Positions 1 through 47,204 of a stretch of 47,204 nt of DNA are shown piece after piece (within the stretch, counting starts at the first letter, position 1; every line of letters starts with the position of its first letter). This DNA comes from Clostridiaceae bacterium (GTDB lineage: Bacteria > Bacillota > Clostridia > Oscillospirales > Acutalibacteraceae): positions 1 through 47,204 of the forward strand of contig JAEEYU010000057.1 of NCBI GenBank assembly GCA_016288315.1, read 5' to 3'. The position numbers and the translations under genes are program-made. Under the pieces are notes generated by a model. That model saw only the letters and a program-made list of their open reading frames with translations. It searched no databases and was not told where the DNA came from.

Positions 1-583
1 CAACAAGATTGATTTCTACAGAAATCAGGGCTACAACAAGGTTGACGCTACGCTCAAGGCGGTTGAGAGAATTCTTCCTCCTGGCTCAAGCGAGCACAAC
101 GCCGGTCTTGCTGTTGATATAATTTCCGACGACCTGGATAAGAATTTCCGTAATACAAAAGAATATAAATGGCTTGACGAGCACGCCGCAGATTATGGAT
201 TTATTCTCAGATATCCCGAAAACAAGACTAATATAACGAAAGTTGAGTATAAACCCTCTCATTGGAGATATGTGGGCGTTGCCGCCGCGAAGACTATGAA
301 GGCAAGCGGTCAGTGCCTTGAAGAATATCTTGGCAAAGAAACTTCCGAAAAAACCACAGAAACTACAACTTCAAAAACTGAGAATTACTGGATTGTAAAC
401 ACGGAAAGCTCCGACTTGAATGTCAGGGAAGTTCCAAGCACGGATGCGAAAGTAGTAGGAAAACTAAAGAAAGGCTCTACTGTCGTTGTTCAAAGTAAAA
501 AGGGAGAATGGTCACAGATTTCTTACGGCGATAACAACAGCAAAAACGGTTGGGTTAAAACAGAATTTCTAAAACAAAAATAA
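1..583 (+). CDS. VanY-type D-alanyl-D-alanine carboxypeptidase with C-terminal SH3 domain (5' truncated)
   Basis: The reading frame is open from base 2 and the start lies outside the window. The visible part has the peptidase M15B signature: SEHNAGLAVDI gives the zinc-site SxHxxGxAxD, and YKPSHWRYVG matches the EPWHWRYVG block that supplies the last zinc histidine. This family removes the terminal D-Ala from peptidoglycan peptides outside the membrane. After a Thr/Lys/Glu-rich linker (roughly bases 325-390) comes a bacterial SH3 domain containing LNVREVPSTDAKVVGKL and ending GWVKTEFLKQK, which probably binds the cell wall. A downstream ATG at base 292 would remove the catalytic domain and is not the start. 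The peptidase assignment is firm; L,D- versus D,D-specificity cannot be told from this fragment. Confidence 0.88.
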   Translation, partial: NKIDFYRNQGYNKVDATLKAVERILPPGSSEHNAGLAVDIISDDLDKNFRNTKEYKWLDEHAADYGFILRYPENKTNITKVEYKPSHWRYVGVAAAKTMKASGQCLEEYLGKETSEKTTETTTSKTENYWIVNTESSDLNVREVPSTDAKVVGKLKKGSTVVVQSKKGEWSQISYGDNNSKNGWVKTEFLKQK

Positions 584-605
584 AGCTGTCGGGGAGGAGC
601 AAAAC

Positions 606-681
606 ATGGCTCTTTTAAAATGCAAAATGTGTGGGTAATATTGAATTCAATCCCTGCGGCGCTGTCGGCACCTGTGAATAA
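606..681 (+). pseudogene. Remnant of a small zinc-ribbon protein gene, frameshifted
   Basis: A good ribosome binding site (GGGGAGGAG at 591-599) precedes ATG 606, which opens MALLKCKMCG and stops at 636. Shifting by one base at about 633-634 restores GNIEFNPCGAVGTCE up to a stop at 679. Joined, the two pieces resemble the N-terminus of the clostridial zinc-ribbon family that typically begins with a KCKMCGG..E motif and continues with a second Cys pair. The second CxxC and all downstream domains are missing, so the gene is decayed rather than merely frameshifted. The resemblance is from memory of the family, not from a search. Confidence 0.5.
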
Positions 682-801
682 AACCAACGTAGACTCACAG
701 TTATCACAAAAGAAAAAGATCCCGGATTTTGCTTTTTCATAATACTTACTTAAAATCTGAAACAATAAGCCGAAGCAGAAAAGCGTCCGAGCAATGAAAT
801 A

Positions 802-830
802 TCGGCGTGACCTGAATCACGCCGAATTAA
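802..830 (+). terminator. Hairpin, weak terminator
   Basis: A 9-bp perfect stem (TCGGCGTGA 802-810 with TCACGCCGA 817-825) around a CCTGAA loop is followed by an A/T-rich stretch with few U residues. It could end transcription of the carboxypeptidase gene or of the decayed gene after it. Between the remnant gene and this hairpin (682-801) I see nothing codable. Confidence 0.4.
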
Positions 831-878
831 TTAAAAATATTGAGTTGTTCTGTGCTTTTTGAACACCGACCGAAACAG

Positions 879-908
879 AGGAGCAGTTTTCTGCTCCTGT
901 TTTGTTAT
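879..908. terminator. Hairpin between convergent genes, likely terminator
   Basis: AGGAGCAG (879-886) and CTGCTCCT (891-898) form a stem with a TTTT loop, flanked by matching AACAG/CTGTT. The plus-strand product is followed by GTTTTGTTATTT. It lies between the convergent carboxypeptidase region and iolC, so it may serve the plus strand and perhaps both. Confidence 0.6.
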
Positions 909-1918
909 TTAATCTTCGTTATAACTTCCATACCCGGGAAACTGTCAATAAAGTCCTGAACCGCCTGTGCCGAAGGCATTGCCGCCGAACAGGAATGAGC
1001 CGAAACAAGCATTGAAGCCGAGGCGGTCGCAAACTCAAGCGCCTTGTCAATCGGCTTGCCCTGAAGCAGTGAATAAATGAACGCCGAAGCGTAACCGTCG
1101 CCGCCGCCGAAGCCCTTGAGAAGCTTTACGGGGTGTGTGCCGACTTTGTAGATTGAACCGTCGTTGAGGTATGCGTATGAACCCTCTTTACCGTGCTTGA
1201 TAATAACAATCTTGTTGCCGTAGCTGAACCAGCGTGCAGCCGATTCCTCGTCGTTTGCGCACTTGCCTTCAAGTGCCTCAGTGAGGTCAAATTCCTCGCG
1301 TGAGCCGAGAATGATGTCGCTGTTCTTCGCGGCTATTGAATAATAGAGCGAAATCTCATCAAAATTCTTCCAGGTGTAGCTTCTGTAGTCGATGTCAAAA
1401 ATAACCACAAGACCGTTCTTCTTTGCAAGGAAGAGTGTCTTGAGAGCCGCCTCTCTTGAAGGGCTGCAGCAAAGCGCCGTGCCGGAAATAACAACTGCCT
1501 TTGCCTTCTTGATGTAGTCCTCGTCAACATCGTCAACGCTCACCTGAAGGTCTGCTACTCCGTCGCGATACATAAGAATACTGCTCTGTGTGGGGCTGAG
1601 AATTTCGGTGAATGTAAGGCCGAGCTTTTCGCCGTTTGTGCATCTCGTGATGTGTGAAACATCAATGCCGTCGTTTTCAAAATACTTTGTAACGTATGTG
1701 CCGAACTGATCGTCGCTGACCTTTGCAATAAAGCCGCACTTTGCGCCGAGCCTTGCAAGACCTACGGCAATATTTGCGGGCGAGCCGCCGACATATTTGT
1801 TGAAGTTGCTGCTCTCCCAGAGGGGCATGTTCATATCCGTGGGGTTGAAGTCGATGGCAACTCTGCCTATCGGAATAACGTCAAGTTCCTTGCTGTTGTC
1901 AAATTCAATAAATGCCAT
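905..1918 (-). CDS. iolC: 5-dehydro-2-deoxygluconokinase (IolC), PfkB family
   Basis: This 337-residue sugar kinase is predicted to phosphorylate 5-dehydro-2-deoxygluconate, the fifth step of myo-inositol breakdown. The N-terminus has the IolC-type block LDVIPIGRVAIDFNPTD. It is followed by the PfkB signature VGGSPANIAVGLARLG and the substrate-lid segment GEKLGLTFTE. Near the C-terminus LLKGFGGGDGYASAF is the PfkB anion-hole/catalytic-base motif (GGGD, with the Asp as base). I start at the ATG at 1918, because a strong AGGAGG lies just upstream (minus strand, about 1925-1933); the frame extends 14 codons further without support. The aldolase gene ends 16 bases upstream, so the pair is co-transcribed. 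No other inositol genes are in the window, so the true substrate could be a related keto-sugar acid. Confidence 0.85.
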   Translation of the reverse strand: MAFIEFDNSKELDVIPIGRVAIDFNPTDMNMPLWESSNFNKYVGGSPANIAVGLARLGAKCGFIAKVSDDQFGTYVTKYFENDGIDVSHITRCTNGEKLGLTFTEILSPTQSSILMYRDGVADLQVSVDDVDEDYIKKAKAVVISGTALCCSPSREAALKTLFLAKKNGLVVIFDIDYRSYTWKNFDEISLYYSIAAKNSDIILGSREEFDLTEALEGKCANDEESAARWFSYGNKIVIIKHGKEGSYAYLNDGSIYKVGTHPVKLLKGFGGGDGYASAFIYSLLQGKPIDKALEFATASASMLVSAHSCSAAMPSAQAVQDFIDSFPGMEVITKIK

Positions 1919-1934
1919 TGCTGTCTCCTCCTGA

Positions 1935-2789
1935 TTAATCGTCATAAGCTTTTCCGGCACAGCCGAAAATCTTTATATGCTTCATCGCGTTCTGATAAGC
2001 GCCTTCTTCCTCTGCGGTCTGAAGGTCATAATATCCTTTGATTTTTCCCGCTTCATACGCCTCGCGCACCGTTCTTTCAACGCTGTCAAAGGTAGCGGTT
2101 GCTATGTTGATTTTGCAGATTCCGAGCTCTATGCACTTTCTGAAATCAGCTTCGCTTATACCCGTTCCGCCGTGAAGAACAAGGGGAACATCCACGCTGT
2201 CCCTGATTTTTTCAAGTATGTCAAAACGGAGCTTCGGCTCTTCTTTGTAATTGCCGTGAGCGTTGCCGATTGCAACCGCAAGAGCGTCCATCTCAACCTT
2301 TTCACAGAATTCCGCCGCCTGAGCGGGGTCGGAGCAGTTGATTGCAATATCCTCACTTCCGTCTTCACTGCCGCCCACACAGCCGATTTCGCACTCAATG
2401 TCGGCTCCGTATTCGGCTGCCGTCACGGCAATGTCGGCGCACTGCATTACGTTTTCTTCAAACGGCAGGTGCGAGCCGTCAAACATAACGGATGAAAAGC
2501 CGATGTCAAGCGCCTGCGTGATTTTTTCAACCGTTTTGCCGTGGTCAAAATGCACGGCTATCGGCATCTCGCTGTTTTCAGCCGCCGCCACCATAAGCGA
2601 ACCTATGAGCTCGAGCGGCGAGTTTTTAAGCCGGACTTCCGCAATCTGAATAATAGCAGGGCTTTCCGTCTCCTCAACGGCACGCAGAATCCCTTTTACC
2701 ATCTCCATGTTGGATATGCTGAAACTGCCTACCGCATATTTACCCTCTTTCGCTCTCCAGAGCAGGTCGCTCATATTTACCAATGGCAT
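1935..2789 (-). CDS. Class II (zinc) ketose-bisphosphate aldolase, IolJ/FbaA type
   Basis: This is a 284-residue class II aldolase. Zinc-ligand and catalytic motifs seen are HFDHGK, the acidic CEIGCVGG segment, GNAHGNYK and LHGGTGI, all in the order expected for fructose-bisphosphate/tagatose/IolJ aldolases. It is first in a two-gene operon with iolC, 16 bases apart. That supports cleavage of 6-phospho-5-dehydro-2-deoxygluconate to DHAP and malonate semialdehyde (IolJ role), but sequence alone does not separate this from fructose-bisphosphate aldolase. The start ATG is preceded by GGAGGCGATA and by a clear promoter. Family assignment is firm, the substrate is inferred from context. Confidence 0.82.
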   Translation of the reverse strand: MPLVNMSDLLWRAKEGKYAVGSFSISNMEMVKGILRAVEETESPAIIQIAEVRLKNSPLELIGSLMVAAAENSEMPIAVHFDHGKTVEKITQALDIGFSSVMFDGSHLPFEENVMQCADIAVTAAEYGADIECEIGCVGGSEDGSEDIAINCSDPAQAAEFCEKVEMDALAVAIGNAHGNYKEEPKLRFDILEKIRDSVDVPLVLHGGTGISEADFRKCIELGICKINIATATFDSVERTVREAYEAGKIKGYYDLQTAEEEGAYQNAMKHIKIFGCAGKAYDD

Positions 2790-2818
2790 ATTATCGCCTC
2801 CGTGTTGCTGATTTATTT

Positions 2819-2847
2819 ATTATATCATCTTTAATACAAAATCTCAA
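2819..2847 (-). promoter_or_regulatory. Sigma-A-type promoter of the aldolase-iolC operon
   Basis: On the minus strand TTGAGA (2842-2847), a 17-base spacer and TATAAT (2819-2824) precede the aldolase start by about 30 bases. It lies in the gap after the uvrC stop codon, so the pair does not depend on uvrC transcription. Confidence 0.7.
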
Positions 2848-2871
2848 TCAAAAATAACAAATATTGTCAAA

Positions 2872-4722
2872 TTATTTGCCGCTGTCTTCAAACGCTTTTC
2901 TGACTGCCTGCGCCGATTTTATGCTCATACCCTTTACGGCAGCAAGCTCCTCAACGCTCGCCTGAGAAATCGCCTTGACGGTTTTGAATTTTTTCATAAG
3001 CTCGTCTGCCCTCGCCTTGCCTATACCGTCAATGGAAAGCAGAGCGGAATTGAGCGATGATTTTTTGTGCTTCGTGCGGTGGTATTCTACCGAGTAGCGG
3101 TGAACCTCCTCCTGTATGGATGAAACAAGAGTGAACGCCGCCCGCTTTGATGTCAGCGATATTTCTTCGCCGCTGCCCGTGATTGCCCTTGTCCTGTGGT
3201 GACTGTCTTTGACCATACCGAAAAGGGGAATATCCAGTCCGTATTTTTTCAGCACCGGACGCACGGCGTTTACCTGCCCCGTTCCGCCGTCCAGCAGAAT
3301 AAGGTCGGGCAGCCTGCCGAAACCCTCACCCGAGTCTTTTTCGTCAAGATATCTGAGTATTCTGCGCTCGAGCACCTCAGCCATTGAAGCATAGTCATCC
3401 TGACCCGAAAAGCCCTTTATCGCAAAGCGGCGGTATGATTTTTTGTAAGGCACACCGGAGCGGAAAACAACCATACCCGCAACGTTGTCGCTGCCTGCGG
3501 TGTGTGAAATGTCGTATGCCTCAATAAATTCGGGCGGAACCTTCATACCGAGCATTGTCGCCAGCTCGTCAAGCGCCGCCGTCGATTTGCCCGTCTTGCC
3601 GAGATAGAGCCCGAGCTTCTGAGCGGCGTTGCTGCGGCACATTTCAACAATTTCATGCTGCTCGCCCTTCTGCGGAACGGTTATGGCAACTTTTCTGCCC
3701 CGCTTTGATGTCAGCCACTCTTCAATCAGCCCGGCGTTTGCCGCCTCACCGTCAAGGGTTACCCGCAAAGGAATACTGTCGCGCATCGTGTAGTAATCCC
3801 TCAGCAGTTCATACCTCGCCGATGCAAGGTCCTCCGGCATATCAATAATGAAGTATTCACTGTCAAAAAGCCGTCCTTCCGAAAAACGCAGAACCGAAAG
3901 GCACGCCTTCGGGCTCTCTGAGCCGTCGGTTGCGCCCACTATGGCAAAAACATCCTGTTCACGCACTGTGTTTGAAACAACCTTCTGCTTCTCGCCGACT
4001 TTTTTAATCGCATTTATTCTGTCTCGCAGCTTTGCCGCTTTTTCAAATTCAAGGTTTTCCGATGCTTCAAGCATCTTTGCCGTCAGCTCTTCAATAAATT
4101 CTTCGCCGCCGTTTGTAATGTATTTTATTGCGCTCTCAACCGCTTCGTTGTGTGCCTGCATTGTGGTCTTGCCCGCGCAGGGTGCGGAACACTGCTTGAT
4201 AAAATAGTTCAGGCAGGGGCGTGATGACCGGCAGTCTCTCGGAAACTGCTTGTTGCACTGCGGCAGGCGAAAAATCTTTTTTGCCTCGTCAACCGCATTT
4301 GTTACCGCAAACCCGCTTGTGTAGGGCCCGAGATAGTGCGAGCCGTCGTCGGTCTTCTGCTTTACGGCATATATGTTTTTCCACTCGCCCTGTGTGATTT
4401 TAATGTAGTGGTAGCCCTTGTCATCCTTGAGGAGAATGTTGTATTTCGGCGAGTGCTGTTTTATCAGACTGCACTCGAGCACAAGCGCCTCAAACTCGCT
4501 GTCGGTCAGAATATAGTCAAAAGAATCAACATTTTCAACCATCCGCCGCACCTTGAGCGTATGGTTGTTCTGCGAGCCGAAATACTGGCTGACTCTGTTC
4601 TTGAGCGCCTTTGCCTTGCCGATGTAAATGATTTTGCCGGTCTTGTCTTTCATAATGTAAACACCGGGCGTCAGCGGCAGACTCATCGCTTTTTTTCGCA
4701 GTTCACCGAGCTTTTCGTTCAT
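2872..4722 (-). CDS. uvrC: UvrABC excinuclease subunit C
   Basis: This 616-residue protein has the usual UvrC length and domain order. The GIY-YIG nuclease for the 3' incision is at the N-terminus (LPLTPGVYIM and IYIGKAKALKNRVSQYF). A cysteine-containing segment (CNKQFPRDCRSSRPCLNYF) matches the cluster-like cysteines of many UvrC proteins. A UVR helical pair that contacts UvrB follows (EASENLEFEKAAKLRDRI). Next come the RNase H-like endonuclease domain for the 5' incision (AYDISHTAGSDNVAGMVVF, DLILLDGGTGQ) and a C-terminal double helix-hairpin-helix (LLSIDGIGKARADELMKKF). It cuts on both sides of bulky DNA lesions recognised by UvrAB. The ATG has AAAGGAGGAG upstream. No uvrA or uvrB is in the window. 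Confidence 0.97.
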   Translation of the reverse strand: MNEKLGELRKKAMSLPLTPGVYIMKDKTGKIIYIGKAKALKNRVSQYFGSQNNHTLKVRRMVENVDSFDYILTDSEFEALVLECSLIKQHSPKYNILLKDDKGYHYIKITQGEWKNIYAVKQKTDDGSHYLGPYTSGFAVTNAVDEAKKIFRLPQCNKQFPRDCRSSRPCLNYFIKQCSAPCAGKTTMQAHNEAVESAIKYITNGGEEFIEELTAKMLEASENLEFEKAAKLRDRINAIKKVGEKQKVVSNTVREQDVFAIVGATDGSESPKACLSVLRFSEGRLFDSEYFIIDMPEDLASARYELLRDYYTMRDSIPLRVTLDGEAANAGLIEEWLTSKRGRKVAITVPQKGEQHEIVEMCRSNAAQKLGLYLGKTGKSTAALDELATMLGMKVPPEFIEAYDISHTAGSDNVAGMVVFRSGVPYKKSYRRFAIKGFSGQDDYASMAEVLERRILRYLDEKDSGEGFGRLPDLILLDGGTGQVNAVRPVLKKYGLDIPLFGMVKDSHHRTRAITGSGEEISLTSKRAAFTLVSSIQEEVHRYSVEYHRTKHKKSSLNSALLSIDGIGKARADELMKKFKTVKAISQASVEELAAVKGMSIKSAQAVRKAFEDSGK

Positions 4723-4850
4723 ACACTTCTCCTCCTTTCATTTTTTTATTAAAACAGATGATAGTTTGATAATCGGTTTATTTCCGGGCTTTTTTACAAA
4801 ATATGACGGGAAATAAGCGAGCAAGACGAATACCCGGACAAGAATTATTG

Positions 4851-4887
4851 ACTTATAAACAAAAACAGGCGACAAAATGCCGCCTGT
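4851..4887 (-). terminator. Rho-independent terminator of ptsH
   Basis: On the minus strand the 7-bp stem ACAGGCG/CGCCTGT (4881-4887 with 4865-4871) is followed by TTTTTGTTTATAAG. It lies directly after the ptsH stop codon and ahead of uvrC, so uvrC should have its own start of transcription, although no clear promoter is visible at 4723-4850. Confidence 0.8.
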
Positions 4888-4902
4888 GCGCTTTAATTTA
4901 AG

Positions 4903-5166
4903 TTAATCTGCGAAACCGGATTCAACGAGCTTAACAAGTTCTTCTACAGCTTCTTCTTCGTCAACACCGTTTGCGGCAATTCTGATTTCGGTGCCGCCTA
5001 CTATACCGAGTGAAAGAACGCCGAGAAGGCTTTTGGCGTTGACCTTGCGTTCGTCCTTGTCTATCCAGATCTGTGATTTGAATTCGTTGGCTTTCTGAAT
5101 AAAAAATGTTGCAGGGCGTGCGTGAAGGCCGACTTGATTTTGAACGGTAACATCCTTAACGAACAT
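4903..5166 (-). CDS. ptsH: HPr phosphocarrier protein
   Basis: This 87-residue protein has the normal HPr length. His15 sits in GLHARPA, the site phosphorylated by PEP and enzyme I. Ser46 sits in AKSLLGVLSLGI, the site used by HPr kinase in Firmicutes for CcpA-dependent catabolite repression. Having both sites argues for true HPr rather than Crh, which lacks the His. It is monocistronic: a strong promoter lies upstream, AGGAGG precedes the ATG, and a terminator follows at once. No enzyme I or EII gene is in the window, which is common for free-standing clostridial ptsH. Confidence 0.95.
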   Translation of the reverse strand: MFVKDVTVQNQVGLHARPATFFIQKANEFKSQIWIDKDERKVNAKSLLGVLSLGIVGGTEIRIAANGVDEEEAVEELVKLVESGFAD

Positions 5167-5210
5167 TGTCGAAAACCTCCTGTCTTTAACACATAATATT
5201 TTACAATGAG

Positions 5211-5238
5211 ATTATAACACAAAAAAACTTTTCGTCAA
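5211..5238 (-). promoter_or_regulatory. Promoter of ptsH
   Basis: On the minus strand TTGACG (5233-5238), a 16-base spacer and TATAAT (5211-5216) lie about 45 bases before the ptsH start codon. Confidence 0.75.
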
Positions 5239-5361
5239 CGATAATAAACCTGCTTTTTAAAAATTCGGCTTGTATTCCAAATACGATATAAACGGACGGC
5301 GTGCCGTTTGTGAATTTTGACAGGTTTTATGTAAATTTTTTATTACATAGGCACATATTGT
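5239..5361. other. Intergenic region between divergent ptsH and the 5508 operon
   Basis: This A/T-rich stretch separates two divergent promoters. I see no ORF here. The only structure is a short inverted repeat, AAACGG...CCGTTT, near 5290-5310, too small to call a terminator. Confidence 0.4.
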
Positions 5362-5390
5362 TTGACAAAATGCAAGGGCTTGGATATAAT
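5362..5390 (+). promoter_or_regulatory. Strong sigma-A promoter of the membrane protein-acyltransferase-antiporter group
   Basis: Consensus TTGACA (5362-5367), a 17-base spacer and consensus TATAAT (5385-5390). The transcript would carry a leader of about 110 bases with a 12-bp perfect palindrome (CATCATATGATG, 5418-5429) and a small hairpin at 5451-5465. Confidence 0.8.
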
Positions 5391-5417
5391 TAAAAGGTAT
5401 TTTAAATTATAAAGAAT

Positions 5418-5429
5418 CATCATATGATG
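5418..5429. promoter_or_regulatory. 12-bp palindrome downstream of the promoter, possible operator
   Basis: CATCATATGATG is perfectly symmetrical and lies about 25 bases after the expected transcription start. Its placement would suit a repressor site, but no matching copy was noticed elsewhere in the window. Confidence 0.25.
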
Positions 5430-5507
5430 CGGTCGTAAATTATTGCTTTTTACGGTGCGGAACCGTGTTGTTCTGACAAAAAATGATTCCGGAACGGAGA
5501 TGGAAAA

Positions 5508-6320
5508 ATGAAAACCGTATTGGGCTTCATAGATGAAGCCTTCAGGCAGATACCCGAAACAGACAAGTCCTACAAATTCAAAATGCAGCTTGTCAGCGAG
5601 GTCACCGAAAGGGCAAATGAACTCACGCACCGCGGAATAAAAGATGAGAAGGTTATTGAAGATCTCATCATCAGCGAACATCCCGACATAAAAGGGGAGT
5701 TCGAGAGTGTTCTGCGCGAAGAAAAACGCGCAAAAAGGCGCAGACATCTTGTTGCGCTCAATATTCTCGGCACGGTCGTTTTCTGCCTTGCCGTTCTCGT
5801 TGCGTTCTTTATACACCTGTTTAAAGTTGACAACGGGCTTTCCTGGATTATTCTCATTGCGGGCGCCTTTGCTCTCTCGGCTTATTACACATTTATCGGG
5901 TGCAGAAGATTCATAAAGAAACGCGGCATTATCTTCCATATCACAACAAGACTTCAGCTTGCATTTACAATTATGCTCGCTTTCGCACTTGCCTTCTTTA
6001 TTATGCTGTTTAAATTCAATATTATTCACAGCTGGCTTATGTTCCCCGCAGGCGCAATAGCCGTGCTTGCCTGCGACGGCCTTTTCGCACATTTCTCACA
6101 CCAGCGCTTTGCCGTGTTTATGTATCTTGCCTATATTCCGCTTGCCGCCGCGATTCTTTACGTTATTCTCGCAATCGCCGGCATTGTCACCTGGCAGACG
6201 GGCTGGCTGATTATTCCCGTTGCTCTTATTATTGATGCCGTCATTATTGCGGTAAGATTGCTGATAGGCAAAAAAGAGAATGAGGAAGTGGAGGAGGACA
6301 GTGTATGGAACGCAGATTAA
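5508..6320 (+). CDS. Unknown multi-spanning membrane protein with soluble N-terminal region
   Basis: I do not recognise the family. The 270-residue protein begins with about 80 charged residues (ending in an EEKRAKRRRH basic turn) and then has about seven hydrophobic segments, for example NILGTVVFCLAVLVAFFIHL and LAFTIMLAFALAFFIMLFKF. The tail KKENEEVEEDSVWNAD is acidic and cytoplasmic. The charged, helical N-terminus in front of a membrane domain recalls HAAS-type sensor/permease accessory proteins, but that is a loose impression. The ATG follows CGGAGATGG. The gene ends 16 bases inside the next one, so the two are translationally coupled, and it heads a transcript started by a consensus promoter. 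Confidence 0.8.
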   Translation: MKTVLGFIDEAFRQIPETDKSYKFKMQLVSEVTERANELTHRGIKDEKVIEDLIISEHPDIKGEFESVLREEKRAKRRRHLVALNILGTVVFCLAVLVAFFIHLFKVDNGLSWIILIAGAFALSAYYTFIGCRRFIKKRGIIFHITTRLQLAFTIMLAFALAFFIMLFKFNIIHSWLMFPAGAIAVLACDGLFAHFSHQRFAVFMYLAYIPLAAAILYVILAIAGIVTWQTGWLIIPVALIIDAVIIAVRLLIGKKENEEVEEDSVWNAD

Positions 6321-7609
6321 AAGCCGAACTGTGGGACAAGATGCACTATCTTTTCCGTGATTACAACGACCGTATGGTCCACGTTGAACTCCACTACGAT
6401 TATGAAATAAATATCGACGCTTTCAAAACGGTGCTCGCCTGCTTCTTCGAGAAAGCACCCGTTTTCCACTCAAGCTTTACCGACAACCACATTTCACCCT
6501 ACTGGGTTGTAAAGGATTACAACATTGACGATGTCGTTGAGGTAAATGACATTGAGGAGGAAGACCTCGACCACAAAATCAACGCCTTTCTCTGCCAGTG
6601 CCTGCCTCCCGAAGGGGATCTGCAGATGAAGGTTCTGATTCTCAGACACTCCGGCAAAACCACCGTTTGCATAATCGAAAACCATATGTGTATGGATGGC
6701 GGCGATTTCAAAAGCTTTCTCAAAACCTTCTGCAAAAACTATAATGACTATGTTTTGAACGGCGTAAGCCCGCTCGACCTGCGGACCGGTTCCCGCTCCT
6801 ATAAATCCGTTTATAAAGATTTAAGCAAAACCGACAGCAAGGCGGCGCAGAATCTTTATAAAAATCTTTCCGTGAAAGATAAATACGCACACAAGTTTCC
6901 GTTCAGAGAGAGCAGCGATGAAGATTATTCCTTCATAGCGCGCCGCAGAATAAGCGCTGAAAAATTCCCCATGATAAAACAGGCGGGCAAAAAGAGGGGA
7001 GCCACCATCAACGATATGCTCACCGCGGCGTATTTTTACAGCCTGTATGAGCTTGCCGGCTTCAATCCGTCCGAGCCGACTACCATTTCGTGCGCCATTG
7101 ACCTGCGCCGTCATATGAAGGATGTCAGCGATACGGGCTACACAAACCAGACCTCGTGGATGCAGTGCAGAGTTCCCGAAAAGGGCAGAGATATTTTTGA
7201 AACCCTGCAGTATGTCGTGCGAAGCTCTAATATGTTCAAGCAAGACAAATTTATGGGTCTTTACGGTCTGCCTCTGCTCTCGCTCGGCTACCGCATTATG
7301 CCGCACGCAGCGTCTGAGGAAATAATCAAAATCGGCTATTCAAATCCTCTTCTCGCAATGAGCAATATAGGCATTCTCGAGGTTGACAAGCTCGCTCTCG
7401 AGGGGCACGAGCCCACCGACGGCTTTATGAGCGGAGCGGTCAAATACAAGCCCTTCGTTCTGCTTTCCGCAACGTCTATGCGCAATGAGATGACTCTCTC
7501 AATGTGCGTTCGCGGCAGCGACGAAGACAAACAGACTGTCAACCGCTTTTTTGACCTTATGGAGAAAAACATTGACCTGCTTATCGCAGATGAGATGAAA
7601 GCGGAGTAA
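6305..7609 (+). CDS. Condensation-domain-like (alcohol/phthiocerol acyltransferase-type) protein
   Basis: This 434-residue soluble protein resembles the chloramphenicol-acetyltransferase-like superfamily that includes NRPS condensation domains, PapA-type acyltransferases and alcohol acetyltransferases. The catalytic motif is in ENHMCMDGGDFKSFL: HxxxDG with His at about residue 127, although the first His of the usual HHxxxDG is Asn. N- and C-terminal halves similar to the two lobes of the fold are seen, with GATINDMLTAAYFYSL as the typical start of the second lobe. It overlaps the upstream membrane-protein gene by 16 bases, which suggests acylation of a membrane-linked substrate. No carrier protein or NRPS gene is nearby. 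The substrate is unknown. Confidence 0.75.
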   Translation: MERRLKAELWDKMHYLFRDYNDRMVHVELHYDYEINIDAFKTVLACFFEKAPVFHSSFTDNHISPYWVVKDYNIDDVVEVNDIEEEDLDHKINAFLCQCLPPEGDLQMKVLILRHSGKTTVCIIENHMCMDGGDFKSFLKTFCKNYNDYVLNGVSPLDLRTGSRSYKSVYKDLSKTDSKAAQNLYKNLSVKDKYAHKFPFRESSDEDYSFIARRRISAEKFPMIKQAGKKRGATINDMLTAAYFYSLYELAGFNPSEPTTISCAIDLRRHMKDVSDTGYTNQTSWMQCRVPEKGRDIFETLQYVVRSSNMFKQDKFMGLYGLPLLSLGYRIMPHAASEEIIKIGYSNPLLAMSNIGILEVDKLALEGHEPTDGFMSGAVKYKPFVLLSATSMRNEMTLSMCVRGSDEDKQTVNRFFDLMEKNIDLLIADEMKAE

Positions 7610-7655
7610 TTCCGTTTCATATATATTTCAGCAAATTTTACAGAGGGGTGTTCCA

Positions 7656-9245
7656 ATGAAGAACAAAAAGAAACTCATTATCAACATAGCCATAGCAGTC
7701 TTTATGGTGGCATTTGCGGTTATCTGCTGGCGCACGGGCTCAATCAAATCACCCGTCGGCACGCTGTGGTCGCTCTTTCCGCCCGTAGTGGCAATCTGCC
7801 TGGCTCTCATCACAAAGGAAGTTTATTCCTCGCTCTTCGTCGGCATTGTTGCAGGCGGCATTCTTACAGCCGGCTTCTCACCGAGAGTGTCGGTTGACAA
7901 CATCGTCAACGACGGCTTTATCAGCGCCGTCTCCGACCAGGCGGGCGTATTCATCTTCCTCGTCATACTCGGCATAATCGTTGCCCTCATCAACAAAACC
8001 GGCGCTTCCGCCGCTTTCGGTTCGTGGGCTGCAAAACACATCAAATCAAAAGTCGGCGCGGCTCTTGCAACCTTCTTCTTCGGCGTGCTTATTTTCATAG
8101 ACGACTATTTCAACTGCCTTACCGTCGGCGCCGTTATGCGCCCCGTTACGGATAAAACGAAGATGTCCCGCGCAAAGCTTGCTTATATTATCGACGCCAC
8201 AGCCGCTCCCGTCTGTATGATAGCTCCCATTTCATCCTGGGCGGCGGCAGTTTCATCATACGCTCCCGAGGGAGTCAGCGGAATCACTCTTTTCTGCAGA
8301 GCAATTCCCTATAATTTCTACTCTCTTCTCACCTTCGTTTTCATCATCTCTCTTTCCGTGATGAAACTGGATTACGGTCCCATGAGACTTCACGAGAGAA
8401 ATGCTCTCAACGGCGACCTTTTCACAACGGGCGCAACACAGAGCGAAGAGGAGGCACCCGCCACCTCCCGCGGCAGAGTCATTGACCTCGTTGTTCCCAT
8501 CGTCGTTCTTATCGGCGTATGCATTTTCGCCCTTGTTTATAACGGAGGAATCCTTGACGGTGCCGGCTTCATCACCGCTTTTTCGGACACCGATGCAACC
8601 GTAGGTCTTCCCTGGGGCGGTCTCATCACTCTCGTGTTCACAATAATCTACTATGCCTGCCGCAGAGTAGTCAGCTTCAAAGAAGCAATGGAATGCATTC
8701 CCAAGGGCTTCATAGCCATGGTTCCCGCAATCCTTATCCTCACAATGGCTTCAACCCTTAAAAACCTTACCGGCCTTCTTGATTCCAGCGCCTTCGTCAA
8801 ATCGGCTCTCGACTCCGCATCCGGCTTTGACAGATTCCTTCCCGCAATCATCTTCCTTGTTGCCGTTGCAATCAGCTTTGCCTCCGGCACATCATGGGGC
8901 ACCTTCGGTATCCTTATCCCCATCGTTACGGTTATATTCCCCGTCGAAAATATCCTCGGTGTTATCTCAATGTCCGCCTGCCTTGCAGGTTCTGTCTGCG
9001 GCGACCACTGCTCGCCCATTTCAGACACAACGATTATGTCCTCCGCAGGCGCACAGTGCAACCACCTCAACCACGTTGCAACCCAGATGCCTTACGCCCT
9101 GACGGTTGCCGCCGTGTCGTTCGTTACATACATCGTTGCCGGCTTCACACAGAAGATTTATATCGCTCTTCCCGTCGGCGTTGTTGCCACAATCCTCACC
9201 CTCGTTGTAATCAGACTCTTTTCAAATTCCAAAGAAAAGGCATAA
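7656..9245 (+). CDS. NhaC-family Na+/H+ antiporter
   Basis: This 529-residue integral membrane protein has roughly 11-13 hydrophobic segments. Family-like blocks are FFGVLIFIDDYFNCLTVG, with acidic residues inside a helix as in NhaC antiporters, IIDATAAPVCMIAPISSWAA, FASGTSWGTFGILIPI and CGDHCSPISDTTIMSSAGA. It is expected to exchange Na+ for protons, or possibly an organic acid pair as in the malate-lactate branch of the same family. The start follows GAGGGGTG. It lies 46 bases after the acyltransferase gene without a terminator between, so read-through from the 5362 promoter is likely. Confidence 0.88.
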   Translation: MKNKKKLIINIAIAVFMVAFAVICWRTGSIKSPVGTLWSLFPPVVAICLALITKEVYSSLFVGIVAGGILTAGFSPRVSVDNIVNDGFISAVSDQAGVFIFLVILGIIVALINKTGASAAFGSWAAKHIKSKVGAALATFFFGVLIFIDDYFNCLTVGAVMRPVTDKTKMSRAKLAYIIDATAAPVCMIAPISSWAAAVSSYAPEGVSGITLFCRAIPYNFYSLLTFVFIISLSVMKLDYGPMRLHERNALNGDLFTTGATQSEEEAPATSRGRVIDLVVPIVVLIGVCIFALVYNGGILDGAGFITAFSDTDATVGLPWGGLITLVFTIIYYACRRVVSFKEAMECIPKGFIAMVPAILILTMASTLKNLTGLLDSSAFVKSALDSASGFDRFLPAIIFLVAVAISFASGTSWGTFGILIPIVTVIFPVENILGVISMSACLAGSVCGDHCSPISDTTIMSSAGAQCNHLNHVATQMPYALTVAAVSFVTYIVAGFTQKIYIALPVGVVATILTLVVIRLFSNSKEKA

Positions 9246-9255
9246 TTCAGTTTAA

Positions 9256-9300
9256 AAAGGCGGCTTTTCCCTTTACGGGGTTAAGCCGCTTTAAGCATTA
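9256..9300 (+). terminator. Hairpin after the antiporter gene
   Basis: AAGGCGGCTT (about 9257-9266) pairs with AAGCCGCTTT (9283-9292), with further CCC/GGG pairing inside. The following TAAGCATTATTTCTT has only a weak U-tract, so termination may be partial. Confidence 0.55.
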
Positions 9301-9335
9301 TTTCTTAACTGTAACGCAGGATTTCTTCCCCGGGC

Positions 9336-9365
9336 TTGACAAATCACATATAAAAATGCAATAAT
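9336..9365 (+). promoter_or_regulatory. Probable promoter of rsmD
   Basis: TTGACA (9336-9341) is followed after 18 bases by AATAAT (9360-9365), about 30 bases before the rsmD start. The -10 box is imperfect. Confidence 0.55.
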
Positions 9366-9395
9366 AATATGATAATTAATGAGGCGGTGATTTGT

Positions 9396-9941
9396 TTGAG
9401 AGTTATTACGGGCTCCGCCAGAGGCAGGCAGCTTCGCACACTTGAAGGCGATGATGTCCGCCCCACCACAGACAGAGTCAAAGAGGCAATGTTCAGCATT
9501 GTTCAGTTCGAAATTGAAGGGCGCAGGGTCCTCGACCTTTTTGCCGGTTCAGGTCAGCTCGGCATCGAAGCGCTCAGCAGGGGCGCAAAAGAGGCAACCT
9601 TTGTTGACAGAGAAAAACGCGCCGTGGCAGTTGTCAAAGAGAATCTCGCAAAAACAGGGCTCGACGGGCAGTCGGTAATTGTGCAGACGGATGCGTTCTC
9701 GTTTCTGCGTATGACGGGCAGCGAGTTTGACCTCGTCTTTCTTGACCCTCCCTACGGCACGGGAATGCTTCAGAAAGCGCTCGGAATGCTCTCCTCCTGC
9801 GTAGCTTCGGGCGGCACGGTTATATGCGAGCATCCCTACGGTGAAGAAATGCCCGAAGAAGCGGAAGAACTCAAACTCTACCGCACCTACAAATACGGCA
9901 AAACAGCGCTGACCACCTATCGTAAACAGACGGAAGAATGA
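9396..9941 (+). CDS. rsmD: 16S rRNA (guanine(966)-N2)-methyltransferase RsmD
   Basis: The 181-residue protein begins LRVITGSARGRQL, the typical RsmD N-terminus. The SAM motif is VLDLFAGSGQLGIEALSRGA and the catalytic motif IV is FLDPPYG, close to the usual DPPY of N2-guanine/N6-adenine methyltransferases. It methylates G966 of 16S rRNA in the 30S subunit. I choose the TTG at 9396, because GAGGCGGTGA (9381-9390) gives the correct spacing and protein homology starts there; an upstream ATG at 9369 lies within the promoter zone. In many Firmicutes coaD follows rsmD; here a coiled-coil protein gene takes that place. Confidence 0.95.
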   Translation: MRVITGSARGRQLRTLEGDDVRPTTDRVKEAMFSIVQFEIEGRRVLDLFAGSGQLGIEALSRGAKEATFVDREKRAVAVVKENLAKTGLDGQSVIVQTDAFSFLRMTGSEFDLVFLDPPYGTGMLQKALGMLSSCVASGGTVICEHPYGEEMPEEAEELKLYRTYKYGKTALTTYRKQTEE

Positions 9942-9987
9942 TATGCGGCAGGTCCGCTTTTGATTTTTTAACTGAAAGGAACAGAAA

Positions 9988-10761
9988 ATGGATAACGTTC
10001 AGAATATTGAAAAAAGTCTCGACCAGATTGAAGACGTTCTCGAATCAGGCAGCAGATTTGCTCTTACAAACAAAACGGTTATTGATGCCGAACCCATCAA
10101 AACCGCTATTGAAGACATCCGCCTCAACCTCCCCGCAGAGATAGCGCAGGCGAGAGCAGTCGTTGCGGACCGCAACTCCATCATCGTCAAAGCGAGAGAT
10201 GAAGCGGTCAACACCACAACCGCCGCTCATGATAAAGCCCGCTCAATGCTTTCATCTGCCGAAGCAAAGGTTAAAGAGATGGTTTCAAAAACCGAAGAAT
10301 TCGCAAACAAACGCGTTTCCGACGCACAGGCGCAGGCGCAGTCAATCATCGACTCCGCAACAGAGGATGCCAAAATCATCCGTGCAAACGCCCAGCTTGA
10401 GGCAGACGCCCTTGTTGAAAACAGCGAGGTCGTGCGCGCATCACGCGCTTCATCACAGAAGATTCTCGCCGACGCCGAGGCACAGGCAAGCGCCATAGTC
10501 GAAAAAGCAAAGAATCAGGCGGACACCCTCCTTGCCGCAGCCGAACAGCAGGCGTCAAGAACAATTGACGAGGCAAGGCAGCGTTCCGATGAATCCATCG
10601 ACAAGGCAAACAAGTGGTCTGCGGAAATCCGTATTGCAGCAGGCGATTTCATTGAAGAGATTATGAAAACAGCCGACGAGTCAATCACGCAGAGTCTCAA
10701 CGCAGTCCGCGCCGCCCGCGACAGCATCAAGAACGTAACGGGCAGAACTGAAGACAATTAA
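9988..10761 (+). CDS. Ala/Glu-rich coiled-coil protein (often labelled V-ATPase subunit H-like)
   Basis: This 257-residue soluble protein is almost entirely helical. From about residue 45 to 225 it repeats Ala-rich heptads such as AQAQAQSIIDSATEDAKII, AQASAIVEKAKNQADTLL and AAEQQASRTIDEARQRSDES, as in DivIVA/GpsB-like, ATPase b/E/H-like and other rod proteins. The first 40 residues (VQNIEKSLDQIEDVLESGSR) form a separate amphipathic segment. No transmembrane segment or catalytic motif is seen. Similar proteins follow rsmD/coaD in other Clostridia, and a scaffold role in cell envelope or division is plausible but unproven. The ATG follows GAAAGGAA, 46 bases after rsmD, and a terminator ends the unit. 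Confidence 0.75.
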   Translation: MDNVQNIEKSLDQIEDVLESGSRFALTNKTVIDAEPIKTAIEDIRLNLPAEIAQARAVVADRNSIIVKARDEAVNTTTAAHDKARSMLSSAEAKVKEMVSKTEEFANKRVSDAQAQAQSIIDSATEDAKIIRANAQLEADALVENSEVVRASRASSQKILADAEAQASAIVEKAKNQADTLLAAAEQQASRTIDEARQRSDESIDKANKWSAEIRIAAGDFIEEIMKTADESITQSLNAVRAARDSIKNVTGRTEDN

Positions 10762-10780
10762 ATAATACAAAGAATAATCA

Positions 10781-10814
10781 AAGTCCGGGTCAGTGCAATC
10801 CGGACTTTTTTGTT
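10781..10814 (+). terminator. Rho-independent terminator after the coiled-coil gene
   Basis: AAGTCCGG (10781-10788) pairs with CCGGACTT (10800-10807), followed by TTTTTGTTATATTT. Confidence 0.9.
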
Positions 10815-10822
10815 ATATTTGT

Positions 10823-10851
10823 TTGACTTGACCGCTCTTGTATGATAAGAT
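10823..10851 (+). promoter_or_regulatory. Promoter of the PAP2 gene
   Basis: TTGACT (10823-10828), a 17-base spacer and TAAGAT (10846-10851) lie about 37 bases before the start codon. Confidence 0.65.
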
Positions 10852-10888
10852 ATTTTTACTGATTATCCGATTTTAAAGGAGATTGATT

Positions 10889-12052
10889 ATGAAAGATTCT
10901 TTAAAACAGAAATGCTTCGCTTTAATGCTTGCAACGGTTCTTGTCTCAGTGCTTTTTATGGGCGCCGTTCCCGCATCGGCAGATGTAATTGCCCCCGTTG
11001 CAACGGCTCCTGCGCTTACCGGCGAGGAAGAGCCGACAACTGTTTTTGATGAAGACACCGTCCCCGAAACAGAGCCGGAAACCGAACCCGAAAGCACGTC
11101 GGAATTTGTCGCCGGCTATGATACAGAAGAGTTCGACTCCCTTCCCGAAGATGACGCTGTTCTCTATCAGACCTACAGCGAAACACCTGTTGAGAAGGAG
11201 CAGACTGTCGGCGATAAGCTGGATTCAAAATTCTATGATTTTGATGTAGCCGTTTATAAATTCTTCGGTAAAATCCAGAATAAAGCCACTCTTTTTATTG
11301 CTAAAATATTCACATCAATAGGCGACGAGAATTTTGTTATCCCCGTTGCCGTGCTTTGTGTTCTTCTCTGCTTTGACAAAAGAGCGAGAAAATACGGTTT
11401 TGCAATTCTTTTTGCAATAGCTGCAGGCACAATTATAGTCAACCTCGTTCTCAAACCCGAAATACTCCGTATCAGACCCTATAACACTCTTCAGAACACA
11501 CCGATTTGGCCGCAATACAGCAAATGGTATGCAGCAGCCGGCTCCCTTTCCGAAAGCGATTATTCATTCCCTTCGGGGCACTCTAATTCCGCTTTTGAAA
11601 TGGCAACCGCTCTCTTCCTCTGCCTTATGGCAAACAAGAAAAAGAAAATCGCCTGGATATTCCCCGTTCTCGCTCTCGGCACCGCCTGCTCGAGAATTAT
11701 GGTAATGGTTCATTACCCCACCGACGTTATCGCCGGCTCGCTCGCAGGCATTCTTGCAGGTGTTATCGGTTATCTGCTTGCTCTTGCCGCCTGCAAAATT
11801 TGCGAAAAAATCAAATTCATCGACAAAATCAGCATCCTTAAAATGCCGCTTGCGCTAGTTATTGCGTTAACTGTCGTCTTCCTCGGCATATCGGTCGGCA
11901 AGCTTATGACCGAAAGCAATGAAGAAAAGTGCGCATACAATGTTGAGTATGACTGCAACAACAAGGCGAGAATTGATGACGAGAAATATCCCGCAATCGA
12001 CGGTGAAAACTACTGCAAGATTCACTGGAAACAGCTCAGCGGCGAAGAATAA
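10889..12052 (+). CDS. PAP2-family membrane phosphatase with acidic linker and zinc-knuckle-like tail
   Basis: This 387-residue protein starts with a signal peptide (FALMLATVLVSVLFMGAVPASA). A Glu/Thr/Pro-rich exported linker of about 60 residues follows (VPETEPETEPESTSEF). Next is a PAP2 domain with all three signature motifs: KPEILRIRPY, FPSGHSNSAF and SRIMVMVHYPTDVIAG. Such enzymes remove phosphate from lipid phosphates or undecaprenyl pyrophosphate at the membrane outer face. After the last helix a tail carries C-x7-C...C-x2-H (KCAYNVEYDCNNKA, YCKIHW), a pattern of small zinc-binding modules. I use ATG 10889 because AAAGGAG lies 6 bases upstream; a TTG two codons earlier also reads in frame. 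It has its own promoter and a hairpin after it. Confidence 0.85.
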   Translation: MKDSLKQKCFALMLATVLVSVLFMGAVPASADVIAPVATAPALTGEEEPTTVFDEDTVPETEPETEPESTSEFVAGYDTEEFDSLPEDDAVLYQTYSETPVEKEQTVGDKLDSKFYDFDVAVYKFFGKIQNKATLFIAKIFTSIGDENFVIPVAVLCVLLCFDKRARKYGFAILFAIAAGTIIVNLVLKPEILRIRPYNTLQNTPIWPQYSKWYAAAGSLSESDYSFPSGHSNSAFEMATALFLCLMANKKKKIAWIFPVLALGTACSRIMVMVHYPTDVIAGSLAGILAGVIGYLLALAACKICEKIKFIDKISILKMPLALVIALTVVFLGISVGKLMTESNEEKCAYNVEYDCNNKARIDDEKYPAIDGENYCKIHWKQLSGEE

Positions 12053-12072
12053 TCAATACAGCATATTTCTGA

Positions 12073-12100
12073 GGAAGCATCTTCCGGGGTGCTTCCTTTT
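12073..12100 (+). terminator. Terminator between the PAP2 and alpha-galactosidase genes
   Basis: GGAAGCA (12073-12079) pairs with TGCTTCC (12090-12096), followed by TTTTG. No separate promoter is visible in the 20 bases before the next gene's ribosome binding site, so some read-through is likely. Confidence 0.65.
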
Positions 12101-12121
12101 GCACATTGAAAGGTGATTACT

Positions 12122-14200
12122 ATGAGAATATTCGCTTTGCTTCAATCACTTCTTTTTATTGTCTCCTCTTTTTCCGTTGTGGATTCAAATTTCAAAATGT
12201 GGGTTGACCGCGCAGCCATTGACGTCACCTCCGGAAAAGAGCTTGAATTCAATCCGATTAAAGCATCGGAACTCAAAGTCAGCAGTTCCGAAAAACAGCG
12301 CTGCCGCGAATGGTATGAAAAAAACGTGCTTTTCACGGGCGGTGAAGGCGAGCCGGCTTATGATTTCAGAGTTGACGGCAAATCCTTAAAAAAGAATATC
12401 AAAGACTGGAGCTTTGAAAAAGGCGAAAGTCAGCCCTCGCAAGGCGGAGGCACAGCGACTGCGGTCTTTTTAAAACACAAAAAAAGCGGTCTGACTGCGG
12501 AAGTGCAGGGGGTAATCTATGAAAACAGAGCCACCTGCGAATGGACCGTTCATATTCAGAACACCGCAAACGAAAACTCTCCCGTTATAAAAGATTTTTA
12601 CGCCGCAGACTGCAGCGTCAGAACGGGATTATCCGACCTCTATGTCAGCAGGGGTTCAGACCCTGCGCCGGATGATTTTCAGATGAGCCGCACCTTTGTC
12701 AACTTTATTCCGATGCGTTTTACTGCAAACGGCGGCAGAACGGAGTCCTTCCTGCCCTATTTCAATATCAGCGGCAAAACAAACGGAGCGGTCCTCGCCC
12801 TCGGCTGGACAGGGCAGTGGCATACCTCCCTTGCGCAGAAAATCGGCTCTGTGGCAATTAAGGCAAAGCAGGAGAAATTCAATGCTTATCTTCTCCCCGG
12901 CGAAGAAGTCCGATCACCTCTTGTCTCCCTTACTTTTTATGACGGCGGCAATCCCCTCAAGGGCTTTAACACCTTCCGCGACTGGCAGAAGGATGTAACC
13001 GTTATTCAGGGCAAAAACGCCAATCTCACCGGCTTTGTCATTGCCAATGAGTTTTCAACCCTCACCTGCGACCAGCTGATTGAAAGGGTTAATTCAATAG
13101 ATGAAAGCGTTATGAACGGCATCGATTATTTCTGGATGGATGCCGGCTGGTATAAATACAATGAGAGCTGGTATGACGGGGTGGGCAACTGGATTGCCGA
13201 TGAAAACCGCTTCCCCGAAACAATAAAACCCCTCTCCGATGCAATGGCGGCAAAGGGCAAAAAATTCCTGCTCTGGTATGAGCCGGAAAGAGTGCGCGAA
13301 AACACCGTGCTTTACAACAAAGGCATTGAAAACAAGGGCTGGACGGTTCAGATAGATGACAACATTATGTGGAATCTTGCAAGCGACGGCGCCTGCGACT
13401 ATCTGTGCGAATACATCCTCAATTCAATGAAAACAAACGGCGTTTCAATGTATCGCCAGGATTTCAACTTCACTCCGCTTGCCTACTGGGAAAAGTCAGA
13501 TAAGGATTATTTCGGCGGCAGAACAGGCATAACCGAAAACCACTATGTAACAAATCTTTACAGGTATCTTGACTTCCTGCTCGACGGCATTGACGGTCTT
13601 GTGATTGACAACTGCGCCTCCGGCGGCAAAAGACTCGACATCGAAATGCTCAGAAGAAGCGTTCCTCTCTGGCGCAGTGACTACAACTGCGGCGACGCCG
13701 ACGGAAATATAAAAGAGGATGTTCTTGAAGCTACCCAGTCTATGACCTACGGGCTGTCCTTTTGGATTCCATACAGCGGCACAAACCGTTATTTCCACTC
13801 AGAATACGCCTCACGCACCGCAATTCTCACTCACCAGTCACTCTATGAACCTCCCGTGGAGGAACTTACAAAATACTCTGAAGTCAGCAGATATATGCAG
13901 GGCAGGTATTTCCCGCTTAAAGACGGCAAAACCGATTTGTCAGAATTTCTCGCAATGCAGTTTGACATCGGCGACGGCAGCGAAGGGGCGGCGGTTGTTT
14001 ATAAGCGTGAAAATGTTAAACAAAACGAATACAACCTCGTTCTCAACGGGCTTGACCCCGATGCTCAATACACTGTTTATTCAATTGATTCCCCCGATGA
14101 AACCGCCTCGCTTGACGGCAGAACTCTTATGAAGGGCGGAATAAAAATCTCTGCGGAAAACACTCCGGGAGCATATATAATTTTTTACAAAATGCAATAA
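12122..14200 (+). CDS. GH36-type alpha-galactosidase, probably exported
   Basis: This 692-residue protein begins with a hydrophobic segment, FALLQSLLFIVSSFSVV, probably a signal peptide. An N-terminal beta domain is followed by a (beta/alpha)8 barrel with GH36 motifs. These are IDYFWMDAGWYKY, LLWYEPERV, SMYRQDFNF (the Asp is the expected nucleophile), LVIDNCASGGKRLDIEM and PLWRSDYNCGD (the Asp of SDY is the expected acid/base). A beta-sandwich C-terminal domain closes it. The family hydrolyses terminal alpha-galactosides such as melibiose, raffinose or galactomannan side chains. I use ATG 12122, with AAAGG eight bases upstream, rather than a GTG at 12113. No sugar transporter is adjacent. Specificity within clan GH-D is not proven. 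Confidence 0.88.
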   Translation: MRIFALLQSLLFIVSSFSVVDSNFKMWVDRAAIDVTSGKELEFNPIKASELKVSSSEKQRCREWYEKNVLFTGGEGEPAYDFRVDGKSLKKNIKDWSFEKGESQPSQGGGTATAVFLKHKKSGLTAEVQGVIYENRATCEWTVHIQNTANENSPVIKDFYAADCSVRTGLSDLYVSRGSDPAPDDFQMSRTFVNFIPMRFTANGGRTESFLPYFNISGKTNGAVLALGWTGQWHTSLAQKIGSVAIKAKQEKFNAYLLPGEEVRSPLVSLTFYDGGNPLKGFNTFRDWQKDVTVIQGKNANLTGFVIANEFSTLTCDQLIERVNSIDESVMNGIDYFWMDAGWYKYNESWYDGVGNWIADENRFPETIKPLSDAMAAKGKKFLLWYEPERVRENTVLYNKGIENKGWTVQIDDNIMWNLASDGACDYLCEYILNSMKTNGVSMYRQDFNFTPLAYWEKSDKDYFGGRTGITENHYVTNLYRYLDFLLDGIDGLVIDNCASGGKRLDIEMLRRSVPLWRSDYNCGDADGNIKEDVLEATQSMTYGLSFWIPYSGTNRYFHSEYASRTAILTHQSLYEPPVEELTKYSEVSRYMQGRYFPLKDGKTDLSEFLAMQFDIGDGSEGAAVVYKRENVKQNEYNLVLNGLDPDAQYTVYSIDSPDETASLDGRTLMKGGIKISAENTPGAYIIFYKMQ

Positions 14201-14204
14201 CACA

Positions 14205-14230
14205 GGGCGGTCACGGACCGCCCTTTTTTT
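14205..14230 (+). terminator. Strong terminator of the alpha-galactosidase gene
   Basis: The 8-bp perfect stem GGGCGGTC/GACCGCCC (14205-14212, 14216-14223) is followed by seven T residues. Confidence 0.93.
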
Positions 14231-14249
14231 ATCGGGAAACGTCAGATTT

Positions 14250-14315
14250 TAACATTGAAAATGTTATTAAAATATTAAAAAAAAGTCTTTAAATATTTTA
14301 TTTATATGTTATAAT
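14250..14315 (+). promoter_or_regulatory. Promoter region of the hydrogenase operon with an inverted repeat
   Basis: A consensus -10 box TATAAT lies at 14310-14315, with only a weak -35 (CTTTAA, 14287-14292). Upstream, TAACATT-GAA-AATGTTA (14250-14266) is a perfect 7-bp inverted repeat. A weak -35 plus an upstream dyad suits an activator or a redox-responsive regulator. It is not a clean match to the Rex consensus as I know it. Confidence 0.5.
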
Positions 14316-14390
14316 AAGTAGAACGCACTTTGTGCCGTCTCAAATCAGTTTTGAATTCTTATGAATATATGTTTCAGGAGGAAAGTTTCA

Positions 14391-14885
14391 ATGCTTAAAA
14401 AAATCAGCAATATTCCTTTCTCGGGCACTCCCGAACAGGAAGCGAAACTCAAAAAAATCATCGATGAGAGCAAGCACGACAAGCACCTTCTTATGACCGT
14501 TATGCAGGAGGCGCAGGACATTTACGGTTACCTTCCCTTCGAGGTTCAGGTTATGATAGCCGAGGGTATGGATATCCCGCTTGAGAAAGTTTACGGTGTT
14601 TCCACCTTCTACGCTCAGTTTGCTCTTTCACCCAAGGGTAAATACAATGTTTCGGTCTGCCTCGGCACCGCATGCTATGTCAAGGGCTCCCAGGCTCTCC
14701 TTGACAAAATCTGCGAAGTCCTCGAAATCGGCAACGGCGAATGCACACCCGACGGTAAATTCTCAGTTGAAGAATGCCGCTGCGTAGGCGCCTGCGGTCT
14801 TGCTCCCGTATTTATGGTCAACGACGATGTTTACGGCAGACTTACAGCCGACGATGTCGAGGGCATCCTCGCAAAATACGAATAA
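14391..14885 (+). CDS. hydC: Hydrogenase subunit HydC / NuoE-like [2Fe-2S] protein
   Basis: This 164-residue protein is the NuoE (24-kDa) family subunit found in trimeric NAD-linked hydrogenases. An N-terminal helical region (MTVMQEAQDIYGYLPFEVQ) leads into a thioredoxin-like fold that binds one [2Fe-2S] cluster through C90-x4-C95 (CLGTAC) and C131-x3-C135 (CRCVGACG). It should pass electrons between the NADH/FMN subunit and the hydrogenase catalytic subunit in the cytoplasm. The start at ATG 14391 has CAGGAGGAAAG upstream; the frame extends 10 codons further without support. It leads the ten-gene operon, separated from its catalytic partners HydB and HydA by the regulatory block. Confidence 0.92.
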   Translation: MLKKISNIPFSGTPEQEAKLKKIIDESKHDKHLLMTVMQEAQDIYGYLPFEVQVMIAEGMDIPLEKVYGVSTFYAQFALSPKGKYNVSVCLGTACYVKGSQALLDKICEVLEIGNGECTPDGKFSVEECRCVGACGLAPVFMVNDDVYGRLTADDVEGILAKYE

Positions 14886-14908
14886 TCAACGGCAACCGGA
14901 GAACAGTT

Positions 14909-15256
14909 ATGAAAATTGAAATAATCCGCGACCTGCTCAATGCGGATGTTCTTTGCGGCGAAGACCGTCTTTCAAATGATGTTCTTTCCGCCTGCGGCAG
15001 CGATATGATGAGTGATGTTCTCGCATATGTCAAGAATCAGGCGGTGCTCCTCACCGGACTTGTCAATTCACAGGTCATCAGAACCGCAGCAATGATGGAT
15101 ATGCAGTGCGTGGTTTTTGTCAGGAGCAAAATGCCGTCTGAAGAAATGCTTTGCCTCGCAAAGGAGTGCGGCATAACCGTTATGACATCACCCATGCGTA
15201 TGTATGAAGCCTGCGGCAAGCTTTACTCCGAAGGATTGGGCACCGGTATAGAATAA
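14909..15256 (+). CDS. DRTGG-domain protein 1
   Basis: This 115-residue protein consists of one DRTGG-like alpha/beta module: MKIEIIRDLLNADVLCGEDR, then AYVKNQAVLLTGLVNSQVIR, then a strand-helix ending in VMTSPMRMYEACGKL. DRTGG domains occur next to CBS domains and in phosphotransacetylase-like proteins and are thought to bind ligands or nucleotides; no enzyme activity is known to me. A second copy is encoded at 16963, on the other side of the sensory hydrogenase gene. The ATG at 14909 lies after CCGGAGAACAG. Its stop codon overlaps the ATG of the next gene by one base (TAATG), so translation is coupled. The family call is by recalled resemblance to hydrogenase-linked DRTGG proteins. Confidence 0.75.
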   Translation: MKIEIIRDLLNADVLCGEDRLSNDVLSACGSDMMSDVLAYVKNQAVLLTGLVNSQVIRTAAMMDMQCVVFVRSKMPSEEMLCLAKECGITVMTSPMRMYEACGKLYSEGLGTGIE

Positions 15257-15678
15257 TGGGCGAACCACTCGTTTTTACTTACAATGTTGACGGCGGCGAT
15301 TTCACCTCGGCAGGTCAGGCTTCTGTCATGGTGAAAAAGAACCTGAACCAGATAGGTTTCTCGCCCGAGGTTATCCGCAGGGTTTCTATAGCGATGTATG
15401 AGGGCGAAATCAATATGGTTATTCACGCAGACGGCGGCGTGGCAACCGTCAAGGTGGATGACAACTGTATTGAGATTGTTCTTGCCGATAAAGGTCCCGG
15501 TATTGCCGATGTTGAAAAAGCAATGCAGGAAGGCTTTTCAACAGCGCCCGATGAAGTGCGCGGTCTCGGCTTCGGTGCAGGTATGGGCCTGCCGAATATG
15601 AAGAGATATACCGATGAAATGAGCATCGACTCCACCGTCGGTGTCGGCACAACCATCACAATGAAAGTCAATTATTAA
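15256..15678 (+). CDS. RsbW/anti-sigma-type GHKL ATPase
   Basis: This 140-residue protein is a stand-alone GHKL ATP-binding domain like those of RsbW/RsbT/SpoIIAB. The N-box is EGEINMVIHA (Asn/His), the G1 box is LADKGPGI, and the G2 region is GLGFGAGMGLPNMKRY. There is no phosphorylatable His or sensor domain. Such proteins act as serine kinases or anti-sigma factors and bind partner proteins. In this operon it lies directly before the sensory hydrogenase gene (2 bases apart), so it is a candidate output partner. No sigma factor or STAS antagonist is encoded nearby, so the target is unknown. Confidence 0.85.
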   Translation: MGEPLVFTYNVDGGDFTSAGQASVMVKKNLNQIGFSPEVIRRVSIAMYEGEINMVIHADGGVATVKVDDNCIEIVLADKGPGIADVEKAMQEGFSTAPDEVRGLGFGAGMGLPNMKRYTDEMSIDSTVGVGTTITMKVNY

Positions 15679-15680
15679 CT

Positions 15681-17000
15681 ATGAATTCATATATCCACTC
15701 CGTTTCACTTGACAGTGAAAAATGCAAGGGGTGCACAACCTGTATGAAGCATTGCCCCACAGAGGCAATAAGAGTTTTTCATCAGGTGGCGCACATAAAC
15801 CCCGACAGGTGCATTGACTGCGGCGAATGTATCAGAGTCTGCCCGCACAACGCAAAAAAGGCAAACTACAACAACCTGGAGCAGATAAAGCAGTTCAGAT
15901 TTAAAATTGCTCTCCCGGCTCCCGCTCTGTTTGCCCAGTTTGACGGGCTTGACGATATCGATTACGTTCTGCAGGGGCTCATTGACCTGGGCTTTGACGA
16001 TGTGTTCGAGGTCTCACAGGCGGCTGAATTTGTAACGTCCTATTCCCGTCAGTATCTTAAAACACCCGGCGTATGCAAGCCCGTAATCAGCTCGGCGTGC
16101 CCCGCTGTGGTTCGTCTCATCTGCCTGAGGTTCCCTTATCTTAAAGACAATATTATGCCTCTGCTCCCTCCCGTTGAGGTTGCGGCGGCAATGGCAAAAG
16201 AAAAGGCGGCAAAAGAACACCCCGAATTAAAAGCGGAAGAAATCGGAGTATGTTTTATTACTCCGTGCCCCGCAAAGGTCAGCTATGTTGAAAACGGATT
16301 CGGCGATTACAAGAGCAGAATCGATCTTGTAGTTCCCATAAGCGAGGTCTATTTTAAACTGATTAACGTTATGAACCGCGATGTCAAGCCGGAGATTACA
16401 AGCAAAACCGGTGTCATCGGCATCAGCTGGGCGTCAAGCGGCGGCGAAGCGTCGGGGCTTCTTACCGACAGAATCCTTGCCGCAGACGGCATCAACAATG
16501 TTATTCAGGTTCTCGAAAAGGTGGAGAACGGCAACATCCCGAGCGTTGATTTCATCGAGCTCAACGCCTGCACAGGCGGCTGCGTTGGCGGTGTTCTTAC
16601 AATAGAAAATCCGTTCATAGCCCGCAACCGTCTCCAGACTCTGCGCCGCTACCTTCCCGTTTCGAGAAACTCCCATCAGGGCGATTACATTCCCGAAGAA
16701 AGGTTTTTCAACGAGATGCCCACCTACAAACCCCTGAGCCGTCTGAGCGACAATATAGGCGAATCAATGCGCCTGCTCGCAAAAATCCAGGCAGTGCGCG
16801 AGGACTTACCCGGCATAGACTGCGGTGCCTGCGGTTCGCCGAATTGCAGAGCGTTTGCCGAAGACCTTGTTCTGGGCAAGGCGGATTTAAACGACTGCAT
16901 CATAGGTTACAAAAAACTAATCAAACAATATATTAATTCCAAAGGCAGAGAGGACGACTCCGATGACAGTGAATTCTTTAGCCGAAAAACTGAAACTTGA
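15681..17000 (+). CDS. hydS: Putative sensory [FeFe]-hydrogenase (HydS-like, group C)
   Basis: This 439-residue protein has an N-terminal 2x[4Fe-4S] ferredoxin domain (C15, C18, C21, C25 and C44, C47, C50, C54) and then an H-cluster domain. Motif L1 is SSACPAV (Cys140), L2 is TPCPAK (Cys196) and L3 is NACTGGCVGG (Cys297, Cys301), so all four H-cluster cysteine ligands remain. The proton-transfer cysteine that precedes the L1 ligand in catalytic enzymes is Ala139, the change reported for HydS-type sensory hydrogenases. The C-terminus has a further [4Fe-4S] motif, IDCGACGSPNC (from C381), like PF04060. There is no PAS domain. It is probably a slow enzyme acting as H2 or redox sensor. Its end overlaps the next gene by 38 bases. 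Confidence 0.88.
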   Translation: MNSYIHSVSLDSEKCKGCTTCMKHCPTEAIRVFHQVAHINPDRCIDCGECIRVCPHNAKKANYNNLEQIKQFRFKIALPAPALFAQFDGLDDIDYVLQGLIDLGFDDVFEVSQAAEFVTSYSRQYLKTPGVCKPVISSACPAVVRLICLRFPYLKDNIMPLLPPVEVAAAMAKEKAAKEHPELKAEEIGVCFITPCPAKVSYVENGFGDYKSRIDLVVPISEVYFKLINVMNRDVKPEITSKTGVIGISWASSGGEASGLLTDRILAADGINNVIQVLEKVENGNIPSVDFIELNACTGGCVGGVLTIENPFIARNRLQTLRRYLPVSRNSHQGDYIPEERFFNEMPTYKPLSRLSDNIGESMRLLAKIQAVREDLPGIDCGACGSPNCRAFAEDLVLGKADLNDCIIGYKKLIKQYINSKGREDDSDDSEFFSRKTET

Positions 17001-17289
17001 GCCGGTCTGCTGTCCCGACCCCGAAAAAGAAGTCTGCGGCGTTTATATAGGCGACCTGCTCAGCTGGGTTATGGGCAGGGCAAAGGCAGGCGACGCCTGG
17101 CTGACGATTATGTCAAACGTCAACATAGTCGCCGTGGCAGCCCTCGCCGAAACAGCCCTGATAATTCTCGCCGAAGGCGTAACGGTGGATGAAAAGATTA
17201 CCGAAACCGCACAAGCAAAAGGCGTGAATATATTCACATCCCAAAAACCCGCTTACGAAACGGCGGTTGAGATTTCAAAGCTCATTTGA
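16963..17289 (+). CDS. DRTGG-domain protein 2
   Basis: This 108-residue protein is a clearer DRTGG-family member than the first copy: VCGVYIGDLLSWVMGRAKAG is the well-known block of hydrogenase-linked family members, followed by DAWLTIMSNVNIVAVAALAE and GVNIFTSQKPAYETA. The role is unknown; a ligand- or partner-binding function is inferred. It starts inside the 3' end of the sensory hydrogenase gene in another frame, which indicates tight translational coupling, and the PHP gene starts one base after its stop. Two divergent DRTGG copies in one operon could form a heterodimer. Confidence 0.85.
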   Translation: MTVNSLAEKLKLEPVCCPDPEKEVCGVYIGDLLSWVMGRAKAGDAWLTIMSNVNIVAVAALAETALIILAEGVTVDEKITETAQAKGVNIFTSQKPAYETAVEISKLI

Positions 17290-17290
17290 G

Positions 17291-18028
17291 ATGAGAAAGT
17301 TCTATTACGATTTTCACCTTCACTCCTGCCTGTCGCCCTGCGGCGACAACGATATGACTCCCAACAACATCGCGGGCATGGCAAAACTCAACGGGCTCAA
17401 TATTGTCGCGCTGACCGACCACAACTCTGTGCTCAACACGCCGGCGTTTTTCGAGGCGGCAAAGCGTTATTCGATTGTTCCCGTTGCAGGTATGGAGCTT
17501 ACCACGGCAGAGGATATTCATGTAGTCTGCCTGTTTGAAACTCTCGGGCAGGCGCTCAGCTTCGGCGAAGCGGTAAACAAAAGGCGCACCCTTATAAAAA
17601 ACCGCGTCGAAATATTCGGCGAACAGCTTATTCTCGACGGCGACGATGAAATAAAGGGCAGCGAGCAGTTTCTTCTCTCCAACGCAACTTCAATAACGGT
17701 TGACGAATCCCTCGCCTTTGTTGAAAGCTACGGCGGAATCTGCTACCCCGCGCACGTTGACCGCGAGTCAAACGGCATAATCGCAACTCTCGGCACCTTT
17801 CCCGAAGAACCGCCTTTCCGGTTTGCCGAGTTCAACGATGCCGCCAATATTGAAAAATACCGTGAGAAATATCCCGTTCTCGCAGACAAGCCCGTTCTCG
17901 TCTCCTCCGACGCTCACTACCTCGAAAATATGAGAGAGGCGCAGCACTTCTTCGAACTCGAAGGCGAAAGCGAGCAGGAAATCCGCGCAGACCTATTCAG
18001 AAAACTCAGGAACGGTATAAACAGATGA
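17291..18028 (+). CDS. PHP-domain metal-dependent phosphoesterase
   Basis: This 245-residue protein carries the PHP metal-site motifs in order: DFHLHSCLSPCGD at residues 7-19, ALTDHN, GMELTT, HVVCLFE, YPAHVDR and SSDAHYL. PHP proteins hydrolyse phosphoesters such as histidinol phosphate, nucleotides or DNA ends, using two or three metal ions. In this operon it may act on a nucleotide signal or a phosphorylated partner, but that is inference. I use ATG 17291, since the frame's earlier TTG lies inside the preceding gene and homology starts at MRKFYYDFHLHS. It overlaps the next gene by four bases (ATGA). Confidence 0.87.
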   Translation: MRKFYYDFHLHSCLSPCGDNDMTPNNIAGMAKLNGLNIVALTDHNSVLNTPAFFEAAKRYSIVPVAGMELTTAEDIHVVCLFETLGQALSFGEAVNKRRTLIKNRVEIFGEQLILDGDDEIKGSEQFLLSNATSITVDESLAFVESYGGICYPAHVDRESNGIIATLGTFPEEPPFRFAEFNDAANIEKYREKYPVLADKPVLVSSDAHYLENMREAQHFFELEGESEQEIRADLFRKLRNGINR

Positions 18029-18582
18029 AAGAATTATCCCTGAATATTCTCGATATAGCAGGCAATTCCGTAAAAGCAGGGGCAACCAGGGCAGAGGTTC
18101 TGATAGTCGAAACCGACGACACGCTCTCGCTCATCTTCAAAGACAACGGCTGCGGAATGACGAAGCAGCAGGTCGAAAACGTTACGGACCCTTTCTTTAC
18201 AACCCGCACCACCCGCAATGTCGGGCTCGGAATTCCGTTTCTTAAACTTGCCGCAGAACAGACGGGCGGCAGCTTTTCAATAGAATCGGCAACAAAAGAA
18301 GAAAGCCCCGAAAACCACGGCACGACAACAACGGCAGTGTTCTTTAAAAACAGTATAGATTTCACGCCGCTCGGCGATGTAATCTCAACCGTAACAACCC
18401 TCATCCAGGGCTCGCCGCATATTGACTGGCGTTTCAGCCATACATACGGCGAAAAAGAAGTCTGCATAGACACAGCGGAAATACGTTCGGTTCTGGGCGA
18501 TGACGTTCCGCTCGACAGTTACGAGGTAATTGAATGGATCAAATCTTCTCTTGAAGAAGAATATGATTCATTTTACAAATAA
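18025..18582 (+). CDS. Histidine-kinase-type ATPase domain protein without phospho-acceptor domain
   Basis: This 185-residue GHKL ATPase has an N-box LNILDIAGNSVKAG, G1 box FKDNGCGM, F-box DPFFTTRT, G2 box NVGLGIPFLK and a final GTTTTAVFF. It lacks a DHp domain with a phospho-acceptor His and any sensor region, so it is not a complete two-component kinase. The last 60 residues (GDVISTVTTLIQGSP, SYEVIEWIKSSLEEEY) are a family-specific extension. It is the second ATP-binding regulator in this operon, beside the RsbW-like one. It could signal by protein contact or phosphorylate an unknown partner. Confidence 0.85.
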   Translation: MKELSLNILDIAGNSVKAGATRAEVLIVETDDTLSLIFKDNGCGMTKQQVENVTDPFFTTRTTRNVGLGIPFLKLAAEQTGGSFSIESATKEESPENHGTTTTAVFFKNSIDFTPLGDVISTVTTLIQGSPHIDWRFSHTYGEKEVCIDTAEIRSVLGDDVPLDSYEVIEWIKSSLEEEYDSFYK

Positions 18583-18615
18583 GTTTATAAAATTTCACAG
18601 AAGGGAAAAAGAAAT

Positions 18616-18984
18616 ATGAAGTCATTGGCTGAACTCCAGGCAATCAAAGACAAAATGAAGGACAAAGTCGTCCTTCGCGAAGGCACGGGCGAAATCCGTG
18701 TTGTTGTAGGTATGGCAACCTGCGGTATCGCTGCAGGCGCACGCCCCGTTCTCAACGCATTTGTTGAAGGCGTCAACAAAGAAAACCTCTCCGACAAGGT
18801 TACGGTTTCACAGACCGGCTGCATCGGCATCTGCCAGTATGAGCCCGTGGTTGAGATTTTTGAGGCAGGCAAAGAAAAGGTCACCTACGTCAAAATGAAC
18901 GCCGAGAAGGCGGCACAGGTAATCGAAAGCCATCTCAAAAACGGCAAGGTTATTGAGAAATATACCATAGGCGCAAACAGCTAA
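18616..18984 (+). CDS. Small thioredoxin-like [2Fe-2S] protein of the hydrogenase operon
   Basis: This 122-residue protein is a thioredoxin-like ferredoxin related to the N-terminus of HydB and the C-terminal half of NuoE. Cysteine sites are MATCGIAAGARPV and TGCIGICQYEPV (C-x3-C). Only one Cys is visible in the first motif, as in other members with TCGIAAGA, so cluster ligation may use three or four Cys from elsewhere. It is expected to carry electrons for the hydrogenase complex. It follows the ATPase gene by 33 bases, with GAAGGGAAAAAG as ribosome binding site, and precedes hydB by 26 bases. Confidence 0.85.
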   Translation: MKSLAELQAIKDKMKDKVVLREGTGEIRVVVGMATCGIAAGARPVLNAFVEGVNKENLSDKVTVSQTGCIGICQYEPVVEIFEAGKEKVTYVKMNAEKAAQVIESHLKNGKVIEKYTIGANS

Positions 18985-19010
18985 GTTAATTTTACAGGGA
19001 GGAAAATATT

Positions 19011-20819
19011 ATGATTCGTTCGCAGGTTCTTATCTGCGGTGGCACGGGATGCACTTCATCAGGCAGCAAAGTGCTTATGTCCGCGTTCGCAGATGAAATC
19101 GAAAAACAGGGACTCTCCGATGAAATCAAAATCGTCCAGACCGGTTGTTTCGGTCTGTGCGCACTGGGCCCCGTAGTTATCGTTTACCCCGACGGCACAT
19201 TCTACAGCCGTGTTGAAGAAAAGGATGTTGCCGAAATCGTTGAGGAGCACCTTCTCAAAGGCAGAGTTGTCGAAAGACTCGTTTATAACGATGTTGACGA
19301 TGCCAAAAAAGAAGAGATTGCCGGCTCCGTCAATGTTTCGCTCAACGACACAAAGTTTTATAAGGCACAGCAGAGAGTTGCTCTTCGCAACTGCGGTGTT
19401 ATCGACCCCGAAAATATTGACGAATACATTGCCATGGACGGCTATGCCGCATTAGGCAAGGTTCTTACCGAAATGACTCCCGAAGACGTCATCAAGTGCG
19501 TTCTTGACTCAGGTCTTCGCGGCAGAGGCGGCGGCGGATTCCCCACCGGCAGAAAGTGGAGCTTCACTGCAGCTCAGCCCAAGGGTCAGAAATATGTTGT
19601 CTGCAACGCCGACGAAGGCGACCCCGGCGCTTTTATGGACAGATCCGTTCTCGAAGGCGACCCCCATTGCGTAGTTGAGGCAATGACAATCTGCGGTTAC
19701 GCAACGGGCGCTTCAGAAGGTTACATCTATGTTCGCGCTGAGTATCCCATCGCCGTCAAGAGGTTAAAAATAGCCATCGATCAGGCAAAGGAATACGGTC
19801 TTTTAGGCAAAAATATATTTGATTCGGGCTTTGATTTCGACCTTCACATACGTCTTGGCGCAGGCGCATTCGTCTGCGGTGAAGAAACCGCACTTATGAC
19901 TTCAATCGAAGGCAACCGCGGCGAGCCCCGTCCCCGTCCTCCCTATCCCGCAATAAAAGGCCTTTTCGGCAAACCCACAACAGAGAACAACGTTGAAACA
20001 TTCGCAAACATCCCCCAGATTATTCTCAAGGGCGCAGAATGGTTCGCTTCAATGGGCACCGAAAAATCAAAGGGCACAAAAGTATTTGCGCTCGGCGGCA
20101 AAATTAACAACACAGGTCTTGTCGAAATCCCGATGGGCACAACCCTTCGCGAGATTATATATGACATCGGCGGCGGCATCCCCAACGGCAAAAAGTTCAA
20201 GGCCGCACAGACCGGCGGTCCCTCCGGCGGATGCATCCCCGCAAGTCTTATTGACACCGAAATCGACTATGACAACCTCACCAGCATTGGCTGTATGATG
20301 GGCTCGGGCGGTCTTATCGTTATGGATGAAGACACCTGTATGGTCGATATTGCAAAATTCTTCCTCAACTTCACCGTTGATGAATCCTGCGGTAAGTGCT
20401 CACCCTGCCGTATCGGCACCATGAGAATGAAAGAGATTCTCGAAAAGATTACCTCCGGTCAAGGCACGCTTGAAGATATCGACAAGCTCGAAGAACTCGC
20501 CGCCTACATCAAGGCAAATTCACTCTGCGGTCTCGGTCAGACAGCTCCCAACCCGGTTCTTGCAACTCTTCGCTTCTTCCGCGACGAATATATCGCCCAC
20601 GTTGTTGACAAGAAATGCCCCGCAGGTGTCTGCAAGGCGCTTCTCACCTACAAGATTGACCCCGACAAGTGCAAGGGCTGCACGCTTTGCGCACGCAACT
20701 GCCCGGTCGGCGCAATCTCAGGCAAGGTCAAAGAAGCACACACAATCGACACAACCAAGTGCATCAAGTGCGGCGTTTGTATGGATAACTGCAAGTTCGA
20801 CGCAATCAGCAGATCATAA
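19011..20819 (+). CDS. hydB: Hydrogenase subunit HydB / NuoF-like NADH-FMN protein
   Basis: This 602-residue flavoprotein has four parts. Residues 1-110 form a [2Fe-2S] thioredoxin-like domain (CGGTGCTSSGS, TGCFGLC). The NuoF core follows, with the NADH/FMN loop GLRGRGGGGFPTGRKW at about 168-183, NADEGDPGAFMDR and CGEETALMTSIEGNRG. Then comes the NuoF [4Fe-4S] site ESCGKCSPCRIGT near 459-471. The last part is a 2x[4Fe-4S] ferredoxin (CKGCTLCARNCPVGAI, CIKCGVCMDNCKFDAI). It oxidises or reduces NAD(H) in the cytoplasm and, with HydA and HydC, forms an NADH- and ferredoxin-linked hydrogenase that is usually electron-bifurcating. Bifurcation is inferred from family architecture. The start follows GGGAGGAAAAT. 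Confidence 0.95.
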   Translation: MIRSQVLICGGTGCTSSGSKVLMSAFADEIEKQGLSDEIKIVQTGCFGLCALGPVVIVYPDGTFYSRVEEKDVAEIVEEHLLKGRVVERLVYNDVDDAKKEEIAGSVNVSLNDTKFYKAQQRVALRNCGVIDPENIDEYIAMDGYAALGKVLTEMTPEDVIKCVLDSGLRGRGGGGFPTGRKWSFTAAQPKGQKYVVCNADEGDPGAFMDRSVLEGDPHCVVEAMTICGYATGASEGYIYVRAEYPIAVKRLKIAIDQAKEYGLLGKNIFDSGFDFDLHIRLGAGAFVCGEETALMTSIEGNRGEPRPRPPYPAIKGLFGKPTTENNVETFANIPQIILKGAEWFASMGTEKSKGTKVFALGGKINNTGLVEIPMGTTLREIIYDIGGGIPNGKKFKAAQTGGPSGGCIPASLIDTEIDYDNLTSIGCMMGSGGLIVMDEDTCMVDIAKFFLNFTVDESCGKCSPCRIGTMRMKEILEKITSGQGTLEDIDKLEELAAYIKANSLCGLGQTAPNPVLATLRFFRDEYIAHVVDKKCPAGVCKALLTYKIDPDKCKGCTLCARNCPVGAISGKVKEAHTIDTTKCIKCGVCMDNCKFDAISRS

Positions 20820-20837
20820 GGAAGGAGGAAGACTGAA

Positions 20838-22583
20838 ATGGATAATATGATTAACATTAAAATCAACAACACTCCGTTGAGCGTTCCCGACGGAATATCA
20901 ATTCTCGAGGCGGCAAGATATGCAGGCATCGAAATCCCCACTCTCTGCTTCCTCAAAGAAATCAACGAAATCGGCGCATGCCGTCTTTGCATGGTAGAAG
21001 TCAAAGGCGCACGTTCGCTCGTCACCGCCTGCGTTTACCCCGTAAGCGAAGGTATGGAGATTTTCACAAACACCGAAAAGGTCAGAACAAGCCGTAAGCA
21101 TACGCTTGAGCTTATTCTTTCCACCCATAACAAGTCCTGTCTCACCTGCCTTCGCAGCGGCAACTGTGAACTCCAGAAGCTCTGCAAAGAGTTCGGTGTT
21201 AAGGATGCCGATTATTTCGCAGGCAAAATGCCGGAGTTTGAGTTCGACGATTCCGCCGCTCATATGATAAGAGACAACTCAAAGTGCATTCTCTGCCGCC
21301 GCTGCGTAGCCGCCTGCCAGATGCAGGATGTCTCCGTCATCGGCGCAAACGCCAGGGGATTTGACACTCACATCAGCTCCGCATTTGACAAGGACCTTGC
21401 AAATGTTTCGTGCATCTCCTGCGGTCAGTGCATTGTCAACTGCCCGACAGGCGCCATAGTTGAAAAGGATGACAGCGAAAAGGTTTTCGCCGCCATCAAC
21501 GACCCCGAAAAATACGTTATCGCCCAGACCGCTCCTTCAATCCGTGTTACTCTCGGTGAAGCGTTCGGTATGCATATCGGCACAAACGTTCAGGGCAAAA
21601 TGGTTGCCGCTCTCAGAAGACTCGGCTTTGACAAGGTGTTCGACACCGACTTCGCAGCCGACCTTACAATAGTTGAAGAGGCAACGGAACTCCTTGAAAG
21701 AGTTAAAAACGGCGGCGTTCTGCCTATGATTACATCCTGCTCGCCCGGTTGGATAAAATACTGCGAGCACTATTATCCCGAGCAGATTCCGCACCTCTCA
21801 ACCTGCAAATCTCCTCAGCAGATGTTCGGCGCAACTCTCAAAACCTGGTATGCCCAGAAGATGAACATCGACCCCAAAAACATCTTCGTAGTAGGTATTA
21901 TGCCCTGCACAGCCAAGAAGTTTGAAACTCAGCGTGCAGACCAGGCAGCTTCGGGCTACCCCGATGTTGACGTTGCCCTTACAACAAGAGAGCTTGCAAG
22001 AATGATTGAGTCCGCAGGTCTCTACTTCCCCAAACTTCCCGATGAAGAGTTTGACAGCCCCCTCGGCGAGAGCACTGGCGCAGCCGTCATCTTCGGCGCA
22101 ACAGGCGGCGTTATGGAAGCGGCACTTCGCACGGCGGTTGAAACACTCACCGGCGAAGAACTCAAAGAGCTTGACTTTGTTGATGTCCGCGGCACCAAGG
22201 GCATCAAAGAGGCATCCTATACAGTCAACGGTATGGAAATCAAAGTCTGCGCAGCAAGCGGCACCGCAAACGCAAAGAAAGTTATGGAAGATGTCAAAAA
22301 CGGCACCTCTCCTTACACCTTCATTGAGATTATGGGTTGCCCCGGCGGCTGCGTAAACGGCGGCGGTCAGCCCGTTCAGCCCGCAGTTGTCCGCAACTTT
22401 GTTGACCTCAAAGGTCAGCGTGCGGCAGCTCTTTACGAGGCAGACAGAAACATGCCCATCAGAAAGTCACATGAGAATCCCGCCATCAAGAGAGTATATG
22501 ACGAATACTTCGTTTCCTACGGCAGCCACATTGCCCACGAGGTTCTTCATACCTCTTATGAGCCCAAACCCAAGTATAAGTAA
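20838..22583 (+). CDS. hydA: [FeFe]-hydrogenase catalytic subunit HydA (trimeric type)
   Basis: This 581-residue catalytic subunit begins with a NuoG-like [2Fe-2S] domain (CRLCMVEVKGA). The His-Cys [4Fe-4S] site (HNKSCLTCLRSGNC) and a 2x[4Fe-4S] ferredoxin (CILCRRCVAAC, CISCGQCIVNCPTGAI) follow. The H-cluster domain has L1 ITSCSPGW at 298-305, L2 MPCTAKKFE from 355 and L3 EIMGCPGGCVNGGGQP from 497. The C-terminal small-subunit region contains NMPIRKSHENPAIKRVYDEYF-like sequence. It reduces protons with electrons from NADH and ferredoxin via HydBC. L1 reads TSCSPGW instead of TSCCPGW, a variant I recall in other trimeric clostridial enzymes. Maturases HydEFG are not in the window. A terminator follows. 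Confidence 0.96.
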   Translation: MDNMINIKINNTPLSVPDGISILEAARYAGIEIPTLCFLKEINEIGACRLCMVEVKGARSLVTACVYPVSEGMEIFTNTEKVRTSRKHTLELILSTHNKSCLTCLRSGNCELQKLCKEFGVKDADYFAGKMPEFEFDDSAAHMIRDNSKCILCRRCVAACQMQDVSVIGANARGFDTHISSAFDKDLANVSCISCGQCIVNCPTGAIVEKDDSEKVFAAINDPEKYVIAQTAPSIRVTLGEAFGMHIGTNVQGKMVAALRRLGFDKVFDTDFAADLTIVEEATELLERVKNGGVLPMITSCSPGWIKYCEHYYPEQIPHLSTCKSPQQMFGATLKTWYAQKMNIDPKNIFVVGIMPCTAKKFETQRADQAASGYPDVDVALTTRELARMIESAGLYFPKLPDEEFDSPLGESTGAAVIFGATGGVMEAALRTAVETLTGEELKELDFVDVRGTKGIKEASYTVNGMEIKVCAASGTANAKKVMEDVKNGTSPYTFIEIMGCPGGCVNGGGQPVQPAVVRNFVDLKGQRAAALYEADRNMPIRKSHENPAIKRVYDEYFVSYGSHIAHEVLHTSYEPKPKYK

Positions 22584-22594
22584 TCAACAAAAAG

Positions 22595-22621
22595 TCCGGG
22601 AGTCCAGCACTCCCGGATTTT
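22595..22621 (+). terminator. Terminator of the hydrogenase operon
   Basis: The 9-bp stem TCCGGGAGT/ACTCCCGGA (22595-22603, 22609-22617) is followed by TTTTG. The aquaporin gene starts only 32 bases later without a visible promoter, so it may receive read-through. Confidence 0.85.
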
Positions 22622-22652
22622 GCACAGTATTAAATATTGTAAGGAGGATATT

Positions 22653-23321
22653 ATGAATCTCGTTAAAAAATGCCTTGCAGAATTTATCGGCACATTCACC
22701 CTTGTGTTTGTCGCCTGCGGCGTAGCCGCAAAGGTCGGCTGTGACTCTGCAAACGGAGCCGGTTACCTTATCACCGCGCTCGCATTCGGCCTTGTAATTG
22801 TTGCAATGGCTTACTCAATCGGCAACGTTTCGGGCTGCCACATAAACCCCGCCGTTTCAATAGCAATGCTTGTCAGCGGCAAAATGAAATTTGTCGATTT
22901 CATTGCTTATGTTGTCTCCCAGTTCGCAGGTGCCATTGCAGGCGCAGCTCTGCTTATCCCCTTTGTAGGCAAAGAGAGCGGCCTCGGCACAAACGCTCTG
23001 TTTGACGGCAGCATCGGTCTTTCAATAGTTATTGAGATTGTTCTCACATTCATCTTCGTCATCGCAATTCTCGGCGTTACCTCAAAGGTTGAAAACGGTG
23101 CGGTAGCAGGTCTTGTAATCGGGCTTTCATTAACCCTTGTTCACCTTCTCGGAATCGCCTTCACAGGCACATCCGTAAACCCTGCAAGAAGCTTCGGCCC
23201 CGCACTTTTCGTCGGCGGAGATGCTCTTGCAAATGTATGGGTATTCATCGTTGCTCCCCTCATCGGCGGAGTTCTTGCCGCTGTTTGCTATAAAATCCTC
23301 GACGGCAAAAAAGCGGAATAA
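22653..23321 (+). CDS. Aquaporin Z-like water channel (MIP family)
   Basis: This 222-residue protein has six hydrophobic segments and both half-helix NPA motifs, GCHINPAVS and SVNPARSFGP. The helix-5 His (LTLVHLLGIAFTGTS) and the Arg after the second NPA match the narrow aromatic/Arg filter of water-selective AqpZ rather than a glycerol facilitator. The ATG at 22653 has AAGGAGG at the correct distance; the frame opens 11 codons earlier with no support. It sits just behind the hydrogenase operon, perhaps by chance. A very strong bidirectional terminator separates it from the glycogen operon transcribed toward it. Confidence 0.92.
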   Translation: MNLVKKCLAEFIGTFTLVFVACGVAAKVGCDSANGAGYLITALAFGLVIVAMAYSIGNVSGCHINPAVSIAMLVSGKMKFVDFIAYVVSQFAGAIAGAALLIPFVGKESGLGTNALFDGSIGLSIVIEIVLTFIFVIAILGVTSKVENGAVAGLVIGLSLTLVHLLGIAFTGTSVNPARSFGPALFVGGDALANVWVFIVAPLIGGVLAAVCYKILDGKKAE

Positions 23322-23335
23322 AATAACACAAAAAA

Positions 23336-23375
23336 CAAAAACAGGCGCTTTGCATTTGCAAAGCGCCTGTTTTTA
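23336..23375. terminator. Bidirectional terminator between aquaporin and glycogen operon
   Basis: The perfect 13-bp stem ACAGGCGCTTTGC/GCAAAGCGCCTGT (23341-23353, 23358-23370) has a 4-base loop and is flanked by five A and five T residues. It serves both converging transcripts and overlaps the last codons of the GH13 gene on the minus strand. Confidence 0.95.
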
Positions 23376-25301
23376 TCTGAAGTTTTCTGCCGTTATCTCA
23401 TAGTCGTCGGGCAGTTTTATGTAAGCCGCAGTCATCGGTTCAAGTTCAATCTCCGTCAACCCGTTTTCACCGCTTATCAGCTCATCAAACTCCTGCCCGA
23501 AATCAAGCGGAAGAACGCGCTCGGAGCGGTTAATTATAACAAGAAGCTTCTGTCTGCCCTTGCCGAAGGGAGTCCGTTCAAAAACAAACAGTTCTTCACG
23601 GCATAAGATGTTTTTGAAAACGCCGCCGTTTAAGAGCGGTTCTTTTTTTCGTATTTCGCCGATTGTTCTGTAATAATCCAGCAAATCGTTTTCAATATTG
23701 TTCCAGGGGAACGGCCTGCGGCAGAACGGGTCCCGGTATCCCTCCAGCCCCGCTTCATCTCCGTAGAAAACGCAGGGCACACCGGGAATTGCCGCCGTAA
23801 GGGCGTATGCAAGCTTCAGACAGCGCAGAGCGTCTTTACGCTGGAACACCGACATCTTAAGCGTCGAAAGCTCCTCATTTGTCATTTCTCCCTCTTCACG
23901 CCCGCCGAGAACTGTAAGAATTCTCTGGGTGTCGTGCGTGCCGAGAAAGTTCATCATACAGTCGCTCGACTGCTTCGGGCAGCGTCTGTAAAGCCCGCTC
24001 GTGACTGCCTCAAGCTTTTCGCTGTTTCCGTTTCTGATGTAGTCAATCACGGCATCCCTGAGCGGGTAGTTCATAACCGAGTCAAGTTCTTTTCCCCTCA
24101 GATACGGTCTTCTTTTTTCGTATGAAATCTTGTTCGTCGCATCTTCCCAGACTTCGCCTATCACAGGCGCATCCGGGTTGATTTTTTTAACCGTTTTGCG
24201 AAGATTCATCAAAAAAATGTCGCTCAGTTCATCCGCAACGTCAAGCCGCCATCCGCCTGCTCCGAGCTTCATCCATTTAGGAATAACTTTGCCGAAAATA
24301 AAATCCATATATGACTTGCTGTCGCTTTTGACTCTCGGCAGAATGTCAACGCCCCACCAGCATTCATATTCATCGGGATAGTTGCTGAAAGAATACCAGT
24401 CATAATACGGCGATTGCGGTGAGTTGTATGCACCCTTGCCCTTGTAGTTGCCCTCGCGGTTAAAATAAACGCTGTCGGAGCCCGTGTGGTTGAAAACTCC
24501 GTCGAGAATAACCTTTATTCCGTATTTGTCCGCTTCTTTGAAAAGAGCGGCGAGCGCTTCGTCTCCGCCGAACATACTGTCAACAGCGAGGTAATCGCCC
24601 GTGTCGTATTTGTGGTTTGATGCGGCTTCAAAAACAGGGGAGAGGTAGATTGTTTTTGTGCCTAGCGAAGCAATGTAATCCAGCTTTTCAATAACTCCCC
24701 AAAGGTCGCCCCCGAAAAACATATTGTTTTTTAGAGGTGCGCCGGGGCAGGGTGCGTATTGCGGAACACCGTTGTCCCAGTCGGGGTTAATAAACGCATC
24801 GCCTCGCACCCTGCATTTTCCGCTTTTATAAAACCTGTCAACAAAAATGTGGTAGATTATACCCTCTTTAAAAAAGCCGGAGGTCTGATAACCTTCGTCA
24901 AACAGCAGCAGCTGCCGGTCTCCCGCCTCGGAGCAGTCCTCAAGAACCGTCGGCTTTTCACCGCCGATAAAAACCTCTTTTTCAGCGCCGGATACCTTGT
25001 ATCTGTAATAAAAAAGTCCCTTTGCCGGGTTGCCGTCCGTAAGAGCTTCAAGCCGTATATCGGCAGAGTAAACATCTCTTCCTTCGTCAATTCCCGACCA
25101 TTCAAGGGGGATGTATCTCAGCACGTCATCGGGGAAATCGAGCGAGTCGGCATAAATCTGCATTTCGGCATAGTATGTGCCGAACGAGCGGGGAACCTTT
25201 ATTTCAAGGCGCAAAGTGTCGCTTCCCGGGAAAGCCCCGAAAAGCGACATATCACGCTTGTAAAATTTGCTGTGTTTGTGCTCGGTTATCTGAAAAGCCA
25301 T
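23373..25301 (-). CDS. GH13 alpha-glycosidase (neopullulanase/cyclomaltodextrinase/amylase type)
   Basis: This 642-residue protein has an N-terminal beta-sandwich domain of about 130 residues, then an alpha-amylase barrel with the four conserved regions. These are I DGVFNH, II GGWRLDVADE (catalytic nucleophile Asp), III IGEVWED (acid/base Glu) and IV FLGTHDT. The entry IIYHIFVDRFYKSG and the PVFEAASNHKYDTGDY block match neopullulanase/alpha-glycosidase subfamilies. There is no signal peptide, so it works in the cytoplasm, probably trimming or debranching glycogen or imported maltodextrins with GlgP. It is last in the glycogen operon; its ATG overlaps the glgP stop codon by one base. Confidence 0.88.
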   Translation of the reverse strand: MAFQITEHKHSKFYKRDMSLFGAFPGSDTLRLEIKVPRSFGTYYAEMQIYADSLDFPDDVLRYIPLEWSGIDEGRDVYSADIRLEALTDGNPAKGLFYYRYKVSGAEKEVFIGGEKPTVLEDCSEAGDRQLLLFDEGYQTSGFFKEGIIYHIFVDRFYKSGKCRVRGDAFINPDWDNGVPQYAPCPGAPLKNNMFFGGDLWGVIEKLDYIASLGTKTIYLSPVFEAASNHKYDTGDYLAVDSMFGGDEALAALFKEADKYGIKVILDGVFNHTGSDSVYFNREGNYKGKGAYNSPQSPYYDWYSFSNYPDEYECWWGVDILPRVKSDSKSYMDFIFGKVIPKWMKLGAGGWRLDVADELSDIFLMNLRKTVKKINPDAPVIGEVWEDATNKISYEKRRPYLRGKELDSVMNYPLRDAVIDYIRNGNSEKLEAVTSGLYRRCPKQSSDCMMNFLGTHDTQRILTVLGGREEGEMTNEELSTLKMSVFQRKDALRCLKLAYALTAAIPGVPCVFYGDEAGLEGYRDPFCRRPFPWNNIENDLLDYYRTIGEIRKKEPLLNGGVFKNILCREELFVFERTPFGKGRQKLLVIINRSERVLPLDFGQEFDELISGENGLTEIELEPMTAAYIKLPDDYEITAENFR

Positions 25302-27748
25302 TATTTAATCTCACTTATGTGCCAGATGTTGCGCGCATATTCGTGTATGCTGCGGTCAGATGAGAAGAAGCCCGCACCCGCAATGTTCGAAAGCGATTTC
25401 TTCGTCCACTCGTCGCGGTCCTTGTATTCGCCCATAACAGTTTTGTATGTGTTGATGTATGACTCATAGTCGGCAAGGCACATATACGGGTCCGAAATGC
25501 CGTGACCGTGAACAAAATAGTTGAACAGCGGTGTAAAGTCGTTGCCTGCGAAGCTTCCGTTCAATCTGTTTACTGCGTCGCGCAGGTCGTCGTTTGTCAT
25601 GTAGTAGTCAATCGACCTGTAGCCCTGCTTCCAGATTTCGTCAACCTCGTTTGCGGTAAGACCGAAGATGAAGATGTTTTCGTCACCCACTGCCTCTTTC
25701 ATCTCAACATTAGCGCCGTCAAGCGTGCCGAGCGTAAGTGCGCCGTTAATCATAAACTTCATACAGCCCGTGCCGCTCGCCTCTTTGCCCGCAAGCGAAA
25801 TCTGCTCGCTGATATCCGAGGCGGGCATAAGTATTTCAGCCGTGCTGACGTTGTAATCTTCAACATAAACAACCTTGAGTATCTTGCTGACAACAGGGTC
25901 GTTCTCAATCTCTTTGCCTACGCTCCAGATAAGGCGGATAATATCCTTTGCAAGGTAATAGCCGGGAGCCGCCTTGCCGCCGAAAATAAAGGTCGTGGGC
26001 GTTACGGGAGCGTTGGGGTTTGCCTTTAAAATATTGTAAAGGGTGATTATTTTAAGCACGTTGAGAAGTTGACGCTTGTATTCGTGCATGCGCTTTACCT
26101 GAACGTCAAAAACGGAGTGCGTGTCAAGACGGACACCCGATTGCTCAAAATACTTCTCGGCAAATCTCTCTTTGTTCTCGTGCTTGATTCTGCGAAGCTC
26201 CGCTATTACGGAGGCGTCGTCCCTGTATTTGAGGAATTCCGAAAGCTGAAGAGAATCCTTGCGGTAGCCCGTGCCGATGCAGTCGTCAAGCAGTTTTGCA
26301 AGCTGCGGGTTTGAGTAGCACAGCCAGCGTCTGTGGGCAATGCCGTTTGTAACGTTCGTGAACTTTTCGGGCATCGCCTTGTAGTAGTCGTGAAAGACGG
26401 TCTGCTTGAGAATTTCGGAGTGCAGGGCGGAAACGCCGTTTACCGTGTGCGACGCCGCAACACTGAGGTTAGCCATCCTTATCTGGTTATATGCGACAAC
26501 AGCCATATTGCTGATTCTGTCCCAGTCTCCGGGATACATATTCCACAGATTTTCGCAAAGGCGGCGGTTGATTTCGCAGACTATCATGTGTATTCTCGGC
26601 AGCTGCAGTTTGAAAAGGTTTTCGTTCCAGGTCTCAAGCGCTTCGGGAAGAACAGTGTGGTTAGTGTATGAAACAACCTTCGTTACAATGTTCCACGCAT
26701 CGTCCCATGAGTATGAGTAAACGTCAAGCAGTACCCTCATAAGTTCGGGAATAACAAGGGCGGGGTGCGTGTCGTTTATATGTATTGCAACCTTCTCAGC
26801 AAAATTGTTGAGTGTGCCGTAGGCGGCAAGATGGTCGCGTATAATGCTCTGCAGAGAAGCCGATACAAGAAAATACTGCTGTGTAAGGCGCAGAAGCTTG
26901 CCCTCGTCGTGGTCGTCAGAGGGGTAAAGAACCTTCGAGATAACCTCGGCGTTGCTTGTCTCCTCAATCGCCTTTATGTATTCGCCCTGCGAGAAAAGAC
27001 TCATGTTGAAGTTGGTTGTGTCAACCGCCTTCCACAGGCGCAGAACGTTTACCGCTTTTGAATCGGCGCCGGAAATCATAATGTCATACGGAACGGCGCG
27101 AACCGTGCGGAAGTTTTCGCAGGTAACCGTGCATTTGCCGTTCTCCCATGTTTCGTTGATGTCGCCGCCCAGCGTTATGTCAAACGCCTTGTCGGGGCGC
27201 AGCACAAGCCAGGAGTCAGCACCGCCCATCCAGTTGTCGGGCAGTTCAACCTGGTTGCCGTCAATGATTTTCTGCTTGAAAAGTCCGTATTCGTAGCAGA
27301 TTGAAAAACCGGTCGCGGGGTATTCAAGAGTAGTCAGCGAGTCCATAAAGCAGGCGGCAAGTCTGCCAAGACCGCCGTTGCCCAGACCCGGGTTCGGCTC
27401 CATATCGCAGAGCTTGTTTATATCAAAGCCCCATTCCTTGAGAATTTCGGTGTATTCCTTCATTACGCCGATATTCATAAGGTTGTTTCTCAGCGATGGA
27501 CCGATAAGGAATTCCATGCAGAGGTAATAAACTCTTTTTGCCTGCTGTTTCTTGATTTTGTCGCGGTAAACGGCTCGTTTTTCCGCGAGTATATCTTTAA
27601 CGCTTAAAAGAGTTGCGCGGTAAATCTGGTCGTAGGTCGCCTCGTCATAAGCAATGCCGTAGTATCTCGACAGCTTCGACATCAGCGATTTGCGTATTTC
27701 TTCTTTTGTCTTTTTGTCAGTTGCCTGTTTTGCCGTGTTTTTTGCCAT
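25301..27748 (-). CDS. glgP: Glycogen/starch phosphorylase
   Basis: This 815-residue GT35 enzyme releases glucose-1-phosphate from alpha-1,4-glucan ends using phosphate and pyridoxal phosphate. The PLP-binding lysine is about residue 664 in GTGCMKFMINGALTLGTLDG. Other family blocks are EPNPGLGNGGLGRLAACFMD near the N-terminus, HINDTHPALVIPELMR, VTNGIAHRRWL and VQVKRMHEYKRQLLN. Length is normal for bacterial GlgP. It lies 19 bases after glgA and overlaps the GH13 gene, so synthesis and breakdown genes are on one transcript. The N-terminal 15 residues are Lys-rich. The assignment is firm. Confidence 0.96.
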   Translation of the reverse strand: MAKNTAKQATDKKTKEEIRKSLMSKLSRYYGIAYDEATYDQIYRATLLSVKDILAEKRAVYRDKIKKQQAKRVYYLCMEFLIGPSLRNNLMNIGVMKEYTEILKEWGFDINKLCDMEPNPGLGNGGLGRLAACFMDSLTTLEYPATGFSICYEYGLFKQKIIDGNQVELPDNWMGGADSWLVLRPDKAFDITLGGDINETWENGKCTVTCENFRTVRAVPYDIMISGADSKAVNVLRLWKAVDTTNFNMSLFSQGEYIKAIEETSNAEVISKVLYPSDDHDEGKLLRLTQQYFLVSASLQSIIRDHLAAYGTLNNFAEKVAIHINDTHPALVIPELMRVLLDVYSYSWDDAWNIVTKVVSYTNHTVLPEALETWNENLFKLQLPRIHMIVCEINRRLCENLWNMYPGDWDRISNMAVVAYNQIRMANLSVAASHTVNGVSALHSEILKQTVFHDYYKAMPEKFTNVTNGIAHRRWLCYSNPQLAKLLDDCIGTGYRKDSLQLSEFLKYRDDASVIAELRRIKHENKERFAEKYFEQSGVRLDTHSVFDVQVKRMHEYKRQLLNVLKIITLYNILKANPNAPVTPTTFIFGGKAAPGYYLAKDIIRLIWSVGKEIENDPVVSKILKVVYVEDYNVSTAEILMPASDISEQISLAGKEASGTGCMKFMINGALTLGTLDGANVEMKEAVGDENIFIFGLTANEVDEIWKQGYRSIDYYMTNDDLRDAVNRLNGSFAGNDFTPLFNYFVHGHGISDPYMCLADYESYINTYKTVMGEYKDRDEWTKKSLSNIAGAGFFSSDRSIHEYARNIWHISEIK

Positions 27749-27767
27749 ACTTTTTTAACCTCGTGTT

Positions 27768-29204
27768 TTAATAGCTCATAATCTCTTTGTAGAGCTGAAT
27801 GTATTTTTCGGCAGACGCATTCCATGAGAAATCGACAGCCATAACGTTTCTGACAAGACCGCTCCACGCTTCTGCATTGTGGTAGAGCTCAATGGCATCC
27901 TTGAGAACCGCCATCATCTCGTGCGCATTGTAGTTCGCAAAGCTGAAGCCGTTGCCTGTTCCGTCATATTTGTTGTAGGCGTGAATTGTGTCAAACAGAC
28001 CGCCCGTTTCACGCACCACGGGCACTGTTCCGTAGCGTGACGCTATCATCTGCGAAAGCCCGCAGGGCTCGCTCTGCGAAGGCATAAGGAAAATATCCGA
28101 GCCCGCATAAATCTTTTTTGAAAGCGCCTTGTCATATTTGAGAATTGTGCATACCCTGCCCGGGTGCCTTGAAGCAAGCCCCGAGAAAAAGTCTTCAAAC
28201 TCTCTCTCACCGGTGCCGAGCAGAACAAAGTTCACGTCGCAGGTGCAGATTATTTCTTCAATAACCCTTGAAACAAGGTCAAAACCCTTGTGCGCCGCAA
28301 GGCGTGAAACCATCGAGATAATCGGTGTCTCTTCATTGTAAAAGCCGCAGATGTTAACAAGCTCCTTCTTGCACTGCGCCTTGCCCGAAATATCCTTTTG
28401 CGAGAATTTTTTGCAGATTTCATCGTCGGTGGCGGGGTTGTAGTAGTCAACGTCAATTCCGTTTGTTATGCCCGTCATTTTCCACGCGTTTTCGCGAAGA
28501 ATCGGTGCAAGACCGTAGGCAAAGTATTCGTCCATAAGCTCTTCGGAATATTTCTTGCTCACGGTGCTGATTTTGTCTGCGCACACTATTGCGCCTTTAA
28601 GCAGGTTTATGCAGCCGTCATACTCCACAACGTCCTTGTCCCAGAAGCCGAGTTCAAACACGTCTCCCAGAATCTCAAAGCCGTATTTGCCCTGGTAAGC
28701 AATGTTGTGTATGGTGAACAGCACCCTTATATTGCTGTATTCGCTTATGTGGGCGAATTTGCGTTTAAGGTAAATAACGGCAGGCGCCGTCTGCCAGTCG
28801 TTTGCGTGCATAATGTCAGGGTAAAAGTTCATAACGCGCATAAGCTCCATAACCGCCTTGCCGTAATAGGCAAAACGCTCGCCGTCATCAAAACTGCCGT
28901 AGAGCATATCGCGCTTGAAGTAGTATTCATTGTCAATGAAATAATATGTGACATTATCTTTTTTGTATGAGTTTATGCCGCAATACTGGTTGCGCCAGGA
29001 GAGTGAAACACCCGTTTCATACTCAAGCTTCAATTTGTCACCTAACTTCTCCCTTATGCCTGCATAGAGCGGAATAACCACTCTGACATCGCAGCCCTTG
29101 CCGGCAGCTTTTTTGAGCGCCGCAGGCAGAGAGCCCGCAACATCGGCAAGTCCGCCTGTTGAGGCAAAGGGAAGAGCTTCGGAAGCAACAAACAATATCT
29201 TCAT
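27768..29204 (-). CDS. glgA: Glycogen synthase (ADP-glucose, GT5)
   Basis: This 478-residue GT5 enzyme extends alpha-1,4-glucan from ADP-glucose. It begins MKILFVASEALPFASTGGLADVAG-like, then shows HANDWQTAPAVIYLK, TIHNIAYQGKYG, NGIDVDYYNP, SMVSRLAAHKGFD and the C-terminal PSQSEPCGLSQMIASRYGT and VRETGGLFDT. In the first motif the ADP-glucose-binding Lys of the classical KTGGL is Ser15. I start at ATG 29204, which has AAAGGAAAAGG upstream; the open frame extends 44 codons further across an intercistronic hairpin with no homology. It sits between glgD and glgP in the operon. Confidence 0.95.
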   Translation of the reverse strand: MKILFVASEALPFASTGGLADVAGSLPAALKKAAGKGCDVRVVIPLYAGIREKLGDKLKLEYETGVSLSWRNQYCGINSYKKDNVTYYFIDNEYYFKRDMLYGSFDDGERFAYYGKAVMELMRVMNFYPDIMHANDWQTAPAVIYLKRKFAHISEYSNIRVLFTIHNIAYQGKYGFEILGDVFELGFWDKDVVEYDGCINLLKGAIVCADKISTVSKKYSEELMDEYFAYGLAPILRENAWKMTGITNGIDVDYYNPATDDEICKKFSQKDISGKAQCKKELVNICGFYNEETPIISMVSRLAAHKGFDLVSRVIEEIICTCDVNFVLLGTGEREFEDFFSGLASRHPGRVCTILKYDKALSKKIYAGSDIFLMPSQSEPCGLSQMIASRYGTVPVVRETGGLFDTIHAYNKYDGTGNGFSFANYNAHEMMAVLKDAIELYHNAEAWSGLVRNVMAVDFSWNASAEKYIQLYKEIMSY

Positions 29205-29310
29205 AATCCTTTTCCTTTCTTTCGGGCATCGGCGTAAAACCGCGCCCTCTGAAAATATAAAACAACGCTTTTTTTCAAAACGCTCTTTTATATCTTCCGC
29301 CTCAGCGGCA

Positions 29311-29334
29311 GCCTCTCCGGAAAACCGGAGAGGC
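29311..29334 (-). other. Perfect hairpin between glgD and glgA
   Basis: A 10-bp perfect stem GCCTCTCCGG/CCGGAGAGGC with a 4-base loop (TTTT in the transcript) lies in the 144-base gap after glgD. No U-tract follows it on the minus strand, so it is not a standard terminator. A role in mRNA processing, stability or partial attenuation between the operon halves is possible. Confidence 0.6.
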
Positions 29335-29348
29335 ATATCCGCAAAAAG

Positions 29349-30488
29349 TCAGATCATTTTACCCTTTACAATGTAGTAGGGGGCGCTCTCTGCGCCGGAG
29401 AGCGTCACACCGCCGCGTATAACCGTGTTCTTGTCGGCAACAACGCAGTTGAGCGATGCGTTTTCATCAACAATGGTGTCCTGCATAAGAATTGAATTCT
29501 TAACAACAGCGCCTCTGCCGATTTTTACGCCTCTGAAAAGAATGCAGTTTTCAACCGTGCCGTAAATGTGGCAGCCGTCGGCTATAAGCGAATCTTTGAC
29601 GCTCGAGTTTACCGAATAATAGGCGGGCACGGAGTTGCGGACCTTCGTGTAAACGGGGCGGTTTTTAACGTTGAAGAGCTCGTCGCGCAACTCGGGTTTT
29701 TTAATTAAATCCATGCTCAGCGCAAAGTAATCCTCAAACGATGAAACGCAGCCGAAGAAACCGTCGTATTTGTAAACGCGGTAGTTTGCGTGGCCGATGT
29801 TTTTGGCAATTATGTCTCTGTTGAGACTTGAGTAGTTATGTGCAATCGCATCAAGCACAACCTGCTGCAGGTATTCGGTGTTTGCAACAATTATGTTCAG
29901 GCAGATGTCGCCCGCGCCTTCAAAGTTGCGGGGGTATGCAAGAACATCCGTTACCTTGCCGTCGTCATCCGAGAAAAAGATTGTGTTGCTCTGTGCACGT
30001 TCACGTGTCATTTCCATATTCTGCACGGCAAATGTCATATCGGCACCGGTGCTGATATGGTATTTTAAAATGTCATTGAGGTCAATGTTGCAAACAACGT
30101 CGCAGTCCGAAAGAACAATGTAATCGTCGGTGATTCTGCTCAGCGGATGGTAAATGCTCTTGAGTGCCTCAAGACGCGTGTTGATTATTCCGCTGCCGGA
30201 GCTTCCGGCGTAAGCCGTAATGTTGGGGGGCAGTATTTTAATGCCGCCGCTTCTGCGTGCGAGGTCCCAGTCCTTACCGCTGCCGATGTGGTCCATAAGC
30301 GAGTGGTAGTTGTGCTGGGTTATGACATTGACATTGTATATGTCGGAGTTGACCATATTTGAAAGAGCAAAGTCAATAAAGCGGTATCTGCAACCGAAAG
30401 GCACGGAAGCCAGTGTGCGCAGCTTGGTGAGTTCCGGTATGTTTGTATCGTGAATGTTTGAAAAAATAATACCTGTTGCCGATGACAT
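29349..30488 (-). CDS. glgD: Glucose-1-phosphate adenylyltransferase, GlgD subunit
   Basis: This 379-residue protein is the GlgD paralogue of ADP-glucose pyrophosphorylase found in Firmicutes next to GlgC. The nucleotidyltransferase part starts TGIIFSNIHDTNIPELTKLR and thus lacks the GlgC GGxGxRL loop, as expected for the weakly active or regulatory GlgD. RYRFIDFALSNMVNS and SDCDVVCNIDLND are recognisable. The C-terminal part has left-handed beta-helix repeats (IYGTVENCILFRGVKIGRGA, VKNSILMQDTIV). GlgC and GlgD form a heterotetramer more active than GlgC alone in related bacteria. It follows glgC by 20 bases; GAGAGGAG precedes the start. Confidence 0.94.
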   Translation of the reverse strand: MSSATGIIFSNIHDTNIPELTKLRTLASVPFGCRYRFIDFALSNMVNSDIYNVNVITQHNYHSLMDHIGSGKDWDLARRSGGIKILPPNITAYAGSSGSGIINTRLEALKSIYHPLSRITDDYIVLSDCDVVCNIDLNDILKYHISTGADMTFAVQNMEMTRERAQSNTIFFSDDDGKVTDVLAYPRNFEGAGDICLNIIVANTEYLQQVVLDAIAHNYSSLNRDIIAKNIGHANYRVYKYDGFFGCVSSFEDYFALSMDLIKKPELRDELFNVKNRPVYTKVRNSVPAYYSVNSSVKDSLIADGCHIYGTVENCILFRGVKIGRGAVVKNSILMQDTIVDENASLNCVVADKNTVIRGGVTLSGAESAPYYIVKGKMI

Positions 30489-30508
30489 AGTTCAGTTCTC
30501 CTCTCTTC

Positions 30509-31693
30509 TTATTTCGCGCTTATCATTGAGCCGCCGGGAACGTCTTCGCCCGAAGCGATAACATTGTCCGCACCCACTACGGTAACCTCGTTGCACTCGT
30601 CCTTGCTTCTGCCGACGATGGAGCCTGCGCCTATTGTGCAGCCGGAGTCAATAATGCTGTATTGAACAACAGCTCCCTTTGAAACGGTGACGTTGCTCAT
30701 TACAACGGAATCGCGTATTACGGCGCCGCGTTCAACCTTTACACCGCTGAAAAGAATGGAGTTGTGAACCTCGCCCTCGATTACACAGCCCTCTGTGATA
30801 AATGAGTTTGAAATCTCCGAGGTTGATGAAATATAGTGAGGGGGCAGGGGCTCGTTGCGTGAGAAAATGCGCCAGGAGGAGTCATATATCGGGAACTTCG
30901 GGTTCTCGCCCAGAAGGTCCATATTTGCCTCCCAGAGAGATGAAACAGTTCCGACATCCTTCCAGTAGCCCTCAAACGGGTATGCGAACATTGAGCAGCC
31001 GTCCGCCAGCATTTTCGGAATAACATTTTTGCCGAAGTCGTTTACCGAATCCGGGTCGTTTTCGTCTTCAATAAGATATTTTTCAAGCACCTTGCGGCTG
31101 AAAACATAAATACCCATTGATGCCTTTGTTGATTTCGGATGGGCGGGCTTCTCTTCAAATTCAAGAATCTTTAAGTTGTCGTCGGTGTTCATAATACCGA
31201 AACGGCTTGCCTCTTCAAGCGAAACCTCAAGCACCGCTATTGTGCAGTCCGCACCGTTTTTGACGTGTGCGTCAATCATCTTGGAGTAATCCATTTTATA
31301 GATATGGTCGCCCGAAAGAATAAGCACATAGTCAGGGTCGTAGCGGTTAATGAAATTGAGGTTCTGATAAATGGCATTTGCCGTGCCCTTATACCAGTCC
31401 GCGCCCTCTTTTGCCTGGTAGGGAGGCAGAACCATAACGCCGCTCTGCATTTTGTCAAGGTCCCACGGCTGACCGTTGCCGATATACTCGTTGAGCACAA
31501 GCGGCTGATACTGCGTGAGAACGCCCACGGTGTAAATCTGTGAGTTTACGCAGTTTGAAAGCGGAAAGTCGATAATGCGGTATTTGCCGCCGAAAGGAAC
31601 GGCAGGTTTTGCTGTTTTCTCCGTGAGAGCGTAGAGTCTGCTGCCCTGACCTCCTGCGAGGAGCATGGCAACACATTTTTGCTTCTTATACAT
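30509..31693 (-). CDS. glgC: Glucose-1-phosphate adenylyltransferase, GlgC catalytic subunit
   Basis: This 394-residue enzyme makes ADP-glucose from ATP and glucose-1-phosphate, the committed step of bacterial glycogen synthesis. The pyrophosphorylase loop [19 protein letters not shown] is intact, followed by [54 protein letters not shown] and [20 protein letters not shown]-terminal beta-helix repeats ([20 protein letters not shown]) provide oligomer contacts and allosteric sites. It lies 31 bases after glgB and 20 bases before glgD. The ATG follows GGGGTG. Confidence 0.96.
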
Positions 31694-31724
31694 TTTTACA
31701 CCCCGTTTATATTTATAGTTTTAA

Positions 31725-33686
31725 TTATTGCTTTTTGTTGACGGCTTTCGCCTGCTTTCTGAATATTACGCCGCCGAATGAGGGCAGGTTGATTTCAATG
31801 TAATCCGCCTTGCCGCCGTTCTCGGAGACAGCTGCAGATTTAACCGGCTCGCTGTTGAGAAGGTTGTTGCCGCCGAAACGGTATTCGTCGGTTGTCAGCA
31901 CCTCCGCATAATAACCGCTTTTCGGCACACGGACTTTAAAGCCCCTGCGCTCGACGGGTGAAAAGTTGATAACTATAATCAGCTCTTTACCCGAAACGCT
32001 CTTTCTGCGGTATGAAATAATGTTTTCATCCGCATTGTTCGGGTCAATCCACTCAAAGCCCGCCCAGTCAGTATCAATTTCCCACAGCTCGGGTGAGGAG
32101 AGATAGAAATTGTTTATCTCCGAAACAAATCTCTGCATTTCGGTGTGCCTCGGGTAGTCGAGCATAAACCATTGCAGCTGGTTTTCAAAATCCCACTCGC
32201 GGAACTGTGCGTATTCACTGCCCATAAACATCATCTTTTTGCCGGGCAGAGTCATCATATAAACAAGAAAGGCGCGCATGCCCGCAAATTTCTGGTCGTA
32301 TTCGCCGAACATCTTGTCAACAAGCGATTTTTTGCCGTGAACAACCTCGTCGTGCGATACGGGCAGAATGTAGTTTTCAGAGTATGCATACATCATCGGG
32401 AACGTCAGCTTTGAGTGATGATGCTTTCTGAAATACGGGTCAAGCGAAACATATTCGAACATATCGTTTGCCCAGCCCATATTCCACTTGAAATTAAAGC
32501 CGAGACCTCCCATTGAAACCGGCTTTGTAATCATCGGCCAGGCGGTCGATTCCTCTGCAATCATAAGTATATCGCCGAACTCGCCGAAAACTGTGGCGTT
32601 GAGCTTCTGGAAGAATGCTATTGCCTCAAGATTCTTGTTGTCGCCGTTCTTGTTCGGTATCCATTCCCCCGGCTCGCGGTCATAGTCAAGGTAGAGCATT
32701 GAAGCAACCGCATCGACCCTAAGACCGTCAATGTGGAATTCACGCAGCCAGTAAAGAGCATTTGAAATAAGGAAGCACTGAACCTCGTTTCTTCCCACGT
32801 CAAAGCACCTTGTGCCCCAGCCCTTGTGCTCCATTCTGTCCTTGCCCTGGTATTCGTAGAGCGGTTCGCCGTCAAACTCAAAAAGACCGTGCCTGTCCTT
32901 CGGAAAGTGTGCGGGCACCCAGTCAAGAATAATGCCTATTCCGCAGGTGTGAAGTTTGTTTATAAAATATCTGAAATCATCGGGCGAGCCGAAGCGCGAT
33001 GTAGGCGCATAATACGAGCACACCTGATAGCCCCAGGAGCCGTCAAACGGATGCTCCATAATCGGCATAAGCTCAACGTGCGTGTAACCCATCTTTTTGA
33101 CATAGGGCGCAAGTTCGTCTGCAATTTCACGGTATGTCAGGTAGTGCTCCCCGTCAGCCGTGCAGGCGCCGTCGCGCGTTTTCCACGAGCCTAAGTGCAT
33201 CTCATAAATATTCATCGGAGCGCTGTAAAAATAACTGTTCTTCTCCGTCGGCGTAAATATTTTTTTGCGGTGCTTGAACCAGGGAGCGTCGTTCCACTTG
33301 AAATCAGAGCGGCATTTGATAATGGAAGCCGTCTTCGTCAGCGTTTCGGAATAAACCGCATACGGGTCGCTCTTCTGCCAGGTCACTCCGTCTCTGCCGG
33401 TTATTTCAAACTTGTAGAATGTGTTGTCAAGGTCTCTGTCGCTCTCATAGCGCAGTTCCCAGATTCCGCCGTCTGTAACCCTATGCATGTCCCAGCTGTT
33501 CCAGGAGTTGAAATCGGCAATCACAGACACTCTTACAGCGTTGGGAGCCCAGGTGCGGAATATGTATGTCAGCTTACCGCCGCTTTCGTCAAGGTGGCAG
33601 CCGAGATATTTATATGCTTCATAGTTTGTGCCCTGATGAAAATAATAAGGAGCCAGATCGTTCTGCTTTTTTTCTTTAACCGCCAT
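31725..33686 (-). CDS. glgB: 1,4-alpha-glucan branching enzyme
   Basis: This 653-residue GH13 branching enzyme creates alpha-1,6 branches in glycogen. An N-terminal CBM48-type domain (FRTWAPNAVRVSVIADFNSW) precedes the barrel. Signature blocks are GYTHVELMPIMEHPFDGSWG, ILDWVPAHFPKD, FHIDGLRVDAVASMLYLDY (nucleophile Asp), MIAEESTAWP (acid/base Glu) and LPVSHDEVVHGKKS. I start at ATG 33686 because GAAAGGCAGG lies just upstream; a TTG seven codons earlier also reads in frame. It is first in the glycogen operon and 36 bases after a strong promoter's -10 box. Confidence 0.96.
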   Translation of the reverse strand: MAVKEKKQNDLAPYYFHQGTNYEAYKYLGCHLDESGGKLTYIFRTWAPNAVRVSVIADFNSWNSWDMHRVTDGGIWELRYESDRDLDNTFYKFEITGRDGVTWQKSDPYAVYSETLTKTASIIKCRSDFKWNDAPWFKHRKKIFTPTEKNSYFYSAPMNIYEMHLGSWKTRDGACTADGEHYLTYREIADELAPYVKKMGYTHVELMPIMEHPFDGSWGYQVCSYYAPTSRFGSPDDFRYFINKLHTCGIGIILDWVPAHFPKDRHGLFEFDGEPLYEYQGKDRMEHKGWGTRCFDVGRNEVQCFLISNALYWLREFHIDGLRVDAVASMLYLDYDREPGEWIPNKNGDNKNLEAIAFFQKLNATVFGEFGDILMIAEESTAWPMITKPVSMGGLGFNFKWNMGWANDMFEYVSLDPYFRKHHHSKLTFPMMYAYSENYILPVSHDEVVHGKKSLVDKMFGEYDQKFAGMRAFLVYMMTLPGKKMMFMGSEYAQFREWDFENQLQWFMLDYPRHTEMQRFVSEINNFYLSSPELWEIDTDWAGFEWIDPNNADENIISYRRKSVSGKELIIVINFSPVERRGFKVRVPKSGYYAEVLTTDEYRFGGNNLLNSEPVKSAAVSENGGKADYIEINLPSFGGVIFRKQAKAVNKKQ

Positions 33687-33721
33687 AGTCTGCCTGCCTT
33701 TCGTCAAAATAATACGTTTTG

Positions 33722-33750
33722 ATTATACTATATCATATTATAATAGTCAA
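33722..33750 (-). promoter_or_regulatory. Strong promoter of the glycogen operon
   Basis: On the minus strand TTGACT (33745-33750), a 17-base spacer and consensus TATAAT (33722-33727). It is the only clear promoter found for the six-gene operon running down to 23373. Confidence 0.8.
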
Positions 33751-33767
33751 ATTAAAAATATAATAAA

Positions 33768-33793
33768 TAAAAGAAGCTTCATGAGGAAGCTTC
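33768..33793 (-). terminator. Terminator of the tetR gene
   Basis: On the minus strand two copies of GAAGCTTC (33786-33793 and 33773-33780) pair across CTCAT and are followed by TTTTATTTATT. It isolates tetR from the glycogen operon promoter just beyond. Confidence 0.75.
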
Positions 33794-33805
33794 CTTTTAT
33801 CATTA

Positions 33806-34366
33806 TCAGCTTATGGATTTTACATACCCGGCAGTTGCCTCGACAAAGGCGTCAATGTCAACATCGGGGTTGCCCAAAAGTTTTTGAATGAGTATTCCGT
33901 CGCTTACAAAAAGAATCAGCCACGAAAAATAGCCCGCCGGCAGCGAGCTTGTGCGCTCGCCGAGCTTTTCGGCAATAAGATTTTCAAATTCCGTGTATCG
34001 CTTTATAAGCTTCTGCCTTATCTCCTCATTTCCGCTTATCGCATCACACAAAAGGTGAAAGCGCATAGGCGGAGTTGAAATACTGCGCTCAATAACATAT
34101 TTCACAAGGCGGTGCAGCGAGGTGTCCTTCTCGGGGTTTTCCGTCCACGCAATAAGGTCGTTCCACTGCGTTGTCAGGTAGTTGTCGGTAATGTCAAAAA
34201 GTATGTCATTTTTTGATTTGTAATAATAATACAGCGTGCCTTTCGATATGCCCGCCTCCTTTGAAATCTCGGCAAGCGATATGTCAGAGAGCGGCTTTTT
34301 GTCAAGCAAGCGCTGTGTCGCTTCTATTATTTTGTTTTTCAGGTCGTCATTTCTCGGTGCTGCCAT
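33806..34366 (-). CDS. TetR/AcrR-family transcriptional regulator
   Basis: This 186-residue regulator has an N-terminal helix-turn-helix domain: IIEATQRLLDKKPLSDISLA, then EISKEAGISKGTLYYYYKSK, the classic TetR recognition helix region, and NDILFDI. The rest is a helical ligand/dimer domain of no recognisable ligand class. I start at ATG 34366, with AAAGGAGAG upstream; the open frame runs 22 codons further through the promoter. A palindrome lies directly on its own promoter (34383-34403), so it probably represses itself, and a near-identical palindrome lies on the promoter of the 36900-41975 redox operon. That pair predicts its targets. Whether it also affects the glycogen operon is unknown; no such palindrome was found there. 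Confidence 0.9.
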   Translation of the reverse strand: MAAPRNDDLKNKIIEATQRLLDKKPLSDISLAEISKEAGISKGTLYYYYKSKNDILFDITDNYLTTQWNDLIAWTENPEKDTSLHRLVKYVIERSISTPPMRFHLLCDAISGNEEIRQKLIKRYTEFENLIAEKLGERTSSLPAGYFSWLILFVSDGILIQKLLGNPDVDIDAFVEATAGYVKSIS

Positions 34367-34382
34367 TTTTACTCTCCTTTTT

Positions 34383-34403
34383 GAGTCGGTCATCGGACGA
34401 CTC
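34383..34403. promoter_or_regulatory. Predicted TetR operator 1 (autoregulation)
   Basis: AGTCGGTCATCGGACGACT (34384-34402), with one more matching base on each side (GAGTCG...CGACTC), directly follows the tetR -10 box on the minus strand. It shares the first ten bases and the right arm, less one C, with the site at 36855-36874. Confidence 0.75.
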
Positions 34404-34432
34404 ATATTAACACATGCGCCCGGATATGTCAA
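34404..34432 (-). promoter_or_regulatory. Promoter of the tetR gene
   Basis: On the minus strand consensus TTGACA (34427-34432), a 17-base spacer and TAATAT (34404-34409), with the operator-like palindrome starting at the next base. Confidence 0.75.
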
Positions 34433-34444
34433 ACAATGTCATTC

Positions 34445-34473
34445 TTTACTTTATGTTTCTTAAATGCTATAAT
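34445..34473 (+). promoter_or_regulatory. Promoter of the trmN6-rsmI unit
   Basis: TTTACT (34445-34450), a 17-base spacer and consensus TATAAT (34468-34473), divergent from tetR and ending about 13 bases before the ribosome binding site GGGAGG. Confidence 0.65.
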
Positions 34474-34500
34474 AAAAACCGAATCGGGAGGTGAGCGGAA

Positions 34501-35241
34501 ACGGAAGAATTCAGAAAAGAATATCTCGGCGGCGGCATAACCGCATTTATTTCGGACTCCCACGGCTTCGGCACCGATGCCGTTCTGCTTGCCGATTTTG
34601 CAAACCCCTCAAAAAAATCCGTCTGCTGCGACCTCGGAACCGGCTGCGGAATAATTCCGCTTCTCTGGTGCAGAAAAGAAGGCGGCAGAATCACCTGTAT
34701 CGAAATAAGCGAACAGGCCTGCGAGCAGGTGAAACTCGCGATTGAAGAAAACTCCCTCTCTCAACGGCTGACGGTAATCAACTCCGACCTGCGCGACCTT
34801 AAAGGCAAGGTCGAAAACGGCTTGTTTGACATCGTCACAATGAATCCGCCGTATAAAGCAAAGGGCACGGGAATTGAAAGCACGTCACAGGCGGAAAGAA
34901 TCGCCCGCCACGGTGTAGAGTGTTCGCTTGAAGATATGTGCCTTGCCGCATCAAAACTTCTTAAATATTCGGGAAAGCTCTGCGTCTGCCTTCGCCCCGA
35001 AAGAACGGCGGAGCTCTTTAAATCAATGCAGAAATACAAAATAGAGCCGAAACGTCTGCGCTACGTTTCAAAGCACCACGGCACGCCTCCCTGGCTTGTG
35101 CTGTGCGAGGGTCGTCTCGGCGGCAATCCGGGAATGACCGTTGAACCGCAGTTCGCCGTTTATGATGGCGAAGAATACTCGCCCGCAATGAAAGAAATAT
35201 ACGCTGATTATCTTTTTGAAAACAGAGGTGAAAAACCTTGA
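34501..35241 (+). CDS. TrmN6/YfiC-like N6-adenine methyltransferase, apparent ACG start
   Basis: This protein of about 246 residues is a SAM-dependent N6-adenine methyltransferase of the tRNA1(Val) A37 type. The N-terminal FGTDAVLLADFA block leads to the SAM motif CCDLGTGCGIIPLLWC, an acidic CIEISEQACEQ and the catalytic MNPPYKAKGTG. CVCLRPERTAE and HHGTPPWLVLCEG are C-terminal family blocks. No ATG, GTG or TTG gives the full domain in frame: a stop sits at 34492, and the first usable codon is ACG at 34501, 9 bases after GGGAGG. A GTG at 34729 would remove the SAM motif. Either ACG (or a nearby ATA/ATT) starts translation, or the start codon is mutated or misread. Confidence 0.78.
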   Translation, partial: TEEFRKEYLGGGITAFISDSHGFGTDAVLLADFANPSKKSVCCDLGTGCGIIPLLWCRKEGGRITCIEISEQACEQVKLAIEENSLSQRLTVINSDLRDLKGKVENGLFDIVTMNPPYKAKGTGIESTSQAERIARHGVECSLEDMCLAASKLLKYSGKLCVCLRPERTAELFKSMQKYKIEPKRLRYVSKHHGTPPWLVLCEGRLGGNPGMTVEPQFAVYDGEEYSPAMKEIYADYLFENRGEKP

Positions 35242-36059
35242 GCGGAACGCTTTTTGTCGTCGGCACTCCCATAGGCAATCTCGGCGATATGTCTCCGAGA
35301 GCGCTTGATATTCTTGAAAAGGCAGACTTCATAGCCGCAGAAGACACCAGAGTTGCCTTAAAGCTTCTCAACCATTTCGGCATAAAAAATCAGCTTGTAA
35401 GCTATCACGAGCACAACCGTTTTGAAAAGGGCGAGGATATTCTCTCGCGCATTCTTTCGGGCGAAAACTGTGCGATTGTAACAGATGCAGGAATGCCCGC
35501 AATCTCCGACCCGGGCGAAGACCTCGTGCGCCTTTGCCACGAACACTCCGTCAAAGTTGAGTCCGTGCCGGGTCCCTGCGCATTTTCAACCGCTCTCGCA
35601 ATCTCGGGAATGCCTGCCGGCAGGTTCACGTTTGAGGGCTTTCTCAGCATGAACAAACCCTCTCGCAGAAAGCACCTCGAAGAATTGAAAGATGAAAAAC
35701 GCACAATGATTTTTTACGAGGCGCCGCACAAGCTTGCCGCCACGCTGAAAGATTTAGCCGAAAACTTCGGCAACAGGAATATTGCAATAGTGCGCGAAAT
35801 AACAAAAATCCACGAGGAAGTCATCCGCACATCTCTTTTCGATGCCGCCGAAAAATATGCAGACGGCTCGCTCAAAGGCGAAATCGTCATAATTGTTGAG
35901 GGCGCACGGGAAGAAAAGATAAAAACTACAATCGAAGAAGCGGTCGCCCTTGCCCTGCAATTTGAAAAAGAAGGAGCGTCGCGCAGCGATGCGGCAAAAC
36001 AGGCGGCAAAACAGACCGGCTTCAAAAAAGGCGATATCTATAAACTTATGGGGGAATAA
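35238..36059 (+). CDS. rsmI: 16S rRNA (cytidine(1402)-2'-O)-methyltransferase RsmI
   Basis: This 273-residue member of the tetrapyrrole-methylase-fold family adds the 2'-O-methyl group to C1402 in the 30S decoding centre. Signature blocks are LFVVGTPIGNLGDMSPRA, AAEDTRVALKLL, VTDAGMPAISDPGE, VPGPCAFSTALAISG, FEGFLS and IFYEAPHKL. The C-terminal helical part (EGASRSDAAKQAAKQTGFKK) is the RsmI tail. The start is TTG 35238, four bases inside the previous gene (TTGA overlap), with AGAGGTGAAAAA upstream. Linkage to a TrmN6-like gene is common in Firmicutes. Confidence 0.96.
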   Translation: MSGTLFVVGTPIGNLGDMSPRALDILEKADFIAAEDTRVALKLLNHFGIKNQLVSYHEHNRFEKGEDILSRILSGENCAIVTDAGMPAISDPGEDLVRLCHEHSVKVESVPGPCAFSTALAISGMPAGRFTFEGFLSMNKPSRRKHLEELKDEKRTMIFYEAPHKLAATLKDLAENFGNRNIAIVREITKIHEEVIRTSLFDAAEKYADGSLKGEIVIIVEGAREEKIKTTIEEAVALALQFEKEGASRSDAAKQAAKQTGFKKGDIYKLMGE

Positions 36060-36061
36060 TA

Positions 36062-36682
36062 ATGCAGGCGTTTATTGAATATTACAAAGAACACATCTAT
36101 TTTCTTTTTATCCTCGCCGCTCTGCTCGTTCTGGCTGTCTGGATGGTCTCAAAGGCGTTCAGGTCCTCTTCCGCAAGAAGAAAGGCAAACGAAGCGGTTA
36201 TGAAAAAGCTTGAGGAAGACACAGCCCTTCGTAAGGATTTCGAAAACCTCACACCCGAAAAGGCGCAGTCCGCACCTCCTGAAAAGCTTTTTAAAGGCGT
36301 TGCGCTCGGTATATGCAGAAACATTGAAAAATCCGCCGATATGCTCGCCGTGTTCAATTCTCTGAACGAGAATCAAAAGAAGATTTACGCCCTTTACTTC
36401 ATCTTTGAAGACGGCGGCGAAAAACTCAGCAATTTCTTTAAAATCAACGGCAAACCGCTTACGGTTTACGCAAAGGCGGCAGTCGATGAAATCTACGGCG
36501 GAGAAACGGCGGATGTCTTCGGCAAAGAGTTTCTCGCCTATGATGAGGATGACGAAACCACTTCTCTCATCCCGTCGGATATTGAAAAAAACGACACATT
36601 GTTCAAATCCCTCCTCGGCGGTGCGGATATTTACAACCCGCCCGCAGAGTTTATAATTGAAAACTTAAAAGATTTTGTATAA
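36062..36682 (+). CDS. Unknown membrane-anchored protein
   Basis: I do not recognise this family. The 206-residue protein has one N-terminal transmembrane segment (IYFLFILAALLVLAVWMV, about residues 12-29), a basic Arg/Lys stretch and then a soluble, mostly helical cytoplasmic domain. No catalytic motif is visible. The C-terminal third is acidic (AYDEDDETTSL). It starts two bases after rsmI and is ended by a strong terminator, so it belongs to the trmN6-rsmI transcript. The one-TM-plus-soluble layout would fit an envelope-linked scaffold, but there is no direct evidence. Confidence 0.75.
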   Translation: MQAFIEYYKEHIYFLFILAALLVLAVWMVSKAFRSSSARRKANEAVMKKLEEDTALRKDFENLTPEKAQSAPPEKLFKGVALGICRNIEKSADMLAVFNSLNENQKKIYALYFIFEDGGEKLSNFFKINGKPLTVYAKAAVDEIYGGETADVFGKEFLAYDEDDETTSLIPSDIEKNDTLFKSLLGGADIYNPPAEFIIENLKDFV

Positions 36683-36714
36683 TAAAAAAAGGAATCTGAA
36701 AAAGCAAGATAATC

Positions 36715-36740
36715 AAAAAAGCGGGCAACCCCCGCTTTTT
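36715..36740 (+). terminator. Terminator after the 36062 gene
   Basis: GCGGG/CCCGC (36721-36725, 36731-36735), extended by A-run/T-run pairing, with five T residues at the end. Confidence 0.88.
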
Positions 36741-36769
36741 GTCATTCTAAGCCGCAGGCGAAGAATCCC
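36741..36769 (+). repeat. Copy of a widespread GTCATTCT...GAAGAATCCC intergenic motif
   Basis: The 29 bases begin GTCATTCTAAGCC and end GCAGGCGAAGAATCCC. They resemble a short motif that recurs in intergenic DNA of many unrelated bacteria. Only one copy is present in this window. A pyrimidine/C-rich run (about 36775-36801, ACCCCACACCCACACCCGCC) follows it. Confidence 0.4.
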
Positions 36770-36817
36770 ATAACATCCAACCCCACACCCACACCCGCCC
36801 GCAAAACCAATCCGATA

Positions 36818-36846
36818 TTGACATTTCAACGGCAAAGTGCTATCAT
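36818..36846 (+). promoter_or_regulatory. Promoter of the GlpA-like redox operon
   Basis: Consensus TTGACA (36818-36823), a 17-base spacer and TATCAT (36841-36846). The predicted TetR operator starts nine bases after the -10 box. Confidence 0.8.
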
Positions 36847-36854
36847 ATACACAA

Positions 36855-36874
36855 AGTCGGTCATTCGACCGACT
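36855..36874. promoter_or_regulatory. Predicted TetR operator 2
   Basis: AGTCGGTCATTCGACCGACT has two perfect 8-bp arms around ATTC. It covers the expected transcription start of the redox operon and closely matches the palindrome on the tetR promoter. Confidence 0.78.
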
Positions 36875-36899
36875 CGAAGAAAAAAGGCAGGTGAAAAAT

Positions 36900-38615
36900 A
36901 TGAATATTGCCAGAATCCGCAAAAAAGTCTCGGCAGTCAGCGGCGGCAGGGTAAACGCCGAGTTAAAAGACAACTGCATTGTCCTGACAGGCGAGGCGGA
37001 CTCCTGGGAGCAGGCGCTTGAAGCCTGCAGCGCGGCGGCAATTCCCTACGGCAAAATTCATGTTGTCAACGATATTACCGTAAAAAAACTTGTTGAAAAG
37101 CCAATGCGTATGCCCTCCGTCTGCGACAAAGCCATTGACGGCGAAAAGCCCGATGTTCTCATCATCGGCGGCGGAATCTCAGGTGCGAGCATAGCGAGGG
37201 AGCTTACAAAAAACAAGCTGAATATTCTCCTTGTCGAGAAGGAACCCGACCTTGCAATGCAGGCGTCGGGCAGAAATGACGGCGAGGTGCATCCCGGCAT
37301 AGACCTTTCAAAGGGCTCACTCAAACATTATTATATACGCAAAGGCAACAGGATGTATGGCGACGTCTGCAAAGATCTCGGCGTTGAATTCAGAAGGGTA
37401 GGGCAGTATGTTTGCTTCAACGAGGCGTGGGCAAGACCGCTTATCGCCCTTTATGTCCTGAAAAGAAAGTATATTGACAAAATCGAAGATTCCGAAATCA
37501 TTTCGGGCAAAGAGCTTCACAAAAGGGAACCGAATTTCAACGGCAGCTTTAAGTTCGCCATTTCAAACCCGTCAACGGGTTGCGTCTGCCCATACGGACT
37601 GACGATTGCCTATGCCGAAAACGCCGTTATGAACGGCGCAAAGGTTATGCTTAACACGGCGGTTACCGGTATGCAGGTTGAAAACGGCAGAATTATCTCC
37701 GTCAGAACCAACAGAGGCACGGTTTATCCTAAAACAGTCATTAACGCCGCGGGTGTCTTCAGCGAAGAAATCGCAAAAATGGCGGGCGACAGGTTTTTCT
37801 CCATCCACCCCAGAAGGGGAACAAACTCCATACTCGACAAAAAAGCGGGTAAGTATATGCACAGTGTCGCTTCAATCAAGGAGCTCGCCGCTTCAAGCGG
37901 TCACACCAAGGGCGGCGGAATACTTCACACCGTTCACGACAACCTTTTAATAGGTCCAGATGCCGTTGAAACAAGCGAAAAAGAAAATGTCGCGACCAAT
38001 CCCGAAAGCATCGAAAAGGTTTTCTCCCGCCAGAAAAACACAATGCCGTCGCTGAGCGAACGTGACATAATCACTTATTTTACGGGTGTGCGCGCACCTA
38101 CCTTTGAAGAAGATTTCATAATCGAAAAAGGCAGAAAATGCGGGAATATAATTCATTGTGCCGGCATTCAGTCTCCCGGTCTCACCACGGCACCCGCCGT
38201 AGCCCTTGATATAGAAAAAATGGCTCTCGAAATGCTCGGCGGCGCTCAGAAAAACCCCGATTTCAATCCTGTGAGAAAACCCGTTCCCACCCTGCGCAAT
38301 ATGAGCGATGAAGAACGGGCGCAGATGATAAAAAAGAACCCCGATTACGGCGAAATAGTCTGCCGCTGCGAAGAAATCAGCAAGGGTGAAATACTCGATG
38401 CCCTCAATTCTCCCATCTGCGTTCCCACCGTTGACGGTATAAAAAAACGCGTGCGTCCGGGTATGGGCAGATGTCAGGGCGGATTCTGCTCCCCGCTTGT
38501 AACCAAAATAATTGCCGGCTTTTTAAATGAGCCGATTGACAAAGTCCGCAAAAGTTATGACGGCTCCGTAATAACCTACGGCAGCACAAAAAAGGGGAGG
38601 GGCGCCGATGAATAA
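36900..38615 (+). CDS. GlpA-like FAD-dependent glycerol-3-phosphate dehydrogenase family protein with N-terminal BON-like domain
   Basis: This 571-residue flavoprotein has three parts. Residues 1-70 resemble a BON domain ([27 protein letters not shown]). From about 85 the DAO-type FAD fold begins ([37 protein letters not shown]), matching the GlpA/LhgO class. At the C-terminus is a BFD-like [2Fe-2S] site with C488, C490, C525 and C530 ([18 protein letters not shown]). Members oxidise glycerol-3-phosphate to DHAP or a 2-hydroxy acid and pass electrons to partner subunits. I start at ATG 36900, which has AGGTGAAAAAT upstream; the frame opens 21 codons earlier inside the operator. It overlaps the GlpB-like gene by eight bases. 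Confidence 0.87.
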
Positions 38616-39864
38616 CTATGATGTAATTGTAATCGGCGGCGGCCCCGCAGGGCTTGCCGCAGCGATTCAGGCAAAAAAAGACGGTGCGTCTGTTCTTCTC
38701 ATTGAGCGCGAAAACAGGCTGGGCGGCATCTTAAAGCAATGTATCCACGACGGCTTCGGTCTTGTCCGCTTTGAAGAAAAACTGTCGGGCCCCGAGTATG
38801 CCGAGAGATTCATTGATGAATTCAACTCCCTCTCAATCGAGGCGCTCGCACTCACATTTGTCACAAAAATCAAAAAGAACGGCGATATCTTTGAAATACA
38901 CGTTGTCAACCGCGAAGGCACGGCCGTCTTTAACTGCAGAGCCATTGTTCTCGCTACCGGCTGCCGTGAAAGAACGGCAAAACAGGTTTTTATCCACGGC
39001 ACAAGACCGTCCGGCGTCTTCACAGCGGGCACGGCTCAGCATTTCACAAACCTTCTGGGCGAGCTTCCCGCAAAAAAATGCGTGATTTTAGGCAGCGGCG
39101 ACATCGGTCTTATTATGGCACGCCGCCTTACTCTCGAGGGCTGCAAAGTGCTCGGAGTCTATGAGGCAAAACCTTCTCCCTCGGGGCTTACAAGAAATAT
39201 CCATCAGTGCCTCAATGATTATGATATTCCGCTCTTCCTCTCCCACACCGTAACAAGAGTTTTCGGAGACGAACGCCTTGAAGCGGTTGAAATATCCAGG
39301 GTGGATGAAAAAATGCGCCCTATAGAGGGCACACAGCAGACGGTTGAATGCGACGCTTTGATTCTCTCCGTCGGTCTTATCCCCGAGAACGAACTTGCCG
39401 AAGAACTCGGCGTTTCAATGGATTCCGGCACAAAGGGTCCCGTCTGTGACGAAAAGCTTATGACAAGCGTTGAAGGCGTTTTCTCCTGCGGCAACGCCCT
39501 TCACGTCAACGACCTTGTCGATTATGTCTCCGAGAGCGGCGAAACAGCCGGCGCAGCTGCGGCAGCATATAAAAATACCGAACGCACAACGGTTAAGCTT
39601 GAACGCGGTCAAGGTATTATGTCGCTTGTTCCGCAGATGCTTGACTTGAACGGTGCGACAAGCTCCGTAACCGTCTATTTCCGCTCGGCTGATGTTCTCA
39701 ACAACTGCGCTCTTATAATCAAAATTGACGGCGAAGAAAAATTCCGAAAAAAATACGCCTTCCTGCGCCCACCCGAAATGGAACGGCTTGTAATTGATTT
39801 TTCCGCATTCAATCTGAGTCCAGACAGCAAAATCGTTTTTGAAACAGAGGTGACATCCGTATGA
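38608..39864 (+). CDS. GlpB-like pyridine-nucleotide-disulfide-type FAD oxidoreductase
   Basis: This 418-residue protein has an FAD motif at its start ([20 protein letters not shown]) and a second dinucleotide site ([18 protein letters not shown]) for NAD(H). [15 protein letters not shown] is a family block, and the FAD-closing [19 protein letters not shown] precedes the C-terminus. The last 100 residues ([19 protein letters not shown]) form an extra domain. It belongs to the oxidoreductases that accompany GlpA-like and DUF1667 proteins in Firmicutes, probably as one complex linking the dehydrogenase to NAD or an electron carrier. Overlaps with both neighbours point to coupled translation. 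Confidence 0.86.
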
Positions 39865-40220
39865 AAGAAATAATATGTATAGTCTGCCCCAACGGCTGCA
39901 CCCTGAACGTTGAAAAAAACGGCGGAGAAATAACCGTAACGGGCAACAAATGCAAAAGGGGAGAGGAATTTGCCGTTTCCGAAATGACACGTCCCATGCG
40001 CACAATCTGCTCAACCGTTAAAACCGACAGGGCAGATATTCCCGTTCTTCCCGTCAGAGTTTCCGCCGATATCCCCAAAGAAAAAATCTTTGCCGTTATG
40101 GATGAGATTAACGCAGTCACCGTTACCGCCCCTCTTAAAAGAGGCGATACGGTTATAAAAAACGTGCTCGGTCTCGGCGCGGATGTTATAGCGACGAGCG
40201 ATATTCTGAGCAGAAATTAA
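39861..40220 (+). CDS. DUF1667 cysteine-rich protein
   Basis: This 119-residue protein has the DUF1667 cysteine set CIVCPNGC (C6, C9, C13) and [11 protein letters not shown] (C31), suited to an iron-sulfur cluster or zinc. The rest ([26 protein letters not shown]) is a typical family block. The family occurs with GlpA/GlpB-like flavoproteins and is thought to replace GlpC as the small iron-sulfur subunit; that role is inference. The ATGA overlap with the upstream gene and the 12-base gap to the next keep it within the operon. Confidence 0.88.
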
Positions 40221-40232
40221 GGAGATAATAAT

Positions 40233-41975
40233 ATGAGCACAAAACCGTATAAGGGCTTTGAGCCCGCCTGGATAAAAGAACCGGCGCCGAAGGATTCATA
40301 CCGCTCCGTTTTCCGCTGGGGCGACCCCGAATTTGTAAAATACCCCAAAGAATCCCTTTATAAACTGATGAAAACCACCTTTAAAATGACCGATGAAGAT
40401 TTCAGGCATTATGCGGGAGATGTCGGTCTTGATAAAGTTACTCTCGATTGCCCTTCAAAAATGGCGCAGGAGCACATTGATGAATTCATAAAAATCTGCG
40501 GCAGCGAAAATGTTTCAACAGCCGATTACGACCGCCTCAGCGTCGCCTACGGCAAAACCGCCTATGATTTGTTCAGAATAAGAGAGCGCAGATTCGACTC
40601 CCTTCCCGACGTCGTTCTCTACCCTTCCGAAAGCGAAGAAATTGAAAAAATCGTTGAATACTGCACAAAGCACTCAATTCCCCTCTATGTTTACGGCGGC
40701 GGCAGCAGCGTCACAATGGGTGTCGAGCCGATAAGAGGCGGCGTGTCGCTTGATATGAGAAGAAACTTCAACAAAGTCATAAGCTTCAATGAAACCGACC
40801 AGACAATAACCGTGCAGGCGGGTATGTCCGGACCCTGCCTCGAAGAAACGCTTCAGAATGCGCAAAAAAACTTCGGCGCAAAAAGAGCATACACCTGCGG
40901 TCATTTTCCGCAGAGCTTCGAATACAGCTCCGTCGGCGGCTGGGTAGTCACAAGGGGAGCGGGTCAGAACAGCACATACTACGGCACAATAGCTGACATT
41001 GTCCTCTCGCAAAAATATGCAACCCCGCGCGGCAGAATAGTCACAAGCCACTACCCTCGCGAGGCAACGGGTCCCAATCTCAACCAGATTATGATGGGCG
41101 GCGAAGGCACCTTCGGCGTGCTCACCGAGGTAACTCTCAAGGTCTTCCGCTGGATGCCCGAAAACAGGCACTATTTTTCATATATGTTCAAAGACTGGCA
41201 AACGGCAATGAACGCCGGCAGAGAAATGATGCAGCGCGAGTGCGGCTATTCGTCCGTTTTCCGTCTCTCCGACCCGGAAGAAACAAGTCTTATGCTCAAG
41301 CTTTACAATGTTGACGACACCCCGCTCGAGCCCCTTCTTAAAATGAAGGGCTACAAGGATATGGAGCGCTGCCTCTTCCTCGGCTTCACCGACGGCGAAA
41401 AGGGCTTTTCAGACAACGTCGCAAAGAATATAAGAAAAATCGCAAAGCAGTTCGGCGGTATGAGTCTTACCGCCTTTGTCGCAAAAAGCTGGGAGAAGGG
41501 CAGGTTTACCGACCCCTATCTGCGGGATGCCCTTATGGATTTCGGTATCGTAACAGATACCCTCGAATGCACCGTCAACTGGTCAAATATGGCTCAGGTG
41601 CACGACGATGTCCGCAAGGTATGTCACGCCCTTCCGGACACAATAGTCACAACCCATATGTCTCACTGCTATCCGCAGGGCGCAAACCTCTATTTCATCT
41701 TCATTACAAAAATGAATAACTCCGAAGAATTCCGCCGCTATCACACAACAATTCTCGATGCCATACAAAAGTCGGGCGCCGCAATCAGCCACCACCACGG
41801 CATAGGCAAAATGTTCGCCCCCTGGCTCGAGGGTTCGCTCGGCAGAAACGAATACGGAGTTTTCAGGGTTCTCAAGGATTACTTCGACCCCGGTTACAAT
41901 ATGAATCCCGGCGGCACAATCGGGCTCGATCTTAAAGAGGATGAAAAGAAATTCCTGCGCGATGATATAAAATAA
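40233..41975 (+). CDS. FAD-binding oxidase resembling alkyldihydroxyacetonephosphate synthase
   Basis: This 580-residue protein is a vanillyl-alcohol-oxidase-fold FAD enzyme (FAD_binding_4). It has PLYVYGGGSSVTMGVEP at about 150-166, GHFPQSFEYSSVGGWVVTRG, GTIADIVLSQ and MGGEGTFGVLTEVTLKVF. The closest match I know is eukaryotic/bacterial AGPS: the VGGW block and the SHHHGIGK histidine cluster (from residue 519) are AGPS-like. AGPS swaps the acyl chain of acyl-DHAP for a fatty alcohol to make ether lipid. It shares an operon with enzymes that may supply DHAP from glycerol-3-phosphate. Alternatives are a D-lactate or glycolate dehydrogenase-like enzyme. A terminator follows. Confidence 0.85.
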   Translation: MSTKPYKGFEPAWIKEPAPKDSYRSVFRWGDPEFVKYPKESLYKLMKTTFKMTDEDFRHYAGDVGLDKVTLDCPSKMAQEHIDEFIKICGSENVSTADYDRLSVAYGKTAYDLFRIRERRFDSLPDVVLYPSESEEIEKIVEYCTKHSIPLYVYGGGSSVTMGVEPIRGGVSLDMRRNFNKVISFNETDQTITVQAGMSGPCLEETLQNAQKNFGAKRAYTCGHFPQSFEYSSVGGWVVTRGAGQNSTYYGTIADIVLSQKYATPRGRIVTSHYPREATGPNLNQIMMGGEGTFGVLTEVTLKVFRWMPENRHYFSYMFKDWQTAMNAGREMMQRECGYSSVFRLSDPEETSLMLKLYNVDDTPLEPLLKMKGYKDMERCLFLGFTDGEKGFSDNVAKNIRKIAKQFGGMSLTAFVAKSWEKGRFTDPYLRDALMDFGIVTDTLECTVNWSNMAQVHDDVRKVCHALPDTIVTTHMSHCYPQGANLYFIFITKMNNSEEFRRYHTTILDAIQKSGAAISHHHGIGKMFAPWLEGSLGRNEYGVFRVLKDYFDPGYNMNPGGTIGLDLKEDEKKFLRDDIK

Positions 41976-41996
41976 AACATCAGAAGCATCAAAGAA

Positions 41997-42028
41997 CACG
42001 GATTTCCGCTTGAAATCCGTGTTTTTTT
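41997..42028 (+). terminator. Terminator of the redox operon
   Basis: The 10-bp stem CACGGATTTC/GAAATCCGTG (41997-42006, 42012-42021) is followed by seven T residues. Confidence 0.93.
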
Positions 42029-42237
42029 GCCATTATTTTTCACAAATTTTTTGGTAAATAACAATACAAATGTTAATTGTTTGTTCACATTATTCAAAAC
42101 GGTTTAAAATCACTTGTACAATTTATATAAAAGATTTCGCCAATGTATATACGAAATATGACTTCTCAATAAAACCGGAGCTTCAATTATTAGTGCAATA
42201 TGCACAATACGCAAGCGCCGGAATTGTGCAACATTAC
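42029..42237. other. A/T-rich intergenic region with short dyads
   Basis: There is no supported gene here. The region holds TTGTACAA (about 42114-42121), GTGCAATATGCAC (42193-42205), and TGCACAA (42201-42207) facing TTGTGCA (42224-42230). These sit upstream of the promoter at 42238 and may be regulator binding sites. A 64-codon frame (42070-42264) overlaps the promoter and lacks a ribosome binding site. Confidence 0.35.
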
Positions 42238-42265
42238 TTGACAAATAATTTTGCAGTGCTATAAT
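42238..42265 (+). promoter_or_regulatory. Strong promoter of the 46-residue ORF
   Basis: Consensus TTGACA (42238-42243), a 16-base spacer and consensus TATAAT (42260-42265). Confidence 0.82.
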
Positions 42266-42300
42266 GCAGTCAAATCAAAAAAAGAAAGAAGGCATAAGTA

Positions 42301-42441
42301 ATGAACAGCTATTTAGACTACGAAAGAGAGATTTTTGATGCTCAGAGACGTCTCATCGAAAAAATCGAAAGTCAGAAGGGCATCACATGGGAGAAAATTA
42401 AAGCTGCAATTGCACTTGACTGCCTTTTGCACGTTATTTGA
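42301..42441 (+). CDS. Small ORF, 46 residues, unknown
   Basis: The ORF reads MNSYLDYEREIFDAQRRLIE at the start and ends AIALDCLLHVI. It is helical and charged at first, with a hydrophobic end. It is not recognised. Support comes from its surroundings: a consensus promoter 35 bases upstream, AGAAGGCATAAGT before the ATG, and a strong terminator 40 bases after the stop. The predicted transcript is about 235 bases. It could be a small protein gene or a regulatory RNA that happens to contain an ORF; the region 3' of the stop also folds (about 42449-42466). Confidence 0.55.
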   Translation: MNSYLDYEREIFDAQRRLIEKIESQKGITWEKIKAAIALDCLLHVI

Positions 42442-42481
42442 TTCCATGCAGGGCGCACGGCGCCTGAAAATCCGAAAACTC

Positions 42482-42507
42482 AGCGGAGCTGCGGCTCCGC
42501 TTTTTTA
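42482..42507 (+). terminator. Terminator after the 46-residue ORF
   Basis: The perfect 8-bp stem AGCGGAGC/GCTCCGCT (42482-42489, 42494-42501) with a TGCG loop is followed by a run of T residues. Confidence 0.92.
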
Positions 42508-42527
42508 TTTCTCTTTAAAATTTGCTA

Positions 42528-42556
42528 TTGACATATATAATGTAATTGATTAAAAT
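42528..42556 (+). promoter_or_regulatory. Promoter of iorAB
   Basis: Consensus TTGACA (42528-42533), a 17-base spacer and TAAAAT (42551-42556), 36 bases before the iorA start. Confidence 0.78.
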
Positions 42557-42592
42557 CAAAAAGATATCCTTTATCCACAACGGAGGTAAAAT

Positions 42593-44335
42593 ATGAAAAA
42601 GCTTCTTTTAGGCAACGAAGCTGTAGCCGCCGGGCTTTACGAGGCGGGCGTCAGGGTTGTTTCAAGTTATCCCGGCACCCCCAGCACCGAGGTTACCGAG
42701 TTTGCCGCAAAATATGATGAAATATACTGCGAGTGGGCTCCCAACGAGAAGGTCGCCATGGAAGTTGCATACGGCGCGGCAGTCGCAGGCGCACGTTCAT
42801 TCTGCGCAATGAAGCACGTCGGTCTCAACGTTGCAGCCGACCCGCTCTTTACCGCATCCTACACCGGCATCAACGCAGGCATGGTTGTTCTTGTTGCCGA
42901 TGACCCCGGTATGCACTCCTCACAGAACGAGCAGGATTCAAGGCACTATGCTCAGGCGTCAAAAATTATGATGCTCGAGCCGTCCGATTCCGACGAATGC
43001 CTTAAATTCGCAAAGCTCGCCTATGAGCTTTCGGAGCGTTTCGACACTCCCGTTATTCTCAGAGAAACCACCAGAATTGCCCATTCGAGAAGTCTTGCTC
43101 AAACGGGCGAAAGAGTTGAACTCGCCAACAAAGAATACACAAAAAATCCTCAGAAATATGTTATGGCTCCCGCAAACGCCAAGGTAAAGCACGTTGCTGT
43201 TGAGCAGAGAATTCTCGACCAGACCGCATTTGCCGAGAAGGAAGCGGTTGAAATCGGTCTCAACAAGGTCGAATACAACAGCAAAAAAATCGGCGTAATC
43301 ACCGCAGGCGTCTGCTATGACTACGCAAAAGAGGCGCTCGGCGACAAGGCGTCATATCTCAAACTCGGCTGTCTTTATCCTCTTCCCGTTGAGTTGATTA
43401 AAGATTTCGCTGCTCAGTGCGAAACCGTTTATGTTCTTGAAGAGCTTGACGATTACATCGAAACCCACTGCCTCAAAAACGGCATCAAAGTCAGAGGCAA
43501 GGCGGATTTCACCCTCATCGGCGAATATTCGCAGTCCCTCATTGCCAAGGTTATTCTCGGTGAAGAAAAGCCGACAATCAAAGCGGATATCAATATCCCC
43601 GTAAGACCTCCCGTGCTCTGCGCCGGCTGCCCTCACAGAGGCCTTTTCTATGCACTCAAAAAAGCGGGCGTCGAAACCGTCACGGGCGACATCGGCTGCT
43701 ACACGCTCGGAGCATCCAAACCTATCGGCATGATTGACACCTGCCTTTGCATGGGCGCTTCAATCTCCTCCCTTCACGGCAGAAACAAGGCAAACCCCGA
43801 AAAGGCAAACAAAACAGTGGCTGTAATCGGCGACTCAACGTTTATCCACTCGGGCATAACCGGTCTTGTGAATATCGCATACAACCAAAGCAATTCCGTA
43901 AGTATTATTCTCGACAACTCCATTACCGGAATGACCGGTCACCAGCAGAACCCCACAACCGGCTACACAATCAAGGGCGACCCCACCTCGGCTGTATCGC
44001 TTGAGAAGCTTGCCGTTGCCGTAGGCATCCCCGAAAACAACATTTTCGTGTGCGACCCTTACAATCTTGAAAACAGCGAGCAGGCGGTCAGAAAAGCGCT
44101 TGAGTGCGAAGGCCCGGCCGTTGTCATTTCACGCAGACCCTGCGCCCTTCTTAAATATGTCAGGCACAATCCTCCTCTCAAGGTTGATAAAAACAAGTGC
44201 GTGGGCTGCAAAATGTGTATGAAAATCGGCTGCCCTGCAATCAGTATCAGAGACGGCAAAGCGGAAATCGACGCTACCCAGTGCCTCGGCTGCGATGTCT
44301 GCAGCCAGCTCTGCAGAGTCGGCGCAATAGGTTAA
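42593..44335 (+). CDS. iorA: Indolepyruvate:ferredoxin oxidoreductase, alpha subunit
   Basis: This 580-residue protein is the IorA subunit. It oxidatively decarboxylates arylpyruvates such as indolepyruvate to aryl-acetyl-CoA, using thiamine diphosphate, and passes electrons to ferredoxin. The pyruvate:ferredoxin pyrimidine-binding domain starts GNEAVAAGLYEAGVRVVSSY, followed by YPGTPSTEV and EWAPNEKVAMEVAYGA. Later come APPVLCAGCPHR-like RPPVLCAGCPHRGLFYALK, the TPP segment TGDIGCYTLGA...VIGDSTFIHSG, and a C-terminal 2x[4Fe-4S] ferredoxin (CVGCKMCMKIGCP, CLGCDVCSQLC). The start follows GGAGGTAAAAT. It pairs with iorB 18 bases downstream. Confidence 0.96.
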   Translation: MKKLLLGNEAVAAGLYEAGVRVVSSYPGTPSTEVTEFAAKYDEIYCEWAPNEKVAMEVAYGAAVAGARSFCAMKHVGLNVAADPLFTASYTGINAGMVVLVADDPGMHSSQNEQDSRHYAQASKIMMLEPSDSDECLKFAKLAYELSERFDTPVILRETTRIAHSRSLAQTGERVELANKEYTKNPQKYVMAPANAKVKHVAVEQRILDQTAFAEKEAVEIGLNKVEYNSKKIGVITAGVCYDYAKEALGDKASYLKLGCLYPLPVELIKDFAAQCETVYVLEELDDYIETHCLKNGIKVRGKADFTLIGEYSQSLIAKVILGEEKPTIKADINIPVRPPVLCAGCPHRGLFYALKKAGVETVTGDIGCYTLGASKPIGMIDTCLCMGASISSLHGRNKANPEKANKTVAVIGDSTFIHSGITGLVNIAYNQSNSVSIILDNSITGMTGHQQNPTTGYTIKGDPTSAVSLEKLAVAVGIPENNIFVCDPYNLENSEQAVRKALECEGPAVVISRRPCALLKYVRHNPPLKVDKNKCVGCKMCMKIGCPAISIRDGKAEIDATQCLGCDVCSQLCRVGAIG

Positions 44336-44353
44336 GAAAGGAGAGTCACGTTT

Positions 44354-44923
44354 ATGAATAAATCAGTTATGATAGTAGGCGTAGGCGGTCAGGGAACACT
44401 GCTCGCAAGCCGTATTCTCGGCGCGGCGCTTCTTAAAAAGGGTTACAATGTCAAACTCTCCGAGGTTCACGGAATGAGCCAGCGCGGCGGCTCCGTTGTT
44501 ACCTATGTCAAATACGGTGATGAAATCGCCTCCCCCATAATCGAAAAAGGCGAAGCGGATATTATCCTGGCTTTCGAACAGCTTGAAGCTGCAAGATGGC
44601 TTGAATATATGAAGCCCGACGGCAAGGTTATCGTCAACACCCAGAAAATCGACCCCATGTCGGTAGTTATCGGCGATGCAGTCTATCCGGACGGCGTAAT
44701 CGACTCAATCAAAGCGGCAGGCGCAAACGTGCTCGAGCTCGATGCTCTTCCCGTTGCAATTGAGGCGGGTTCCTCAAAGGCGGTCAATGTCGTTCTCATC
44801 GGCGCTATGGCAAAATACACAGAGATAGAAAAAGAAACCTGGCTTGAAGCTGTCAAAGAGTGCGTTCCCGCAAAATTCCTCGACCTCAACGTCAAGGCGT
44901 TTGAACTCGGCTACAACTGCTGA
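44354..44923 (+). CDS. iorB: Indolepyruvate:ferredoxin oxidoreductase, beta subunit
   Basis: This 189-residue gamma-type domain of 2-oxoacid:ferredoxin oxidoreductases is the IorB partner. MIVGVGGQGTLLASRILGAA and VKLSEVHGMSQRGGSVVTYV are the family signatures. It binds CoA and completes the heterodimer with IorA. AAGGAGAG precedes the ATG, and a terminator follows, so iorAB is a two-gene operon. In anaerobes it is used for amino acid fermentation or, in reverse, for amino acid synthesis from aryl acids. Confidence 0.95.
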   Translation: MNKSVMIVGVGGQGTLLASRILGAALLKKGYNVKLSEVHGMSQRGGSVVTYVKYGDEIASPIIEKGEADIILAFEQLEAARWLEYMKPDGKVIVNTQKIDPMSVVIGDAVYPDGVIDSIKAAGANVLELDALPVAIEAGSSKAVNVVLIGAMAKYTEIEKETWLEAVKECVPAKFLDLNVKAFELGYNC

Positions 44924-44942
44924 TTATTTAATAAGTAAAGAT

Positions 44943-44975
44943 AACGGAGCTCTTACGGGCTCCGTTAATTTTTTG
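44943..44975 (+). terminator. Terminator of iorAB
   Basis: AACGGAGC (44943-44950) pairs with GCTCCGTT (44959-44966), followed by AATTTTTTG. Confidence 0.9.
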
Positions 44976-44995
44976 CATTTTTTTGTTTTTATCTC

Positions 44996-45024
44996 TTTAC
45001 TTTCATACTTTTATGTGATAAAAT
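44996..45024 (+). promoter_or_regulatory. Promoter of the yerC-methyltransferase-hslO unit
   Basis: TTTACT (44996-45001), a 17-base spacer and TAAAAT (45019-45024). Confidence 0.65.
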
Positions 45025-45058
45025 GTTAAAGTAATCAACAGCAAAGGATGGTTTCGCT

Positions 45059-45358
45059 ATGGCATCAAAAATCAAAAACGAAAACAACGATTTCCTTTTT
45101 GAGGCAATTCTGAAGCTTAAAACTCTTGATGAGTGCTATGACTTTTTTGAAGATTTATGCACAATCAACGAGCTCAAAAGCATTTCACAGCGTCTTGCGG
45201 TTGCCAAAATGCTGCGCGACGGCAATGTTTACAGCGAGATTGTTGCCGCTACCGGCGCCAGCACCGCAACAATAAGCCGTGTGAACCGCTCTCTGCAATA
45301 CGGCAGCAACGGCTATGAAGAAATATTCAGACGCCTTGACAAGAGTAATGAAGACTGA
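45059..45358 (+). CDS. YerC/YecD-family TrpR-like regulator
   Basis: This 99-residue protein is the TrpR-like DNA-binding family known as YerC/YecD in Firmicutes. The N-terminal helices include LKTLDECYDFFEDLCTINEL, followed by SISQRLAVAKMLRDG and the helix-turn-helix YSEIVAATGASTATISRVNR. The target is unknown; the family is linked to trp-like repressors but lacks proven tryptophan binding. The ATG has AAAGGATGG upstream. Its stop overlaps the methyltransferase start by one base (TGATG), so it may control the genes it heads. Confidence 0.92.
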   Translation: MASKIKNENNDFLFEAILKLKTLDECYDFFEDLCTINELKSISQRLAVAKMLRDGNVYSEIVAATGASTATISRVNRSLQYGSNGYEEIFRRLDKSNED

Positions 45359-46098
45359 TGGCTTACGATATTTTTGCTCAGTTTTATGATTTGTTAACTG
45401 AAAATGTCGGCTACGGGAAGCGTGCAGATTATTTTTGCAGGCTTCTTTCGTCTTGCAACGGGCAAAAAGGCATTCTGCTTGACCTCGCCTGCGGAACAGG
45501 CACGCTCAGCATTGAGTTTGCAAAACGCGGCTATGATGTAATAGGCGTTGACTGCAGCGTCGGAATGCTCAGCGAAGCACGGCGCAAATGCGCCGAAGAG
45601 GGGCAGAACGTTCTTCTCCTCTGCCAGGACGCTGCCGGGCTTGACCTCTACGGCACAATAGATTTCGCAGTCTGCGCCCTTGACAGTGTCAACCACTTCC
45701 CCGGTGCAGAAGAAGTGCAGAAGGCGTTTGACAGGGTTTCGCTTTTTATGAATAAGGGCGGAGCGTTTGTGTTCGATGTCAATACTGTTTATAAACACAA
45801 AAACGTTCTTGCCGACAATTCGTTTATATACGATTACGATGATGTCTTCTGTGTCTGGCAGAACACGCTCAACAGCGATCTGAGCGTTGACATCACACTT
45901 GATTTCTTCGCTCTCGACGGCGACGGAAAATGGGAGCGCTCAACAGAGGAGTTTTCGGAGCGGGCATATCCCCTCGAAGATATTGAAAAAATGCTCGTTA
46001 AAAGCGGCTTTTCGGTTGTGGGTATATATGATGATTTAACCCTCGACCCCGTCCTGCCGGAGAGTGAAAGAGCGGTATTTCTCGCAAGAAAGGATTAA
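45358..46098 (+). CDS. Class I SAM-dependent methyltransferase
   Basis: This 246-residue methyltransferase has the SAM motif LLDLACGTGTLSIEFAKRGY and the acidic motif IGVDCSVGMLSEARRK, followed by DFAVCALDSVNHF and the NKGGAFVFDVNT block. The first residues (AYDIFAQFYDLLTENVGY) are typical of the YqeM/ubiquinone-methylase-like group. No substrate-specific motif is visible. It lies between yerC and hslO with overlapping or near-overlapping ends; this trio arrangement is met in Clostridia. Substrate unknown. Confidence 0.88.
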   Translation: MAYDIFAQFYDLLTENVGYGKRADYFCRLLSSCNGQKGILLDLACGTGTLSIEFAKRGYDVIGVDCSVGMLSEARRKCAEEGQNVLLLCQDAAGLDLYGTIDFAVCALDSVNHFPGAEEVQKAFDRVSLFMNKGGAFVFDVNTVYKHKNVLADNSFIYDYDDVFCVWQNTLNSDLSVDITLDFFALDGDGKWERSTEEFSERAYPLEDIEKMLVKSGFSVVGIYDDLTLDPVLPESERAVFLARKD

Positions 46099-46100
46099 CT

Positions 46101-46988
46101 ATGGGCAGAATTGTCAGAATGATATCGGATGACGGCACATTGACTGTTATGGCGGCAGATACCGCCGACATTGTCGAACGCGCACGTCAGATTCACAACA
46201 CAACACCCGTTACAACAGCGGCTCTCGGCAGACTTCTTACCGCCGCAAGCTTTATGGGCGCTGTTCTCAAAGGCAGGGATGACTCTGTTACAATCAGATT
46301 AAACGGCGACGGCCCCGCCGGCAGCATCATAGCGGCTGCCGACAGCGAAGGCAATGTGCGCGGCTATGTTGCCAATCCTGGCGTTGAACTTCCCAAAAAC
46401 GAAAAAGGCAAGCTTGATGTCTCGGGTGCGGTAGGCAAAAACGGCACACTGACTGTTATGAAAGACCTCGGTCTTAAAGAGCCCTATATCGGTCAGGTTC
46501 CGATTGTCTCCGGTGAGATTGCCGAAGATATAACAAGCTACTATGCCGTAAGCGAACAGATTCCCACTGTCTGTGCCCTGGGTGTTCTCGTCAGTAAGGA
46601 AGACAGAAGCGTCATTACCGCCGGCGGATTCATCATTCAGCTTCTTCCCACTGCCGAGGATGACACAATCGACAAGGTTGAAAAATGCCTCGAAAACATC
46701 GAGCCGGTAACAACTATGCTTGCAAAGGGGATGTCACCCGAAGAAATCTGCCGCACCGTTCTCGACGGATTCCCGCTTCAGACTCTCGATGAGATGCACC
46801 CCTCCTATGTCTGCACCTGCTCGCGTCAGAGGGTGGAGAAAGCTCTTGTCAGCACGGGAATTGAAGAGCTTGAAGATATGGCAAAAGATGAGGTCACAAG
46901 GGTCAGCTGCCATTTCTGCGACAAAGTTTACGAATTCACTCCCGCCGAAATCAGAGCCCTTGTTTCAAAGGCAAAACAGCAGAACTGA
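46101..46988 (+). CDS. hslO: Redox-regulated molecular chaperone Hsp33
   Basis: This 295-residue chaperone holds unfolding proteins during oxidative stress. The N-terminal substrate domain starts GRIVRMISDDGTLTVMAADT and contains TTAALGRLLTAASFMGA. The C-terminal zinc redox switch has the four required cysteines: CTCSRQRVEKAL (C-x-C) and VSCHFCDKVYEF (C-x2-C). Oxidation releases zinc and activates the protein. It starts two bases after the methyltransferase gene. No strong terminator follows before the tRNA promoter. Confidence 0.97.
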   Translation: MGRIVRMISDDGTLTVMAADTADIVERARQIHNTTPVTTAALGRLLTAASFMGAVLKGRDDSVTIRLNGDGPAGSIIAAADSEGNVRGYVANPGVELPKNEKGKLDVSGAVGKNGTLTVMKDLGLKEPYIGQVPIVSGEIAEDITSYYAVSEQIPTVCALGVLVSKEDRSVITAGGFIIQLLPTAEDDTIDKVEKCLENIEPVTTMLAKGMSPEEICRTVLDGFPLQTLDEMHPSYVCTCSRQRVEKALVSTGIEELEDMAKDEVTRVSCHFCDKVYEFTPAEIRALVSKAKQQN

Positions 46989-47037
46989 TGCCGTAAATGA
47001 GCCGTGAAACTTTTGAAAAAATTTTTTAAAAAAACGG

Positions 47038-47066
47038 TTGACAATCACAATATATTATAGTATATT
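47038..47066 (+). promoter_or_regulatory. Promoter of the tRNA cluster
   Basis: Consensus TTGACA (47038-47043), a 17-base spacer and TATATT (47061-47066), 29 bases before the first tRNA. Confidence 0.75.
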
Positions 47067-47072
47067 ATATTT

Positions 47073-47089
47073 CGCCGCTTGAAGCGGCG
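47073..47089 (+). other. Hairpin in the tRNA leader
   Basis: CGCCGC (47073-47078) and GCGGCG (47084-47089) form a stem just downstream of the -10 box and six bases before the tRNA 5' end. It probably belongs to the precursor leader removed by RNase P. Confidence 0.45.
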
Positions 47090-47095
47090 AGGTCC

Positions 47096-47171
47096 GGGAG
47101 CATAGCTCAGCTGGGAGAGCACCTGCCTTACAAGCAGGGGGTCACAGGTTCGAGCCCTGTTGTTCCCACCA
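47096..47171 (+). tRNA. tRNA-Val (anticodon UAC)
   Basis: The complete cloverleaf is visible. The acceptor stem is GGGAGCA with TGTTCCC (one G-U pair), the D-arm begins AGCTCAGCTGGGAGAGC, the anticodon stem is CCTGC/GCAGG with loop CTTACAA (anticodon TAC, reading GTA), the T-arm is ACAGGTTCGAGCCCTGT, the discriminator is A and CCA is encoded. The length is 76 bases. Confidence 0.96.
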
Positions 47172-47173
47172 AT

Positions 47174-47204
47174 GGCCCGGTAGTTCAGTCGGTTTAGAAC
47201 GCCA
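47174..47204 (+). tRNA. Second tRNA, 5' part only, probably tRNA-Asp
   Basis: The 31 bases begin GGCCCGGTAGTTCAGTCGG, which matches the 5' half of clostridial tRNA-Asp, and are cut by the window end before the anticodon. The D-loop has an extra T (GGTTTAGAAC). It is two bases after the tRNA-Val CCA, so the two are processed from one transcript. Confidence 0.7.

What the first reader, a model, noticed from the sequence alone, without database searches (positions are those of the whole stretch)
14391..22583. A sensory-type hydrogenase circuit nested inside the operon of the catalytic hydrogenase
Between hydC and hydB/hydA sit seven regulatory-looking genes: DRTGG, RsbW-like ATPase, HydS-like hydrogenase, DRTGG, PHP phosphoesterase, kinase-type ATPase, small 2Fe-2S protein. 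Several overlap by 1-38 bases. The genes are those expected of a signal chain (sensor, ATP-using regulators, phosphoesterase), yet no sigma factor, STAS antagonist, receiver or DNA-binding protein is encoded with them. Similar gene sets occur beside hydrogenases in other Clostridia and Thermotoga as far as I recall, but the signalling mechanism is, to my knowledge, not described.
Basis: partly seen in the sequence, partly recalled or inferred. Interest (0 to 1): 0.72.

Follow-up and report, generated by a model that had tools for sequence, protein, structure and literature searches.

The report
Hydrogen-sensor kinase module in hydrogenase operon
Inside the operon of a gut bacterium's main hydrogenase sits a widely conserved set of signalling-type genes, built around a probable hydrogen sensor and a protein kinase, that likely tells the cell's electron-disposal enzymes when to work; its wiring has not been worked out.

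Summary
In detail: seven genes lie between hydC and hydB/hydA (14391-22583). Six form a real module: DRTGG1, SpoIIAB/RsbW-like kinase, group D putatively sensory [FeFe]-hydrogenase (HydS), DRTGG2, PHP phosphoesterase, GHKL ATPase (HydE-like). The seventh, the "2Fe-2S protein", keeps three cysteines and is HydD-like, an enzyme accessory. Order is unbroken in 80 of 80 close loci (24 cut by contig ends). Of 319 Bacillota genomes, 125 have HydS, 132 this kinase, 124 both. Natural fusions join DRTGG1-kinase, kinase-HydS, HydS-DRTGG2, PHP-HydE and HydE-HydD. Sensor and target vary: some kinases carry CBS domains in HydS-less loci, and the module also accompanies a formate-dehydrogenase-type enzyme or Rnf. 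Both DRTGG domains have an invariant Ser absent from 17 canonical ones. No DNA-binding gene is constant. Best reading: HydS sets the kinase, which phosphorylates the DRTGG serines; PHP and HydE pass the state to the enzyme, probably post-translationally. Linkage is strong; substrates and output are inferred; predicted interfaces were moderate (pTM 0.72) or poor (0.56). Print already notes a group D-like hydrogenase and a 'histidine kinase' upstream of bifurcating hydrogenases; I found no description of the module.

The parts
14204..14224 (+). terminator-like hairpin after the upstream melibiase-type gene
   Evidence: pattern match only; melibiase Pfam
14288..14315 (+). promoter-like site (TTTAAA-16-TATAAT, TG before the second hexamer), candidate operon promoter
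   Evidence: pattern match only; 13 such sites found in the region against 7.5 expected
14391..14885 (+). hydC, thioredoxin-like [2Fe-2S] subunit
   Evidence: PF01257 6e-50; start with AGGAGG-like site upstream
14909..15256 (+). DRTGG1, divergent DRTGG domain protein with invariant S36 and T50 (numbered from 14906); candidate phospho-acceptor
   Evidence: PF07085; S36 and T50 in 107 of 107 rows above a score cut; none of 17 canonical DRTGG rows has Ser at that column
15256..15678 (+). RsbW/SpoIIAB-like GHKL serine kinase candidate (Glu49, Asn53)
   Evidence: TIGR01925 2.7e-17, 63 bits against an equivalog cut-off of 135; Foldseek of a homologue: SpoIIAB 1til TMt 0.84
15681..17000 (+). HydS, group D (M2e) putatively sensory [FeFe]-hydrogenase, no PAS domain
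   Evidence: PF02906, PF04060, 4Fe-4S domains; Cys140/196/297/301, Ala139, Glu256, Glu293, Asp269, Cys381/384/389/406
16963..17289 (+). DRTGG2, second divergent DRTGG domain protein with invariant D31, S34, T48, N54
   Evidence: PF07085; 112 of 112 rows above a score cut
17291..18028 (+). PHP-family phosphoesterase, metal ligands conserved
   Evidence: PF02811 1.2e-10; H17, H19, D51, H52, E77, H85, H163, D215, H217 in 95-100% of 109 rows (numbered from 17267)
18025..18582 (+). GHKL ATPase (HATP2), by operon position HydE of A. woodii; no HisKA domain; Asp10/Asn14
   Evidence: PF02518; D10, N14 in 108 of 108 rows; operon comparison PMC10472528
18616..18984 (+). HydD-like small thioredoxin-fold protein with three conserved Cys; accessory of the enzyme rather than regulator
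   Evidence: PF01257 partial
19011..20819 (+). hydB, NADH/FMN subunit of the electron-bifurcating hydrogenase
   Evidence: PF01512, PF10589
20838..22583 (+). hydA, catalytic [FeFe]-hydrogenase subunit
   Evidence: NF040763 894 bits, cut-off 765

Best explanation
The block is a dedicated signalling module for the cell's ferredoxin/NADH electron-disposal enzyme. Shown by sequence: a group D sensory-type [FeFe]-hydrogenase (HydS), a SpoIIAB-like kinase, two divergent DRTGG proteins, a PHP phosphoesterase and a GHKL ATPase (HydE-like) form one co-inherited unit, most often beside HydABC. Inferred mechanism: H2 at the H-cluster (or the redox state it reports) changes HydS. HydS contacts the kinase and sets its activity. 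The kinase phosphorylates the invariant Ser of DRTGG1 and/or DRTGG2, which play the part that STAS antagonists play in RsbW systems. PHP reverses this or hydrolyses a linked phospho-compound. The state reaches the enzyme through HydE, which is fused to PHP in some genomes and to HydD in one. Output is therefore most likely post-translational gating of HydABC (elsewhere of a formate-dehydrogenase-type enzyme or Rnf) rather than transcription. The sensor is exchangeable: CBS domains on the kinase can stand in for HydS. I put the dedicated-module part at about 0.85 and the full phospho-switch with post-translational output at about 0.3; the score is for the statement as a whole.
For: Order conserved in 80 of 80 nearest loci. 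Co-occurrence in 319 genomes: HydS 125, kinase 132, both 124; HydE-like 132, with HydS 119; PHP 122, with HydS 117. The one HydS-only genome, G166, has a HydS 81 bases from the start of its fetched contig end (L170). Fusions among 130 loci: DRTGG1-kinase 8, PHP-HydE 6, HydS-DRTGG2 2, kinase-HydS 1, HydE-HydD 1. In G037 HydS and PHP are in pieces and the kinase is absent while HydE, HydD and HydABC are intact; G132 has lost HydS, kinase and PHP but keeps HydE, HydD and HydABC. CBS-kinase in 7 of 209 kinase ORFs, five of them in HydS-less loci. Targets: H-domain HydA on the same strand in 73 of 130 loci, formate-dehydrogenase-type gene without it in 14, rnf genes directly after the module in L191, L199, L201 and, without HydS, L247. 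Kinase Glu49/Asn53 99% of 121; SpoIIAB fold. DRTGG Ser invariant in 107/107 and 112/112, absent from 17 canonical rows. No constant DNA-binding partner: Rex-like in 28, response-regulator-like in 8 of 130 loci.
Against: No biochemistry. AlphaFold2 gives only a moderate pTM for DRTGG1-kinase (0.72) and a poor one for PHP-HydE (0.56). Residue coupling was not decisive: DRTGG1-kinase top coupling 9.6 sd, but the control HydS-HydC reached 9.3. Four of the eight kinase-only genomes (G009, G036, G159, G306) have neither HydS nor CBS on the kinase in the locus, so CBS is not the general replacement. Rex lies near the module in 28 of 130 loci, and L121 carries a response regulator, a histidine kinase and CheW, which leaves room for a transcriptional output. 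In family f83 the HydE-containing half has no hydrogenase next to it (L255, L259). A HydS copy stands beside HydA/B/C-like genes without kinase, PHP or HydE in five loci (L162, L163, L164, L167, L171) and without any of the ten families in L185. In 38 of 130 loci no target gene was seen, part of them short contigs. The invariant Ser could serve ligand binding rather than phosphorylation.
Confidence: 0.45

Rival explanations
1. Transcriptional partner switch: the RsbW-like protein binds an unlinked sigma factor or regulator, DRTGG1/2 act as antagonists, and H2 changes hydrogenase gene expression.
For: The four PDB sequence matches of the kinase are anti-sigma F factors and the fold search agrees; two STAS domains elsewhere in the genome; Rex-like in 28 and response-regulator-like in 8 of 130 loci. 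R. albus strongly down-regulates a gene cluster with a group C sensory hydrogenase in co-culture (PMC6776011, passages).
Against: No sigma, STAS or DNA-binding gene is constant next to the module; fusions point to HydE and HydD, that is, to the enzyme; the target enzyme changes.
Confidence: 0.2
2. Nucleotide sensing: DRTGG domains (and CBS where present) bind an adenine nucleotide or a dinucleotide, PHP hydrolyses it, and the ATPases are nucleotide switches without a phosphorylated protein.
For: DRTGG fold matches a CBS-DRTGG pyrophosphatase fragment (3l2b); some kinases carry a CBS pair; the PHP fold matches nucleic-acid- or nucleotide-acting PHP enzymes.
Against: The G(D/N)R motif of canonical DRTGG domains is lost in both module DRTGGs, which carry an invariant Ser/Thr pair; the kinase keeps the Glu and Asn of Ser kinases.
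Confidence: 0.2
3. Assembly or protection module: HydS and the ATPases help build, repair or shield the enzyme complex and do not signal.
For: HydD is listed as an extra subunit of the A. woodii enzyme in a review (PMC6288185 passage); HydE-like and HydD stay with the enzyme genes when the rest is lost.
Against: G037 and G132 keep HydABC without HydS, kinase and PHP; the module also goes with non-hydrogenase enzymes or stands away from any.
Confidence: 0.12
4. Mere co-inheritance of an old operon without functional linkage.
For: The genomes are related, so the Fisher values overstate independence.
Against: Co-occurrence survives gene-order changes, splits into two loci (f83), divergent orientation, fusions, exchange of the enzyme and joint decay.
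Confidence: 0.03

Closest known systems
Group D (M2e) [FeFe]-hydrogenase TamHydS of Thermoanaerobacter mathranii
   Same: Domain layout, C-terminal Cx2Cx4Cx16C, Ala instead of the proton-transfer Cys, equivalents of Glu252, Glu289, Asp265 (PMC6984386, PMC10407848, PMC13104023, passages)
   Different: No signalling partner is named in the passages seen; operon, gene cluster, kinase, DRTGG and PHP have no hits in PMC13104023. The window lacks the equivalent of conserved Arg32
Group C (M2f) HydS, e.g. T. maritima, R. albus; Thermoanaerobacterium HfsB-HfsC
   Same: Putatively H2-sensing [FeFe]-hydrogenase beside catalytic hydrogenase genes; output through protein (de)phosphorylation proposed (PMC10055695, PMC11837493, PMC6776011, PMC5037454, passages)
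   Different: Those carry a PAS domain or are linked to a histidine kinase, chemotaxis protein or Ser/Thr phosphatase; none of these is in this block
SpoIIAB/RsbW partner switch
   Same: Kinase fold and conserved Glu/Asn; small acceptor-type proteins encoded next to the kinase
   Different: DRTGG in place of STAS; no sigma factor; a PHP enzyme in place of a PP2C phosphatase (the PP2C part is recalled)
CBS-DRTGG regulated pyrophosphatase
   Same: DRTGG fold; CBS on the kinase in some relatives
   Different: Module DRTGGs lack the G(D/N)R motif and carry an invariant Ser
hyd operon of Acetobacterium woodii (HydC, HydE, HydD, HydB, HydA1) and the Thermoanaerobacter A1 cluster
   Same: 'Sensory transduction histidine kinase HydE' and HydD between hydC and hydB (PMC10472528 table); 'histidine kinase' and a group D-like hydrogenase upstream of the bifurcating genes (PMC3608648 passage)
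   Different: The passages name no RsbW-like kinase, DRTGG or PHP; the HydE-like protein here has no HisKA domain

Membership tests
Group D (M2e) [FeFe]-hydrogenase | Four H-cluster cysteines | tested here: met
   C140, C196, C297, C301; in 130 aligned rows 130, 129, 128 and 128, the rest gaps
Group D (M2e) [FeFe]-hydrogenase | C-terminal Cx2Cx4Cx16C cluster site, no PAS domain | tested here: met
   C381, C384, C389, C406; no PAS in Pfam scan
Group D (M2e) [FeFe]-hydrogenase | Alternative proton path Glu252, Glu289, Ser249, Asp265 and Ala137 (TamHydS numbers) | tested here: met
   E256, E293, S253, D269, A139 by constant local offset; no direct alignment to TamHydS was made
Group D (M2e) [FeFe]-hydrogenase | Conserved charged residues Arg30, Arg32, Glu392, Asp393 | tested here: inconclusive
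   R31, E394, D395 present; by the same offset Arg32 falls on Phe33 in the window
Group D (M2e) [FeFe]-hydrogenase | H2 turnover, slow | not testable with these tools
   -
Group C sensory [FeFe]-hydrogenase | PAS domain | tested here: not met
RsbW/SpoIIAB partner-switching system | GHKL kinase with conserved Glu and Asn | tested here: met
   E49, N53 99% of 121; fold
RsbW/SpoIIAB partner-switching system | STAS antagonist and sigma factor encoded with it | tested here: not met
   none among the ten proteins; two STAS elsewhere in genome
RsbW/SpoIIAB partner-switching system | Serine phosphorylation of the antagonist | not testable with these tools
   -
Two-component histidine kinase (HydE-like and RsbW-like proteins) | HisKA domain and receiver partner | tested here: not met
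   no HisKA or Response_reg match
Canonical DRTGG regulatory domain | DRTGG fold | tested here: met
   2ioj TMt 0.80 for a homologue of DRTGG1
Canonical DRTGG regulatory domain | G(D/N)R motif | tested here: not met
   TGL (DRTGG1) and TIM (DRTGG2) in the window

The most novel reading that the evidence does not exclude
A kind of bacterial signal relay not yet described: a SpoIIAB-like kinase whose substrates are DRTGG rather than STAS domains, with plug-in sensors (group D hydrogenase for H2, CBS pairs for adenylates) and plug-in targets (bifurcating hydrogenase, a formate dehydrogenase built on the same HydB/HydC subunits, Rnf), controlling the enzymes of ferredoxin/NADH balance post-translationally across anaerobic Bacillota and Coriobacteria.
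Probability: 0.3. Interest if true: 0.88.

Novelty: new variant of a known kind. Interest (0 to 1): 0.71.

Why it matters
Group D sensory hydrogenases have been studied for their chemistry; in the passages I saw no signalling partner is named. This gives a short list of partners, ranked by natural fusions, and a testable phosphosite. If right, it links H2 level and perhaps adenylate state to the main ferredoxin/NADH enzymes of anaerobic fermenters in one relay, relevant to rumen H2 and methane, gut fermentation, and H2 or ethanol production.

Tried and rejected
Residue coupling (mean-field DCA) between module proteins on 154-198 paired loci, effective number 62-128: the fused pairs DRTGG1-kinase and PHP-HydE ranked second and third in a 21-pair scan, but HydD-HydC ranked first and HydS-HydC, a control, reached 9.3 sd, so I do not use it.

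AlphaFold2 on natural fusions in place of complexes: DRTGG1-kinase (L235, 269 aa; alignment of 8 fusions, 45 of 67 DRTGG1 and 45 of 107 kinase rows) pTM 0.72; PHP-HydE (L176, 424 aa; 6 fusions, 45 of 100 PHP and 45 of 99 HydE rows) pTM 0.56. The first is suggestive, the second gives no interface.

Considered and rejected: a two-component system (no HisKA or receiver); the small 2Fe-2S protein as part of the circuit (three Cys, HydD-like). A kinase tree (139 rows, 137 columns) needs at least 6 changes for HydS presence and 4 for CBS, but starred branches force only 2 for HydS, so the number of swaps is uncertain.

In 15 loci the hit ORF is only the N-terminal third, followed by a molybdopterin oxidoreductase domain and a stop (TGA in 14 of 14 listed) with an H-x-x-T-V-A-G-L stretch after it in the same frame. 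That this is a selenocysteine formate dehydrogenase is recalled knowledge of that motif, not a call. The 81 HydA loci and seven opposite-strand loci include these.

Literature: nine of ten searches used; the DRTGG + hydrogenase searches listed no paper on this module by title or start of abstract. Only open-licence papers are held; Zheng 2014 was not; Calusinska 2010, Wang 2013, Schuchmann 2012 and Feng 2022 were not looked up. I recall, without a call, that the Moorella hyd cluster paper lists some of these neighbours.

Of its hits I fetched 130 regions; G001 and a second fragment in G153 were not fetched, and the 130 include L212 (161 bits, not group D), partial hits and second copies. In one search a fused ORF counts under one label. 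The residue counts are over rows above a score cut. The genomes are related, so Fisher values are descriptive.
Full report
What is there. The window lies in a 74-contig genome held as G000 (2.15 Mb, 77.7% complete). Between hydC (14391-14885) and hydB/hydA (19011-22583) are seven same-strand genes. A terminator-like hairpin (14204-14224) and a promoter-like site (14288-14315) precede hydC (pattern matches only). Besides HydS the genome's only PF02906 match is HydA, so within the completeness limit HydABC is the one [FeFe]-hydrogenase found for the sensor to act on.

The sensor. The 439-aa HydS has N-terminal 4Fe-4S sites, an H-domain with all four cluster cysteines, and a C-terminal Cx2Cx4Cx16C site without PAS. 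Of the positions reported for group D TamHydS (passages of PMC10407848, PMC13104023 and PMC6984386), A137, S249, E252, D265, E289, D378, C379, E392, D393, D403, C404, R30 and R42 are matched at constant local offsets; Arg32 is not (Phe33 in the window). I made no direct alignment with TamHydS. In PMC13104023 operon, gene cluster, kinase, DRTGG and PHP do not occur; in PMC10407848 operon, kinase, phosphatase, genomic context and gene cluster do not occur.

Conservation nearby. The 80 best relatives of HydS among named genome contigs, by title mostly gut or rumen Clostridia with some Coriobacteria, show the same ten-gene order. 56 of 80 are complete; the other 24 lack only genes that would lie past a contig end. 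DRTGG1 and the kinase overlap in 72 of 80, HydS and DRTGG2 in 64 of 80.

Conservation across the phylum. A HydS profile was run on 319 genomes drawn evenly from the phylum. Scores fall from 197 to 161 bits between this family and other [FeFe]-hydrogenases; 125 genomes lie above the gap. The kinase family is found in 132 genomes (lowest score 128 bits), HydE-like in 132, PHP in 122. HydS and kinase: both 124, HydS only 1, kinase only 8, neither 186. HydS and HydE-like: 119, 6, 13, 181. HydS and PHP: 117, 8, 5 and, by subtraction, 189. The HydS-only genome, G166, has one HydS 81 bases from the end of a fetched contig piece (L170) and a second copy of the kinase-less type (L163).

Neighbourhoods. 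130 regions around these hits were read. A common order is DRTGG1, kinase, HydS, DRTGG2, PHP, HydC, HydE, HydD, HydB, HydA; the window's order, with hydC in front, is a variant. On the same strand from 6 kb before to 11 kb after the HydS start: kinase 119, DRTGG2 109, HydE 105, DRTGG1 104, PHP 104, HydC 95, HydB 94, HydD 90, Rex-like 28, RnfC 22, response-regulator-like 8, CheW 2, of 130 (some misses are contig ends; fused ORFs count once).

The enzyme beside the module varies. An H-domain HydA is on the same strand in 73 of 130 loci (18 of them also with rnf downstream) and on the other strand in 1 (L216). In 14 loci there is instead an N-terminal-only match (8 same strand, 6 opposite) whose ORF continues into molybdopterin oxidoreductase domains and ends at a TGA followed in frame by H-x-x-TVAGLA; L123 has both kinds. 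From recalled knowledge of this motif I read these as selenocysteine formate dehydrogenases built on HydB/HydC-type subunits. In L191, L199 and L201 the module runs straight into rnf genes, as do DRTGG1, a CBS-kinase and a HydD-like gene in the HydS-less L247; L198 also has rnf downstream with no HydA labelled. In 38 loci no target was seen in the stretch. HydB itself is fused to a pyridine-nucleotide oxidoreductase domain in L118 and L256.

Fusions. Single ORFs join DRTGG1-kinase in 8 loci, PHP-HydE in 6, HydS-DRTGG2 in 2, kinase-HydS in 1 (L202) and HydE-HydD in 1 (L233). These chain the module into DRTGG1=kinase=HydS=DRTGG2 and PHP=HydE=HydD. The two single cases could be assembly errors.

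What can be exchanged or lost. Eight genomes have the kinase without HydS; in G236 the kinase lies 118 bases from the contig start on the side where HydS would be. In G090, G117 (two loci), G150 and a second locus of G304 the kinase carries an N-terminal CBS pair; in G090 this CBS-kinase stands in an otherwise complete hydrogenase operon (L245). In G009, G159, G306 and G036 the kinase has neither HydS nor CBS. Two HydS loci also have CBS on the kinase ORF (L199; L225, where a DDE transposase gene splits it). In G037, a one-contig genome, HydS and PHP are in pieces and the kinase is absent while DRTGG1, DRTGG2, HydE, HydC, HydD, HydB and HydA are intact; G132 keeps DRTGG2, HydE and HydABC; G005 keeps DRTGG2 and HydE beside a formate-dehydrogenase-type gene with a PHP remnant. 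In family f83 the module is split: kinase-HydS (L121, L122, L133, L228), in L121 beside a hydrogenase-MCP fusion, CheW, an OmpR-type regulator and a histidine kinase, and DRTGG1-DRTGG2-PHP-HydE (L255, L257, L259, L261), in L255 between a folC-like gene and maf, radC, mreB. Five loci have a HydS copy with one DRTGG, HydD, HydC, HydB and HydA only (L162, L163, L164, L167, L171), and L185 a HydS with none of the other nine.

Residues. Over the phylum set the kinase keeps Glu49 and Asn53 (99% of 121), PHP its metal ligands (95-100% of 109), HydE Asp10 and Asn14 (108 of 108). In DRTGG1 Ser36 and Thr50 are invariant (107 of 107) and in DRTGG2 Asp31, Ser34, Thr48 and Asn54 (112 of 112). Of 17 canonical DRTGG domains from the same genomes none has Ser at that column (one, L271, was aligned in a wrong frame), and the G(D/N)R motif visible in the other 16 is missing from the module proteins. 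This makes the Ser a candidate phospho-acceptor; a ligand-binding role is not excluded.

Structure. The DRTGG1-kinase fusion of L235 models well (pLDDT 87.5, pTM 0.72) and matches SpoIIAB (TMt 0.84) and the DRTGG protein 2ioj (TMt 0.80). The PHP-HydE fusion has pLDDT 78.8 and pTM 0.56; matches include EndoQ and RNase AM (PHP) and MutL and WalK (ATPase).

Reading. The linkage evidence is strong, and the pairings are ordered by fusions. The commitment is to a phospho-relay: HydS, or CBS in some genomes, sets the kinase, DRTGG serines are substrates, PHP opposes, HydE and HydD pass the state to the enzyme. Shown: membership, co-occurrence, fusions, conserved catalytic residues, change of enzyme. 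Inferred: that HydS senses H2, that the kinase phosphorylates DRTGG, the PHP substrate, and the output.

Against print. PMC3608648 (passage) already notes a histidine kinase and a hydrogenase with group D-like architecture upstream of the bifurcating genes in all Thermoanaerobacter strains it examined, citing Calusinska et al. (not read). PMC10472528 lists HydE of A. woodii as a sensory histidine kinase, with HydD (table). PMC6288185 calls HydD an extra A. [quoted passage not shown] mobile NiFe holoenzyme. Identity of the window genes with HydE and HydD is by operon position, not by sequence comparison. In the searches listed I found no paper describing the DRTGG, kinase and PHP parts.

Noticed in passing
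L225:17111-19672 (+): One ORF joins an [FeFe]-hydrogenase domain, a C-terminal FeS site, PAS and a sigma-54 activator AAA domain, downstream of HydA; this is not among the C1-C3 types in the HydDB passage seen. The ORF is cut by the end of the locus.
   Followed up: partly
L121:6994-8934 (-), L228:7129-9042 (-): [FeFe]-hydrogenase fused to an MCP signalling domain directly beside the kinase-HydS pair; L121 also has CheW, an OmpR-type response regulator and a large histidine kinase.
   Followed up: partly
L124, L172, L175-L177, L179, L180, L189, L193, L196, L197, L200, L203, L211, L123: Formate-dehydrogenase-type genes with an in-frame TGA before an H-x-x-TVAGLA stretch lie beside the module; a shared regulator for H2 and formate metabolism would follow.
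   Followed up: partly
L191, L199, L201, L247: The module or part of it lies directly upstream of rnfCDGEAB-like genes (L247).
   Followed up: partly
L254 (G037): HydS and PHP in fragments and no kinase in a one-contig genome that keeps an intact HydABC operon: a natural loss case.
   Followed up: partly
L118:13090-16100 (+), L256:10240-13272 (+): HydB ORFs of about 1000 aa with a C-terminal Fer4_20 + Pyr_redox_2 part; HydB and HydA starts about 3 kb apart in L125, L127, L129 and L137 suggest the same there.
   Followed up: partly
L191:11392-11910 (-); 27 of 130 loci: A SPOR-domain protein gene (27 of 130) and a folC-like gene (31 of 130) are on the same strand near the module.
   Followed up: no
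window 22653-29336: After hydA come a MIP-family channel gene (+) and, on the minus strand, alpha-amylase, glycogen/starch phosphorylase and starch synthase-type genes.
   Followed up: no
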